From contig OV121084.1 in the NCBI GenBank assembly GCA_921293015.1, forward strand, positions 22,572,960 through 22,636,959: a stretch of DNA of 64,000 bases. The letters run 5' to 3'. This document shows, in pieces, positions 1-64,000 of the stretch. Source of the DNA: Phorcus lineatus (Eukaryota > Mollusca > Gastropoda > Trochida > Trochidae). The first letter of the stretch is position 1. Each line of letters opens with the position of its first letter. Both the position numbers and the translations under genes were made by a program. The notes beneath the pieces were generated by a model. The model did no database searches, had not been told where the DNA came from, and saw only the letters and a list, made by a program, of their open reading frames with translations.

Positions 1-36
1 CAATAGGATTAACCTGTTGTTTTAGTCACTTGGGTA

Positions 37-210
37 GCACAAAATTCGGAAGCGGTAGACAAACGAAATACGTATTCTGTCATTTATTTCATAATAAATG
101 TAAACATTTCACTGTATAATATATACAAGATATATACACTAGAATAAATATAGCACAGAACTTGGAAGCAACAGACAAACGAAATACATACACTAGAATA
201 AATATAGCAC
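37..210. repeat. Short imperfect direct repeats downstream of the FLYWCH-type gene
   Basis: A stretch of about 35 bp (37-71) recurs with a few changes at 153-187; both contain AGACAAACGAAATAC. A 21-bp block, ACTAGAATAAATATAGCAC plus flank, occurs at 136-156 and again at 190-210. No gene is seen in 1-214. The segment may be the 3' UTR of the minus-strand gene that ends at 215. Confidence 0.6.
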
Positions 211-214
211 TGAT

Positions 215-1712
215 TTAGAGGTCAGTTTTAGATACAATACAATTTTTAATAATTTCATACGATGTACAATTTGATGTATTTAATTTAATTTTAGCAAGTG
301 GGATGCTGCATCTGCATACTCCATCAGGGGAAGGACACCGTTGTTCAGACGGTTCTTGAGGTTGTTGAGGCTTGTGTCCAAGTTCTGTGGTAAGGTACTC
401 GTCTGGCACGACGATGTCTCGACGACGGGTTGGGATTTGCGGGAATGTTGCTCGTCGGGCACTGTATAGCTGAGATTTGACGGTCGCGAAGGTTGGCATG
501 AATTCGATCACTGAAGTGTTGTCTGCTGTCCAGGGACCTTCTCTGAGAGACAACAGTTCTTCGTTGTAGAGTGACGGCATAGGCTTCAGGGTTGTCTGGG
601 CCTTCAGCTTGAGTCGGTGCATAGTCTTCTTTATCTAAAATTAAGTAAAGTTAAGTAAATGTTCATATTTTTAAGTTAGATTTTGGTTTAAACATATTTT
701 TATTCAAGAAACGAATCTGGTTTGGTAAACAAGCAAAGCTTTGCTTATATAAATACCGCACCAGTACAAAGATGATAAATATAGTACACACGAACTAGAC
801 AAGAAACAAAAATCAGAACACCGTTGCATATCATTACATCAATTGAGTATCTACAAATTCAGACTAAGTATAAACATAACACATGCAGTTATTTTCACAG
901 GTAATGTTTCGTTTATAATTTACATTGTTTTTTCAAAACGCTTACTCTTACATATAAATTGATGTAAGGATTTTATTATATTTAAATTTCCTTTTTTGTT
1001 CATAAGTGGTGTTCCATATAACACAGTTTGGAGGCTGTGGCCATTTATATAGAAGTAGGCATCATTTCTTGAATCCGAATAGAGCTTGCATATAAATGGA
1101 TAATGGGTAACATTTTCATTGGGATATCCACAAGCGCATTCGACATTACTTGAAATATGTCTATTGACCTTATCAGCGTTAAGATCACTGCATCCGAGCT
1201 TGAGACGACTGTGTACAATTTGACAAAATCGACTGCCGTAATTAAGATCGAGGTAATTTTTTGATTCAGACTTTGTTAAAAGAGATTTGAATTTGCTAAT
1301 TGTTTCAGCATTGGTTATTTCGTCGGGTAACGAATTCCACAATTTAATGGTATCTGGAAGGAACGATTTTTCATATATTTTGGTTAGATTTTCTTTGAGA
1401 TATAGTTCATACGATTAAAGAGATTAAATGTCATTTATTATTTTTATTCTGATGACTCACCTGAATTTTCGCTTCAGTTGCCTCATGGTTGTGCGCTGAT
1501 GGTTGTTTTGAGACGAGATCATGGACTGTAGAAATTGTGGAACCACAACCAGATTTCTGACATTTCCAAGAAACCCAGCCCTCTGTCCTCCTCTTGTTAA
1601 CTCTATAAATGTATCCCCCCATACACAAGTATCTGCCACACATATCTCGGATAGTAAAGTAAGTGAACTCCACTGACTTATTGGTGAACACATCTCGAAT
1701 AGTCAACTCCAT
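215..1712 (-). CDS. FLYWCH zinc-finger gene fragment, two exons (MULE transposase-like N-terminal region)
   Basis: Exon 1 (1712-1461) starts with an ATG and encodes a FLYWCH-type zinc finger: a GGYIYRV strand, then W-x-C, C and a final HNH. It ends at a consensus donor (CAG|GTGAGT, intron from 1460). Exon 2 (634-215) follows an acceptor (TTTTAG) and stays in frame, so the protein runs EAKIQ|IKKTMHRLKLKAQ. It carries a 'K-x-MP-x-Y-x-E ... F-P-T-F-A-x-V-K-S-Q-L-Y-x-A-R-R-A-x-F-P' segment, which normally follows FLYWCH domains in MULE-type transposases and their domesticated relatives. The stop is at 215 and no catalytic domain follows, so this is a truncated element gene, a domesticated short form, or the 5' part of a gene with further exons. 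The intron contains LINE A. The exon join is inferred from splice signals only. Confidence 0.6.
685..1382 (-). mobile_element. LINE copy A, 5'-truncated, inserted in an intron
   Basis: 698 bp flanked by a perfect 10-bp target duplication GTTAGATTTT (675-684 and 1383-1392). It encodes only the C-terminal part of ORF2. An open segment at 920-1342 has the family signature GSRFCQIVHSRLKLGCSDLN and the C-x-C-G ... H-Y-x-F-I-C knuckle, followed by a 3' UTR ending (minus strand) in ATATGTTTAAAC. The same 3' end is shared by copies H, DG, E, K, L and M. It lies wholly within the FLYWCH-type gene's intron, in the same orientation as that gene. Confidence 0.85.
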
Positions 1713-2094
1713 TAACTAATAGGTGAACATATCTCAACATATCTTTCGCACCTGAGTTCAACTTTCAGTGACACCCACACTTTAATCCGTTGAAACAACA
1801 TCACAAAAACAACACGCCACATCAAAGGATTTTTTGGGTCGACCCCAACTGTCGATAATTTCAGAACACACCCATTGTATATGTAAATGAGATAGCTGAT
1901 AAATTGTATTGTATGAAAAAAATATTCCGCTTTTATTTATTTATTTATATACTTATTTTAATTATTTATTAATTTATTATTTTTTTTAAATTGGCGAAAT
2001 CTTTTTAAACTGTAATAATGTATTTCAATCTTACATGAATATTATAACATTGTATGTGATTTTATTGTATTGTCTCTTATAGCCTTTTGGCGGC
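1713..2094. other. No gene recognised; upstream flank of the FLYWCH-type gene
   Basis: AT-rich DNA with T- and TTTA-rich tracts around 1920-1990. I see no ORF, RNA gene or clear promoter element. Confidence 0.5.
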
Positions 2095-2149
2095 TTGTAC
2101 ATTTTATTTCTTATTGTACCAAAACAAATGTGTATGACCTTTATGTATG

Positions 2150-2412
2150 TACAAGATGAGACACTAATAAACAATATTCTCTCTATAACTCGGCTTTTCG
2201 CTGATGATACTTCATTGGGAGCCCTTGCAAAGGAAAAACAATTAATGGAAAGTATTATGAATGAAATCTGGAGCTATTGAGCAAATGACTGGTTAATTTC
2301 CTACAATCCAGAGAAAACTAAGCTGTGTTATTTACACGAGATTGCAAACATGACATTAAATTATATTTTGACGGTATTGATATTAAAACAGTAGAATTTC
2401 ATAAACATTTGG
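2150..2412 (+). pseudogene. LINE I, left part: RT palm fragment (interrupted by H)
   Basis: Plus-strand reading gives an RT active-site block (RLFADDTSL) near 2190-2215. It is followed by a stop, then W-L-I-S-Y-N-P-E-K-T-K and a decayed stretch ending at H-K-H-L. The sequence stops at the ATAAACATTTGG duplication (2401-2412). The same codons resume at 19151, where the reading continues K-H-L-G-L-T-F-S. The two parts therefore formed one LINE before H inserted. The upstream limit is unclear. Confidence 0.7.
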
Positions 2413-2634
2413 TTTAAACATATTTTATTCATTGTAATGAACATGGATTGACAAACAAGCTGGAAGCTTATATAAATGCCGCTCAAATACAAAATTATAT
2501 CTTAAAACCATCAAACATGTAATACAAAATTATGACAAACCAATAAGATGTACAGTTGCAACACAATTTAGTTAAGATATTCAATATTGCAAAGGCAATT
2601 TCTTCACGCTAATTTAGAGATAAAATATTTCAAC

Positions 2635-4720
2635 TCATTTCTTATCAAATCTACAAGAATTGGTGATAAAAAGGTAAACAGATTGTTGAATAGCGGAGTT
2701 GTCAACATCAGATAACTCTTTATTTCCGTATAAAATTGTTTTTAAACTGTAACCATTGTTGTAGAATAACGCTTTATTTCTTAGCAATGAGTAATTTGGA
2801 CATATGAGTAAATAATGTGATGTATCTTCGTGTTCTGCGCCGCATGAACATGACGGGTCATTTGAAATATGTCTCTCAAATTTATGAAAATTTAAATCGC
2901 TACATCCTAAACGAAGTCTGCAATGAGAAATTTGACAAAATCGATTTCCGTTATTCAGATCAAATCCAAATGAATTTCCTAACCTAGGGGTAATTTTCTC
3001 AGTAAACATTTTCTGGGATTCTAACACTTTTATGTCATTTGGTAAAGCATTCCAAAGATCAATTGTACTTGGAAGGAATGATTTTGAATAAGTAGATGTT
3101 TTAATTTGAATATTTTGTATATTTGGCGCGTTTCTTAAACCGTACGGATTTCCTGCCGATACACTATCTGGAAGTAGGTCATATAAATAATTTGGTGCTT
3201 TACCGTTTACCATTTTATAAAAAAGGGTTAATTTTTGTACACGTCTTCTATCATTTAGAGGTATGAAATTAGTTTCTGCATACAGTTTATGGTTTAAACA
3301 TATTTTTATTCAATAATTTTTCTAAATTGGCTTTTTGGGTTGCCGTACAGTTATCCCAAATATGACTGCAATAGTCAAAAATAGGTAAAATGAAAGACTG
3401 ATACATGGTCTGTAGTGACCTACGCGATAGGCGGTATTTTAAACTCCTTAAGCAGTTTATCATAGGAGTGACTTTATCTACAATATTGTTGACTTGAGCA
3501 GCCCAGCTAGCATCTTCTTGCAATATAAGACCTAAATGTTTATGTTCACCAACTTCAGCAATAGGAATACCTTGCATGTTTAAGTGAGGCTTAGAGCTGG
3601 CCACCCTCTTTCTACTAAACTGAATTGTTTCCGTTTTTTGAGGGTTGAATTTTACTTGCCATTTATTCGCCCACATAGAATTTTTTTGTAAATCATCGTT
3701 AAGTTTGTTTGCTGATAAAACCGGATCTTCTATTATTACATACAATGACGTGTCGTCAGCAAAAAGGCGTATGTTACAATCAATATCTTCAACAAGGTCA
3801 TTGATATATATCAAGAATAACAAGGGTCATAAAACCGATCCTTGAGGGACACCTGCCATTACAGATTTAAATTTTGAGTTATATCCATTTATAACTACTT
3901 TTTGGGTTCTGTCAGTCAGATAACTTTCGAGCCATTCTAATAATTTTCCTCCTATGCCAAACGATTTTAATTTGTATAAAAGCCCTTTATGCCACACTTT
4001 ATCAAAAGCCTTACTTATATCACAAAACACTGCTCTGACTTCTTTACCCCTATCTAAAGCATTAGCAATGAAATTATATAAATCTAATAACTGGTATGTA
4101 GTAGAATCGCCTGGAATAAACCCTGATTGCATTGTGCTAATAATATCATTGTCTCTGAAATAGTTAAATAAATATTTTTGAACACACTTTTCGAAAACTT
4201 TGGATACGCAACTTGTAAGAGCAACAGGCCTATAATTTCCGCATTCATTTACTGAACCTTTCTTATGTAGGGGGATTACTGACGCTTTTTTCCACATTTT
4301 TGGGAATACAGCTACCTGAAGCGATGTATTAAAGATCTCAGTAAGAGGCAATGATAATTTTCTAGCGGTTTGTTTTAGAAAGAAATTTCCAATTCCATCA
4401 GGGCCAATGGCTTTTCGGGTATTTAATGAGAGCAGTATGTCTTGGACGTCACCCTGTGTCAATTCGATACAATCTAATCTACTTTCAGCTGACATATTTG
4501 GGGGAGGGAGGGGGCGTTCTGGGTCTGAAACAGTGGATTGACTGACAAAGTAGTCATTTAAAATATTTGCTATTTTTTCTGGATCTTTGTAGGTTTCATT
4601 TTCATATGATATGGGTGGAAAGGTTGTAGGGTTTTCTTTCTTCTTTATGTAGAACTTTATCAAACGCCACCATGTCTTACTATCACAATTTTCATTTAAT
4701 ATATTATCCAATTTTTAGAA
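2635..4720 (-). pseudogene. LINE H ORF2 remnant: reverse transcriptase and C-terminal knuckle
   Basis: From 4711 the frame reads a WWRLIK linker, then RT motifs G-P-D-G-I-G-N, N-Y-R-P-V-A-L-T-S-C, F-C-D-I-S-K-A-F-D, G-V-P-Q-G-S-V-L and, after a frame break near 3825, F-A-D-D-T-S-L (about 3740-3760) and H-K-H-L-G. Near 3291-3314 the reading is broken by about 24 bp identical to the family's own 3' terminus, with about 50 bp of coding sequence missing. The remaining C-terminal part (3213-2635) has C-S-C-G ... H-Y-L-L-I-C and ends in F-D-K-K-stop. The catalytic D-D pair survives but the gene is not translatable. Confidence 0.85.
3291..3314 (-). mobile_element. Minimal LINE 3'-end insertion (about 24 bp) with target deletion
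   Basis: On the minus strand this short block reads GAATAAAAATATGTTTAAACC, the exact 3' terminus of this LINE family. It sits in the middle of H's coding region. Intact copy E has about 50 bp more here, encoding L-D-A-L-R-T-I-C-G-A-V-R-G-T-S. The simplest reading is an extremely 5'-truncated retrotransposition event that removed target DNA. Confidence 0.6.
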
Positions 4721-4734
4721 ATATAATTCTTTTG

Positions 4735-5000
4735 GTTTAAACATATTTTTATTTCCAAAAATGAAACAAAGATTGGCGAACAAGCTAAAATAGCTTATTT
4801 TAACGCCGCTCTTTTACATGATACATAAAGCTGGAACAAACACAAGAAAATATAAAACATCAAAAGCAAAGAAACAATGTGTAATGTTGTTACGTAATAG
4901 GATTTGAAATATTGCCTGGTATATGCCTAGTATTGAAATCTGCTGCAGCCTCCGCACGAAACAAAGTAAAGTTAAGATTGTTACAAATAATTGCAGAATG
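4735..5000 (-). other. 3' UTR of LINE DG
   Basis: Follows the ORF2 stop at 5001. The minus strand contains the family's conserved near-terminal GCGGC block and the ATAAGCTATTTTAGC-type palindromic segment, and ends with AATAAAAATATGTTTAAAC. Confidence 0.75.
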
Positions 5001-8000
5001 TTAAGAAAATCTTTTACTCGTGTTGATAAAATGGTGTAATGATTCAAGAATATTGTTATTTTCCAGGATAGTCAGATTACCGTTGCCGTATAAAACTATC
5101 ATCATGTCAAATCCATGAATATAAAAATACATATTGATTCTTAAATTTTGATATTTCCGACAAATAAACAGATAGTGAATCACGTCTTCATAAGAGTGGC
5201 CACATGAGCACCCGGGGTTTTCGGATATGTGTCTAAGATATCTATGCGCATTTAAATCGCTACAGCCAAGCTTGAGGCGGCAATGGATGACTTGACAGAA
5301 TCTAGACCCTGAACTTAAATTGTAATTATTCTTTGTAACCGTTTCATTTATCATTGTTTTGAACTGATTCATGGAAGGGGCGTGGATGATTTCATGTGGT
5401 AGGGAATTCCATAGCATAATAGTACTTGGTAAGAAAGATTGAGCATATCTCTGTGTTCTACAATTAATTGCTTGAATGGAGGAACTATTTCTAAGATTGT
5501 AGCTGCTTTGTTCGAATACTCGTCCTGGTATAAGATCGCTTAGGTAGTCTGGTACCAGATTATGATACATTTTATAAAAAGTTTAAAGCGTCGCCTTCTA
5601 TCCTTAAGAGGGTTGTGGTTTGTTTCCTTATATATTTTATCATGACTAGTGCCGCGTACCGCGCCGCAAATAGTTCGCAACGCGTCTAAATGTAAGTTTT
5701 CCAATATAACGGCTTGTTCAATTGTGCAGTTGTCCCATATATGACAGCAGTAATCAAATAGGGGAAGGATAAATGACGTATATAATGTATCAAGCGTTTT
5801 TCGAGATAGACGATATTTTAAACTTCTCAGACAATTGATCATTGGACTGATTTTCTTTATCATGTCATTGATATGTACATTCCATGAACAATCGTTTTGA
5901 AGGGTTATACCTAGGTGTTTATGACTTTCAACTTCTTTAATAATTTCGCAATTCATAGTTAAATTTGGTTTAGCAATTTTATGCATTTTTCTTGTGAATG
6001 TAATACTTTCGGTTTTACTAGGATTAAAATCAACTTGGGGTCCTAGATAAAAAGAAGGGGTCCTAGGACTGATCCCTGCGGCACACCAGCTTCTACAGAT
6101 TTATATTCTGAACTATACCCATTAATTACAACTTTTTGCAGTCTGTTGTGTAAGTAGCTTTGAAACCATTCCAAGAGTTCACCTCGGATGCCACAGGCAT
6201 GAAGTTTATGGATGATACCCCTGTGCCAAACTTTATCAAAGGCTTTACTTACGTCACAAAAAACGGCTCTTATTTCTTTTCCTCTGTCGACTGCACTTGC
6301 GATGAAATTATAAAGATAAGTCAATTGATTTACCGTGGAATCGCCTGGCATAAATCCAGATTGCAAATTTGATAAAACATTGTTGTCCCTTAGAAAATTA
6401 AAAACATATTTGAATATACACTTTTCGAAAACTTTTGCAACACAGCTAGTCAAAGCAACTGGTCTATAATTTGAACATTCATGTTCATTACCTTTTTTAT
6501 ATAATGGAATTACAGAAGCTAGCTTCCAAGTCGACGGGAACGTTTTATTACGGAGAGAGATATTAAATAACTCTGCTAACAGGGGGGTTATGGATGTAGA
6601 ACATAGTTTAAGAACAGTATTGCCAATGCCATCAGGTCCCGACGCTTTTGTAGTATCTAAACTCAGAAGAATGTCCTTAACATCTTCATTACTAATTATT
6701 ATAGATGTCATAGGGTGGTCGATATCACGCGGCGCGATATAAGGCAAGTCCGCCTTTGGATCACTAACTTTTGATTGATCTGTAAAAAACGTGTTGATAA
6801 CATCTGCAATATCTTGGGCGTTGTCGTAAACTATATCATTTGAGACAATCGACGGGAAACATGATTTGAAAGATTTTTTTTCATATAGTTTTTAACTAGT
6901 CGCCACCACATCTTTGTACCATGTGTATTACTGATAGTTTCGTCAATTTTTGTATCGAAGTCGCGTTTTGCTTTCCTTACTGTTGATATTACTTTGTTAC
7001 GGAGCTTTCTAAACTTTGTCCAGTCTCTAGGAGAATTTCGGGTTTTTGCAATCTTGTCTACGCGGTTCCGTTTCCTTATAAGGGATCTGATTTCGTTATT
7101 CATCATTGCAGGATCTTTGGTTCGTATTGTAACAGTTTTGTTTGGGATATATTCATTCATTAAATCAATTATATCTGATGTCAAAGTTTCAGTGATGTGA
7201 TCTACGTTCATGGAGGTGAAAAGTTTATCAAAATTTATCTTATAGATACTCTCATTCATACCATTTACATCTGCTGAAGTATAATCATAAATTTTCCTTT
7301 TGTATGTATGATGGTAATGTATAGTTTCTGAAATATTAACAAACACGGGACAATGGTCACTGCATATAGGATCTAAAACACCAGAATCTCTAACATCAAC
7401 GCACGATACAAGTATCAAGTCTATCAAAGTTTTACTATTTGGGGTAATTCTAGTAGCATCAGTGATTAGTTGTCGAAAGCCGTAAACTGTTAGTAAATAG
7501 TCTAACTTTTGATTTCTCCCATTTAGAATGTCAGCGTTAAAATCGCCAGTTATAATCGTCGGCATATTGAGATCAACAGCTTTGCCAATTGACTCCTCGA
7601 TCAATTTCCAATAATCTGAGCTCATGTCAGCGCGGTAAAATGTTCCGATCAGATAGCTTCTTGTTTTACATTTGATTTGTATCCACAGTGCTTCGAGCCC
7701 AACTATGTTCAAATCATTCATTAAGGAAGCACAAATAGTATCTTTTACATAGACCGCCACGCCACCACCGCGAGTTTGTCTATCTTTACGGAATGGTTGG
7801 TGGAACCCAGGAATTCTAATGTCTATGTTGTTCGTATCGGAAGTTAACCAGGTCTCGGTTAAACATATCACATCAAATATTCCAAGTTCAATTGTTAATA
7901 TATCTAATTTCTCTTTCAGGCTGCGGACATTTAAATGAACAATCTTTAAATCTTTAAGACATTTGGGTCCGGGATTTGGATGAATATCTCCACAACATAA

Positions 8001-8156
8001 CATTATTAACGAAATCATTATTGAAACACTAGTACTATACAAACATCTGAACTTGAAAAAATTACAATAAAGATTAAATCTACCTGAATGTTTGAAGTTG
8101 AGAGCTGCAGCAAAATTACCCACTGCCTGTCTATATTGTGCTAACTCAACCGACAT
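5001..8156 (-). pseudogene. ORF2 of LINE DG: 2A-like motif, endonuclease, RT (broken)
   Basis: The ATG at 8156 is preferred over the TTG of the longer open frame because it aligns with the ORF2 start of copy E. A hydrophobic N-terminal stretch ends in C-C-G-D-I-H-P-N-P-G-P, a 2A-like motif. The APE endonuclease follows (T-E-T-W-L, G-D-F-N-A-D, S-D-H-C-P-V), then RT motifs G-P-D-G-I-G-N, N-Y-R-P-V-A-L and G-V-P-Q-G-S-V-L, and the C-terminal C-S-C-G ... H-Y-L-F-I-C knuckle. Lesions: a frameshift in the 8-base homopolymer at 6874-6881; a deletion of about 160 bp at 6047 that takes out F-A-D-D, bounded by copies of GGGGTCCTAG (6037-6046, 6057-6066); and a frameshift in the A-run near 5576. No active RT can be made. 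Confidence 0.85.
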
Positions 8157-8364
8157 CAAACTTCATAAACAAAAAATCAAATAAACAGGCAGTGGCTCTT
8201 GGTGGTACATAATCAAACAGGCATACATCAACAACATCCATTTCAATTGTGTTACAAAGTTTAACAGACACATTTTTTTCATTACCAAAAACAGTTGAAA
8301 ACCAAAACATGAAAACAACAAAAACAGAACTCATTAGTTCTAAAGTGAAAAAAATAAAATACAA
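8146..8364 (-). CDS. Small hydrophobic ORF overlapping the ORF2 start of LINE DG
   Basis: 72 codons, beginning with a hydrophobic run (Y-F-I-F-F-T-L-E-L-M-S-S-V-F-V-V-F-M-F-W-F). Its C-terminus (D-V-V-D-V-C ... F-D-V-G-stop) resembles the end of the corresponding ORF in copy E (D-V-C-D-V ... I-D-A-G-stop). The stop codon lies inside the first codons of ORF2 (shared ATGTCGGTTGA, an 11-nt overlap), exactly as in E. Function unknown. The conserved overlap suggests a translated frame or a translation-coupling device, although the upstream part could be spurious. Confidence 0.45.
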   Translation of the reverse strand: MYFIFFTLELMSSVFVVFMFWFSTVFGNEKNVSVKLCNTIEMDVVDVCLFDYVPPRATACLFDFLFMKFDVG

Positions 8365-9801
8365 AGAAAGACTGTGGGGTGATATTTAAAAAACTTACAA
8401 AACAAAAAAAAACCCAAAACAAATATATATAATAGAGGTAGAACAGATGTAATTTTCTGGAAATTTGTATTTTCCGAATATCGAAACAAAAATTTTAACT
8501 GCTTCGTTTTAACGCTATGGTTGCGGAGCGTACGGTGCTCGAAATGCACGTGTATCACTGACTACCTGTGTAGTGATCTCCACGTTACCTGTGTTGGATT
8601 TGGATACCTGGTCAGGAATAATAGTGTAAGTAAATTTTGCAATATTAGCATACGTTATATACTTTTGACTTGCTTACAGTATGATTTATTAGAATATTCT
8701 ATGAAATAATGGATTGTCATTGGACAAAATGATTGTGAATCTGAAAGACTGGGTGGATAATAATGTATAATTCTATAATCCAGTCTATTTAATTAGAATA
8801 TGAAATGTTTGAAACATAGTATTACATTTTGTGTATATATGTATATGTATGCTAACTTAACATAACTAATTTATTATATGTAGGTTAATTTTTCTTGCAA
8901 GATAGGCCAAATGGTAAACCTCGTAAACCGTTGGTTGTAACAGTAAGGATACTGGATTTGAACCTAGTATAATGTTAAGATAAAACTTATAAACAAAAAC
9001 CTGATTCGGTCAAAATTAGAAATAACCCCCAACAAAAACATGTGACACTCATTTGGACAAAAACTGTGACAAGTGTTCATCATTACCTTCAACAACGATG
9101 TTTCTACTCATGCGATCAGTAAAATAAAAGTAAGATAAGATAATATCAAAGAGGTTGAATTACACTAAAGGAAAAAGTCAACCATATTATATGAAAATAA
9201 GGTATATTTATGAAATTGAAAAACAACAAAAGCACCCCAAATAATACAAGTTCATTACAAGATCATGATTCGATAATCTGTAACCACATGAATGAATCGC
9301 ATAAATACAAATGGGTTGAATGTTTCAAGCTTCTCAATCAATCAATCTTCAATCACCTAATAAATATTCACGTGAGAGTGTTTGTGCAAATTCAACAGTT
9401 TCTCTTCATGTGTTCGCACAGCACAATTTACTCGAGTAGAAAATGACATTATTGGCAGTTTGACACAGCATGTGTTTGAATGTTCACGCCACATTGTCCA
9501 TTGCATTCCAAAAGAACATATTATTGCAGCAGATGATTGATTATAGAACATGTAATAACTATACTTAACCATTTGCATGTACTGCTTATAGGTCTACCCA
9601 AAACTATATCTGTTAATGACAATATGTGATTTATAATTGATACTCACGTGAGAATGATATTGATGACACTTTTTATATTCCAATAATCACAATTCATCAC
9701 ATCCTATAGGGAATATCCATGAATACTGTAGTTATGTGAATCACCATGAAACTCAACACATCTTTAGACACATTTAACTTTTTCAATGTAGAATTGCAGT
9801 T
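8365..9801 (-). other. Inter-ORF spacer of LINE DG
   Basis: About 1.4 kb between ORF1 and the small ORF. No further coding region is seen. The matching spacer of copy E, once its tandem duplication is discounted, is nearly the same length, so a long spacer is a property of the family. I see no obvious sequence similarity between the two spacers. Confidence 0.55.
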
Positions 9802-10770
9802 TTAGTTACCATCAATTATCAGTATTTTTATGAGTACTCCTCCAGAACAAAACTGTTCATTGACTGTTTGCCTGGCTCTTGTTGAATCTCTACAACAATC
9901 TAGTTTCTTCACAGACCTCCTGTAGCTGTCTGTTGTTAGATACCTTCCTAGGCCTCCCTCCTTCATCTTAATAAGGACGACTCCCCCAGTCACCCAGGAG
10001 GATTCCACCCTTTTCTCCTTCACAAGAATTCTTGCATCTTTTGCTAGTTTAGCTCGAGTTCTAGTGAGGTCCTCGTTGATGTAGATTCTTGGTGACCCAG
10101 CATAGGTCTCCTTGAGCTTAGACCTCTGAGAGAGAAGGGAACGTTTGGAGGCATTGCTAACAAACATGACGATGATGGGCCTAGCCTGGGTCTGTGGGGA
10201 GGGTGGATAACGGGGTACTCTATGGCTTATGTCAATGTCCTTTAGGGACAGATTAACCCCGATCTTTGCTGAGAGGTCAACAATCAACTGATCAGTGTCT
10301 TCTCCCTGTGCTTCTGGGATACCTGTGACTCTGACATTGTTCCTTCTCGAATATTGTTCGCTCCTGTCAACTTTTATTTCAAGATCAGCAATAACTTCAT
10401 CCTTTTCAACAATTTTACTTTCGAGATCAACAAGTTTATTTTCCAGTTGGTTGTTCCTTTCGACTAGCTGAGCAATCTCTTGTCGAAATGTAGGTATGAT
10501 GGATTTGCTTACAGCGGCTCCAATTAGGGACAAAATGTCATTACTTTTTAGTGCAGTAACGAGTTGGTTCATGAAAACACTAGTTTCAGATTCACCGTGA
10601 GCAACAGGTTCTCCCTGGTTGGACATGTCTGATGAATTATCACTACTGTTCAACTCAAAATCTACAACTGGAGATAAACAGCAGTATCGTTTATTTTCTG
10701 TTTCTGAGTCCGAAGGAGGTGTAAACACGTCTTCACGGTTACGTTTGCTTTGTGCAGGTGTATTCTCCAT
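9802..10770 (-). CDS. ORF1 protein of LINE DG (coiled coil plus RRM-like domain)
   Basis: 322 codons from the ATG at 10770. An earlier in-frame ATG at 10785 exists, but M-E-N-T-P matches the ORF1 start of copy E. The N-terminus is polar and Ser/Asp-rich. A heptad-like Leu/Lys/Glu coiled coil follows (around I-A-Q-L-V-E-R-N-N-Q-L-E-N-K-L), then S-R-R-N-N-V-R-V-T-G-I-P and S-P-R-I-Y-I-N-E-D-L-T-R-T-R. This is the general architecture of LINE ORF1 RNA-binding chaperones. The C-terminal 40 residues diverge from E's, and the product is still fully open although ORF2 is dead. Confidence 0.8.
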   Translation of the reverse strand: MENTPAQSKRNREDVFTPPSDSETENKRYCCLSPVVDFELNSSDNSSDMSNQGEPVAHGESETSVFMNQLVTALKSNDILSLIGAAVSKSIIPTFRQEIAQLVERNNQLENKLVDLESKIVEKDEVIADLEIKVDRSEQYSRRNNVRVTGIPEAQGEDTDQLIVDLSAKIGVNLSLKDIDISHRVPRYPPSPQTQARPIIVMFVSNASKRSLLSQRSKLKETYAGSPRIYINEDLTRTRAKLAKDARILVKEKRVESSWVTGGVVLIKMKEGGLGRYLTTDSYRRSVKKLDCCRDSTRARQTVNEQFCSGGVLIKILIIDGN

Positions 10771-11054
10771 CAGGCATGTTAGCATAGGATATATTAGGGC
10801 ACAGGTTTTATGAATAAATTAAATTTTTTACTCGATATCCGTCGCTGGCACAAACGTGGGTTTGAGAATTTCAAAGTTCATCGATCATCATCGACAATAT
10901 TTTACACCATCAGTGAAATAAAGTGTCACATTGGGAATAACGAATCACAATAGATTACATTAGCGGTGATATTATTTAGAAATACCCCCAGTTTTCCTTG
11001 TATTTTGAGAAAAAATCACATCGGCTTTCGGCACAGTGAAAACATACGTCCAGC

Positions 11055-11078
11055 CATCGTGACGTCACCGGAAGTCTT
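11055..11078 (-). promoter_or_regulatory. 5' terminus of LINE DG with CRE/ETS-like sites
   Basis: The minus strand from 11078 begins AAGACTTCCGGTGACGTCAC, holding a palindromic TGACGTCA (CRE/ATF consensus) and an adjoining ACTTCCGG (ETS core on the opposite strand). The same 16 bases, CTTCCGGTGACGTCAC, open copy E. The position at the extreme 5' end suits an internal LINE promoter. Activity is inferred. Confidence 0.55.
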
Positions 11079-11086
11079 TTCTTTTG

Positions 11087-11710
11087 ACTTCCTTATAGTT
11101 GAGATCACTTTATTTCTTGAATTTCTAAATATTTCCCAGTCTCCGGGTTTTTTCGCACGTTTATGTTGGCGATTACGTTTCCGAATTAGTTTACGTATTT
11201 CTGCATTCATCCAAGGCTTGTCTCTGTTTCTAATTGTAACGGTCTTATTAGGAATGTATTTATCACATGTATCTAATAAAAAGTCGGTGAACTTATTTAC
11301 TAGAGTATCAATGTCAGCTGTATCTAACATTTCTATCCAGTTAACCTGATCTAGGTAAGTGAGTAATTTATCTAAATCCAATAGTGAATAATTGTAAATT
11401 TTTCGCTTAAAACATGTGGTAAATGGTTTGCTGCTTTTTAAACTCACGAAGACCGGACAATGATCACTACAAATTGGATCGGCCACACCAGAGAAGCATA
11501 CGTCATTTTGATTTTTAACAAAAATTAAATCAATCAATGTCCTAGAGTGTTGTGTGATCCTAGTAGGCTCAGTAATCAACTGTCTAAGACCGTAGGTTGC
11601 CTGCAAATACTCAATGCGTTGTTTATGACTACTAAGATAATCAACATTAAAATCTCCTACAACAACCAAGTCTAAATCTAAATCTGCCGCATTACCTATC
11701 GACATTTTCA
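11087..11710 (-). pseudogene. LINE H ORF2 remnant: endonuclease second half
   Basis: An open minus-strand frame with G-D-F-N-V-D (catalytic region), P-I-C-S-D-H-C-P-V-F (active-site His), N-K-T-V-T-I-R and a basic S-R-N-K-V-I-S-T-I-R linker. It starts exactly at E's 5' target duplication and ends at DG's 5' target duplication, so it is the slice of H between the two nested insertions. The apparent open frame runs on into the 5' ends of both neighbours by chance. Confidence 0.85.
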
Positions 11711-12039
11711 AACTTCCGGTGACGTCACCATGGCAAGACGTGGTTTCACGAGCTCTGCTGAGTCCGAGTGAATTTTATATGCTGTGGTGGAAACCATTAC
11801 ATTTCTACAACCGACAACAGTATCAATGTAAGCTTTAATGTGTTTCTTGAGGAAGTGATTGAAATTTGTGAACTGATGGCTGTTACCTTTTCTGATAATT
11901 GACGATTTAGAACATTCTGTGGCGATATTGCTAACGCACGCCTCTTACACTCTATTTTTCCCAGAGTCCAGTGCTTTACCACGTTGTGCAAACTCGTATC
12001 TGGTAAAGAAATAATTACATCTAAATATTACGTTTTCTT
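11711..12039 (+). promoter_or_regulatory. 5' UTR and putative internal promoter of LINE E
   Basis: Begins AACTTCCGGTGACGTCAC, with a full CRE palindrome and an ETS-type core, shared base for base with DG's 5' terminus. Similarity to DG continues at lower level for some tens of bases (for example ATGGC followed by GACGT). An upstream ATG at about 11730 opens a 13-codon reading frame. The remaining 300 bp carry no conserved ORF. Confidence 0.55.
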
Positions 12040-12957
12040 ATGGAAAATACTCCCACAATTAAACGTAACCGTCAAGTTGTTTCGTCCCCCGAATCAGACT
12101 TAGAGACTGATTCCAAGAGACACTGTAATATGGCGTCGAATAATGAAAACTTAATAACAGAAGAAACGATTGAACAGGCCGACACAGGTCGTAACACTGA
12201 CGTTATGCCAGGTACGGATGTGTTTCTTGATAAATTACTCATGTTGTTTCAAAACAAACAAGTTCTTACAGTGCTCTGTTCGACGGTTTCTGAACAAATA
12301 AGGCCAATGTTCAGGGAGGAGATGGCCAAACTAACGGAACAAAATAAACAACTTGAACTTTCAGTATCGAATCTTACAGACAAAATTAAAGAAAAGGATG
12401 AAGAAATCAGAGAACTAACTTACCGACTGGACAGAACGGAACAGTACTCTCGACGTAATAACGTCAGAATCTCTGGAATTTTAGAAGAAGATGGCGAGGA
12501 TACTGACGCAAAAGTGGTGGATCTAGCTAAGTCTATCGGGATCAACATCATCCCGGCTGATATTGACATCAGCCACAGGATGCCGAAACGCCCAATTACG
12601 CCTCAGAAGCCTCCTCGTACTATCATTGTCCGCTTCGTCAGTAACTCCACGAAACGCCTGTTTGTGAAACTAAGATCTAAACTGAAAGACCTACGTCGTC
12701 CGAACGCGCCACGGATCTACATCAACGAGGATCTGACCAGGACACGGGCAGTGCTTGCTAGTAAAGCCCGAGCTCTGGTGTCCGAGAAGAAGGCTGAATC
12801 TTCATGGGTCACTCAGGGGGTGATACTTATCAAGTTAAAGGATGGGTCAGTCACCAAAGTTGCTAACCATACTCATTTTGAAGAAGTGGTCGAGAGCACT
12901 AGACTTAAAATGAAAATAAACTTGTCCCAGGGTGCCCAGACACCTTCACAAAACTAA
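12040..12957 (+). CDS. ORF1 protein of LINE E
   Basis: 305 codons starting M-E-N-T-P. Residues 1-60 are polar and probably disordered. Residues about 90-135 form a coiled coil (F-R-E-E-M-A-K-L-T-E-Q-N-K-Q-L-E-L and on), expected to trimerise or multimerise. Residues about 138-205 (S-R-R-N-N-V-R-I-S-G-I ... R-T-I-I-V-R-F-V) look like the RRM-like domain of LINE ORF1 proteins, and 224-270 (R-I-Y-I-N-E-D-L-T ... G-V-I-L-I-K) like the C-terminal RNA-binding part. The role, by family, is to coat the element's RNA and act as a nucleic-acid chaperone. Clearly homologous to DG ORF1, with the same start and motif order. Confidence 0.88.
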   Translation: MENTPTIKRNRQVVSSPESDLETDSKRHCNMASNNENLITEETIEQADTGRNTDVMPGTDVFLDKLLMLFQNKQVLTVLCSTVSEQIRPMFREEMAKLTEQNKQLELSVSNLTDKIKEKDEEIRELTYRLDRTEQYSRRNNVRISGILEEDGEDTDAKVVDLAKSIGINIIPADIDISHRMPKRPITPQKPPRTIIVRFVSNSTKRLFVKLRSKLKDLRRPNAPRIYINEDLTRTRAVLASKARALVSEKKAESSWVTQGVILIKLKDGSVTKVANHTHFEEVVESTRLKMKINLSQGAQTPSQN

Positions 12958-13067
12958 TCACTTGTGTTTCATGTACCAGGGAATGAACACTGTCACAGAC
13001 TTGATAAATGGCCTATATATCAACAAAATTGTATTTTCAATTATCGGATATTCTGCTGTTAAATAAA

Positions 13068-14688
13068 TACCAATGCTGATTGTGTTTTTGTAAAACAACG
13101 GAATTGTCATATTGAAGACAGCTTTACGGATAAATTGTCATGAATGAAATAGAAACGGTGAGTAAGTATCAATCTTTGTCGTGAACACTATACAACTTAC
13201 ATTTGAATGGTAAATAAATATTTTAAACATTTTGTGAATTTTTTATCCAGACTTTGTAAAATATCCCTTATCCTTATCATTTGATTTAAAAAAATTAGTA
13301 GTAGAGCTCGTACTATGACGATTTATGATTGTTCATAACAGAAACAACAATGGTTGTATATGACGTTTGTGTTCTGCAAGTGAACACACGACTAGTATAT
13401 TTGACATAATGTTCATGGAGTATCAACAAAAAACTTCTAGTTTTGAATAGTCAAGTTTTGTTTTAAGAAGGGTTTGGGTTTTGTTTTTTGTTTTTTTTTG
13501 CCCTGTTTTGTTTTGCTTTCTAAACCGTTATGAAAGTTTTTCGAAGTTTCTGAAAATACTTTCAAATTTTGGTTTGATTACTTTTCTTCCATTCTATGCT
13601 GCTTTGTCATTAAGCGGAATAAGTGACAGTTTATGTTCAATCCATTTCTCGCTATTGTAAATTACTAACGAACAGGTCAATCAGCAGATTTACTAAGTAC
13701 ACTTAAAGTTATTATAAGTCAAGGTATAACTCACCTGACGATTTCTTCTGTCGTCATATAGAACACTGTAGGCGACTTTAGTTGTCTGGGTTTTGTTTTT
13801 ATCCATTTTTGTTATATTTATCTTCATAGCATAAACAGGTATCCACAAGCCATGAGGCTTTGATCACGTGACCCCATACCAATGCTGATTGTGTTTTTGT
13901 AAAACAACGGAATTGTCATATTGAAGACAGCTTTACGGATAAATTGTCATGAATGAAATAGAAACGGTGAGTAAGTTTCAATCTTTGTCGTGAACACTAT
14001 ACAACTTACATTTGAATGGTAAATAAATATCTTAAACATTTTGTGAATTTTTTATCCAGACTTTGTAAAATATCCCTTATCCTTATCACTTGATTTAAAA
14101 AATTAGAAGTAGAGCTCGTACTGTGACGATTTATGATTGTTCATAACAGAAACAACAATGGTTGTATATGACGTTTGTGTTCTGCAAGTGAACACACGAC
14201 TAGTATATTTGATATAATGTCCATGGAGTATCAACAAAAAACTTCTAGTTTTGAATAGTCAAGTTTTGTTTTAAGAAGGGTTTGGGTTTTGTTTTGTTTG
14301 TTTGTTTGTTTTTTTTTGCCCTGTTTTGTTTTGCTTTCAAACCCGTTATGAAAGTTTTTCGAAGTTTCTGAAAATACTTTCAAATTTCGTTTGATTACTT
14401 TTCTTCCATTCTATGCTGCTTTGTCATTAAGCGGAATAAGTGACAGTTTATGTTCAATCCATTTCTCGCTATTGTAAATTACCAACGAACAGGTCAATCA
14501 GCAGATTTACTAAGTACACTTATTATAAGTCAAGGTATAACTCACCTGACGATTTCTTCTGTCGTCATATAGAACAATGTAGGCGACTTTAGTTGTCTGG
14601 GTTTTGTTTTTATCCATTTTTTGTTATATTTATCTTCATAGTACAAACAGGTATCCACAAGCCATGAGGCTTTGATCACGTGACCCCA
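13068..14688 (+). repeat. Two-copy tandem duplication, 0.81 kb each, in the LINE E spacer
   Basis: Copy 1 is 13068-13876 and copy 2 is 13877-14688, directly abutting. Both begin TACCAATGCTGATTG and end in TTTGATCACGTGACCCCA. They are nearly identical along their length; visible differences are a few substitutions and short indels, such as TTAAAG missing in copy 2 near 14520 and T-run length changes near 13490/14305. The duplication must be later than most decay in the nest. DG's spacer has no such duplication. Confidence 0.9.
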
Positions 14689-14740
14689 TTTACCGTGCTG
14701 CACGCAATTGTCATGTAACGCTCTAAGCATGTAGCTGATG
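14542..14740 (-). other. Antisense exon-like ORF in the LINE E spacer
   Basis: The minus strand has a 62-codon frame (14730-14542) containing G-H-V-I-K-A-S-W-L-V-D-T-C-L-Y-Y-E-D-K-Y. It runs into a perfect donor (GTCAG|GTGAGT near 14543) and is preceded by a CAG about 9 bases before its ATG. The donor half also exists in duplication copy 1 (13735-13876), where the frame is cut at the duplication boundary. I do not recognise the protein; a W-L-x-D motif is faintly BRCT-like but too weak to name. It may be a captured host exon or a chance frame. Confidence 0.3.
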
Positions 14741-14892
14741 AGTAGTGTGTGCTGTATACACTTCGAGTCGACTCGTCACACTTATCGTCTTCACACTTAT
14801 CTTTTTTATCTTTTACATTTTAAGCGTAAAGTTCCGCCTGCAACTATACAAAAATTCATTTTTCAAAAACTTACTCATTTTTCTTTCAACTT

Positions 14893-15324
14893 TTGGGCTG
14901 TCTTATTTGTTTTGTTTTGTTGTTGTTTTATTTGTTTGTTTATACCATTTCCTTTTTACAATCGCACTCAAAAAACACTATTTTTCTACAAAATGTTAAC
15001 ATGTTTTATCACCAAATTTGGACTTCCACCATGGCATTTTCCCACCATCTCATCGAAATGATGTCATGGATTTCTCTAATTTTCTTTTTTATCTATTTTT
15101 TCTCTTTTCTTCAAGTTTGTAAATACAGTTTCCCACGGGTACGTTCTGATGAAGGATCACATTATTTCTATACTCAAATGAGAACCATATATGGCTTATC
15201 TTTGTTACGTTTCCTACATGATGCATTGCTAAGTTGTGATGATGTACAATTCTTCTATGATGTTTGTGATGTACATTTACCCACTGCATATATTGTATTA
15301 TTTGAAGGTATAGATGCCGGTTGA
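14893..15324 (+). CDS. Small hydrophobic ORF overlapping the ORF2 start of LINE E
   Basis: An open frame of up to 143 codons. It begins with a strongly hydrophobic stretch (C-L-I-C-F-V-L-L-L-F-Y-L-F-V-Y), has a second one (M-S-W-I-S-L-I-F-F-F-I-Y-F-F-S-F-L), and ends D-V-C-D-V ... G-I-D-A-G-stop. The stop (15322-15324) overlaps the ORF2 ATG (15314) by 11 nt: ATGCCGGTTGA. DG has the same 11-nt arrangement and a similar C-terminus. The frame may start at a later ATG. Not assigned to any known family. A role in coupled reinitiation of ORF2 translation is an inference. Confidence 0.5.
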   Translation: MGCLICFVLLLFYLFVYTISFLQSHSKNTIFLQNVNMFYHQIWTSTMAFSHHLIEMMSWISLIFFFIYFFSFLQVCKYSFPRVRSDEGSHYFYTQMRTIYGLSLLRFLHDALLSCDDVQFFYDVCDVHLPTAYIVLFEGIDAG

Positions 15325-18300
15325 TATTAGTCAGTACAGACTGGCAGTGGGGGTATTTGCAGTCAGGCTTCATTCCTTTGCAGCTTGTAAGCTAAAATTT
15401 TACATGTTTCTTTTCCGACATCTTTGTATTTATAACTTATCTGTCAGTATCATTGTATCACTTCTTATACTATGTTGCGGAGACGTACAACCCAACCCTG
15501 GCCCAGTAGTAAATACGTTAAAGATAGTACACTTAAATGTTTGCAGTCTAAGAGAAAAAATCGACGTCTTAGAAGCTGAATTTAGTTCATATGATATAAT
15601 CTGTATTTCGGAAACGTGGTTACATATACACATTTCAAACAATGACATTCTCATACCAGGATTTCAACCTCCATTTCGTAAAGATCGTGGTAGCCGCGGG
15701 GGCGGAGTAGCTATTTATATCAAAGACAGTTTGCTTGCCGAGAACATGCCTCAATTGGACATAGCTGGACTTGAAGCTGTATGGGTTCGAGTAATATGTA
15801 AATATCGTACTTACCTGATCGGTACTTTCTATAGAGCTGACCGTAGTGTTGCTTATTGGGATTTAATTGACCAGTCAATTGGAAACGCTATCGATCTTAA
15901 CTTGTTCACTATTGTTTCCGGTGATTTTAATGAAGATGTTTTAAATGAAAGAAAGCGTAAAATTGAACTGCTAGAATCTGTTCATGGGCTAACTCAAATA
16001 ATAAATAAACCGATTCGAACCACCCCGCAATCAAGTACACTAATTGATCTTATATTTGTGTCCTCTTTTCAGAATGTACGCGATAGCGGGGTGTTAGATC
16101 CTGTTTGCAGTGACCATTGTCCGACCTATGTTGATATCAAATTCAATAGACCAAAGTGTAAAACCTTTAAACGTAAAATATATGATTATCAACAAATGGA
16201 CATTGATGGTATATTTTGGGATATAGATAACATTGATACTGAAGATATGTTCTCTAACAACAACGTGGATGATATTGCAAATAAGTTAACGACCACAATA
16301 AAGAATGCATGCAACAAGAATATTCCTAACAAAACTGTTACTATTCGACCATCAGATCCACTCTGGATGAACAATCAAATTCGATCATTGATACGTTCAC
16401 GTAATAGACATCATAAACAAGCTAAGTTAAAAAATTCAGCTACCTGTTGGACTCGATTTCGTCAAAGTAGAAATAAAGTTATTTCAGCAGTCAGATCGGC
16501 AAAAAGAGAGTATACGAATAAACTAGACAAAATGATTAATCAATCAACTTCTGACAAAAATTGGTGGAAATTAGTTAATAATCATATGAAGAGAAATAAA
16601 AACACGTTTACGTTTCCTCCTCTAATCCATGATAATGTAGTCAGTGATGACTTACAAGACATAACTGAAACTTTAAATGATTATTTCACTCGGCAATCGC
16701 AAGTAGAAAATCCCGATTCACAACCCTCTAATATCAAACAAAAGTCAGTTAACAGTCTATCGGAAATTATCCTTGATAACAGCGAAGTATACGACGTATT
16801 AATGTTTGTTAACACTACAAAAGCTTCCGGCCCAGATGGAATAGGTAATAGAATCCTGAAATTAATCGCGCGCAGTATTTCCCCCGTTTTAACACGACTC
16901 TTAAATTTTTCACTTCAACGAATGACATTTCCGGCATCGTGGAAAGAGGCAAATGTTGTGCCAATTCATAAAAAGGGTAGTGTCAATGACTGTTCAAACT
17001 ACCGACCAGTTGCCCTTACAAGTTGCGTAGCTAAAATATTTGAGCGATGTATCTTTAAACATGTTTTTAATTATCTAAGAGATAATGATATCTTATCCAA
17101 CTTACAATCTGGGTTTATACCTGGTGATTCGTGTGTTAATCAACTGACTTATTTGTATAATTTCATTGCGAAGGCAGTGGACGAAGGTAAGGAAATACGC
17201 GCTGTATTCTGCGATATTAGCAAAGCCTTTGATCGTGTGTGGCACAAAGGTCTCTTGCATAAATTAAATTCTTGTGGAATTAATGGCCCATTATTACAAT
17301 GGTTTAAAAGTTATTTAGAAAATAGATCCCAGCGTGTAGTCATAAATGGCTACAGCTCAAATGCAATGTCAGTAATGGCGGGCGTCCCGCAGGGCTCTGT
17401 TTTAGGACCACTTTTGTTTTTGGTTTACATAAATGATATTGTTGAAGGCATTGATAGCAACATAAGATTATTTGCCGATGATACTTCCATCTATGTAATA
17501 ATTGATGATCCTGACGCAGCAGCAAATTGTCTTAACAACGACTTGATAAAAATTGCCAATTGGGCAAAAACATGGAAAGTTGATTTTAACCCATCCAAAA
17601 CCAAAACAATCCTATTTAGTAGAAAATCTAATCAAAATCCACATCCAGGCTTGTTCTTTAATGACGTTGGAATAGAAGAAACTTCATGTCATAAACACTT
17701 AGGTATCACTCTTCAAACTAACTGTTCATGGGATAACCATATAGACGATATCGTTAAAAAGGTAAGCCCTATGATCAATTGTTTAAGAAGTTTTAAATAT
17801 AGGTTAAGCAGAAACACTTTAAATCGTATGTATACATCATTTATTCTTCCAATATTCGACTACTGTAGCCATATATATGATAATTGTTCCAAAACGCAGG
17901 CAAATATCTTGGAAAAACTTCAATTAGACGCTTTGCGGACGATATGCGGGGCTGTCCGCGGCACCAGTCATACTAAACTTTACAACGAAACCTCAACCAT
18001 TTCGCTTTCCGAAAGAAGAAGAATTGCAAAACTAGTTATTTTTTTTAAAATGTACAATAACAGATTACCCATCTATCTAAACGAACTCATCCCTCCCCTC
18101 GTCTCTCAAGCTAGCAGTTACCCATTAAGAAATGCATCGCATTTGCAAAATATACAATGCCGTACAGTTTTATATAAAAACTCATTTTTACCCGATTCTG
18201 TAACCCTTTGGAATGCTTTACCCGAACATGTTAAATCACTAACTAACGTCAATGATTTCAAATCTGCATTAATCTCAAAAACTAAGATTATTCACTTTGA

Positions 18301-18619
18301 TCTAAATTTAGGCTCGAGGCGTTGTCAAATCCTTCACTGTCGTCTGCGGTTGGAGTGTAGCGATCTCAATGCTGATAAGTTTAACAGACATATATTTGAC
18401 AAAGCAGATTGTTCTTGTGGCCATGCCACCGAGGACGCACTTCATTACTTTTTCGTCTGTTCAAAATTCGATCCAATTAGATCGAACAAATTCTATTATA
18501 CAAATGGCTTTTCATTAGAAACAATCTTATATGGCCACCCATCTTTGAACACTGTTACCCAATCTGAAATTCTAAAATCAGTACATCAATTTATAATTGA
18601 AACTAAACGTTTTGACTAA
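15314..18619 (+). CDS. ORF2 polyprotein of LINE E: 2A-like site, APE endonuclease, reverse transcriptase
   Basis: 1101 codons, uninterrupted. Residues 1-55 are largely hydrophobic and lead to G-D-V-Q-P-N-P-G-P at 56-64, a 2A-like motif. The APE-type endonuclease spans about 68-290, with S-E-T-W-L near 98, G-D-F-N at 203-206 and S-D-H-C-P at 266-270. RT motifs follow: G-P-D-G-I-G-N near 505, N-Y-R-P-V-A-L-T-S-C near 561, F-C-D-I-S-K-A-F-D near 632, G-V-P-Q-G-S-V-L near 690 and F-A-D-D at 720-723. The C-terminus has a C-x-C-G ... H-x4-C knuckle at about 1033-1049. There is no RNase H domain. By family the enzyme nicks target DNA and primes reverse transcription there. All visible catalytic residues are present. 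The start is fixed by the 11-nt overlap conserved in DG. Confidence 0.92.
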   Translation: MPVDISQYRLAVGVFAVRLHSFAACKLKFYMFLFRHLCIYNLSVSIIVSLLILCCGDVQPNPGPVVNTLKIVHLNVCSLREKIDVLEAEFSSYDIICISETWLHIHISNNDILIPGFQPPFRKDRGSRGGGVAIYIKDSLLAENMPQLDIAGLEAVWVRVICKYRTYLIGTFYRADRSVAYWDLIDQSIGNAIDLNLFTIVSGDFNEDVLNERKRKIELLESVHGLTQIINKPIRTTPQSSTLIDLIFVSSFQNVRDSGVLDPVCSDHCPTYVDIKFNRPKCKTFKRKIYDYQQMDIDGIFWDIDNIDTEDMFSNNNVDDIANKLTTTIKNACNKNIPNKTVTIRPSDPLWMNNQIRSLIRSRNRHHKQAKLKNSATCWTRFRQSRNKVISAVRSAKREYTNKLDKMINQSTSDKNWWKLVNNHMKRNKNTFTFPPLIHDNVVSDDLQDITETLNDYFTRQSQVENPDSQPSNIKQKSVNSLSEIILDNSEVYDVLMFVNTTKASGPDGIGNRILKLIARSISPVLTRLLNFSLQRMTFPASWKEANVVPIHKKGSVNDCSNYRPVALTSCVAKIFERCIFKHVFNYLRDNDILSNLQSGFIPGDSCVNQLTYLYNFIAKAVDEGKEIRAVFCDISKAFDRVWHKGLLHKLNSCGINGPLLQWFKSYLENRSQRVVINGYSSNAMSVMAGVPQGSVLGPLLFLVYINDIVEGIDSNIRLFADDTSIYVIIDDPDAAANCLNNDLIKIANWAKTWKVDFNPSKTKTILFSRKSNQNPHPGLFFNDVGIEETSCHKHLGITLQTNCSWDNHIDDIVKKVSPMINCLRSFKYRLSRNTLNRMYTSFILPIFDYCSHIYDNCSKTQANILEKLQLDALRTICGAVRGTSHTKLYNETSTISLSERRRIAKLVIFFKMYNNRLPIYLNELIPPLVSQASSYPLRNASHLQNIQCRTVLYKNSFLPDSVTLWNALPEHVKSLTNVNDFKSALISKTKIIHFDLNLGSRRCQILHCRLRLECSDLNADKFNRHIFDKADCSCGHATEDALHYFFVCSKFDPIRSNKFYYTNGFSLETILYGHPSLNTVTQSEILKSVHQFIIETKRFD
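15479..15505 (+). promoter_or_regulatory. 2A-like ribosome-skipping motif coding site
   Basis: Encodes G-D-V-Q-P-N-P-G-P directly after a hydrophobic helix. Canonical 2A is D-(V/I)-E-x-N-P-G-P; here E is replaced by Q (H in DG) and P precedes N. If functional, translation would skip between Gly63 and Pro64, separating a hydrophobic peptide of about 63 residues from the endonuclease-RT. The non-canonical residue makes activity uncertain. Confidence 0.6.
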
Positions 18620-18858
18620 GCAAATATGATACTGACTGCAGATATCAAAATGTATTTAGCCATCATCTCTGATGAATTTATTTCCATTATACTATTTGTA
18701 TTACTATTCTTAGACATATTTACTATATGTTGTTCTTGTCATGTTCATGCTCATATATTTATGTTGCTGGAGCGGTCTTCACATAAGCTCACACGAGCTT
18801 GTTGACCAATCCATTTCATGTATCTTTTCATGAAATAAAATATGTTTAAACAAAAAAA
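18620..18858 (+). other. 3' UTR of LINE E
   Basis: Contains the family's CTGGAGCGG ... ATAAGCT ... AGCTTGTTGACCAATCC block and AATAAAATATGTTTAAAC, followed by an A-rich tail directly before the target duplication at 18859. Confidence 0.8.
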
Positions 18859-19150
18859 ACATTTCAATTAGATCCCAATACTCATTGCTTTTATCAGAAC
18901 GATAAAAAGTACCTACTAAACGGTGCTTATTTTTACTTGAAATTTTTACCCAGATAGCCTCTAACCCCACCACTGTTAACGAAGTCATATTTTTACATAA
19001 AATATTTGTACCGACATATACAGCAACCCCACCTCCCCTTGTAGATCTGTCTTTTCTAAATGGTTTATGAAAACCTGGTATCAAAATATCTTCGTCTCAA
19101 ATACCTGGATGCAGCCAAGTTTCTGTGATACAAATAATGTCACAATCTTT
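18859..19150 (-). pseudogene. LINE H ORF2 remnant: endonuclease first half
   Basis: Minus strand reads D-I-I-C-I-T-E-T-W-L (one stop shortly after), then P-G-F-H-K-P-F-R-K-D-R-S-T-R-G-G-G-V-A-V-Y-V and V-G-T-F-Y-R-S-D-K-S, ending Y-W-D-L-I-E at E's 3' target duplication. It continues in H's slice at 11710. H's own 5' truncation point is at 19150. Confidence 0.85.
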
Positions 19151-19945
19151 ATAAACATTTGGGTTTAACATTCTCGTCAAATGGAAGTTGGCACCATCAT
19201 ATAGAGCATATCATCAAAAAATCCTCAAAAATGATTGGAGCTTTAAGGAAATTAAAATTTCTACTTAATAGAACCACGTTATCTAAAATATATACTGTAT
19301 TTATAAGGCCACATTTCGAATACGCATGTGAAGTATGGGATGGATGTTTGATTGAACAAGCTAGCAAATTAGAAAAACTTCAACTAGAAGCAGCTCGGAT
19401 AGTAACTGGTCTGCCAAGATATGCCTCTTCAAGTTCTTTGTATTATGAAACAGGGTGGGATTTACTTTCTGAGAGGAGAAGAACACGTAAATTGACATTA
19501 TTTTATCAAATTCAGACAGGTTGCGCTCCAAGTTTTCTTCAGGATTTACTTCCCCCTACAGAAGGTAATCGGACAAGTTTCGAATTAAGAAACTCGAATA
19601 ACTTTAGCCAACCCTGTACACGACTGAAGTACTCAACATTATCGTTTATTCAATCATCAGGGGGGGGGGGGGGGAATTGCACCAGTGTACTACTCATATG
19701 GAATTCGGAAATTTAATGTTTTGCACACTCGATTGAGATACATGACGAGCTCCCTTAATTATGATTTATTTAGAATAAATGTCAGAAACTAAACGCTTTC
19801 ACTAATTTCTCTTGTACATATTCCTGTCCGTCTCTTGTTGTTCAATATTGTAAAATAAATGCTGTAAATATCTGGAGAGGGCTTTTCTAAGTTGGATAAC
19901 TTGTGCCCAATCCATTTCTTGAATGAATAAAGTATGTTTCAATCA
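19151..19945 (+). pseudogene. LINE I, right part: RT thumb, C-terminus and 3' end
   Basis: Resumes the coding region broken at 2412: K-H-L-G-L-T-F-S-S-N-G-S-W, then R-K-L-K-F-L-L-N-R-T-T-L, H-F-E-Y-A-C-E-V-W-D and S-E-R-R-R-T-R-K-L-T-L-F-Y. A pure G run at about 19661-19675 destroys the frame. The C-terminal reading then resumes as R-K-F-N-V-L-H-T-R-L-R ... Y-D-L-F-R-I-N-V-R-N-stop (about 19690-19790). The 3' end reads AATGAATAAAGTATGTTTC near 19925-19945. It belongs to a related but different LINE family (no GTTTAAAC end). Confidence 0.75.
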
Positions 19946-20226
19946 ATCACTAATTGTTCTGCCCGGTATAAAACCGGTTTGGTTAGAGTGAATTAAATCA
20001 TCCAATGTAGTCTTTAATCTATTTGCTACACATGAGCTGATAATTTTATAAACTGCATTAAGTAATGTGATAGGCCACCAATTAATTCTTGTTGCGGCAA
20101 TGCTTCTGCAACGTATTTTCCATTGCCATTTTTTTTGTAAGGGTAACCAATCCCTTTGATCTCATTGGCTAATTTAAAATCACTGCATATGCCCTTGTCA
20201 ATTGCACCCGCATGCCACATCAGCAC
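19946..20226 (-). pseudogene. LINE J: reverse-transcriptase fragment
   Basis: Minus strand carries an RT block W-P-I-T-L-L-N-A-V-Y-K-I-I-S-S-C-V-A-N-R-L-K (around 19990-20080) and N-Q-T-G-F-I-P-G-R, ending at LINE I's 3' end. The preceding part (G-I-G-Y-P-Y-K-K) is in another frame. The motif style (W-R-P-I-T-L-L-N ... Q-x-G-F-I-P-G-R) is that of L1/Tx1- or R4-like elements rather than the GTTTAAAC family. LINE I probably inserted into it; I could not find J's other half on the left side of I. Confidence 0.6.
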
Positions 20227-20685
20227 TGTTCACCGATCGTTGAGTACACCCAAAGGGTGTAGGTGTTTTCGACAAAAATATCGGTGGTTTCGTAGACACT
20301 TGGAAAAATGGTAACATTACAACTTTTAATCAACATTAAACATCATTAATGATGGGATATTATATTCGTATCTTAGATTTAACAAAATCTGTAACCAAAT
20401 TAACAGATCGATGCATTTAGGTGTATATATACGACTGTTGAAATACGATGTTTTAATAAAGGAAGCCCATAATTGTTGTTGTTTGTTTAGTTTTATTTCT
20501 TTGTGAATAAATAAACAAATTAGGTAAGTATGATAATATATAAGATTTACCAGCAATCAGCGGGTTGGCAGATTAACAACTCACGGGAAGATGAAAAAGG
20601 TGAGTCGCCGACAAAGCAATTTACAATCAAAACATCCCACTATACACTAATACATCCTGTACTGAGTTGAGTATGTTAATACTTT
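20227..20685 (+). mobile_element. Partial copy of transposon family 'c'
   Basis: Contains one terminal-type unit (GTGGTTTCGTAGACAC, about 20281-20296) and an internal block similar to element c at 32490-32605: TTAGGTAAGTATGAT, then ACGGGAAGATGAAAAAGGTGAGTC and CAATCAAAACA. No coding region is seen. The right end is cut by LINE N's 5' truncation point. Confidence 0.55.
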
Positions 20686-20689
20686 TTGT

Positions 20690-21732
20690 ACAAACAAATA
20701 AGGTATATAAGATACAAGATTAAAATCAACTATAACACAAAAAATCTACCAAGAAACATAATCTTTGGCGGCTATCCCAAAGTTAGAGTAGAACCCTACT
20801 TGAAACAGCCAACAATTTGCAGAAGATGCTTTGAAATAGGGCATACAAAACATAAGTGCTCCAACCAAGAACGTTGCAGTAAATGTTGTGAAAGAAAACA
20901 CAACTCAGACAAATGCCACAAGAAATTCTATTGCATCAACTGTGATTCACTAGGACACAGCCCACTCTCAAACAAATGTCCCACAAGACAGGCCGAAGTA
21001 CAAAGGCTAAATAAACACCATTTTCAGAAGAACACACACACAGATAGAACAATCAACCAACAAAGCAATAAGAATCTTAGTGTCACCTTTCGCCCAAATA
21101 GATCTTCCTCCCCAAATCACAAATCAAACCCCAACAAATCAACATATGCTGACATGGCTGCATCCGGCACTCCTAACCAAAGCAGAATACACATAGTTGA
21201 GGAACAACTAGAAACTGCATTGGAAGAGAGCCAAAGAATACTAACATGTACTTCCAATAAGAAACACCAAAACAACACCCACCACATGGAGATAAACAAA
21301 ACACCTTCTAAAAGGAAGAAACAGGATAATGCCAGAACCAAAACAAATAAGAAAGTCGCTAACAAAAGCAAGCAATTGCAAACACAAAAACCTGACCACC
21401 GCAAATCACAGTCACAAGCAAGCAGAGATGATTTAAGAAACAAATTAGAAGACAGGAAATCAGTAACAAGCGCAATACAAAATGCCACAGCATTTTCTCT
21501 AAACAAATTTATAGAGTTCATAACACAAGTGATTATCAACTCACATCCAGCACACAGTGAAAAGGAACATCACTCCAAAATGACTAGGATATATGCACAA
21601 GGCACAAAATACGGCTTCTATACCGACACCTGGGAAACTTTCTTTGAAAGCATATACCAAAACATACCTTCTCCCACCTATAGAAACAGAACACAGGGCG
21701 ATTACCCCAGAAGAAACTGCCCAAGATTCTAG
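20690..21732 (+). pseudogene. ORF1 of LINE N, CCHC zinc-knuckle protein lacking its start
   Basis: The frame is open from the element's left end but has no ATG before the knuckles, so the N-terminus was lost by 5' truncation. Three zinc knuckles occur in order: C-x2-C-x4-H-x4-C, C-x2-C-x4-H-x4-C and C-x2-C-x4-H-x6-C (about 20818-20980). A Lys/Gln/Asn-rich basic tail follows. By family this gag-like protein binds element RNA. It ends 45 bp before ORF2. Confidence 0.8.
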
Positions 21733-21777
21733 AAATACAACTCACAACATACCTAATCCTAGTTTTCTCTGAACATA

Positions 21778-24700
21778 ATGGCAAACTTTACAGTACTCCA
21801 ACAAAACGTAAATGGGCTGGGCACCAATGGTGCTGAACTCAAGGTATTGATACAAAACAAAGTTATAGAACCAAGTGTAATCCTTCTACAGGAAACAAAA
21901 TTATCTAAAAGAAGGGATTATAAAATCCCAGGATATAACATACTAAGAAAGGATCGTTATACGGATATAAGAAAAACCCCACAAGGTGGACTAATAATTG
22001 CCGTAAAACATGGTATTGATTACAAACCCTTAGACATAAACATTGAAGGCATAGAAACTAATGGCGTAACAATAAACATTTATGGTAATAAACCAACTAA
22101 TGTTATCAATGTCTATTTACCCCAGAGCACAAAAATAACAGTTGAATTACTCAACAAATTACAACCCTATCTCGCAAATTCAGCCTATCTGGGAGGCGAT
22201 TTTAATGCACACAATCGTACCTGGGAGGCAGACGATAGAACCGATACGAGAGGTACAGTCATACAAAAATGGTTAGAGGATAACAAACTTATTGTTCTCA
22301 ACAATGGCGAACCTACTTTTCACAGGCTAACACAAGGTATATATACGACAATAGATCTTAGCATTATTACACCGGACCTAGTTAATGATGCTAGTTTATA
22401 TGTTCATGACGACAGTTGGGGAAGCGATCACTTCCCACTATTCACCACATTAAAAAATGACAATACACAACACACACACAATAACAATATCCATAACAGC
22501 TGGAATTTTAACAAAGCAAATTGGGAAATATTTCAAAATATTTGTGAGCAAAACTTAAACGATGATGTAAAAGATGAAGATGTTAACATATACAACAAAA
22601 ATATCACCGAGGTAATCATAAATGCTGCTAACATAGCCATTCCAACCAAAATAACTCACAAGCATATACCTGTACCATGGTGGAATGAAGAAATAATGCA
22701 AGCAAGAAAAGAAAGAAAACTGCTCAGAAAAAAAGCTAAAATGGATAAGAAGTTAATACAACAAGCGGCAGCAGCTAGAAATAAGGTTAAAACTTTAATA
22801 AGTAATGCAAAATTCCAATCATGGAAAAAAATGTGTAGCACATTTGATATTAAATCGAACTCAAGGCATGTCTGGAAGAAGATTAATGTCTTTAGAGGCA
22901 AAAACACTAAATCGCATATTCCAAGTATCAACAACAGCAAAAATAAACAGGAAAAAATCGACAATTTATGCAAACAATTCTCACAAGCAAGCTCAACCAA
23001 TAATTACAAAACTGCTTTTCAAGATAAAGTAAAGAATACACAACCCTGTCCGAAGGACAAAAACAAGCCAAACTTATGGTGTAATAAGCCATTCACAATA
23101 TCAGAACTCAACAATATTGTAAATAATAAAAAAGGAACATCATCTGGTATTGATCAAACCAGTTACACAATGTTTAAACATCTTCCTTATAAATGTAAAC
23201 AAAAGTTATTAGATTTCTACAATAAGTTATGGAAAGACGGTAAACTACCAACAGACTGGAAAGAAAGTCTTATCATACCATTACACAAACAAGGAAAAGA
23301 CCCTACCAAATCCGATTCATATAGACCAGTCTCCTTAACATCTCATCTATGTAAAACACTTGAAGCTATGGCAACAAAAAGATTACAACATTATCTAGAA
23401 ACCAACAAATTGATAACACAAAATCAATCAGGATATAGAAAATCCTATAGCACCACTGACCATATCGTTAGATTACAACACTCCATCAGACAAGCTCAAC
23501 AAAATAATAAATTCACTACAGCAGTCTTCCTAGACTTTAGTAAAGCATTTGATATGGTCTGGAAAACAGGCTTGATACACAAAGTTAAAGAAAAAGGCAT
23601 ACAAGGGGAAATGTTAAACTTTATAAATGACTTTATGTCTGACAGAACTTTTCGCCTTAAAGCAGATGACCAAATATCAGACAACTATAACCTAGAAAAT
23701 GGAACCCCGCAAGGAAGTATTATATCACCAACTTTGTTCAATATTATGATAGATGATCTATTTCACAAACTACCCAAACAAGTGGACACCTCACAATTCG
23801 CTGACGACGGAGCCCTCTGGGTCAGTCATAAACACCAGCACGTAGCAGCAGAAATATTACAAAAAGCCTTAATCAAAGTTAATGATTGGACCCAAAATTG
23901 GGGATTCCAATTATCAACAAGCAAAACTGTATCAATTCTCTTTCGGCCAACACCTAAAGCCGACTGCAGACCACTGAGATTATACATTAATGAAGAACTT
24001 TTAGATCAGGTTAAGTATGTCAAGTTCTTAGGCATAACCTTTGATGAATATCTAACATGGAATCAACATATTAATGAATTAACACAAAGATGCAAAAAAG
24101 ATCTTAATATATTACGAATGCTGTCTCACACTAGATGGGGCAGCAGCAAGGAAATGTTACTCATCCTATATAAATCTCTGATTAAATCCAAACTGCATTA
24201 TGGAGCAGAAGCTTGGGGTGACACCAGTCAAACCAACATACAAAAACTAAAAACCATACAAAATCAAGCCTACCGATACATATCAGGATGCCTAAGCGGC
24301 ACATCAATGGAACTAGTCAGACATGAACTAGGGGAACTACCGCTAGAAAAAGATTGGGAAGATAATATAACAAACTATATTGTTAGATCACAACATAAAC
24401 CATGTATACAAAATATTATCACACGAAAAAAGCATATAATGTCAAAAAGAGTAAAAAAAATACCAACACCATTTGGTGTTACCATTAAAAAACATATAGA
24501 GAAATATGAACTTGATACATTAGATATTACCTCTGACCCATATACCAATCATATTTTAAAACCTCCAGACCTACCCGATATCCAAGTAGATATCAAATTG
24601 AAAGACTATATAGATAAAAACAATCCAAAACCTAACGACCTCAGTAGCACTCAAGCCTACATTGAGGAAAACTACAATCAAACTGATTACCTTCAAATCT

Positions 24701-25530
24701 TTACTGACGGTTCTAAAGACGAAAAAGGAAGAGTAGGGTCTGGGATAGCCTTCACTCACACAGGTGATGGAGATATATCACTTAAATTACCAGACAAAAC
24801 ATCTATCTTCACAGCTGAACTTGTAGCTATTCGACAAGCACTCAATCTGAGCAAAGGTTACAAAAACAGAAATATAGCTATATTTACAGATTCACTCAGC
24901 TCACTGCAAGCTTTACAAAGCAAAACAGAAAAAAATAGTCATGAACTTCTACATCAAATTTATCACGGGTACAATTATCTAATTAAGGATAACAATAATG
25001 TTAAATTTATATGGGTGCCATCCCATATTGGTCTAATTGGCAATGAAAGAGCCGACCGAGCAGCAAAAGCAGGTCTAACCCACAGTAATAAGGTAAACAT
25101 GCCATATACTAAAAGGGAAATTAAAAGCATTGTTAAAGCAAAAACTACGGACGAATACAACAATAACTTTAAAAGCATCTGGGGACATACCCAGTACTAT
25201 CAAGTTCAACCCACAAAACTGAAAAAAGTTAAGAACTTTCACAACTTTAGAAGGGTTGATGTAGCCTTAACTAGACTAAGACTTAACAATGTTTGTAACG
25301 GGGTTTATCTCCACAAAATAGGGAGAGCACCAAATAATCTATGTCCACAATGTAATGTCAAAGACACCATACATCACATTCTGTTTCAATGTGACAAATA
25401 CCAAAAACACAGGGGACAACTCCTGAAAAATGTAAGCGCTAACACCCCACAAGAACTGTTAGCCAATACCAAAAATTACCAGTACCTTACAATATTCCTA
25501 CTACAAACTAAGTTATATAAAACATTATAA
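21778..25530 (+). CDS. ORF2 of LINE N: APE endonuclease, RT and RNase H
   Basis: 1250 codons, uninterrupted, ATG at 21778. The N-terminal APE endonuclease contains Q-N-V-N-G, L-L-Q-E-T-K-L, G-G-D-F-N-A-H-N and S-D-H-F-P. RT motifs are S-S-G-I-D, Y-R-P-V-S-L-T-S, F-L-D-F-S-K-A-F-D, N-G-T-P-Q-G-S-I-I-S-P and F-A-D-D-G-A at about 674-679. RNase H follows, with I-F-T-D-G-S-K-D (catalytic Asp near 977), T-A-E-L (Glu near 1018), I-F-T-D-S-L-S-S and N-E-R-A-D-R-A-A (near 1090). A C-x2-C ... H-H-x3-C knuckle sits near 1188-1204. All visible catalytic residues are present, so the protein could be active, although the copy is truncated at the 5' end and split in its 3' UTR. Confidence 0.92.
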   Translation: MANFTVLQQNVNGLGTNGAELKVLIQNKVIEPSVILLQETKLSKRRDYKIPGYNILRKDRYTDIRKTPQGGLIIAVKHGIDYKPLDINIEGIETNGVTINIYGNKPTNVINVYLPQSTKITVELLNKLQPYLANSAYLGGDFNAHNRTWEADDRTDTRGTVIQKWLEDNKLIVLNNGEPTFHRLTQGIYTTIDLSIITPDLVNDASLYVHDDSWGSDHFPLFTTLKNDNTQHTHNNNIHNSWNFNKANWEIFQNICEQNLNDDVKDEDVNIYNKNITEVIINAANIAIPTKITHKHIPVPWWNEEIMQARKERKLLRKKAKMDKKLIQQAAAARNKVKTLISNAKFQSWKKMCSTFDIKSNSRHVWKKINVFRGKNTKSHIPSINNSKNKQEKIDNLCKQFSQASSTNNYKTAFQDKVKNTQPCPKDKNKPNLWCNKPFTISELNNIVNNKKGTSSGIDQTSYTMFKHLPYKCKQKLLDFYNKLWKDGKLPTDWKESLIIPLHKQGKDPTKSDSYRPVSLTSHLCKTLEAMATKRLQHYLETNKLITQNQSGYRKSYSTTDHIVRLQHSIRQAQQNNKFTTAVFLDFSKAFDMVWKTGLIHKVKEKGIQGEMLNFINDFMSDRTFRLKADDQISDNYNLENGTPQGSIISPTLFNIMIDDLFHKLPKQVDTSQFADDGALWVSHKHQHVAAEILQKALIKVNDWTQNWGFQLSTSKTVSILFRPTPKADCRPLRLYINEELLDQVKYVKFLGITFDEYLTWNQHINELTQRCKKDLNILRMLSHTRWGSSKEMLLILYKSLIKSKLHYGAEAWGDTSQTNIQKLKTIQNQAYRYISGCLSGTSMELVRHELGELPLEKDWEDNITNYIVRSQHKPCIQNIITRKKHIMSKRVKKIPTPFGVTIKKHIEKYELDTLDITSDPYTNHILKPPDLPDIQVDIKLKDYIDKNNPKPNDLSSTQAYIEENYNQTDYLQIFTDGSKDEKGRVGSGIAFTHTGDGDISLKLPDKTSIFTAELVAIRQALNLSKGYKNRNIAIFTDSLSSLQALQSKTEKNSHELLHQIYHGYNYLIKDNNNVKFIWVPSHIGLIGNERADRAAKAGLTHSNKVNMPYTKREIKSIVKAKTTDEYNNNFKSIWGHTQYYQVQPTKLKKVKNFHNFRRVDVALTRLRLNNVCNGVYLHKIGRAPNNLCPQCNVKDTIHHILFQCDKYQKHRGQLLKNVSANTPQELLANTKNYQYLTIFLLQTKLYKTL

Positions 25531-25797
25531 TTAATAACCACCTCGCCTTACACCCAAACTCCTAACCACCTACCCATCCCATATTCTCATACCCAATTAA
25601 ACAATCACCTAACCGTAACAACCACCCCCCCAGGTAAAAGCTCCCAGAAGGACCTACGTTAGCGAGACTGATCTCTGAAACCTCCTTCTCTTGGTAAGTG
25701 TGGTCATGGCGACCTGCGACCAGAGCTGGGGGTGAGATGGGTTCACGAGATACACAACGGGACCTCTCGCGCAAGCCTATACAAACTGGCACGTAGG
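25531..25797 (+). other. 3' UTR of LINE N, first part
   Basis: Follows the ORF2 stop and runs to the 10-bp duplication GGCACGTAGG (25788-25797) at the left edge of transposon a. C-rich and without an ORF. Confidence 0.7.
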
Positions 25798-25980
25798 GGA
25801 GCAGGACAAATGCCACCCGGACAAATGCCACCCGGACATAATCCACCCGGACAATTGCCACCAGGACAAATGCCACCTAGGACAAATGCCACCTAGGACA
25901 AATGCCACCTAGTTTTTTTTAATATTACAAGACAAAAATAAAGTTATGTTTTTAATATTACATGAAGCAATATATACCTT

Positions 25981-26535
25981 TGATTTAAACATATTTTATT
26001 CATGAAATAATACATGAACGAATTGGTCAACAAGCTCCGAAGAGCTTATATTAAGGCCGCTCCAATGCAATTTCATATATACAGATATACAAACAGATGT
26101 AAGATATACGTCAAATCATAATTCAAATTCAAAGATATATACAGAGATAACGCATTTCTACCAATTTCTACCAATTTGGCAGTCATTATTTTAAAGTGTT
26201 ATTGGGGAATTTTAAATCGATCGGATTTAGTGATATAATTATGAATAGACTTTAATAATAAAGTTTGTTCATTGATTGTGAGCAATGCACATCCCCGTAG
26301 TTCCGTATTGATAGAAAATCCTTTCGAAAAGAAGAATGATTGATTTCTTAAGTGTATATACTTTTGGCATATGGAAAAATAGTGTACTGCATTTTCGGTC
26401 GGGTGACCGCATGAGCATGCAGGGCTGTCAATGATATATCTGTTAAATTTTGGCATTCAAATCACTACAATGAAGCCTGAGGCGAGAATGAATAATCTGA
26501 CAAATTCTTGACCCAAAATTAAGAAAGGAAACATA
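25981..26535 (-). mobile_element. LINE M, 3' fragment inside transposon a
   Basis: Minus strand shows the GTTTAAAC family's C-terminus: N-F-G-S-R-I-C-Q-I-I-H-S-R-L-R-L, a frameshift, then C-S-C-G ... H-Y-F-S-I-C and K-S-D-R-F (open part 26456-26199). The 3' UTR reaches the AATAAAATATGTTTAAA terminus at 25981. 5'-truncated; the target duplication is unclear. Confidence 0.75.
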
Positions 26536-27611
26536 TCAATGTAGATACTTACAAATACCGTAAAAAATGTGTTCCTTATAACGTCACGATTGCCATGTAT
26601 ATCAAGTATTAGTAAATCTAGTAAACTTATATCTTGCGTGTTCGCTATCATCCTAATTGTATGATGATACAGCACTATCTTCAATGAATAAGAGAATAAA
26701 CAATAATAAGAATGATGTTCGTTATAAATGCCCTCATCCATACATCTCATGTATGTATTTTTAAGATTATTGAAAAATAATAAATTTATATTCTTTGAAT
26801 ACACAGAAATGAACGTAACTAAAATAACTTTCAATGAGTGTCCAAATAGAAGCAAAGTTGCAAATCCGTCTGCTTGGCAACAGCAGTTGTTTTTAAGGAT
26901 CAAACCAAAAGTCACCATGACCTTAAAAATCAACCTCCAATCACAATTAACCAATTATGATTTTGTATATTAGGAGTAACAATCTACACAATATACCCTC
27001 ATCTTGCAATATACGAGTCTGCAAATCGACAAAACTGTCATATCGATGCAAATATTGACATATGTAAACCACATCATTGTTTTATGGCTTTCATTTGTGT
27101 TTCATAATGATCCTTATTTTCAAATTTCCAAAATTTAGTTATGTGGTAAATATAATATTGAATACAATAGCCAAACCAAATATTGTTTCTATGCATTAGT
27201 GAAGAATAGAAAAAAGTATTAGCAAATTGAACTATTTTAAAAATAGATCAAACCAGAACAGAGGAGCCAAGTCCACAGAACTATCAACAACATTGTTAAC
27301 AAAAGTAGGAGGTGTTTTATACCAGCCAAACCAAGTGTATGGCGTCACTACATCTAAAGATTACTAGTATATCTCTGAATGTTATGTCATTTAGTTTGAT
27401 TATAAGGGGTTAGCACTTCCTTAAAAGAACTATTAGATATATATATATTGAACATGGAATCAACCGAAGTTGTAGATTAATTTTAGTTATTGAGATAAAC
27501 TCAGTTTTAATTTTTAGTGAGATTGAGAAAAAGAACAGTTCTGTGTTTCATATATTATGTTCAACTAGTAATTTCATGAATATTCTCTTTTTTTCTTCTT
27601 TTTTTAAGATA
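26536..27611. other. Body of transposon a, non-coding
   Basis: AT-rich, with no ORF that resembles a transposase or host protein on either strand. Short frames in this interval are unconvincing. Confidence 0.5.
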
Positions 27612-27768
27612 TTGGGTGGCATTTGTCCTAGGTGGCTTTTGTCTGGGTGGCATTTGTCCTAGGTGGCATTTGTCCTAGGTGGCATTTGTCCTGGTGGCAA
27701 TTGTCCGGGTGGGTTATGTCCGGGTGGCATTTGTCCGGGTGGCATTTGTCCTAGACCCGGCACGTAGG

Positions 27769-28671
27769 CTCCCAACGGGAGATTTCCACCAATCACCTCA
27801 AATACCATTTATCACACCCGTTTGGGATAACTGGTAGGACTTGGGCAAAGGGCAGACTGGTTAAAACTTCATTAAAAGTGCACGGTGTGACTACCCCCGG
27901 CGCTTCACTTAATTGTATCTGGTAATTGTTACGGCACCGAAACTCCATAACCCTCACTGCCTGGTTCTGAACCTGGTTTAGTGGGGAGGACAGGTATGGT
28001 ACCATAAGTGTATGGCATGACCACTTAGATGGCCTACTAGAAAGAAAAAACGCACATTGCGAAGACCACAACGATGGAAACAACAGCGGATAACGGACTA
28101 AGTATATCAAACAAAAAAAGATAAGTATTACTCCATTCATCCACTTATCAATAAACTTAAATATAAAACATAAATAAATAAATAATTACAATTAACTATA
28201 AATACAATTTCATCACAACTATTTAACAACAGCTTCATGTTATAACAATTAAATATTCCATTACAAATACTATTCTTAAATTTTATCAAATATTCCTTAA
28301 ATTGTAAGAGTAATAAAATAAAATAATATTCCCCATACACCATAGGTTTCTATCTCTTTCAGGTATGACGCCATCTCACGGCACTCAACAAATTTAATTC
28401 CAATTTATCTTTACCGCCACCCCCACCCCATCCCCCCCACCCCCAACTTCACCCAACCTTCACCCCCAACCCTTCACTTTATTCAAAATTCAAAATTTTT
28501 TTCTTTACCACTTTAGAACTTTTATTAACTTTATTTGGGTGTCTATGACCTATTCTAAATCTTATTCCCCCATTCATTGCAAATAACTAAGGCATAGGCC
28601 CCACGTCGGCGACATCACCCAATGGTGGAAGCAGACGTGAAACTTCAACCCAACAACAACATCAACTATAA
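27769..28671 (+). other. 3' UTR of LINE N, second part
   Basis: Resumes after the right duplication of transposon a. Contains a C-rich tract (28420-28475) and an ACCACTTTAGAACTTTTATT block comparable to fragment Q's 3' UTR near 41460, and ends in a CAAC/ATC-rich tail. No ORF. Confidence 0.55.
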
Positions 28672-29870
28672 CGGAGCATTGCGCTCAGCAGGATAGACAG
28701 TCACTATGAGTCGGCGGCACACATATATACTGATGGATCGAAAGATCCTGTGAGAAACAGAACAGCCTATGGCATCCAAATCAGCTCACAGTATACATCC
28801 GATAAAACAAAGATCTCAAACCGCCTACCAAATGGACAGTCAAATATACACTGCCGAGCTGGAATCTATACACCATGCACTGAGACTAGCTGAAGGTCTC
28901 AGGGACAAACGGGTAGCCGTATTTATCGACTCCCTGAGTTCACTGCAGTCACTGGCCTCTAAATACTCACGCAGTAGACCAGACACACTCCGACAGATCT
29001 TAGAGCAAATTCAAAAGCTCGAAAGATCATTTGGCAAAGAGATTGAACTGTGCTGGATTCCATCTCACGTGGATATTCCAGGCAATGAACGGGCAGATAG
29101 ATTAGCACGTGAGGCACTAGAGTTAGAACACATCTTGGACTACCCTTACTCCTCCAGCGAGGTAAATAGTATGATAAGAAGTTCTATCTTGAAAAAATGG
29201 CAATCTAGGTGGGATAATGGCCCGAGCGGCCGCTAGTATCATAGTCTCTGTCCCAGTGTGAATAGGCCCAAGTGCATTATTCGCAACAAACAAGTAGACA
29301 GAATGATTACCAGACTAAGACTCGGTGCTACTAAAACCTCCTATAAAGACTGTCGAAATTGTGCCACACGTGCATCTGTCTCCCACTTATTGCTTGATTG
29401 CCAGCTGTTCGGCGCAGCAAGGCAAACACTCAGGGAAGAAGTTGGCGAAAATACACTCACAGCGAAGCTACTGCTGTCACACTCTCAAGAGTCACGAGTG
29501 TATAAGCCCTTAGCCAACTTTCTCCTAGAAAGTGATACACATCAGTATATATGAAGAAATGACATCAAGTGCCGCCTGGTCTTGGAAGGGACCGTTTATA
29601 AGAACCGAATCTGGGGACAGAAAAAGCCTCCCAAGTGATTAGCCTACTTTATAGGGTACGTCACCTAAATGATCAGCCCTCAGTTAGGAAAACAGAAAAA
29701 ACATGCAACATGCTATCCAGTGCGACAAACGTTGACGTTTTCTCAACTTCTTCGGGTAGTGTCAAGAATTATCGGACCTCTCGTCCATTGAATAGACCCA
29801 TATGACACTTGAAACACAGTGCTTAAAAGTGCTTGTTATTGTAAATAAATTTGTTGAAAAACTCCATGCT
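28672..29870 (+). pseudogene. LINE O: RNase H and C-terminal region of an I-group LINE
   Basis: 5'-truncated. Reads H-I-Y-T-D-G-S-K-D-P near 28724-28752, shifts frame, then Y-T-A-E-L-E-S-I-H-H-A-L, V-F-I-D-S-L-S-S-L-Q-S-L, W-I-P-S-H-V-D-I-P-G-N-E-R-A-D-R (RNase H motifs, 28769-29236), stops, and continues R-L-R-L-G-A-T-K-T and C-R-N-C ... S-H-L-L-L-D-C (29258-29554). The 3' UTR has AATAAA near 29846. The disrupted frames mark it as dead. Distinct from N in sequence. Confidence 0.75.
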
Positions 29871-31098
29871 TGTTATGTGGTATTTTATTACGTTTCAGTC
29901 TACAAATATTAAAATAATTACCATTTTAGTAAACACAAACAATATTACACATTAACACAATTAACACAATAAAAGGAAACGACAGCTTAAATCAGGTTAG
30001 TTACAAATATTTTTGCTAGTCTATGAATTTATCATTATATGTTTAATAGAGATAAGTTAGATCTAATATTATAAATATAAAATATCTTTAGCATTATTCC
30101 ATCGTTTAAGATTTGGTGATCAAGTCGCCAATTTGAAATCTTAAATATAATCAACCTCTAAACATAGTAACAGTTAATCATTGTATAAATAGTAATGCTA
30201 AACCATTTCTTTCTTTTACTTTCTCAATGCCGCTTATGGCTGAAATATTGCCCAAGCGGCGTTAAACAATAACTCACTCACACTCTTTTACTTTCTCTGT
30301 AAGAACGATGCATGAACGTGCATCGGTTAGTTTCGTTCGTATATGGGAGTTTTACTTACAGATTAAGAGCGTTGGCTTGTATTGATGTAAGGTTACTTAT
30401 GAACAATTCCTTTGAATGTTATGTCCGCAATTAGTTAATGATATCTTTATTCAATTAACGGATGTTCTTAGGATGTCAGTGAGTCCTTGGCGACCATACA
30501 TAACACAGGGTAAGGTATTTCAAATAAGAATAATGTTTGATATATTATTTAAATAGGTTTTTTGTTCACGTTCAGTGATAATCAAGTGTAATCAAACGTA
30601 ATCTATCAATTATCATTGTAATTCCTAATTGGAGTTATTGGTTTGATTACTTATCAGTTTCACATGAAGCCTGAAATGTATTTGCATAACATGTAATTAT
30701 GATGCTAGTGTATATGTATCATCCCAACTGCGTATACGTCCCAACTTGGAATCCCAAGGGGGATACTAAAACATGTTAATAATATTCATATTTTATTATG
30801 AATTATGTCAGTAAAACATGCTTTAAGATAATTTTGTTATATTCTTTTCACATCTACGAAGAAAATTTGATTTGATGTTCATTTACTTCACTTTCTGACT
30901 CGGTTTCATGTGTTATCGAGTACGAACAATTCAACACTACTCAAACAATTATTTAAAGTCACATATGATGACTGATTGAATCACATTTGTTAAGCGACAT
31001 AACAAAATCAGATCAATATATAGATTTATATTTAGATAGTAGTTTTCAGCATTTTTCAAACCAATACATGCGTAGATCGAACAGCTGTAAACAGAGAG
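29871..31098. other. No gene recognised
   Basis: AT-rich DNA. Apart from the SINE-like tail at 30228-30296, I see no coding region or RNA gene on either strand. Confidence 0.5.
30228..30296 (+). mobile_element. SINE 3'-tail fragment
   Basis: AATGCCGCTTATGGCTGAAATATTG ... AGCGGCGTTAAACAATAACTCACTCACAC (described in parts) matches the style of the tail seen in reverse at 44842-44880, GCGGCATTAAACACCAACTCACC. Only the 3' end remains. Confidence 0.55.
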
Positions 31099-32194
31099 AA
31101 ACCAAACGGCCTCATTTGCAAACTTGAATCGTATGGAATACGAGGTAAATTATTAAATTGGTTCCAGAGCTATCTAGAAAATCGAGTGCAACGAGTTGTA
31201 ATAAATGGGTGTAAATCTGATTGCCGATATGTTTCTGCCGGAGTACCCCAGGGATCTGTTCTCGGCCCCCTGCTATTTATAATTCATATAAATGAGATCG
31301 TAAATGACATTGAGAGCAATATTCGTCTTTTCGCAGACGACACATCACTCTATATCATTGTTGAAAATCAAAATAAAGCCGCCCAAGTTCTAAACACTGA
31401 TCTTAAGAGAATAAACGATTGGGCAGAATCCTGGCAAGTTTCCTTCAATCCAACCAAGACTGAATCAATGATATTCTCCCGTAAACTAAATAAGGATTCT
31501 CACCCAGATTTGCTCATGAACGATACAGTCATTAAAGAAGTTGATAGTCACAAACATTTAGGTTTAACTATGCAAGCTAACTGTAATTGGCAAGAGCATA
31601 TAAATGAGATTGTAATGAAAGTGTCACCAATGATAAATTGCCTAAGAAGTTTGAAATATAAACTATCAAGAAAAACATTACAAACAATGTATAGACATTT
31701 TATTTTGCCTCAATTTGATTATTGTTCAGTCATCTGGGACAACTGTACTCAAGACCAGGCTATGATTTTGGAAAACCTACATCTGGACGCGTTACGTACG
31801 ATATGTTGGGCTGTTCGTGGCACTAGTCACAGTAAATTATACATTGAAACGCAATCCATACCGCTATCAGAGAGACGTTATCAGCAACGACTGTCACTTT
31901 TCTACAAAATGGTAAATAATCTAACACCGACTTATCTAAATGATCTTGTGCCGCCCACATTAGGTGAAGCAACACATCGGGTTTTCAGAGATGCAAGTAA
32001 ACTTAAAACTTTGAGTTGCGGACATCTCATTATAAAAAGACTTTCATACCAAGAACCATTGTCGATTGGAATTCTATTCCGCCGGAAAAAAGAAATGATA
32101 AAAACATGATGAATAACAAAGCCGGCTTATCTCAGCACAATGATATCTACTTTGACTTAAATCAAGGCTCTAGAACCTCTCAAATAAACGGGAT

Positions 32195-33847
32195 GCGGTG
32201 ATTTCGTAGACAAAACCATTTCGTAGACACGAAATCCGGTGAATTCGTAGACAAATCGAGCAGTGAATTCGTAGACAAGTTTTAAAATAGGATTATAAGA
32301 AATAATAACAAACTTTTATTTATCAAACTCAAGGATTCGAACACTTATAGGTTCGATTAAAGAAATCAAGTGAATAAAAACTATAAATAGTCTATTTTGT
32401 TGTGTTTTGACACGATTAAAGTAGGCCTAATCCAATATTTATGTGTTGTTTTCGATTCTTTTAGTTCTTGTTTGATCTTTTAATAAAATAGATTAAGGTA
32501 AGTATGATTATATTTATCAACAACTACGCAATCAACACCAGCACAGAGACGAGAAGACATCCGGGAATATGAAAGACGGTAAGTCACTGACAATCAAAAC
32601 AAATAGCGCGGCTATTATAGCAAATCCACTTGCATGAGTAGAGACTCAAACGTACCTGTCAAAACACATATACAGTATATAAACCACAAGTTTGAAATTA
32701 TAATTCATTCATGATATCATATATTATTTACAATTGACTTACTCGTGTCTGTTATTATTTCTGATGCTTCGTCATCTTCAATATCTGAAAGAAATTTAAT
32801 CTTTAATCATTATGAAAATAATAATAATATAACATAATAATAGTCTACGTCAAAACTCGTTAGTTTCGTATCTATTCTTCGTACAGCTAATAACATTCTA
32901 CGTAAAGCTAGCAACATTCTCGTAATCAATATTCACACAACAAGTTATGAATTACTATAAAAGATAATAATAATTAAAAATAATCGTCAATAGTGACTTA
33001 GAAATACAAATTTAATACTGTCTACGAAATCACTGTCTACGAAATGGTTTTGTCTACGAAATCCCCGTGTCTACGAAATGGTTTTGTCGTTGGCCCCGCT
33101 AACAGAGTCCCCTATGTATAGACTATTGACAGGGTAATTCACCCGCCATCTTCGATCTAAAAAATCTAATTTTACGCTATTGTCGACTCAAATTGCATTA
33201 TGTAGTAATAGAACACATTCCCAGAGATACTCCGCCGCTAACCTTTCCTTCGTACTTATCGTTTTATTCCTGCTTTTAATCTTTCTTTCGCGAAGCGGTC
33301 AGGTCACATTTACCTTACCCGGAAGTTTACAATGGCTGCCGACATGGCCGCAGCCAACACGCTTCTTGAACCTCATTGGTTGATTAGTAGAAGCCATAAA
33401 CACTTGATTAAGCGAGGGAAATTCAAAATTTGTTCGCATGACATTTTTAACACGTGAGAGATAACAACAATGTCAGAAGTCAACTTAACTCAGTGGTAAT
33501 ATTTTTTTAAAGACATTAATTTTACAATAACTCGTCATAAACAATAACTGGTCGACCGCCATTGACAACTTCCGGGTGGGGTAAATGTAACCAGGCTCGC
33601 TTCGCGAAAATTAAGTCAGAAATAGGCATTATTAAAAAAAAATTAAGGTAAGATTAGCGGCGGAGTATCAAAGGATATGTCCGATCATTTTGTGATATAC
33701 TTTTAGTTTTTATTTGCGTTTAAAGAGCATTTTACACGCTAGAGTTCGAAGATGGCGGGTGAATTACCCTGTCAATAGTCTATAGGCCTACATAGGGGAC
33801 TCTGATAGCGGGGCCCATGGGTTTTGTCTACGAAATCACTGAAACCA
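32195..33847. mobile_element. Transposon 'c': DNA element with TTTCGTAGACA-array termini
   Basis: Left arm (about 32195-32283) has four units of TTCGTAGACAAA type, with opposite orientation at the right (33017-33091, four units, plus a last one at 33824-33840 beyond the nested MITE). GTGATTTCGTAGACAAAACC opens the left arm and its complement closes the right. The flanks share only AAAC; the LINE K codons on both sides are collinear, so the insertion is certain even though the duplication is not. The interior (32284-33016) has two donor-like sites (GGTAAGTATGATT, ACGGTAAGTCAC) shared with the partial copy at 20227-20685, and no coding ORF. Confidence 0.7.
33092..33815. mobile_element. Foldback MITE, 724 bp, nested in transposon c's right terminus
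   Basis: Starts GGCCCCGCTAACAGAGTCCC and ends in the inverse, GGGACTCTGATAGCGGGGCC. The inverted repeat includes the TAGACTATTGACAGGGTAAT block and GCCATCTTCGA, and continues inward as a second paired block (ATACTCCGCCGCTAA, TTCGCGAAGCG, CCCGGAAGTT), so most of the element can fold on itself. No coding capacity. It separates two parts of transposon c's right arm. Confidence 0.8.
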
Positions 33848-34985
33848 TAGCCGTCTGAGACTCCAATGCTCAAATCTAAACTCCCACAAGTTCCTAAGGC
33901 ATATCTCCGAAACTCCCGAATGTTCATGCGGTCACTTATATGAAGACCCTGAACATTTCTTTTTCATTTGCAGAAATTTTTATTGGCCTTAGAAACAGTA
34001 TGTATTTCTACACTCGTGGGTATGACATTAAATCTATCATGTTTGGAAATCATACACTACAGCAAGAACAAACTGGCAGATTTGGTAAACATTAAATTAG
34101 ATCGATTATTGTTCTTAAATGAGTGATCTTGTTAAACACCATTTTTGTAATTGTAACTTATGTACGGAATGTGCTTATCTCCATGATGTTATCATTCGCA
34201 AGTTATTTTTGTATTCTGATGAGGACACGCATTTAAATAAGCCTCCGGCTTGTTTGCTTGTCCTAATGGTTTAAACATATTTATTTCAAAAAGATGAATT
34301 GGATTGGTAAACAAGCCATAGGCTTATGTAAATACCGCTCCAAGATACAAATATGATACATGTCATGTTGATTTTACAATATACTATATACAGAAACAAC
34401 AGTTCATTATAATTACAACAAACGCAATGATTGCAGAAAATTGAGTGCTAATCTGTTTTTACAAACGCCAAAAGGTCATTACCAATGCAAGTAATACAGA
34501 ACATTGAAATATAATCAATCAATAAGTCATTTTGCAAATCTGCCTGTTAAAGTTATAAATTCGTGCACTGATGTTAAAAGTTCCATATTTTCGGTAGCGG
34601 AACAATTTATGTTTCCGAACAAAACTGATTTTACATCAAAACCTCTATGAAAGTAAAACATGTTGTGTCTTATAGTGCTGTAAAGAGGACATATGAAGAA
34701 AAAGTGAGTTGAATCCTCATAACAATGGCCACAAGCACAGACGGGCGATTGTGATATGAATCTTTCATACTTGTGTGCATTTAAGTCGCTGCATTCAAGT
34801 CTTAGACGAGTATGTATGATTTGACAAAATCTGCTGCCATAGCCTAGTCGAAATGGCCACACTGAAAAAATGGCCACAGATTGAAAAGTCAAAATGGCCA
34901 AAAAAAGGTCAAAAGACCACACACCCCAGTCAAAATGGCCATATGAAAAAGTCAAAATGGCCAAAGAAAAAGTCAAAATGGCCAT

Positions 34986-36160
34986 ACATTTCTCAAAATA
35001 AAAAAAATCTCATTAGATACTTTATTTAACAATCATCATAGATATATTAAAAACAATAATCTTCATCTTTTTGCATGGTTTGCAATGATAGTATATGACT
35101 GTGTAAAGAATTATTTAGTTTATTCATTACATTCAATATTTACATTATTGATTTCTCTTGTTAGGTGTGGGCCTGAAAACTTACATTACTTTGAGTTGAC
35201 TGTAGTGTTTTCTTACTGTAATGAATGACTTTGTTGATACTTTGTTTGGTACTGTTTTTTGTATTTTTGGATAACATATTTTCATTTGATAAAGTTCCTC
35301 ATTTCACAAATGAAGAGAGGATATCCTTTACCAATTGTTCACCATGAAATCATCTGGATTTTATCATTCACTCTGGTTTGACAAATAAAGTTCAAAGTAA
35401 TTTGAGCCAAATTAACAATCAAATGATGGAATCACTTCTGAAAATAAGGGCATTCTCCAAAGCCAGGAGCTAGCTACTCTAAGGCTCAAGTAAACTAGTA
35501 ACTGTCCAGACATCTGTTAACTACAATTGTCCAGTATAATCTTTGTGATGGTCAGTCTGTGTACTCATTTAAACCTGGTCATCTCAGGCCACTGACCACT
35601 GAGTATAACACAGTCTTCACATTCTTTGTCCTTAGATGTAAAGCTTGAGAGCATTGAATGATTGGATAGAATGTCTGGAAGATCTTTGATAGTTGAAGGA
35701 TTAGAAGTTTCATAAACATACTTATTGCAATGAATGCAACATCATGGAGTAGACTTGGGTAGTGATTTAAAGTGTGTTGGAGCCGGCAGGGATATGTCAT
35801 GTAAACAATGTACATGAGTTTTCTGAGACAAGGTGTCATCAACATGATAACTGCAAGATGATAAATCATTTGTCAGAAATTTTCTTTTTCTTTTTACCCA
35901 TCTTGAACTGTTCCTTTTACACAGTAAAAGCTATGTTCTAATGTCATTATGAGATTGGTGTCAGTGCTAGTTAGGTATCAATCAGTCAAGAGCATAAAAA
36001 AGAAATGCAAAGGCTCTTCAGAAGTTTGAAGCCGGTAGAGGGGATCAGTTTGGTATGCCCAGTGATGGTCTGTGTACTTGAGTCCATGTCAAAGGTCAAA
36101 CCACTGGCCACTACAGATGGGCCACTACAGCATGGGCACAAAGTCTGTCAGTGATGAGTT
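34986..36160. other. Body of transposon b, no gene recognised
   Basis: Between the left terminus and the last exon of the MULE-related gene. A 96-codon minus frame at 35579-35869 has no recognisable motif and is probably chance. Confidence 0.4.
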
Positions 36161-37218
36161 TCATTCTGTGGGTCCAGTCAGTTCCGAACAGATGCGCAGA
36201 AGCTCGTTGGGGCTGAGTTTGCCATCCTTGTACAGTCGCCACGTTGCGAAGACTTCCTCCTGGTTTCTGGTGGCTTTGGTTAGGGTGTACTTTCTCAGCT
36301 TTCCGTCGTGGAGGAGTCTGCTGTGGATTTCCACCTGACGTGCCTCTTTGTGAAGGGCTTCCACCAGCTTGTACAGGCCAAGTGTTCTTTCCGAGTTTCT
36401 TGAGTTGATGCGCCTGTTCCATCCTACAAGAGAAGTTATAAAATTATAAATGTGTTTTATAAATGTACATATCATATAAATGTGCATATCATTATCATAT
36501 ATTAGGTAATATTATTATTATATCGACGTACCCTCAACATGGTTGTTGGTCCTAATGGTCTTGTTGAATACCGACCAGCTGGCGACAGGGAAGGTGGTGC
36601 TGCCAATCCACTGCTTCTGGATAATAATATATATAATATATAATATCGTAATATTTTTATATGTATTTACTTAATATTTTTATATGTATTTACTTAATAT
36701 TATTATATGTATTTACTTAATATTATTATATGTATTTACTTAATATTATTATATGTATTTACTTAATATTTATATATAAATTAATACCTTAACGACATAA
36801 GTATATCCACTAGACTCCATCAGCAGTGGTTTTCCCTTCTGGGATCCGGTCTTGAGTACAGTGAACTGTACAGGGGTATCATCTTCACTGTCAAAAGCAT
36901 CTTCGTTGATGGAAAGTTCCATAGACATTCTATGACATCTTCAACGCCACCACACTCGGCATGTAGATTGGAGGTGTCAATCTCATCTACACTTTCCAGA
37001 GTAATGGAAAACCTTCCAACTTCTACTTGGATGGAGGAGTTAGAGCATCTGTAGCAAGTGAAGGGAAAGTCATCTCCGCTTTCAACAAGCCTCAGATAGT
37101 CTGATTTAGATACACCGGTATCGCAGGTTCGATGTGTCCAACAATGGCACTCATCACACTCAATAGCATGTTGGTTTTTCCTTACAGTTTTGGCACACTT
37201 CAAACACTTAACAGCCAT
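36161..37218 (-). pseudogene. PHD/FLYWCH/MULE-derived gene in transposon b (three exons)
   Basis: Exon 1 (37218-36788) starts with a PHD-type finger (C-L-K-C ... C-D-E-C-H-C-W-T-H-R-T-C ... C-Y-R-C). A frame change occurs near 36925, then comes the first half of a FLYWCH domain (Q-F-T-V-L-K-T-G-S-Q-K-G-K-P-L-L-M ... G-Y-T-Y-V-V-K), ending at AAG|GTATTA. Exon 2 (36616-36532, acceptor ATCCAG, donor GTACGT) encodes W-S-V-F-N-K-T-I-R-T-N-N-H-V-E-G. Exon 3 (36423-36161, acceptor TTGTAG) continues in frame as W-N-R-R-I-N-S. R-T-N-N-x-V-E-G-W is the C-terminal signature of FLYWCH-associated MULE transposases. The second half of FLYWCH and the whole transposase core are absent, and exon 1 needs two frames, so this is a deletion derivative. 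Confidence 0.6.
36655..36775. repeat. 23-bp tandem repeat, about five copies
   Basis: ATGTATTTACTTAATATT plus a short T/A linker repeats every 23 bp (starts at 36661, 36684, 36707, 36730 and 36753). It lies in the intron between exons 1 and 2 of the gene in transposon b. Confidence 0.85.
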
Positions 37219-37498
37219 GTTAGATGGGGAAGTGATACCAAATAATTTTCTAACCTGTATTATATAGTGTACCTCATGATATCATGAGTGGACATTGAGT
37301 TGACATTGAGTCAAGTCAATTAATATTATTATCCTTTTAATCCAAGTCAAGTAATATTATTATAATTTTCATCCTTTTAATCTCAGTTGGTTAATCTAAA
37401 ACAACAACAATTAGTTGAGACACCATCCCATGATCAGGGGTGTTATAATAACATCTTTATTAGTAACAGGTCTTTATTTGTCTAAAATAACATGGCAG
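37219..37498. other. Upstream region of the gene in transposon b
   Basis: Between the exon 1 ATG and the right terminal array. Contains a TTAATATTATTAT direct repeat (37319-37379); no ORF. Confidence 0.4.
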
Positions 37499-38775
37499 TG
37501 AGATATATGGCCATTTTGACTTATTCTTTGGCCATTTTGACTTTTTCATATGGCCATTTTGACTGGGGGTTGTGGCCATTTTGACTTTTTTCTTTGGCCA
37601 TTTTGACTGGGGACAGTGTGGCCATTTTGTCGTGTGGCCTTTTTGACCTGTTCCCAAAGTTACTGTATGTTTCATTATCATGGAGGAGAGCATTTTTGAA
37701 AGTCAATAAAGATGGCGAATTTCTATGTTCTATCGGTAATGAGTTCCAAAGTTTAACAGCGTCAGGAAGGAAAGATCTCGCATAGTTTACAGATTTACAA
37801 TCTAAAGTCTGGAGTTTCGAATCATCACGAAGATTGTAATCAACGATATCCGATATTTTGGGAGGTACCAAGTTGCTTAGATAGCTGGGTGTATTGTGAT
37901 TTACCATTTTATAGAACAACGTCATTTTATGAACGTATCGTCTATGACATAATGGTTTGCACTTTGTTTCTTTATAAATCTTATGATGGCTGGTACCCCG
38001 AACGGCACCACAGACGGTTCTAAGTGCATCAAGATTAAGTTTTTCAAGCATATCAGCTTGGTGCTTTGTACAATTATCCCATATATGACAACAGTAGTCG
38101 AATACAGGTAGAATGAACTGTTTATACATGGTTTCCAACGTTTTCCGGTTTAATCGATATTTGAGGCTTCTAAGACAATTTATCATCGGGGTTACCTTTT
38201 TAACAATGTCTTGAATTTGATTGCTCCAAGAACAATCATGTTGGAATATAAGGCTTAGGTGTTTATGGCTCTGTACTGATTCAATAACATTGTCATTCAT
38301 GGTTAGATCTGGCATCTGAAATGGTTGTACTTTGCGGGTAAAACGAATCGATTCTGTCTTATTCGGATTGAATGATACTTGCCATTTTTCTGCCCATTCC
38401 GCAATTCGCTTCAAGTCGTCATTTATGTCTATGGCTGTTTCGTAGGGGTCATCAATAATCGCGTATAAAGATGTATCATCCGCAAAAAGACGTATATTAC
38501 TGTTAATACCCTCAACTATATCATTTATGTATACAATAAATAGGAGTGGTCCTAAAACTGAACCCTGGGGTACACCTGCAAAGACAGTTTTTTTTATCAG
38601 ACTGAAATCCATTGATTACAACACATTGTTTTCTATTGTCAAGATAACTCTCAAACCATTTTAATAAGTCACCCTGTATACCATATCTTTGTAATTTATG
38701 TATAATGCCTTTATGCCAAACTTTGTCCTAATTCATGTACCATTAACATGAATAAATATGTTTAAACCAAACGGC

Positions 38776-39539
38776 TCACAGAGACATCTTTGTATCTTAG
38801 TTTCTTTACAGAAAGGTGGTATAAACTATTAACAATCAAAGATATGAAGTTATTCTAATACAGATCCAAGTTTTACAATACTAGTGATATATTGCTTTTT
38901 AAAAAAAATATATTTGAAAAAGTTACCTGATACAGAGAAGGAATAATCCATGCAAAATCCTACTATAAGCTGAAATTAAGGTACTCTCCATCGTTACAAT
39001 CCAGCACTGAATAGACTAGATATGTTGATGTGACAGCTTGACATGACGGAGGACGAAAGCCTGATACTGAATGAATGGGCACCAATTTGCCCACCGTAGG
39101 TAGTGTTAGGCTACAACAACATATGGAGACACCATAAGCCCATGTTGTTTTAACAAACTATTATCTTGTTTATCTACTTGGCGACTTGGTTGATTGTATC
39201 AAATGTAAAAAAAAATAAAAGTTCCTATTATCAAAGTCTGGTTCTCCAACATTTTAGATATTTTGCACTAGTTCCAACTTAGAGTTTGAATACTCCCTAG
39301 TAGCTCATATCAATATACTAAAATCTATCTTAACAAATATTTTTCACAGTGTTAACGAATTCCTAATAGTATCTGTTTATCATTTCATAAATGATACCAA
39401 CCGATTTTTAAAGCTCTTTCCTTAAATTTGTACCAAATGTAAGGTAGACAAAGCTTAATATTAATTTGAGTTTAGTAAGAATAATTGCAAATGTATATTT
39501 CCAATGTACTTGATATCTAAATCGTTTTATTTTTGTTTC
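38776..39539. other. No gene recognised
   Basis: Downstream of LINE K's target duplication. AT-rich, without a convincing ORF. Confidence 0.45.
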
Positions 39540-39650
39540 AGGAAAAGCATTTATATAGGCATTAGCTGCCTGTTTGCTAATCCTTTTTGTATATATATTC
39601 TGAATTTTGTGTAACACATGTTTTATGGAAATAAAATACTGTTTAAACCA
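39540..39650 (+). mobile_element. LINE 3' UTR fragment T
   Basis: Contains GGCATTAGCTGCCTGTTTGC, then TGGAAATAAAATACTGTTTAAAC, the GTTTAAAC-family 3' end layout in plus orientation. No coding part is recognisable; the upstream limit is uncertain. Confidence 0.6.
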
Positions 39651-40004
39651 TAGTATTGTACTTATTAACCATTATATGATTACACATATTGCATATTCTC
39701 ATACAAGTTAGTTAAGTAAACTTTCAGCTGTAAAACAACAATATTACACTGAAATGTAAATCTTCCCTCTCACCTACACATCTTATTTGACTTATGTACG
39801 GATCAGTTGATTAAATTATTAGCAGTAACAACACACAACAATTCTCTCAATTCAACGCTTCTAACAAGCCTAGATAGACGCATGTACATATAAAAACAAC
39901 CTTTTCATACTGATCGAAATCATATGTTACCTCGGGTTAAGTAGAAAAACATTTTTTTTTCTCAACCCTGTCTCAACAAAGTTCATTAATGAACTCAAAG
40001 TCAA

Positions 40005-40232
40005 CAAACTCCGTTTATAATCTTCTTGTAGTATTGATATGGAATGAGTTGAAATATTGTATTTCTAAATTAGCGAGAAGAAATTGCCTTTGCAATATTG
40101 AATATCTTAACCGAATTGTGTTGCAACTGTACATCGTATTGGTTTGACATAACTTTGTGTTGTATGTTTGATGGTTACAAAATATAATTTTTATTAGCGC
40201 AGCATTAATATATATATATATATATATATAGA
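40005..40232 (+). mobile_element. LINE 3' UTR fragment R (LINE H-like) with a (TA)n tail
   Basis: Plus strand matches the reverse complement of LINE H's 3' UTR (2480-2650) over about 170 bp, including GAAGAAATTGCCTTTGCAATATTG and GTTGCAACTGTACATC (in parts). It ends in a (TA)n run at about 40208-40231 rather than GTTTAAAC. Confidence 0.75.
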
Positions 40233-40869
40233 CATGTAGACACAACCAAATGTCCAGGTGGGTGATTGTGTGGTTTGATTAGCTTTCCTGATCAAAGGGG
40301 TTAAGTTTTGAAGGTAATTAATAAGTAAATGAGTGAGGCCAGTGTGATGGTAAATGAGTGAGGCCAGTCCTAATGATCAATTAAGGGAGAAGTATTATGT
40401 CGAAATAGTTGAGCAGGTGAGAAGGAAACAGTTAATACCAATGTAATTATGTTGTTATAGGTAACAAGTGTACCTTTGATGTTAAATGTGATGTTATTAT
40501 GATTCTAAAACTTGGTTTTCATAATCCTCTTTAATGACAAGATTATCAACAATTATCCTAATATAATTCAAAGTCAATTTCCTACTCTAAGCGTTTCTTT
40601 ATATAAAAGTGTGCCTTGATAAATATTAATGATAATCATTGACTAATACAACAAACGCTCGGCATGTACCTTTGTAGTGTTACAAGCATGCTCATGTACA
40701 ATTGGTACCCATTCTTGTCACTAATTGGAAGGTGACACACTGGTATTAGTGTCATAACCGAACCGGATGTTTACCAAAATCCCCTCCTTCGGAAATCCCT
40801 TCCTTTGGACATCCCCCCCTCCTCTTATCTTATATAAGCATTGGCTGAACACCACTTATAGGGCCTAAA
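40233..40869. other. No gene recognised
   Basis: Between fragments R and Q. A short direct repeat AAATGAGTGAGGCCAGT occurs twice (about 40326 and 40353). Confidence 0.45.
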
Positions 40870-41590
40870 ACTAAATACCATTACACATCCACTCCGACAC
40901 TCTAAACAAGTACACATCAGGGCCGTATGGCATAAACAATACACTAATTCTACTATTGCTAAACACACCAAAACCCTTCTCCCCAAACCACTCACTAAAT
41001 TCAAAACATACAGCAAAAACACAAACATAGATAGGGCAATCACTAAACTACAAACAGGACACATACAACTAAACGCAAAAACACAACAGACCAGACACAA
41101 GCATCCCACATGTCCACACTGCAAACAAACAGAAACAATCACCCATATACTCACACAATGTGCACACTACAATACACATCGCAAAACCCTAAACACCACT
41201 CTCTCACAACACAACATCAACCAACGAAACATCCAACACATCCTCAACCCACACAACAAACCACAAATATTCCATGCTCTAGGCAAATACATCAAAGATA
41301 CGGGCCTTCTGGCTCGTATCTAAATACCTCACAATCATATACCATAAATTAACCCCCCACCCTCCTGCACCCTCCCCCATCCCCAGCCCCCTTCCTTCTC
41401 CCCCTCTCTACTAAATATATCATTCCAAATTTCAAAATTACCCCTTTTGGCACTTGGCTCAAAATTTACCACTTTTTAAACAATTTCGGAACTTTACAAA
41501 AGGTCCTAACGGACACAAGTGGGAAATCAGCTGTGCTGGAAGCGCTTGTAAAATCTCCAATCTCATCATCATCAACAACTTATAGGTTAG
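40870..41590 (+). pseudogene. LINE Q: C-terminal end and 3' UTR of an I-group LINE
   Basis: Plus strand reads a Lys/Thr/His-rich stretch, then C-P-H-C-K-Q-T-E-T-I-T-H-I-L-T-Q-C (knuckle, about 41108-41160) and Y-I-K-D-T-G-L-L-A-R-I-stop (41322). The C-rich 3' UTR and ATCATCATCATCAACAAC-type tail resemble LINE N's. RT and RNase H are missing by 5' truncation. Confidence 0.7.
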
Positions 41591-42154
41591 TGTTTGTGAA
41601 TTATGTTTAAGAAACATAAATTCTTAGATTCGACTAAAAAATAACAATGAATACATTGAAATCTTGCTTAATGGAACGGTTTATGTGTAAGAAATTGAAC
41701 TCATTACAGGGCATTAGCATTCTTGGTATTCACTAAGAGTGGGTTTTGAGTATATAATTTCTGTTTTTATTTGCTTAACATGCTGTCACAATTAAAAATA
41801 TTTAAGAATATAATGAAAAAATTTATAAAATGTTGTATAAGAATTACTTTTGAAATCGTATTGTGCTATGGTGAAAGACTCGTATGTGATGAGAGATAGA
41901 TATAGCCAATAAGTCATGAAAATCAACATAAAATCAAAATATTTTTCGAGGTTCTTAAAGCGCTTATCTAAATGATACATATTATCATGTTATTACTAAA
42001 TTCAACAATAGAATAAGAATATTAGGAACATGTTTAAGGATTCCAAGTTGGGATGATACATATATATTGTATAGATTGCAACTGTTTGACTTGCAATTAT
42101 GAAATAATTGTGAATGTATTGACCGATTTTATATTGTTTTATGTATGCATTTCT
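41591..42154. other. No gene recognised
   Basis: AT-rich, without ORFs of note. Confidence 0.45.
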
Positions 42155-42202
42155 GGATGTGAGAGGTTTTCTGGTGTAGTGGCAATAAAACCTCTCACAT
42201 CC
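42155..42202. repeat. Perfect 16-bp inverted repeat (hairpin)
   Basis: GGATGTGAGAGGTTTT (42155-42170) and its exact complement AAAACCTCTCACATCC (42187-42202), separated by 16 nt. Could fold as a stable stem-loop in DNA or RNA. No ORF spans it. Confidence 0.85.
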
Positions 42203-42295
42203 GTGACCTGTGTTTGGACTATTCAACCCACTCACATCCTGTTACAGTTGCACAACTAATTTTGATTACATCAAATCAGACTTCCACATTTCAGA

Positions 42296-42690
42296 CAGGT
42301 AGACAGACATTTTATTCAGTATAGAGGCCACAGGCCCATAATACAAACTACATTACAATTTTTTACAAGCGGACATAAAAGGTTACAGGTTTTCATGCAT
42401 TTAGAATTTTAGCTCTAGTTTTATTAATACATTCTATCTATACTGTTAAGGAGGAAGATGAAATTGTGGTTGTTAACTGTATTGTACAATAGTGCAGTAA
42501 TAAACATATTTCTAGCATCATCATATAATTTACAATAAAATAGAATGTGCAATTCGTCTTTAGTGATTGTTTATTTTGCAGTAACAACATGCTCTGTCAG
42601 GAATAGACCTAACCGCTGTTTCTGACAATCGTATGAGTAATTGATATACCTGTTAAATGCATTGTCAGATAATGCTCTATTTTAGTCATT
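42296..42690 (-). mobile_element. LINE 3' fragment (GGCCT-type 3' end)
   Basis: The minus-strand 3' end reads GGGCCTGTGGCCTCTATACTGAATAAAATG, like the plus-strand copy's GGGCCTAAGGCCTTTTACTGAAATAAAG near 43875 (given in parts). Upstream only short coding traces (R-S-I-P-D-R) are seen. Confidence 0.5.
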
Positions 42691-43148
42691 ATTCCAAACT
42701 AATTGGAACAGTTCACTTGTGTGCAGGTAAGCGTGTCGCTGTTACAACAATCACTGTAGGCATTCTTCCTTGTAGGCATTATTAACCCTAACCATCCAGC
42801 CTCTCAATCAAATCTTGCGCATGCATAATTTTCAGCCAATGAGAGCAGTGATAGCACCACGCTAATTTGGCAATTTTACTTCTGGGGACAAACAAACCGT
42901 TAATGGCGATATGTTTCCATGGTTGCAAGTATTATTAAAAATAACATTCTGTGATTCTACACACCTTTTACTCATCGATGTCACGGCATATGTATTTCTC
43001 AAGGTGTCAGGTAACTAGGATTACCGTTTCTAATAATTGCATTTGTGAAAAGGCGCAACAATTAGTATAAACAACCACTGTGTTGTGCAAAATATCTCAC
43101 TAAAATATAATTTGAAAATAAAAATAAAAACCCACTCAAACACAGGAT

Positions 43149-43922
43149 ATGATTCTTTATGATACTATATTACATATTATGTTTCCAAGTATTATGCTCC
43201 AGGTGGTAATTTATCAAGCAAAATGTCTCATGAGTTTTCATGCAGTAGGACCTAATTCGTGGGCTTCAAATGTTAAAAAGATACTATTCATGTACGGATT
43301 TGGTTATGTATGGGAAGCTCAGGGTGTTGGCAACAAAAGTGAATTTTTACGTAACTTTGTGTTAAGAATAAATGATTGTTGTGTACAAAGCATTTTTGCT
43401 GACATAAATGACAGTTCTTCTTTAGACCTATATTCTACCATCAAACAGTGCTTTTGTACAGAACCTTACCTAACAACTATTAAATCGAAAGAATCACGCC
43501 GTAAAATTACTTTGCTAAGAATAGGTGCCCTATCAATACGTTAAAATACTGAAGAAGAGAAGGAACACCTAGATTTTTAAGATTTCGTAAGCTTTGTAAA
43601 GATGATGTTATTGAAGATGAACTACACTTTTTATTCAAATGTCCTTGTTTTATTGAATTAAGAAGAAAGTATATCCCAAACTTACCTGACAATGTTAATA
43701 TTTCTTACTTACAAAATGTTTTACGTCAAAACTCAGAAACTCTTTTATCCTACTCATGTTTTATAAGAGAAGCTCTCACTCTGCGTTCAATAACTCTATC
43801 ACCCAATTAACTTACATTGTATATTTCATTGTTCTCTCAAATATAATATTTTTGTATATATGTTTTGTACGTGGGCCTAAGGCCTTTTACTGAAATAAAG
43901 AATTGAATTGAATTGAATTGAA
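43149..43922 (+). pseudogene. LINE C-terminal region and 3' end (S family)
   Basis: An open frame at 43149-43544 (S-W-A-S-N-V-K-K-I-L-F-M-Y-G-F-G-Y-V-W, then L-L-R-I-G-A-L) breaks and continues as P-R-F-L-R-F ... D-E-L-H-F-L-F-K-C-P-C-F-I-E-L-R-R-K-Y to a stop near 43810. The 3' UTR holds GGGCCTAAGGCC, AATAAA and a (GAATT)n tail. The minus-strand element at 45808-47215 shares the Y-G-F-G-x-V-W block. A non-LTR element, probably Jockey/CR1-like; clade not determined. Confidence 0.65.
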
Positions 43923-44827
43923 AATCATGCATATGAAACTAGATAAAAAAAACTTGAAAATAATCTTTTCCTTCAGAGTTTAACTCAAACATGCATGATG
44001 CATTTGAATCAACTTCTATCATGATGGATCTGTATGTAACAAGGAATATATTTACAAAAACAATAATATAATAAATAAACTAATAGATATTTATAAGCTT
44101 AAACTTGAAATAACATAATTTCACAAAAACTTTTTGCAGCTAAAACAATAACTGACTGATAAATATTACTTTTCACAATCCAGTTACTATCTTTGTCATT
44201 TTAAAACCTGGAAAAAATGAACAACCATTATTTCATAAGACTGATTAATTTTAGTAGATTCCTCAAAAAAAGGAATTAAACACAGCATCTTATTTTATGT
44301 GAAGTGTGATTTCCTCTTTCTTGACAGCCTCACTTCGTTTATGTACAACTTATTCAATTTTATATTCTGTAAACAATTCTTATTAAAAATCCATATACAT
44401 TTCAATTAGGGGCTGTATTTTTTAAAATTAAAAGATATGCTATTTTCATCTTTTCTCTAGGCCTATAAATAATTCAAATTGGATATCTAGAATATCATTT
44501 GGATAAACATGTCCAAATCCAGACTCAAAGTTGTCACTGTCAAATACTTAAAATTGTTTGTGTCTGTACTATTACTATTTGAGGACCTATGTCCATCCAT
44601 GTTTCATAATTTCTTATATTCATTTACTGTTTATATTTTGACGACTATTTTTTGTTTTAGACTATTTCAAAATATAGGCTCTCAACCCCAATTACTACTA
44701 GTAATAGACATAATAGACAGGTTTATACACAGCCTGTTGTATATATTTGTGAACTTTGACTAGCTGTAAACCTTCATTCAAAAGAAAGCTAAGAAACTTT
44801 GATGCAACTTTGATTGATATTTTAACG
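43923..44827. other. No gene recognised
   Basis: AT-rich; an 84-codon hydrophobic plus frame at 44509-44763 has no homology I can name. Confidence 0.45.
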
Positions 44828-44841
44828 ATATTTTTCTTAAA

Positions 44842-45150
44842 GGTGAGGTGAGGTGAGTTGGTGTTTAATGCCGCTTTCAAGATTATTTCACTTATATTGC
44901 AGCTGTATTATTGCAAGGAGAAAGCCTGCAACACCATTGTGTCTTTGGATTGCTGTGAAACCGGCGAGCATCGGCTGGAACTAGCGAACCATGGGTGGTA
45001 CTGAGCTGCATTTCAGTGTAGCATTGCACCCAAACCTGACTGCGTGTAGAACAGTTCTCTTCTGCAGACAAAGTTGCCGAACCCCTGGCGGGATTCGAAC
45101 CATGGACCTCCGGATCAGAAGCCGAACGCACTAATCACTGGGCTATCCCT
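44842..45150 (-). mobile_element. Complete tRNA-derived SINE
   Basis: 309 bp with a perfect 14-bp target duplication ATATTTTTCTTAAA (44828-44841 and 45151-45164). The minus strand begins with a tRNA-like head: A-box-like TAGCCCAGTGATTAG and a full B box GGTTCGAATCC (about 45085-45148). A tRNA-unrelated body and a tail GCGGCATTAAACACCAACTCACC with CTCAC repeats follow. Transcribed by RNA polymerase III in its class; mobilised by a partner LINE not identified here. Confidence 0.88.
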
Positions 45151-45164
45151 ATATTTTTCTTAAA

Positions 45165-45807
45165 AATTAAGAATATATTTGCATAATAAATCTTTGGTCA
45201 ACGTTGATAATCAAAGCATATGAACAGTAAAAAAATAAAAATTTTCACAATGCATTTTTGTATATTTTTGTCAAAGGAATGTTGACTAGCCCAGAGACAG
45301 TGGGTGTCACAGTGATAGTATCAACAAGCCTGAGCGACCTTGACCTACAACTACGTAAACATATTAAATTAATTATTACGAAGCTTGTTGGATATAAAAT
45401 GACCTACACTTGTTTAGTATAAGTGAAATACAACAATTTACTGGTAATAGTATGTTTTGTAAGTTTACAATCATGTTGATTGTAGAATCATTCTCAGTGA
45501 AGGTGTTTCATGTTTGTTTACAAAGTGGCTTGATCAATTGCTCTGTGATTTCATAAAATTACTTCATAAATATTTAAGAATAAAAAATCATAAATGTTAA
45601 ATGGGTTGTTAAACTCCAAAGTTGAATAATGTGCGTGTAGAACGACGGCGGTATAAATGAAAGCCAAAAGTTATGGTTAGTGACGTTGTTGAGATACGCG
45701 GTCCGGCTCACCTGAGCTTGAAACTTGTCCCCCCCAAATAAGGCAATCATGTTTTACGGGACGGGGCCTAATGGCTCTTGACTGGATCGGTCTATTGATA
45801 CATTATT
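45165..45807. other. No gene recognised
   Basis: AT-rich, no convincing ORF or repeat boundary. Confidence 0.45.
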
Positions 45808-47215
45808 TTATTGTCCTGTTTCTATGCCTAGCCCAAAATTGCTACACTTAACGTTCGCTAAGAGAGATTTAAGATAGGGAGATAGTGATAATTTAAGATA
45901 ACTTTCCACTCGTAGTAACGTTATAAATTGTTTATAAGCAAATAAATCATAAAGATTATGAATATTGGCAGACCATGATTGTTTCAAAATATCAGAAAGT
46001 GTAAGTTTAAACTGTTTCATAAAAGCCTTGCTATCCACAAAATCTTGTGAAATCCATACAAATCCAAAACCATATTGATATAAAATATTCTTATGTATGA
46101 AGCCCAAGTGGACCTACCCGAATCATCAAGAGATTTTAACATATTTTAACCCTGAAATGGAAGTCTTTGTGGATCTAGTTGAGTAATCCTACACCAATAT
46201 TTGAATGCTCTAGACATATAAGTAAACTGTAATAGAAGCAGACCACATTCTCCTAAAACCATTGCTGCTACTAACATTTCTACCAACTCTTAGGAGCTGC
46301 CTACAAACTTTAATCTTGAGGCTTTCATTGATTTACAATAAGATGTTCTCCAGATTTCAGATCCAAAACACAAAATAGGCAGAATAATAGAATCAAAGTT
46401 TAAATAGATCATTAGGCAACAAAGTTCCAAAACTTCTTTGAAAAGAATATATAGAGATAAGTGCTTTATGACCTTGGGAAGTCAGACAGTGTTTAGCCTT
46501 AGTCCATGAAAGTCTAGGAGTGAAAACTATACCAAGATACCTATAAGATGATACAACCTCAATCTGTTTCCCTTCGAAAAACCATTTTTCATAATGCCTC
46601 AAATATACTTTCTAGGATCATTCCTGGCTTCCACAAGTTTTAGTTGCTTATGTTCATAATATTTATTTGCCTATGTTCACAATATTTCCTCTTTTTAACT
46701 TTTAGGCATTTCAATAATGATCTTCACATTTTGAAGATGTTAAAGTAAATACCAAAGTCTTAAGTGCTCTCAGAACAGCATATTTTTCATGTTAAAGTTC
46801 ATCCAACTCTTGATCCCACCATGGAGGCTCTGAAAGGGTTTTATTTCTGTAGGGTCTATGTAATTTCCCATAAATTTGCTGAGTCAATGTTATTATTTAT
46901 TTGTCACATAGGGTTTCATTTTCAGTTTTGATTAATCCTTTGAAGTTACTGATGAAGTTTTCAGACGAGTCTTGATCCCATTCAAAACTTTATCCAATCA
47001 CGAGATGATTGTATAGTTGCACCATCAGATAGTTTGGTATCTGATTGCCTGTCATTATCACCATAATTAGATTCACAATCATTGGTGTATGAGCCAGTCA
47101 CAAAAGAACAAGATATTGGAAAAGGGTTTGAGTAATCAACATCTTCACTTTTAAAATCTGTTAAATATTGAAATAAATTTGTTGAGGTTATCATATATTG
47201 TAACATGACTTCGTT
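45808..47215 (-). pseudogene. LINE S remnant (linker, late RT, C-terminus)
   Basis: Minus strand, pieces in several frames: a possible pre-RT region near 47206-46982; Y-R-N-K-T-L-S-E-P-P-W-W-D-Q-E-L-D (about 46870-46800), the linker after the endonuclease; W-F-F-E-G-K-Q-I-E-V-V-S-S-Y-R-Y-L-G-I (46602-46393), the region after the RT palm; and Y-Q-Y-G-F-G-F-V-W (46107-45808). The RT palm is missing. Same family as 43149-43922. Confidence 0.6.
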
Positions 47216-47885
47216 GTAATCTTGATTCCGATTGGTTGATTTGAAAAAATTACCCTAAAATGAATGACAATGAATACCCGCAAATTAGGTAAGGTGAATC
47301 ACCGCGTATTGATTCAACATGTTCACTAGTGTCGGCCCGACTCAATTTTTAGTTTTCCAGTTTCTCAGAAAATTCGTGCCATACTCCTATTTGACAGTTG
47401 TCTTTATCCTTTTTTAGATAGTGTCTACCGGTAGATATTAGCAAATATACTTTAATATGATTTAATTTTGAAGAACAAAAATATTTTCAACTGGCTTACT
47501 TGTTCCAAGTTTGCCGCAAAGTTTTATGCAGCCGCCTTCTTTCGAATTCTTTTATAATGTAAAATTCACATTAGTTAGACCTTATCGTACCTCTTACAGA
47601 AAAAAAACAGTCGAAAAGTCCTTTCCACACAAAAATGAGTATGCAAAAACAGAGTTCGCTCTTAAACTTCTAATAACTAATGGTCATGTTACAATATCGA
47701 TAAATAGTTGCGTTTGTAAAATTTTCGGCATTCATTGCTATTCAACGCCCGCAAATTTAAGCGTTTAAAACCTCCAGCAAACGCTGTAGTTTTTAAACTA
47801 AATTTGCGGATGTTGATAACAATGAATTCCGGATATTTTACAAACGCAACTATTTATCTTCTAAATCCACAAACACTTCACCCAC
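47203..47885 (+). repeat. Dispersed repeat V, copy 1, ending in a hairpin
   Basis: Begins GTAACATGACTTCGTTGTA and ends with a long inverted repeat (about 47700-47878: ATAAATAGTTGCGTTTGTAAAA ... TTTTACAAACGCAACTATTTAT, in parts) enclosing AAATTTAAGCGTTTAAAACC and its partner. Copy 2 lies at 50112-50895 in the same orientation. No coding capacity; probably a non-autonomous DNA element. Confidence 0.75.
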
Positions 47886-48085
47886 TATAGGTACCACATT
47901 TCTAGACCAAGAAAGGCTTTATATTAGGACAGGGATTAGATTAGGAATTTATGAAAGAGTAACCTCTATTTGGAGAGAATGCAAATTTCCCAGCCCAGAC
48001 AATGCAAAACAATTTTAAAAACTGACATACTAATGATAATTTCATACATTATCATACAGCAATTGGATAAATACCAATGTTCAAA

Positions 48086-48895
48086 TCAGATTGTGCTACA
48101 AGTCCTTACTTTATCAATCTCTCTGGGACTGAATTGCAAGATTGTCATTATTGCTTTCAACATTTGTTTCTTTCCTTGTTTATCAGAACTTGTTAAAAAG
48201 TTGAAAGTGACATTCTTTAAATATTCTAAATTAGCATTTTCTCTTTTGAAGTTTCGCTGTTGTTTCCATATCTCCTCTTTGAGCTGATTGTTTTCCTCAA
48301 TAAGAGCTTCCTGTTTTAGAGAGGAAGAGTGTTGCAGGTCCCGCAGGGCTCCCTCGGCCTGTCTGCGTTGTCTGCGCAGGGCCCCCAGCTCCACCTCTCT
48401 CCGGGCTTGCTCCTGAGCCAAGTGTAACATCAGCGTTTCCCCCTTTGGTCCTCCTGCAGGCTCAATAAACAACTGTTTCAGACTCCCAGCCAACCCCTCG
48501 TCTTCACCGCTCTCTCTCTGCTCAGGTGGGACACAACCACGTCGCATCTCTCTCAAATACTCTACCTCCAAGCTTTGTCCACAGGCATTTCTCAGTGACA
48601 TTATCTCACTTTCCTTTTCTGCTAGCATAGTGATGGTTCTCTGTCTCTGTTTTTGCAACTGCTGTTCCATTTCCTTTATTTGCTTAGCATGTTCTGAGAG
48701 GAGATTTGCTTCTCTCTGCCTGTGCTGGTCCTGCAGAGATTGCAAACTCTTGGTGAGATGCTCAATTCGGAGTTTGCTGTCCTGCAGACTGTCTGCATGT
48801 TGCTGGTGCAGCTGCCTCATCTTGTCTCTCAGGTGGGCCAACTGATCCTGCAGCACTTCTACCTCTGCCTGCTTTCCACCTCCACTTGCCGAGTC
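48086..48895 (-). CDS. GCC1: GCC1 (GCC88) orthologue, GRIP-domain exon
   Basis: Starts after a good acceptor (TTTGCTGCAG|GAC, phase 0). Encodes D-S-A-S-G-G-G-K, then a long coiled coil rich in Gln, Leu and Glu (L-Q-D-Q-L-A-H-L-R-D-K ... E-M-E-Q-Q-L-Q-K-Q-R), and a C-terminal GRIP domain with N-L-E-Y-L-K-N-V-T-F-N-F-L and I-M-T-I-L-Q-F-S-P. GRIP domains bind ARL1-GTP at the trans-Golgi network, and GCC1 is a Golgi tether in that pathway. Residue order matches vertebrate GCC1 from the coiled coil to the GRIP domain. The stop is at 48086. A donor-like AAA|GTAAGG at about 48109 could instead end the exon just after the GRIP domain, with a short final exon elsewhere. Confidence 0.88.
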   Translation of the reverse strand, partial: DSASGGGKQAEVEVLQDQLAHLRDKMRQLHQQHADSLQDSKLRIEHLTKSLQSLQDQHRQREANLLSEHAKQIKEMEQQLQKQRQRTITMLAEKESEIMSLRNACGQSLEVEYLREMRRGCVPPEQRESGEDEGLAGSLKQLFIEPAGGPKGETLMLHLAQEQARREVELGALRRQRRQAEGALRDLQHSSSLKQEALIEENNQLKEEIWKQQRNFKRENANLEYLKNVTFNFLTSSDKQGKKQMLKAIMTILQFSPREIDKVRTCSTI

Positions 48896-50111
48896 CTGCA
48901 GCAAACATTTCAACACCAATTAATTACATAAGGTAATATAGATTACAAATATTCATTATTATGTGTGCTTGATTTTTGTATTTTTGTTCTCTTACTTGTC
49001 TTTGGATATCCTAGCCTCAGCAAGAGTATTTTCAGCCATGTTACAAAAAGTAGCTTGCATTGGGTCTACAGATGAAGAAATTGAAATTAGTAGCTCTGAT
49101 ATTTAAAAGTCTGAGAACAAAACCCAGTCATCAGAAGATCTCACTCCAGTCTTATCAAAATCCTAATATATCACTAAAATGATGAATTATTAACTTGATT
49201 GAGAAATTTGTCCCTTTCCTCAACATCAAGAGAGACAGAGTAAAAAGCAATAGAGCCATTAGCTCCTTAGCTAACCTAGGTTCATGAATAATGAAAAGCA
49301 ACAAGGTCACACAAATACAAAAAGTGGAAGGAGAGGTTGATGCCCAAATACCCTGGGGTCACAGTAGTGTCAGTGGACTTCTCTCACTTCTCTCATATAC
49401 CTCTTTAGAAGTACAAAGTATTTGGGTTTTTAAAATCAAAATATTTTTTTTACAGGCATGAAATATAGAAATATTTTGAAAGATAATAACCATTGCTATG
49501 TGATAATATTCAGCGTTATACCATACTCTTAAACAGAGTAAATCACCCAAGGTAATGAATTCAACAATGTCAAGTACACCAATATTGTCATTACCAAATT
49601 TCTTCCCTTTCAGATATAATGAGCATTTCAATAAATATGTCCTCATTTATTCCACTGACAAGTTTATCATGTTGGTTCTTATGATGAATAACTCAAACCT
49701 GTTATCATGAAAATAATACCAAGTTTACTCACAAATAAGAAGCATTGTGCAAAATATGAAGTTAATCTTGAGAATAGTTCTTGAGATATCTCGCTTAACA
49801 CTAGGCTTGCATGCTGAAATATCTAAAGCTTCACTCTTACCTTAAAAATAATGTAAGGATAATAAAAATTGACCTGGCCCTGTTTCTTTCACAAGAATAT
49901 AGGGAATGGTTCTTAAGAAGTCCATCACAATGACAGGGGCAAAATGTCAATGTCTTCAATGTCACAAATCCCTATTTGGACTGTTTTCTCATGTTGGTTA
50001 TTAAATGTGCAACAAGCTTTTACCTACCTAAAAGAATATTCTTTAATATGCTTTAATAACTATTCATTATTTATTGTACATCACTGTACAAGCAATTGAA
50101 ATTAAAAAAAT

Positions 50112-50895
50112 TGTAACATGACTTTGTTGTATTCTTAATTCTGATTGGTTGATTTGAAAAAATTACCCTATGTTGAATGACAATGAACAAAGGTGAATCA
50201 CCGCGAAATTGATACAACATGTTCACTATTGCCTGCCCGACTCAAGTTTTAATTTTCCAGTTACTTAGAAAATTTGTGCTGTACTCCGATTTGATAGTTG
50301 TCTTTGTCTTTTTTTAGATTGTGCCTACCGATAGATATTACAAATACAGTTCAATATGATTTATTTTTGAAGAAGAAAATATTTTCAACTGGCCTACTTA
50401 GTCCAAGTTTGCCACAAAGTTTCATGCGGCCACCTTCTTTCGAATGCCGTTCCCATGGTATGACATCACAAAGACCAACCGTTTTGACGTCACAATGTTT
50501 GCATCGCTGTCACAATGGTTGTGGGCAAGTTTAAGATTTTTGTACTCGGGGTTTTACGATATTTTTCTACGAGCTTTAAAATTATTGATTTGGGTCTCAA
50601 ATTAAACTAGTATGTTGTACGTTCTCGCTGTTACGAATGCCACTATTTGCTATCATCACAACAATGTTTGTACTGTAAAAAATGCCTGGAAATCACATTA
50701 GTTTTAACAATCACGTTACAATATCGATAAATAGTTGCGTTTGTAAAATTTCAGGGATTCATTGTTATTCAACGCCCGCAAATTTAAGCGTTTAAAACCT
50801 CCGGCTAACGGCATCAGTTTTAAACTAAATTTGCAAGTGTTGAATAACAATGAATTCCGGAAATTTTACAAACGCAACTATTTATCTTCTAACTG
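50112..50895 (+). repeat. Dispersed repeat V, copy 2, in the GCC1 intron
   Basis: Collinear with 47203-47885: TGTAACATGACTTTGTTGTA start, the CCGATAGATATTA block, CTTCTTTCGAAT and the same terminal inverted repeat (about 50710-50890). It is longer than copy 1 by an internal stretch (about 50450-50700). Confidence 0.75.
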
Positions 50896-51002
50896 TCTCA
50901 TATAAATATCTAAAAGTATATCGTTAATCACATTTCATGATAACATTTTATGCTCAGGGGGCTCTCAGTAAGTAGCAGCAGTTGAGGATAGAGAGGGAAT
51001 TG

Positions 51003-52604
51003 GACAGTGGAGTGAGCGTGGAGAGTAGTGTGAGAGTGGACAGTGGAGTGAGCGTGGAGAGTAGTGTGAGAGTGGACAGTGGAGTGAGCGGAGAGAGTAG
51101 TGTGAGAGTGGACAGTGGAGTGAGCGTGGAGAGTAGTGTGAGAGTGGACAGTGGAGTGAGCGTGGAGAGTAGTGTGAGAGTTGACAGTGGAGTGAGCGGA
51201 GAAAGTAGTGTGAGAGTGGACAGTGGAGTGAGCGTGGAGAGCAGTGTGAGAGTGGACAGTGGAGTGAGCGTGGAGAGTAGTGGGAGAGTGGACAGTGGAG
51301 TGAGCGTGGAGAGTAGTGTGAGAGTGGACAGTGGAGTGAGCGTGGAGAGTAGTGTGAGAGTGGACAGTGGAGTGAGCGGAGAAAGTAGTGTGACAGTGGA
51401 CAGTGGAGTGAGCGTGGAGAGCAGTGTGAGAGTGGACAGTGGAGTGAGCGTGGAGAGTAGTGTGAGAGTGGACAGTGGAGTGAGCGTGGAGAGTAGTGGG
51501 AGAGTGGACAGTGGAGTGAGCGTGGAGAGTAGTGTGAGAGTGGACAGTGGAGTGAGCGTGGAGAGTAGTGTGAGAGTGGACAGTGGAGTGAGCGTGGAGA
51601 GTAGTGTGAGAGCGGACAGTGGAGTGAGCGTGGAGAGTAGTGTGAGAGTGGACAGTGGAGTGAGCGGAGAAAGTAGTGTGACAGTGGACAGTGGAGTGAG
51701 CGTGGAGAGCAGTGTGAGAGTGGACAGTGGAGTGAGCGTGGAGAGTAGTGTGAGAGTGGACAGTGGAGTGAGCGTGGAGAGTAGTGTGAGAATGGACAGT
51801 GGAGTGAGCGGAGAGAGTAGTGTGAGAGTGGACAGTGGAGTGAGCGTGGAGAGTAGTGTGAGAGTGGACAGTGGAGTGAGCGTGGAGAGCAGTGTGAGAG
51901 TGGACAGTGGAGTGAGCGTGGAGAGTAGTGGGAGAGTGGACAGTGGAGTGAGCGTGGAGAGTAGTGTGAGAGTGGACAGTGGAGTGAGCGTGGAGAGTAG
52001 TGTGAGAGTGGACAGTGGAGTGAGCGTGGAGAGTAGTGTGAGAGCGGACAGTGGAGTGAGCGTGGAGAGTAGTGTGAGAGTGGACAGTGGAGTGAGCGGA
52101 GAAAGTAGTGTGACAGTGGACAGTGGAGTGAGCGTGGAGAGCAGTGTGAGAGTGGACAGTGGAGTGAGCGTGGAGAGTAGTGTGAGAGTGGACAGTGGAG
52201 TGAGCGTGGAGAGTAGTGTGAGAATGGACAGTGGAGTGAGCGGAGAGAGTAGTGTGAGAGTGGACAGTGGAGTGAGCGTGGAGAGTAGTGTGAGAGTGGA
52301 CAGTGGAGTGAGCGTGGAGAGTAGTGTGAGAGTTGACAGTGGAGTGAGCGGAGAAAGTAGTGTGAGAGTTGACAGTGGAGTGAGCGGAGAAAGTAGTGTG
52401 AGAGTGGACAGTGGAGTGAGCGTGGAGAGCAGTGTGAGAGTGGACAGTGGAGTGAGCGTGGAGAGTAGTGTGAGAGCGGACAGTGGAGTGAGCATGGAGA
52501 GTAGTGTGAGAGTGGACAGTGGAGTGAGCGTGGAGAGTAGTGTGAGAGTGGACAGTGGAGTGAGCGTGGAGAGTAGTGTGAGAGCGGACAGTGGAGTGGC
52601 ATGA
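51003..52604. repeat. 36-bp minisatellite, about 44 units, with a 432-bp higher-order repeat
   Basis: Unit core GACAGTGGAGTGAGC followed by GTGGAGAGTAGTGTGAGAGTG. Variants differ at a few positions (GTGGAG/GGAGAA, GTGAGA/GGGAGA/GTGACA, GTG/GCG/ATG). Units 14-25 (51471-51902) and 26-37 (51903-52334) carry the same order of variants, a tandem duplication of a 12-unit block. Because 36 is a multiple of 3 and the unit has no stop in several frames, long open frames appear on both strands. It lies inside the GCC1 intron and is not thought to be coding. Confidence 0.95.
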
Positions 52605-52952
52605 GGAACTAAATGGTTCAATGAACAGATGGAACCCCACTAGTCCTTTTAGATTTGGGAAGCTAAACATTATTGTCAGGAAGGACATTGCATGTAGTGA
52701 TATGAAAATAACAGTTACTACGTAGATTTACTTCTTCAGAAGCACAGACACAAGTGAAAACTTATAGTAGATTTACTTCCTCTGAAGCAGTCACAACTGT
52801 AAACTAAAGTGTGTGGTAGCACCAATTTGCATTACACAAATGGAAGTTTTTCTTTAATCTGGTACATGACAAGACATATTCCCATGGCATCTCTTAATGC
52901 ACAAGACTGGCTTATAGAACAAATACTAACAGCATAAAAACAAAAGAATTAC

Positions 52953-53062
52953 CTTATTTTTAGTCTTGAGAACTGATTGAGCCCTGAGTTTGTACCTCTC
53001 AAACTCTTCTCGAAGGTTGTCTAGCTGCTGCTTGTGGCCATGGTCCTCAAATCCAAGCAGAC
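52953..53062 (-). CDS. GCC1: GCC1 orthologue, coiled-coil exon
   Basis: Encodes G-F-E-D-H-G-H-K-Q-Q-L-D-N-L-R-E-E-F-E-R-Y-K and R-A-Q-S-V-L-K-T-K-N-K. The block R-E-E-F-E-R-Y-K-x-R-A-Q-x-V-L-K is a strong match to the central coiled coil of vertebrate GCC1. Ends at AAG|GTAATT; likely acceptor TATTGTGCAG at 53063. An open frame extends 67 bp further upstream, so the 5' boundary is provisional. Earlier exons are not found and probably lie beyond the window's right end or in unrecognised small exons. Confidence 0.8.
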
Positions 53063-53129
53063 CTGCACAATATACAGACTCACTCAGCCAACCTTCTGCC
53101 AACTCACTGTTTTTTTTTAAGTGTGGCAA

Positions 53130-54057
53130 AGTGAAATATAGAGGTTATCATGCAAGTGTTTGGGATGGTAAATATCCTGCATTAGGAATAAACATTGTAC
53201 TTTGAGAACCTTGGCCAGCTAAATACATGTTTATTCCTAATGCAGCATATTAACCATCCCAAAACATAAGAGCATAATAACTTCTTATCATACAATGTTA
53301 TTTTGCAATTATCATGCAGAAAAATGCCTGACAATCCTGAATAATAGCTGAATTTGTGTTCAAATGCCCATTGATATATGCAAATGAACATTGTCATGAC
53401 TATCACAGTTAATTTAAACAACTTAATTCTTCCTTAGAATTGGTATTACTTAACTTTTTAAGTGTTGTGTACATTTTTCTATATGTATCAGCATGTGTTT
53501 CAAATAAAAAAAATTCAAAGGTTTGGTTGGCAAATTTGAACTTGATTTCTTCTCCCTATTATGTCCACTCCACATCCAAAAGATCCCCTAGCTCCCAACC
53601 TAATATCTGGGTCCCCTCCGCCGATTTAAAACTGAGTTCCCTCCGCTGCCTTGTTGATTTGTTAATTTGGCAATAGCTAATTAATTACTCAAGCAAATCA
53701 CGTTCCATTGCAAATATATCTTTATTACGTCCGATAGCATCTGTGTGTGACAATATCTATAACATTCAAGTTCCTTAAGGGTAGGAAAATACACTTTTAG
53801 AGTAGTAATCCCCGCTTCGAAAATATAAGTGCGATAAACTTCAACTTTATATGGCAATTACATTTTTTTCTTGAAGTTTGTGCAACCAAACGCTGCACCA
53901 ATATATTCCTTATTTATATCCTAACTATTCAAACTTCAATCTAAACATTTAATCCTTGACAAATAGGAGGAACGAGCAATGGAATCAGACACCTATCTCT
54001 GTTGTTCTGTTTTGGTCGCCATCTTTGAACTTCCCCTCCTTACTGAGTACACAACAG
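53130..54057. other. No gene recognised
   Basis: AT-rich, within the presumed next GCC1 intron. An inverted pair near 53175-53260 (TAAATATCCTGCATTAGGAATAAAC and its partner TTTATTCCTAATGCAGCATATTAA, in parts) marks a small hairpin-like repeat. Confidence 0.45.
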
Positions 54058-55405
54058 TGACAATTAAGGATCAAAATCGGGAAAAATCTTTTGACCAAAT
54101 TTAACATTGGATAATTTTTCAAAACGCAACTAGAGGCTTGAAACTTGTTTTGAATGAAGCGTCATGACAGTACAAAAAAAATTTAAACAATGACAAATTC
54201 ATAACTAGCATAGTTTTTTTGCATTTGCATCTTCTTTGCAATAATCACAGTTTTGTTATGAGATTTGGTCACATAAATAAGTTTCTGTTTACCACTAAGA
54301 CAAAAAAGCATGTGAAGGTAAAACACTGTGTGAAGGTCAAAGAGGAAGTCTTGAAGACCTAAGTACTGCTTTGGCAGTCCTAGTTAGGTCTTCAAGACAA
54401 AGTCTGGAAGACCTATTGTTATTATCCGATTTCTTCAAGTTCTTATTCTTTATTATTATTTGTACTTATTTTGTGACACGGATACAGTCAAAACGGCTGC
54501 ATCAAATTCGACCAAATTTGGTATGCAGATAGCCCTTACTGAGGAATAGACAGGTGAAGCTTTTCAGCTTAATCGAATCATGCATTAAAGGCACAGTCCC
54601 ACTCAAATTTTCAAAATTAACATTGGAAATTTGTTCAAAATGTACTTAGAGACTTGCAACTTTTTTTTAAAAGATGCGCAATTACATTTGAAGCAAAAAA
54701 GTAAATAATAGCAAAATCGTAACATGCATATATACGCCAATATTGCTTTTTTTTTTACTTTTTCAAATTTTCGGACCCCATGCATCTTTGACAATCTTCT
54801 TCTCTGAAGATAATAGCATCTAAGTACTGAAATTCATACTTAATGTAGCTGAAGTATTGTACTCTTCAATTCCCAAAATAAAAGGTCCCAACGTTAAAAC
54901 TTTTTTCTCAGCAACCCTTCAAAGTCGGGCGACTTAGATCCTGTGACCATGTTCAAGGGGCGATAACTCAAAAACTTGGACTCACAATTGCACCTGTTTT
55001 TCAGGAATCTAAGACCTGTATGTGGACTTGACGACACTATTAAAACATCGATCGCGAACAGTCATTTTCGTTCACAATTAAGGATCATAATCGGCAAAAA
55101 TCTTTTGACCAAACTTTAACATGGGATAATTTTTCAAAATGCACCTAGAGGCTTGAAACTTGTTTTGAATGAAGCGTCATAACAGTACAAACAAAAAAGT
55201 AAATCATGACGAATTCATAACTAGCATAGTTTTTTAGCATTCTCAACATCTTTGCAATAATCTCAGTTTGCTTATGAGATTTGGTCACATAAATACATGT
55301 ACGTTACTGTTTACCACTAAGAAAGCATGTGAACGTCAAACACTGTGTGAAGGTCAAAGAGGAAGTCTTGAAGACCTAAGTACTGCCTCGGCAGTCCTAG
55401 TTATT
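54058..55405 (+). repeat. Diverged direct repeat W, two main copies
   Basis: Copy 1 (about 54058-54390) and copy 2 (about 55070-55405) share CAATTAAGGATCA, ATCTTTTGACCAAA, TAGAGGCTTGAAACTTGTTTTG, GATTTGGTCACATAAATA and GGAAGTCTTGAAGACCTAAGTACTGC (in parts). A third, shorter similarity lies near 54600-54690. Copy 1 also contains an inverted GTCTTGAAGACCT ... AGGTCTTCAAGAC pair (54347-54406). No coding region. Family unknown. Confidence 0.75.
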
Positions 55406-55679
55406 ATTTTTTATCATTATTGCGTTTTATCACTACTGTGCTTTCCTAATTTATATCTTTCATTTAGGATGGGAAATCGTAATGAAATTTATCGTGAAAT
55501 ATGGAGCAATAAATTAGCTTCATTTCCGTATACAATTTGTCTGTGTGCACTCAGTGATTAAATGATTTTATAAAGTTTAAAATATAGACAATTTTTAAAT
55601 AACTGTAAAATTTGTTCTAGACATATTTTTGTAATAATATTTATATTGATGTCAAGAGGAACTATTCGTCTTCAGTATT

Positions 55680-56714
55680 GTTTTGATTTTGCACCATATT
55701 GTGGACCATAATGTGCTGCTCAACCTGCTTGATAAACGGATTGGCATCAAGGGTTCAGCTTTAGAATGGATCCGATCATACCTGTCAAACAGATCACAGG
55801 TTGTCAGTATCAATGGTGTAAACTCTTCTTCTTGGGCCAATACTTTTCACCATATACACACTACCAGTTGGTAACATTGCAAGAGCACACAACCTAGATT
55901 ATCACCTCTATGCTGATGACAGTCAGCTCTATCTAGCTTTCAAACCAGTAACAGTTACACTCTCTCATCACCAAATCCAACACTCTGTAGATGACATCAA
56001 GAATTGAATGACATCAAACTTCCTTAAATTGAACGATGACAAAACAGAGCTGTTGGTCATCTGCCCTAAACAAACCATGGCAAGGATCCATTACCACAGT
56101 TCCAAATTGGCGAGAACACAATATCAAGAAGTTCACATGCCAGGAATCTGGGTGTCATATTTAATTTCTCACTTAGCCTCTAGTCTCATATTAACTTTGT
56201 TTGCAAGAGGGCGTATCACCACATAAGAAACATTGGTCTGACAAGGAGGTACCTGGATGTTAAGACCTCAAGATCTGTAGTGCAAGCTTATGTAACATCT
56301 AGGATTGACTACTGCAAATAGCTACTATATGGCCTACCAGAACAACTTATTGGTAAGCTCCAAAACGTGCAGAACACAGCTGCAAGAGTCATCACTATAA
56401 CAGGGCAATATGACCATATCTTGACCGGTGCTTCAAGACCTTCACTGGCTTCCTGTCTCCCAGAGGATCCAATTCAAGATCCTCGTTCTGGTTTTCGAAT
56501 TGCTCCATGACCTTGCTCCACCATATCTGTCAAGCATAATTGAGACTTATCAGCCAGTCCGTCATTTAAGATCGGCTGAGCAGAATCTTCTTGCTGTGCC
56601 ACGGACAAGGACAAAGATGTGCGGAGATAGATCTTTTAGAAAAGCAGGCCCGGTTCTCTGGAACTTATGCGCTTTTGAGCAGCTTCTCTTGGATTCTAGC
56701 GCTATATAAATGTT

Positions 56715-56716
<2 letters not shown>
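55680..56716 (+). pseudogene. LINE P: RT to C-terminus of an L2/Rex-like LINE
   Basis: Plus-strand reading in several frames: V-D-H-N-V-L-L-N-L-L-D-K-R-I-G-I-K-G, then a gap, Y-A-D-D-S-Q-L-Y-L-A-F-K-P (about 55910-55945), M-T-S-N-F-L-K-L-N-D-D-K-T-E-L-L-V-I (56008-56070), I-D-Y-C-K (stop) L-L-Y-G-L-P, L-H-W-L-P-V-S-Q-R-I-Q-F-K-I-L and G-D-R-S-F-R-K-A-G-P-V-L-W-N. The 3' end reads GCGCTATATAAATG followed by (TA)n. Many frameshifts and the loss of the GVPQG block mark an old, dead copy. Confidence 0.8.
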
Positions 56717-56721
<5 letters not shown>

Positions 56722-56755
<34 letters not shown>

Positions 56756-56836
56756 AAAGTTCACCAATTTGAAATTGATCTTCAGCTCCCAGGCGTTATA
56801 TATTGAAAAATACGAAGTCAGAAGTAAAAACAATCC

Positions 56837-56878
<42 letters not shown>
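56722..56878. repeat. (TA)n microsatellites
   Basis: Two (TA)n runs, about 56722-56752 (the LINE P tail) and 56839-56878, separated by about 85 bp of ordinary sequence. Confidence 0.9.
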
Positions 56879-56882
<4 letters not shown>

Positions 56883-57028
56883 GTACTTGTGTATGAGTAG
56901 CCAGAATGTTGGACTAACTTGGAAACGTTGGGTAACTACCAAAACCCAACCCTCGAGGGTCATATTGGTTTCACTGTCTTCGTAGGCTCGCTTCAGAAGG
57001 CTGTCAAGTACCATTACAGTTACTTGAT

Positions 57029-57282
57029 GGGCATATCTTGTTCTCATGAACCACTGCAGATAAATGCTGACCGCACGTGCGACGCATACCAAGGCTAACA
57101 CGGCTGCATTCGCGTGATGCATTTCAAAACCGAAAACACATTGAATCGACTTGACGGGCATATCTTGTTCTCATGAACCACTGCAGATAAATGCTGACCG
57201 CACGTGCGACGCATACCAAGGCTAACACGGCTGCATTCGCGTGATGCATTTCAAAACCGAAAACACATTGAATCGACTCTCA
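57029..57282. repeat. 127-bp tandem duplication
   Basis: GGCATATCTTGTTCTCATG to ACATTGAATCGACT is repeated with a 127-bp offset (57029-57155, 57156-57282); the copies look identical or nearly so. Each contains CGCACGTGCGA, a CACGTG E-box. No recognised gene. Confidence 0.9.
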
Positions 57283-57653
57283 ATGACTTTTCATTACAGT
57301 GTCAAACACTAAATATTTCAGTACAAAATTGTTTTCCCGCTGTTTCTGTCGGTTTATACGCTGGTTAAAATACAGCAGTGACGTCATTGTATTGTTTCAA
57401 TCGTACATTATCCTACAAGAATCTACTGCTTCTATGTGGACAATTGAGCAATAATAATTTTGAGATGGTCCCCGGAAGGGAACTGGTTTCATTATTTGAT
57501 AACACAACATCATCCTCTGAAGAAATGTCTTCGAAGTGTGGATACTCGGCCATGTCTTCCCACTCAACAACAAAATTGCCATACATAATGTCTAAGTTGA
57601 ATTAAGACCACCTTCCTTTTATACCAAATCCCAAGCTGATTGCCGTTTCAAAC
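57283..57653. other. No gene recognised
   Basis: Contains a 75-codon plus frame (57378-57605) with no recognisable motif. Confidence 0.4.
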
Positions 57654-57818
57654 GTCTTGCACGTGAATTAAGCTGGTAACGTTGCACGTGCATTAAGAAT
57701 TACTAGCTAGATGGATACATTGCACGTGCATTAAGAATGTACTGGCGAAATGGTAACGTTGCACGTGCATTAAGAATGTACCGGCAAGATGGTTACGTTG
57801 CACGTGCATTAAGAATGA
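57654..57818. repeat. About 39-bp tandem repeat carrying E-boxes, four copies
   Basis: TTGCACGTGCATTAAGAAT recurs at about 57682, 57719, 57758 and 57797, with a degenerate start copy at 57656 (TTGCACGTGAATTAAG). Each unit has a palindromic GCACGTGC (E-box CACGTG). The linker reads ACTGGCGAAATGGTAACG in the best copies. Confidence 0.88.
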
Positions 57819-57979
57819 CCGGTGAACCAGTTGGGACCATCTCAAATTTTGTTAAAGGATTTTGTTTTATTGAAAAACGTTTTTTGTGTTATAATTATGC
57901 AATGAAATACGAATGTTATTATCATAAACCAAAGCAGGTCATACAAAAAACACTTTAAACTAGGCTGTATTTTAAGTCA

Positions 57980-58079
57980 GATAACATACTCGTAACCGTA
58001 CATTCGTGAAAACAATGTCCTCGCCGCTTCGCGGCTCGTACATTCTTTTTCACGAATGTACGGTTACTTGTATGTTATC
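57980..58079. mobile_element. Hairpin MITE-like element, 100 bp
   Basis: GATAACATACTCGTAACCGT ... and its inverse ACGGTTACTTGTATGTTATC form arms of about 34 nt around a loop containing CCGCTTCGCGG, itself a small palindrome. No ORF. Confidence 0.8.
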
Positions 58080-58085
58080 CTTAAC

Positions 58086-58220
58086 ATAAAACATGACCCT
58101 TGGGCATTAATGAAAAGAATGCCCTCCTTCCTCGGGAAATGCCCGTGGGCCTCCAGTCGGTGGGCATTGCCCGCAGGTGTTGGGCATACACTTCAATAAT
58201 GCCCGCGGGCCATGTTTTAT
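58086..58220. mobile_element. Hairpin MITE-like element with GCCCG-rich interior, 135 bp
   Basis: ATAAAACATGACCCTTGGGC at the left pairs with GCCCGCGGGCCATGTTTTAT at the right. The interior repeats GGGCATT/AATGCCC several times. It directly follows the hairpin at 57980-58079. Confidence 0.75.
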
Positions 58221-59296
58221 CATAAACAGAAAAAAATGATTAATGATTAAATAAAAACATTATTTGATTTTTTAGGTGAAAAGTAATTGAATAACTCCCT
58301 TTCTTGACATACCTCCCATATATCAGTGATGAAATTAGCCAATTTGTTTTTGTTTTTTTTAAACAAAATGTGAAAATAAGAAAGACATTGGCAGCCATCT
58401 TGTATTTTGGCGGCCATTTTGAATATTTTTACCTGATGGCTTGACACTCGAACCAGAATTGTTCCAAAGACCCTTACCTTCAAGTTAACACTGAAAACAA
58501 AACTTTTGCATCAATTTGAAATGAAACAAGAAAAATACACATGGATGGCACCCCACTAGTGATAGAAATCACTCAAAGTGCCAGGTAAGTATCATTCATT
58601 TGTAATATGGAATTGGCTGACTAGTTTTGTATACAACAAAAAATAACCACACCATAAACATGCCATATGTTGTTAAAACGGTCGCATCTCGGGGCACTGG
58701 AATATTCAGTCACATGTGCTGGTTACACTTTTAAGGTAGCGAGCAGAGTGCTGGAAAATTCAGCCACTGGGGCAAAAATGGTCAAAATAATATTCACCAA
58801 CGTAAGAGTTAAGAGTTCTACCATGTTACCAATTTTATTTATTTGAATATTCATACATAAATACAAGATTGAATCATTGCATGTTTTTGGCAAAAGTTTT
58901 CTTTGTTTACATGTATGTTAAAACTATCATTTATTTATGTACTATAGGCCTGCGGCCTTTTCAGTATGAAATAAAGATTCATAAACAATTAACAGTACAA
59001 TGTTTAAAGTTTAATTAAGCACAAACATTGTAAATGGTAATCTTGGTAAATATAGTATCATAATAATTGAATTGAATAATGTCATATTTAGGAAATACAT
59101 TTAATATCAAGAGTATATTGTAAGGAAACTGTTTTTACCAGAAACTAATGAATTTACTTCAGGGATGAGTTTGCACAAATCACTCATTAAAAACGACTGA
59201 ACTTGTGTTTTCTGAATGCTTATTATTATTGCAAACTACCTGGGATCAGCTATCCAGTATATCGCCACTACCTCGTTACAGCGCATGCGCAGATCT
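58221..59296. other. No gene recognised, except a LINE 3'-end trace
   Basis: AT-rich. A plus-strand LINE 3' end (ATAGGCCTGCGGCCTTTTC, then ATGAAATAAAG, about 58940-58985) resembles the S-family tails near 43875. The coding part is absent. Confidence 0.5.
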
Positions 59297-59414
59297 GGGC
59301 CTGCTTTCACAAAGCCCTAAGGTGATCGTAAGTCCTTAAGGTAACCTTAGTGCAATGTTAAAGTATGGGAGTTAAGGTTAACCTTAGTTAAGGTAGCTTT
59401 GTGAAAGCAGGCCC
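59297..59414. mobile_element. Short MITE, 118 bp
   Basis: Perfect 19-bp terminal inverted repeats GGGCCTGCTTTCACAAAGC (59297-59315) and GCTTTGTGAAAGCAGGCCC (59396-59414), with a TTAAGGT-rich interior that can pair further. No clear target duplication. No coding capacity. Confidence 0.88.
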
Positions 59415-59659
59415 TGATCACATATATTTTGTTTTTGATAGAACGGCAATTTCACATACAACTTGGATATCTGAAAACATTTCCATGGTAATTAAAAAAG
59501 AATGTCAAACTAAGGGAATAATATTTTTTCGATTCTGCAATTTTAGTAACAGGGTAGGGGGATATCATGTTATCAAACTATCGGATGTGTCACCTTATGA
59601 ACCTTATGAAATATAAGATCAACATTATGAACTTGTGTTTCCCCCGTGTACAGTAATAA

Positions 59660-59868
59660 TGACTTCATTGAAAAAATAGCAGCATTGTTAGAACATTTCG
59701 CCCAAGTGAGACAATATACCATCAAAGTAGATCTTGACTGTCGGCTACATGGGCAAGTAACTGTGTATGGCGGTAGCAAGCAGTCAACCATTGCTATTCT
59801 CATAACAGATCCTCGGCAAAAAATACTATTTGATTGGATTTTGAAGATTTATTTCATAGCGAATTCAG
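59660..59868 (+). CDS. Candidate exon of unknown gene
   Basis: Bounded by an acceptor-like TTTCCCCCGTGTACAG and a donor-like GAA|GTAAGA, open throughout: N-N-D-F-I-E-K-I-A-A-L-L-E-H-F-A-Q-V-R, then Y-T-I-K-V-D-L-D-C and I-A-I-L-I-T-D-P-R-Q. The pattern (helix, then V-D-L-D, then I-x-I-L-I-T) is faintly like a SEFIR/TIR fold, but no decisive motif is present. Could be a real exon, a pseudogene or chance. Confidence 0.3.
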
Positions 59869-60009
59869 AAGTAAGAATCAAATTCATTAAACTAACATTT
59901 GATCACAATCTTATTTTGATCATGGCAGACGACTGATCAAATAAAAACTTTTGAAATATCCAATTCGTAAAATCAATACAGATTAGACCTCTCCCCAAAT
60001 ATTTTACTT

Positions 60010-60294
60010 AATTAGATACAAACACCACAAAAATTGCTCACAAATGGCGACACGCCAAGTCGACTGATGTTAGCTAAGTTGAATGCCATCCCTCAGTACT
60101 TTCAAACTTGTAACATACTATTTTCTGATGGGCGACCTTTATTCAAAAACTCTATTATTTGTTGTCTGTTTGATATAAAAACTTTTAAAAAACAAGGCAA
60201 GGTTCCAATTGCTCCTGAACCATTTCATCGACCAAGTTTGTTCCCTAGCGAGGGTCGAAGACTCGTTCAGGAAGACTTAGATTTATCCTTTTGA
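60010..60294 (+). CDS. Candidate terminal exon of unknown gene
   Basis: An 86-codon open frame from 60034 (A-K-L-N-A-I-P-Q-Y-F-Q-T-C-N-I-L-F-S-D-G ... S-L-F-P-S-E-G-R-R-L-V-Q-E-D-L-D-L-S-F-stop). The composition is protein-like. It lies 170 bp downstream of the candidate exon at 59660-59868 on the same strand; whether they join is unknown. I cannot assign a family. Confidence 0.25.
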
Positions 60295-61532
60295 CCAAAA
60301 CCTGGCTTGTTGGGAGGAATGAGAGTGAGATTGAGTTGACCACGTGTAACATGGTTCCATGATGTCTGTGGAGAACCATGGGGGCGCAGTTTATTGATTT
60401 ATGTGTGGGATTGAAGATCGATGAAATAAAAATGTTTGATTTCTTTGATTGAGAGATTGACATTTTGTACACAATCAAATAAATATCAAATAGAAATACT
60501 AGTCAAGTCTATCATTTTCATGTATCTAACCAAACCTGAAAGTGTGATTAAAATGTTGACCTACCCGAATACGTCCCATGTAAGATTTTATTGTTTCAAC
60601 AACATGAATAATTCTTGAATTGTTTAATTTGTTTTACAATCTGGTTCCTGTATTTTAAACACAAATGCAAAGAATGATATATTACAATCAAATGTATATA
60701 GTCATTACTATTTGCCTTCGTGACAAAAGAAACTGACGTAGTGGAAAAAGCATTGTAAAATCAGTTAGAACAGCAAATGTCGACTTTCACAAAGACACTA
60801 ATATTCGCAAAGTTAGTAATCATTTTTCAAATCATAACTCATTTACTAAATATTTTGGATATGTGTATTATCAAGAACACAATAATTTTATAAACAAATT
60901 TAGGTTACATTGGATGAAAACATAACATTTGGAAGTGGCGATAAACTGGTCCTGTTAGTGGTGTGGAAAGTATGATAAAGACTATCTCACGTCTGCTTGT
61001 CCACGCTTCACAAATACACGGTCTAAACAAGCTACAAATAACGAAAAAAAAGCTAATCAATCATCAAGGCGGTTCACGTTTCATTTAGTTGAAAGACAAT
61101 GAAGCAAATACAGAAGGTTAAAGGTTGAATGAAGAATGTTTCTTTGAAATACTAAAATTTTTAAAAAATATTTGCTAAATCCCAACTTGTCTCTAAATTG
61201 GTGATCAGTAACACAAAATACACTGACTTTTTTATTGCAAGTTTCTTCAGTTATCACGGCTTTTGGAAATGTGAATTAAATAGGTAAAAACATAGGTAAA
61301 CACAATTAGTCCCTGTGGCTGAATTTTTCAGCGCTGCAAGACGCGACTGTTTTTACAATATATGGTGTGTTCACATGGCAAATTCCGGATGTAAATGGCC
61401 GTTTCATACAAAAGTAGTCCACCAATCCCGTAAACAAATGAACGATCCTTATCCGACACTTTAAATTAAATTTTTCTCTCACCTAGAATGATTTCTATTA
61501 CAGTTATCTGATGTAATAAGGCTTCCCGTTCC
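60295..61532. other. No gene recognised
   Basis: AT-rich, no convincing ORF on either strand. Confidence 0.45.
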
Positions 61533-62060
61533 TTAATTTGCGAATGATATCTTGGATAGCCGACCAGCTGGCCCCAGACGGGGCAATTTAATGGCCGAAG
61601 TAGTGGTATCCAACATGGCTCCCAGGAACTTTTTGCGACGGGTAGGAATGAGTTCCGACTTGTCGGGATGAATTATCCAGCCCAAGTGCGTAAAGACGTG
61701 ACTGACGAACTTGAGATGATCCCGTAGCCTGACTGAGTTCTGATGGTGTAGCAAGAAGTCATCTAGGTAGCCGTGGATAAAGACCTGTCTGAGGTGCAGA
61801 AACTGACGGGAGCTAACAGCTTCGTGAATAGCCATGAAGCTATCGAAATCCCGAATGGAAGGACCTTGAATTGAAAACCTCTGTTGTTGATGGCGAATCA
61901 CAGGTATTTCCGAGATTTGAGATAAATAGGGACGTGGAGGTGGATCGCTAGAGGTGGAACATAATCCCCTGAAGGAAGTAACCCAGCACTATCACGGTTA
62001 ACATCCACGGGTCGGTTGTCACAAATTCACAGTTCCGAGGAAACAGTTCCAGTCGTCCCT
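61533..62060 (-). pseudogene. DIRS-like retrotransposon reverse-transcriptase fragment
   Basis: Minus strand: T-T-D-P-W-M-L-T-V-I near 62015, a frame break, then F-S-I-Q-G-P-S-I-R-D-F-D-S-F, F-I-H-G-Y-L-D-D-F-L-L-H-H (Y-L-D-D active site, about 61775) and L-G-W-I-I-H-P-D-K-S-E-L-I-P-T-R-R-K-K-F-L-G-A-M-L-D (61901-61533). The T-T-D-P-W-x-L opening and L-D-K-S-x-L-x-P ... F-L-G order are typical of DIRS/Ngaro RTs. No tyrosine recombinase or terminal repeat was found, so it is a remnant. Confidence 0.75.
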
Positions 62061-62127
62061 CCACGGGCGAGTGGAGTACCGGCTGGGAGAAGAGAAACTC
62101 TAGAGAGGAGTCGGTGGACGGAAGCGA

Positions 62128-62900
62128 TCATACGGGAGGAGAAACTTGACTTATAGCAACGCAAGAGTAATTGCCTCTGTTTCCCCCTGGAACCACGAAA
62201 AAACCTGTAATTGCCTCTGGATGACCTGGTCTGATCCATGGACTGCGGAGGATGGAAGTCTCGTCGGCCCTGCAAATTCCCATGGGACTGGAAAGACGGT
62301 GTCGTCTGACTGAACGAAGGCTTGGTCTAAGGCGTAGGTCTGGAGGAACTAAATCCAGCAAGGAATCTTTGATGTCAGCCGGTACATCTCTAAGCAGCGT
62401 AAGCTGTTGTTCCTGCTCTCTCAAGATTATCTGAGCCATCGAGTTGGCCGAAGCAGTGGCGATGTCTTGTTAGGCTTGGTAAACTGTCTAGAAAACCATG
62501 AGCCATGGCCGCATCATCTGCCCTCATGGTAACTAAGGTGTTCGGAGAAATCCCATCATAGGAGTGGAATTTGGCCGGCAATAGTTCCCTTATGCCCGCA
62601 CAAAACCAGTTTAAAAAAGAGATAACATCCAATGTATGCCGTGCATTGAAGTCAAATTCAACAAAATCAAGAGACAGACATTCTGTTGCTAGGCGGGAGT
62701 TGAAGCAAGTTAAAATCCTTGTCTAAGGAGGGTAGGCCATTTCCCGTGAATCGAGTGTGGACCAAGTAGGGCGCCTTGACCCTAAACTTTGGTACAGAGA
62801 TTGACGATCTTTGTGTAGAGAGCTTCTCATTCACAGAGTTACAAGCAGCCTTAACTACAGATGAATGAGGTAAAGATAATTTGCATAACTTTCGGAACAT
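62128..62900 (-). pseudogene. DIRS-like gag/ORF1 remnant
   Basis: Three overlapping minus frames in order (62900-62667, 62632-62390, 62439-62128) form one gag-like region upstream of the RT: S-I-S-V-P-K-F-R-V-K-A-P-Y, then D-V-I-S-F-L-N-W-F-C-A-G-I-R-E-L-L, D-D-A-A-M-A-H-G-F-L-D-S and I-L-R-E-Q-E-Q-Q-L-T-L-L-R-D-V-P-A-D-I-K. Assignment rests on position directly before the DIRS-type RT and on the helical, capsid-like composition. Confidence 0.5.
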
Positions 62901-62912
62901 TTACCCACATTA

Positions 62913-64000
62913 TTAAGAACACCAACGAAACAAAACTTGGTAGCTTAGCTTCAGCCGGAATGAAAGTACAAGTGTTGAACTGAGACCACTGCTATGCAAA
63001 TAATTTCCGGGGTTTGCTACTGAGAACCACAGCGATAATGAGTTAGCATGAGAAAAACAAAGCGTTCTACTCTCATCATGCCTGGAGATCATGTGGGAAA
63101 AGCTAATTTCATTCCGCAATATTCCGGGACCCGCATCTTAAGGGTTAAAAATATTTTCAGTTAAAAATGTCTGTGTTCCTTGATTTTTTTATTAAAGTTT
63201 GAAGAATTGAACATAATGTTTAAGCAACTTATCAAATATTCTTATATAAGTAAGATAATATCTTTTCTACCGTTTTTTAAAACCCTAAAATACATGTTAA
63301 ATCTCACTCCATTAGGGCCCCATCTCCTATCTTTTCCCCTCCAAATCTCCCAACACCCCTTTGAAAAACACAAGTTGCAGTTATAAACCATTCAAATTCA
63401 AAACATCTCAAATACCATCCCTGGACGCCCCAAAAATTATAAATAAAAAGTTTTCAATGCAAATAAAAGCTTTGTATCTATGCAGAAGCCGAAATAAAAT
63501 GTTCCATATAAATAATTGATTACTACTCAATCCATCATCCAGTCTTCCTGGCTACAACTGCCACATGAAGTTAAAAATTACTACTTTATGCCTTTATATT
63601 GTCTTTTATCAGCTAAACAGTTGAGCATTAAAATCATATTTGTCAGCAACAGCATCAATACTTACAGATAAAGTGATGCAATTGATAATGTTTTTAATAC
63701 AGTCTGATTAAAATCCACCCTGTTCCAAGGAATATAAGTTTCAAAATATTGACTCTATCGAGATTCGAACTCTATCTGTAAAGACTATCCTCTCCACAAC
63801 GGTCTGACTGCAGCCTACTGTAGCGCATGTTCTTACGTAAACTCAGCTAACCAATCACAATGTGTGCGGCAAAAGCATTCGGTAATAGTAGCTAGGGGCA
63901 AGTAACTCCCATTTACCATTTGTTAACCTTGATCGCTGCTATACTTATTCTAACCGCCATGATATTATTGGTTCGCTAATGACTAGGTTTTGTCTGCGTT
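62913..64000. other. No gene recognised
   Basis: A 68-codon minus frame (63119-62913) and a 68-codon plus frame (63180-63386) have no recognisable motif. A tRNA-like patch at about 63740-63815 is discussed under rejected items. Confidence 0.45.

Follow-up and report, generated by a model that had tools for sequence, protein, structure and literature searches.

Three transposons with inverted arrays of short tandem units in Phorcus lineatus are very probably non-autonomous Mutator elements

What kind of transposon ends in inverted arrays of short repeats, and do several such transposons in one genome share an origin? The question is raised by a 64,000-nucleotide stretch of the Phorcus lineatus genome (contig OV121084.1; hereafter the window), in which an earlier note had described three elements, a, b and c, of this design. 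The span holds three separate insertions with other sequence in between, and each has the inverted ends of short tandem units that define a type 2 Foldback element. The arrays were detected by TRF, also as inverted pairs, and their units read inward, which bears out the architecture described in the note.

Element a occupies positions 25797 to 27758 (1962 bp), with tips GGGAGCA and, reversed, GGGTCTA, both fixed by other copies. It is flanked by an exact 9-bp target duplication, GGCACGTAG, at 25788 to 25796 and 27759 to 27767, the right copy being assigned from the sequence and from copy comparison (the window copy is locus L039). The note had given this element a 10-bp duplication; the duplication is present, but is 9 bp long once the GGG common to the tips is counted as element. 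The left array (25804 to 25909, + strand) consists of seven units of GGACAAATGCCACC with spacers of 1-2 bp, and the right array (27615 to 27751, - strand) of nine inverted units; the longest inverted pair measures 110 nt, is 98% complementary and has its arms 1730 nt apart. Variants of the unit are ordered from the tip inward, with GGACATAA(T/C)CCACC as third and GGACAATTGCCACC as fourth unit in either array, and the same order was repeated in the four further copies that we read (L040, L041, L044 and L046), in agreement with the ordered variants claimed earlier. The arrays of L041 are one unit short on each side, and the left array of L046 is one unit longer. L040 and the window copy differ at 5 of 1956 aligned positions and by one gap (99.6% identity), and are recent copies; by eye, no readable target duplication was found at L040. 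Inside element a lies a non-LTR retrotransposon fragment, part of a C-terminal reading frame (26214 to 26523, - strand), identified by tblastn with the last part of window ORF 15314-18619, which gave identities of 45.6% across 79 aa and of 79% across 24 aa (E 7.6e-26).

Element c, also non-autonomous, extends from 32190 to about 33846 and is split by a nested element, d. Its tips were fixed by other copies; the left one is GGGATGCGGTGATTTCGTAGACA and the right one is altered, and no target duplication could be read for the window copy. Four units of TTTCGTAGACA form the left array (32202 to 32277, + strand) and four inverted units the right array (33019 to 33078, - strand), with an extra unit on the far side of d (33825-33835); all read inward. 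Element d (33089 to 33819) is near-palindromic, its arms agreeing at 71% across 267 bp when one of them is inverted, and an exact 9-bp repeat, GGTTTTGTC, stands on either side of it (33080-33088 and 33820-33828). Locus L027 holds a copy of d (97% over 685 bp).

Element b (34843 to 37655) is a decayed derivative of a PHD-type MULE. Its tips, again fixed by copies, include a reversed right tip, GGGAACAGGTC; the left GGGT is lost, and the target duplication of the window copy is not readable. The left array (34847 to 34984, + strand) has six units of GTCAAAATGGCCA and the right array (37508 to 37647, - strand) seven inverted units, by TRF and read inward. Between them, on the - strand, lie an N-terminal exon for a PHD-type zinc finger of the transposase (37078 to 37230; 98% identity over 51 aa to the exon in L070) and C-terminal transposase exons matching L070 (36161 to 36619). 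Of the latter, 36521-36619 is 100% identical to L070 over 33 aa, and the ORF at 36161-36511, in which Pfam recognized no family, starts letter for letter as L070 does from 7537 onward. A Pfam search of four window frames returned only weak zinc-finger matches, the best being PHD in the frame of the b exon (E 0.2). The MULE-type exons that the note had assigned to b are there, both N-terminal and C-terminal, but the window copy yielded no catalytic MULE domain.

Search patterns built from the ends were far more frequent in the genome than the same patterns read backwards: 448 places against 0 for a dimer of the a unit with up to 3 mismatches, 98 against 8 for b and 764 against 0 for c. These end patterns are therefore not due to chance. 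Exact duplications of 8 or 9 bp flanked all four readable copies of a (9 loci examined) and six of the nine readable copies of b (11 examined); two further b copies, which represent one duplicated site, had a duplication with one mismatch. Among the 33 copies of c with both ends (36 loci examined), 28 had an exact duplication, of 8 bp in 26 and of 9 bp in 2. When the left flank of one copy was compared with the right flank of another, matches numbered 0/12 for a, 0/72 for b and 9/1056 for c, and all nine of the latter fall among L092, L093, L094 and L096, whose printed flanks share one site. The c ends that carry an A-variant tip (L092-L096) are a single repeated site.

Could the arrays be ordinary satellites that flank unrelated insertions by accident? 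Satellite-like material does occur, as a long one-direction run of more than 50 a-like units (L007/L008, one overlapping place) and as an array of e, a fourth type described below, with at least 11 dimer places (C11:19591753-19592002). In contrast, the arrays belonging to the three elements form inverted pairs with fixed tips and target duplications, those of a keep a conserved order of variants, and pairs of a, b and e enclose MULE domains. Target duplications at array-bearing ends refute the satellite reading, to which we assign a negligible probability.

We then asked which transposase accompanies the arrays, using 150 scored MULE domains (PF10551) out of 521 first-look candidates in the genome, and including the array type e (unit GGACAAAATCCCCAA; 191 genome places). 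A scored domain was enclosed by 3 of the 20 listed inverted array pairs of a, 1 of 12 of b and 7 of 23 of e, compared to means of 0.005, 0.005 and 0 in shifted controls. These pairs came from the first ~100 listed places each for a (of 448) and e (of 191) and from the 37 mismatch-free places of b (of 98), overlapping units of one array having been merged by hand. Most listed pairs lacked a scored domain (17/20 for a, 11/12 for b and 16/23 for e); the enclosed counts are lowered by missing partners and by MULE domains outside the scored set. The genome search with inverted arrays that the note had suggested thus recovered MULE-bearing relatives of both a and b. In L070, b ends 7.2 kb apart enclose a MULE domain (E 1.1e-11), and the finger of this element scores as PHD at 17.6 bits, under the Pfam cut-off. 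L109, the one a-type element whose N-terminal part was read, carries a FLYWCH finger (PF04500; 29.1 bits against a cut-off of 23.6, E 1.1e-6) between arrays at C2:48397367 and 48401006.

For c, the evidence for a MULE gene consists of gene pieces and of a broken domain start recognized by eye. The copy L022 encodes a PHD finger above the cut-off (PF00628; 26.3 bits against 24, E 7.4e-6), and the b exon is 41-50% identical to the c exon. Behind the c end at C7:486126 follow, in gene order, a PHD piece (C7:483229) and a MULE piece (C7:477548); the next 401 bases (L110), when compared with L070 by eye, show where a MULE catalytic domain begins, with frame shifts interrupting the stretch. None of the c elements read has an intact MULE gene enclosed by two c ends, and the C-terminal MULE match seen at the c locus L025 lies outside the element. 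Conceivably, c is a member of some other superfamily that makes 8-bp duplications, and resembles a and b in look only. Its 28 exact duplications are 8 bp in all but the two of 9 bp, and among the 100 c ends listed (of 764), none lay within 15 kb of a scored MULE domain, of which the contigs concerned hold 50; the shortest distance was 61 kb. Elements of the hAT or P type likewise usually make 8-bp duplications. Against this stand the PHD exon, the MULE N-terminal part and the catalytic-domain start in c copies, with gene order kept, and we regard a different superfamily for c as very improbable. More generally, MULE domains inside array pairs and MULE gene pieces in c led us to reject different superfamilies for a, b and c, so that neither of the two outcomes named in the note as fatal to its proposal, a second superfamily or ordinary satellites, occurred.

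Together, the MULE domains within array pairs of a, b and e, the PHD-MULE pieces in c and the FLYWCH finger in an a-type element indicate that a, b and c are non-autonomous Mutator (MULE) cut-and-paste transposons of type 2 Foldback build, with related elements carrying the transposase gene, a conclusion that we hold with high confidence. Their duplications of 8-9 bp lie within the ~8-11 bp expected of MULEs. The MULE-like nature that the note had proposed is therefore upheld, but its description of the elements as unrelated does not hold for b and c, which, judging from the PHD-type gene common to both, are related to each other.

Inverted ends of this build have precedents, and the TU elements of sea urchins are an early case. 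Muta1 makes 8-9 bp duplications and has a short terminal motif followed by nine 12-bp subterminal repeats spaced 3-4 bp apart; among Aedes aegypti MULEs, 13 of 14 families have a FLYWCH finger, 10 of 12 long-TIR families have subterminal repeats of 9-15 bp, and many non-autonomous copies have foreign interiors (PMC5225508). Our elements are like these in their type 2 Foldback ends and 8-9 bp duplications, but their units differ, the Muta1 terminal motif is an imperfect palindrome (PMC5225508), and b and c have a PHD-type finger instead of FLYWCH. The FLYWCH finger of L109 matches the Phantom/Muta trait, the likeness to Phantom being one of description. In Tm1, a Mutator/Foldback element of Meloidogyne with a Phantom-type transposase, tandem units of 13-15 bp make up the inverted ends, duplications measure 8-10 bp, and a purine-rich motif lies close to the array's inner end; its tandem-unit ends and the asymmetric outer motifs at its two tips are shared with a, b and c, while its unit and host are different (PMC3169594). 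Among named groups, Rehavkus comes closest to b and c by its description, with a PHD finger, 9-bp duplications, a MULE-like catalytic domain and a minisatellite before the 3' TIR, and with arthropods and annelids as the hosts listed (PMC6446971). Its finger type recurs in c, above the cut-off in L022, and may recur in b, where the finger is under the cut-off but 41-50% identical to that of c. Elements b and c, however, bear arrays at both ends, and their duplications are 8 or 9 bp (b) or mostly 8 bp (c). Tandem repeats also form the inverted ends of Drosophila Foldback elements, Tetris and Galileo, of which Tetris has duplications of 8-10 bp and a unit of about 220 bp, and Galileo, unlike our elements, is of the P superfamily; sea urchin foldbacks are mentioned in the same paper (PMC4079207). 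The note knew of no named group with this feature, a view that is not supported, Muta/Phantom, Tm1, Foldback and Rehavkus having been described already (PMC5225508, PMC3169594, PMC6446971). We conclude that a, b, c and e are new families of a known kind, the array-end design itself having been published for Muta1, Tm1 and Rehavkus.

Do the MULEs of this genome that bear arrays go back to a single lineage, with the arrays retained as a common trait as the unit drifted or was replaced? In an unrooted tree of C-terminal stretches, the four array-bearing rows (a twice, b and e) were split from seven others (99/98), and the split survived the removal of b, of e, of these two together and of the poor row n_L101 (98/97 to 100/100). 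In tblastn, the C-terminal stretch of b matched a and e loci only (L105, L108 and L042; E 1e-3). Because the split survived without the long rows and the b stretch also matched e, we raised our estimate for a single lineage and lowered that for separate origins. The sample is small, consisting of 10 MULE places hand-picked from the 150 scored for their differing scores, and omits L003, L005, L106 and c, which is not placeable. Only about 40% of row b is filled, the branch of e is long, two of the seven others belong to a single family (98% alike), and without a root either side could be the older stock. Inspection of the picked places was confined to 1.2 kb on their 3' side, and one of the seven others, L101, has its own array of 13 units of 21 bp.

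The units themselves were compared by shuffling (20 comparisons, uncorrected). The unit of a and that of its L105 variant proved close (3/1000), whereas the best comparisons between families reached 9/1000 (e with b, and the L105 variant of a with e) and others fell far short (a with e, 179/1000; b with c, 394/1000). A single core motif common to all units was sought and dropped, the test giving nothing firm, and any resemblance among the a, e, b and c units is at best weak. Evolution by swapping of terminal satellites, as the note had proposed, is thus not supported: the a and L105-variant units grade into each other.

The alternative to one lineage is that arrays were built independently on two branches, a FLYWCH (Phantom/Muta-like) branch with a and e and a PHD (Rehavkus-like) branch with b and c. 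The N-terminal finger of a differs from those of b and c (that of e lies outside what was read), b and c have the PHD exon in common, and FLYWCH is given for Phantom, and PHD with a minisatellite for Rehavkus, in PMC6446971. Similar arrays in Aedes, in Meloidogyne and, in another superfamily, in Drosophila Galileo (PMC5225508, PMC3169594, PMC4079207) make repeated origin likely overall, which also tells against a single lineage here. Our small trees, in contrast, do not part b from a and e, and both named groups were likened by description. We give separate origins a chance just short of even. The single lineage proposed in the note fits the tree without being proved by it, and remains a tentative reading with roughly a one-in-three chance. 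Less likely still is that a, b and e, probably together with c, are one lineage that kept its array design through exchanges of the zinc finger (FLYWCH or PHD) as well as of the unit.

How might such ends work? Tips, duplications, array order, MULE domains inside inverted arrays of a, b and e, and transposase pieces in b and c copies were all seen directly. Each end begins with a short tip starting GG(G), with a few bases differing between the ends, followed by a block of tandem units, the two blocks being inverted. Transposase would come from relatives within this genome: in the case of a from a MULE with a FLYWCH finger, in that of b and c from MULEs of PHD type. Its zinc finger would most likely bind the repeated unit; if so, each array would offer a row of candidate binding sites, and transposase would collect at the two ends of the element. 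It would then cut at the tips and insert with a stagger of 8-9 bp, leaving the target duplication. Short copies reduced to their ends would be moved in trans, and recombination between units may change the length of the arrays.

These results add at least four tandem-array MULE families (a, b, c and e) from one animal genome, two of which, b and c, have a PHD-type finger. For annotation, inverted pairs of short-unit arrays with periods of about 15-22 bp can be read as MULE ends. The set is suited to asking how changes in the DNA-binding finger of a transposase go along with changes in the repeated unit that it targets; if finger and unit were indeed both exchanged within one lineage, the two would co-evolve like lock and key.

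Tandem Repeats Finder together with an inverted-repeat search recovered the three pairs of inverted short-unit arrays that the earlier note had described in the window, which corresponds to C7:22572960-22636959 of a 958-Mb genome assembled into 74 contigs; its genes and retrotransposons suggest an animal. Element a (25797 to 27758) carries an exact 9-bp repeat, GGCACGTAG, on both flanks, and element b spans 34843 to 37655. Element c (32190 to about 33846) is interrupted by element d (33089-33819), a near-palindromic sequence of 731 bp that has its own exact 9-bp flanking repeat, GGTTTTGTC. Other sequence lies between a, c and b. No short-unit array was noticed in d, and at locus L027 a c copy sits within a d-like element, so each of the two occurs nested in the other. 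The window also contains a 36-bp tandem repeat in 44 copies (51001-52598), with several frames open on both strands, and a 127-bp tandem duplication with 99% match (57022-57278). Positions 1-25530 hold many frames that by eye resemble non-LTR retrotransposons, two of which are long and open (15314-18619 and 21763-25530).

Genome searches provided 30 loci for a (40 of 1252 candidates scored), 30 for c (40 of 601 scored) and a set of b places (40 of 55 scored). In other copies, the tips are GGGAGCA and GGGTCTA preceding GGACAAATGCC for a, GGGTCCTA and GGGAACAG preceding GTC(G/A)AAATGGCC for b, and GGGATGCGGTGA and GGCTTGCAGTGA preceding TTTCGTAGACA for c. All six tips start with GG and five with GGG, and an element's two ends differ in the next few bases. 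Exact 8-9 bp duplications flank all four readable copies of a, the window copy included (nine loci examined); L040, an a copy skipped in this count, shows no duplication by eye. Such duplications were found for 6 of 9 b copies (11 examined), the other three comprising two with one mismatch (a single site, present twice by duplication) and one without a duplication. For c the count was 28 of 33 (36 examined), and one site is common to three of these copies, leaving 26 independent sites. When the left flank of one copy was compared with the right flank of another, matches numbered 0/12 for a, 0/72 for b and 9/1056 for c. By the printed flanks, the nine c cross-matches fall among L092, L093, L094 and L096, which lie at copies of one site. 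Five c copies (L092-L096, tips GGGATGCAG) lie on C1 and C2, all at one site of another dispersed repeat, and their right flanks are 97% alike over 209-210 bp; c has thus spread as a passenger of another repeat family.

Read inward, the odd units of the a arrays keep one order, which is identical on the two sides and recurs in each of four further copies, indicating that the array is inherited with the element end instead of being an independent satellite. Long one-directional arrays also occur, of more than 50 a-like units at L007/L008 (C25:10891620-10895133) and of e-like units at C11:19591753-19592002; these may be satellites that arose by expansion of transposon ends, as has been reported for Tetris. 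An inverted a-type array pair lies at the extreme start of contig C1 (C1:10-1084).

We compared 150 scored places of the Pfam MULE domain (PF10551; 521 candidates) with the listed array places, including those of a fourth family, e (unit GGACAAAATCCCCAA), first met as an array behind the MULE domain in L106. A scored domain is enclosed by 3 of 20 listed inverted pairs of a, 7 of 23 of e and 1 of 12 of b; when the domains were shifted at random, the corresponding counts averaged 0.005, 0 and 0.005 (maximum 1, 0 and 1, respectively). None of the 150 scored domains lies within the remaining pairs, most of which are short, as non-autonomous copies would be. In the a-type element at C2:48397367-48401006, a FLYWCH finger over the Pfam cut-off (PF04500, E 1.1e-6) precedes the MULE domain. 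The 7.2 kb that separate the b ends of locus L070 contain a PHD-like exon, which scores under the Pfam cut-off, as well as a MULE domain (E 1.1e-11) and an exon for the C-terminal part; the b element of the window retains the first and last parts of the transposase only. Seven e elements with GGACAAAATCCCCAA arrays (C2:42773117, C7:14070387, C7:14098057, C9:55383875, C12:33452161, C16:6325294 and C17:7684631) have the MULE domain within the 1.5-1.8 kb separating the arrays, and a small e element (L042:2945-4046) lies beside a copy of a.

Judged from the gene pieces in its copies, element c most probably represents a MULE that carries a b-type gene. The PHD exon of b is matched in 7 of 36 c loci (41-50%, E 1.1e-8 to 3.4e-11) and its MULE piece in two (E 9e-6 and 5e-6). 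The c PHD finger is over the Pfam cut-off (PF00628, 26.3 bits), and at L020 and L022 a further frame, directly following this exon, looks by eye like the C-terminal end of a MULE transposase. Genome-wide, the c PHD piece has 106 matches, b copies included (150 of 155 candidates scored), and the c MULE piece has 13. On one strand of C7, a c end (486126), a PHD piece (483229) and a MULE piece (477548) follow in succession; the 401 bases behind the last of these (L110) hold what looks by eye like the beginning of a MULE catalytic domain in broken frames, with 19 of 34 residues equal to those of b by hand count. It counts against this assignment that no scored MULE domain occurs within 15 kb of any of the 100 listed c ends.

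The earlier note had proposed that a, b and c may form one MULE-like lineage that swaps terminal satellites. Across families, the repeat units show no clear relatedness. Among ten hand-picked MULE places inspected over 1.2 kb on the 3' side, three have a- or e-type arrays; of the other seven, L101 has a 21-bp array, and L102 and L104 belong to one family. An unrooted tree built from 11 rows of C-terminal sequence (181 columns) separates the two a rows, b and e from the seven others with support 99/98. Because the program flagged e and b as long branches, the tree was rebuilt without the L101 row and without b, e or both, and the split persisted (98/97 to 100/100). The b stretch has tblastn matches at 1e-3 only in a and e loci. 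With so small a sample and an unrooted tree, these results give a fair hint, and no more, that array-bearing MULEs are one lineage.

The findings described here concern anatomy; taking Muta1 and other MULEs as models, we infer that the transposase zinc finger would most likely bind the repeated unit and that several bound copies would draw the two ends together. The catalytic domain would then cut at the tips and insert with an 8-9 bp stagger, and short, gene-less copies with arrays could be moved in trans. Muta1 transposase moved natural non-autonomous copies of differing TIR lengths in yeast (PMC5225508). Element a, which carries a retrotransposon fragment (E 7.6e-26), looks young: over 1956 aligned positions it shows 5 differences from L040, and there is one gap.

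The earlier note knew of no named group with this design, which several papers already describe (PMC5225508, PMC3169594, PMC6446971, PMC4079207). Fourteen Aedes MULE families have 8-9 bp duplications, 10 of the 12 families with long ends carry subterminal tandem repeats of 9-15 bp, and Muta1 is classed as a type 2 Foldback (PMC5225508). Tm1 is similar in design with asymmetric outer motifs (PMC3169594). Rehavkus has a PHD finger, a 9-bp duplication and a minisatellite; Phantom is listed in part with FLYWCH, and in aphids with a minisatellite that follows the gene (PMC6446971). Most foldback elements are apparently Mutator, with exceptions (PMC4079207). A literature search by design terms, with Repbase outside its scope, found no paper describing these particular units. 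The original observation stands, its interpretation was right in part, and a, b and c are new families of a known kind.
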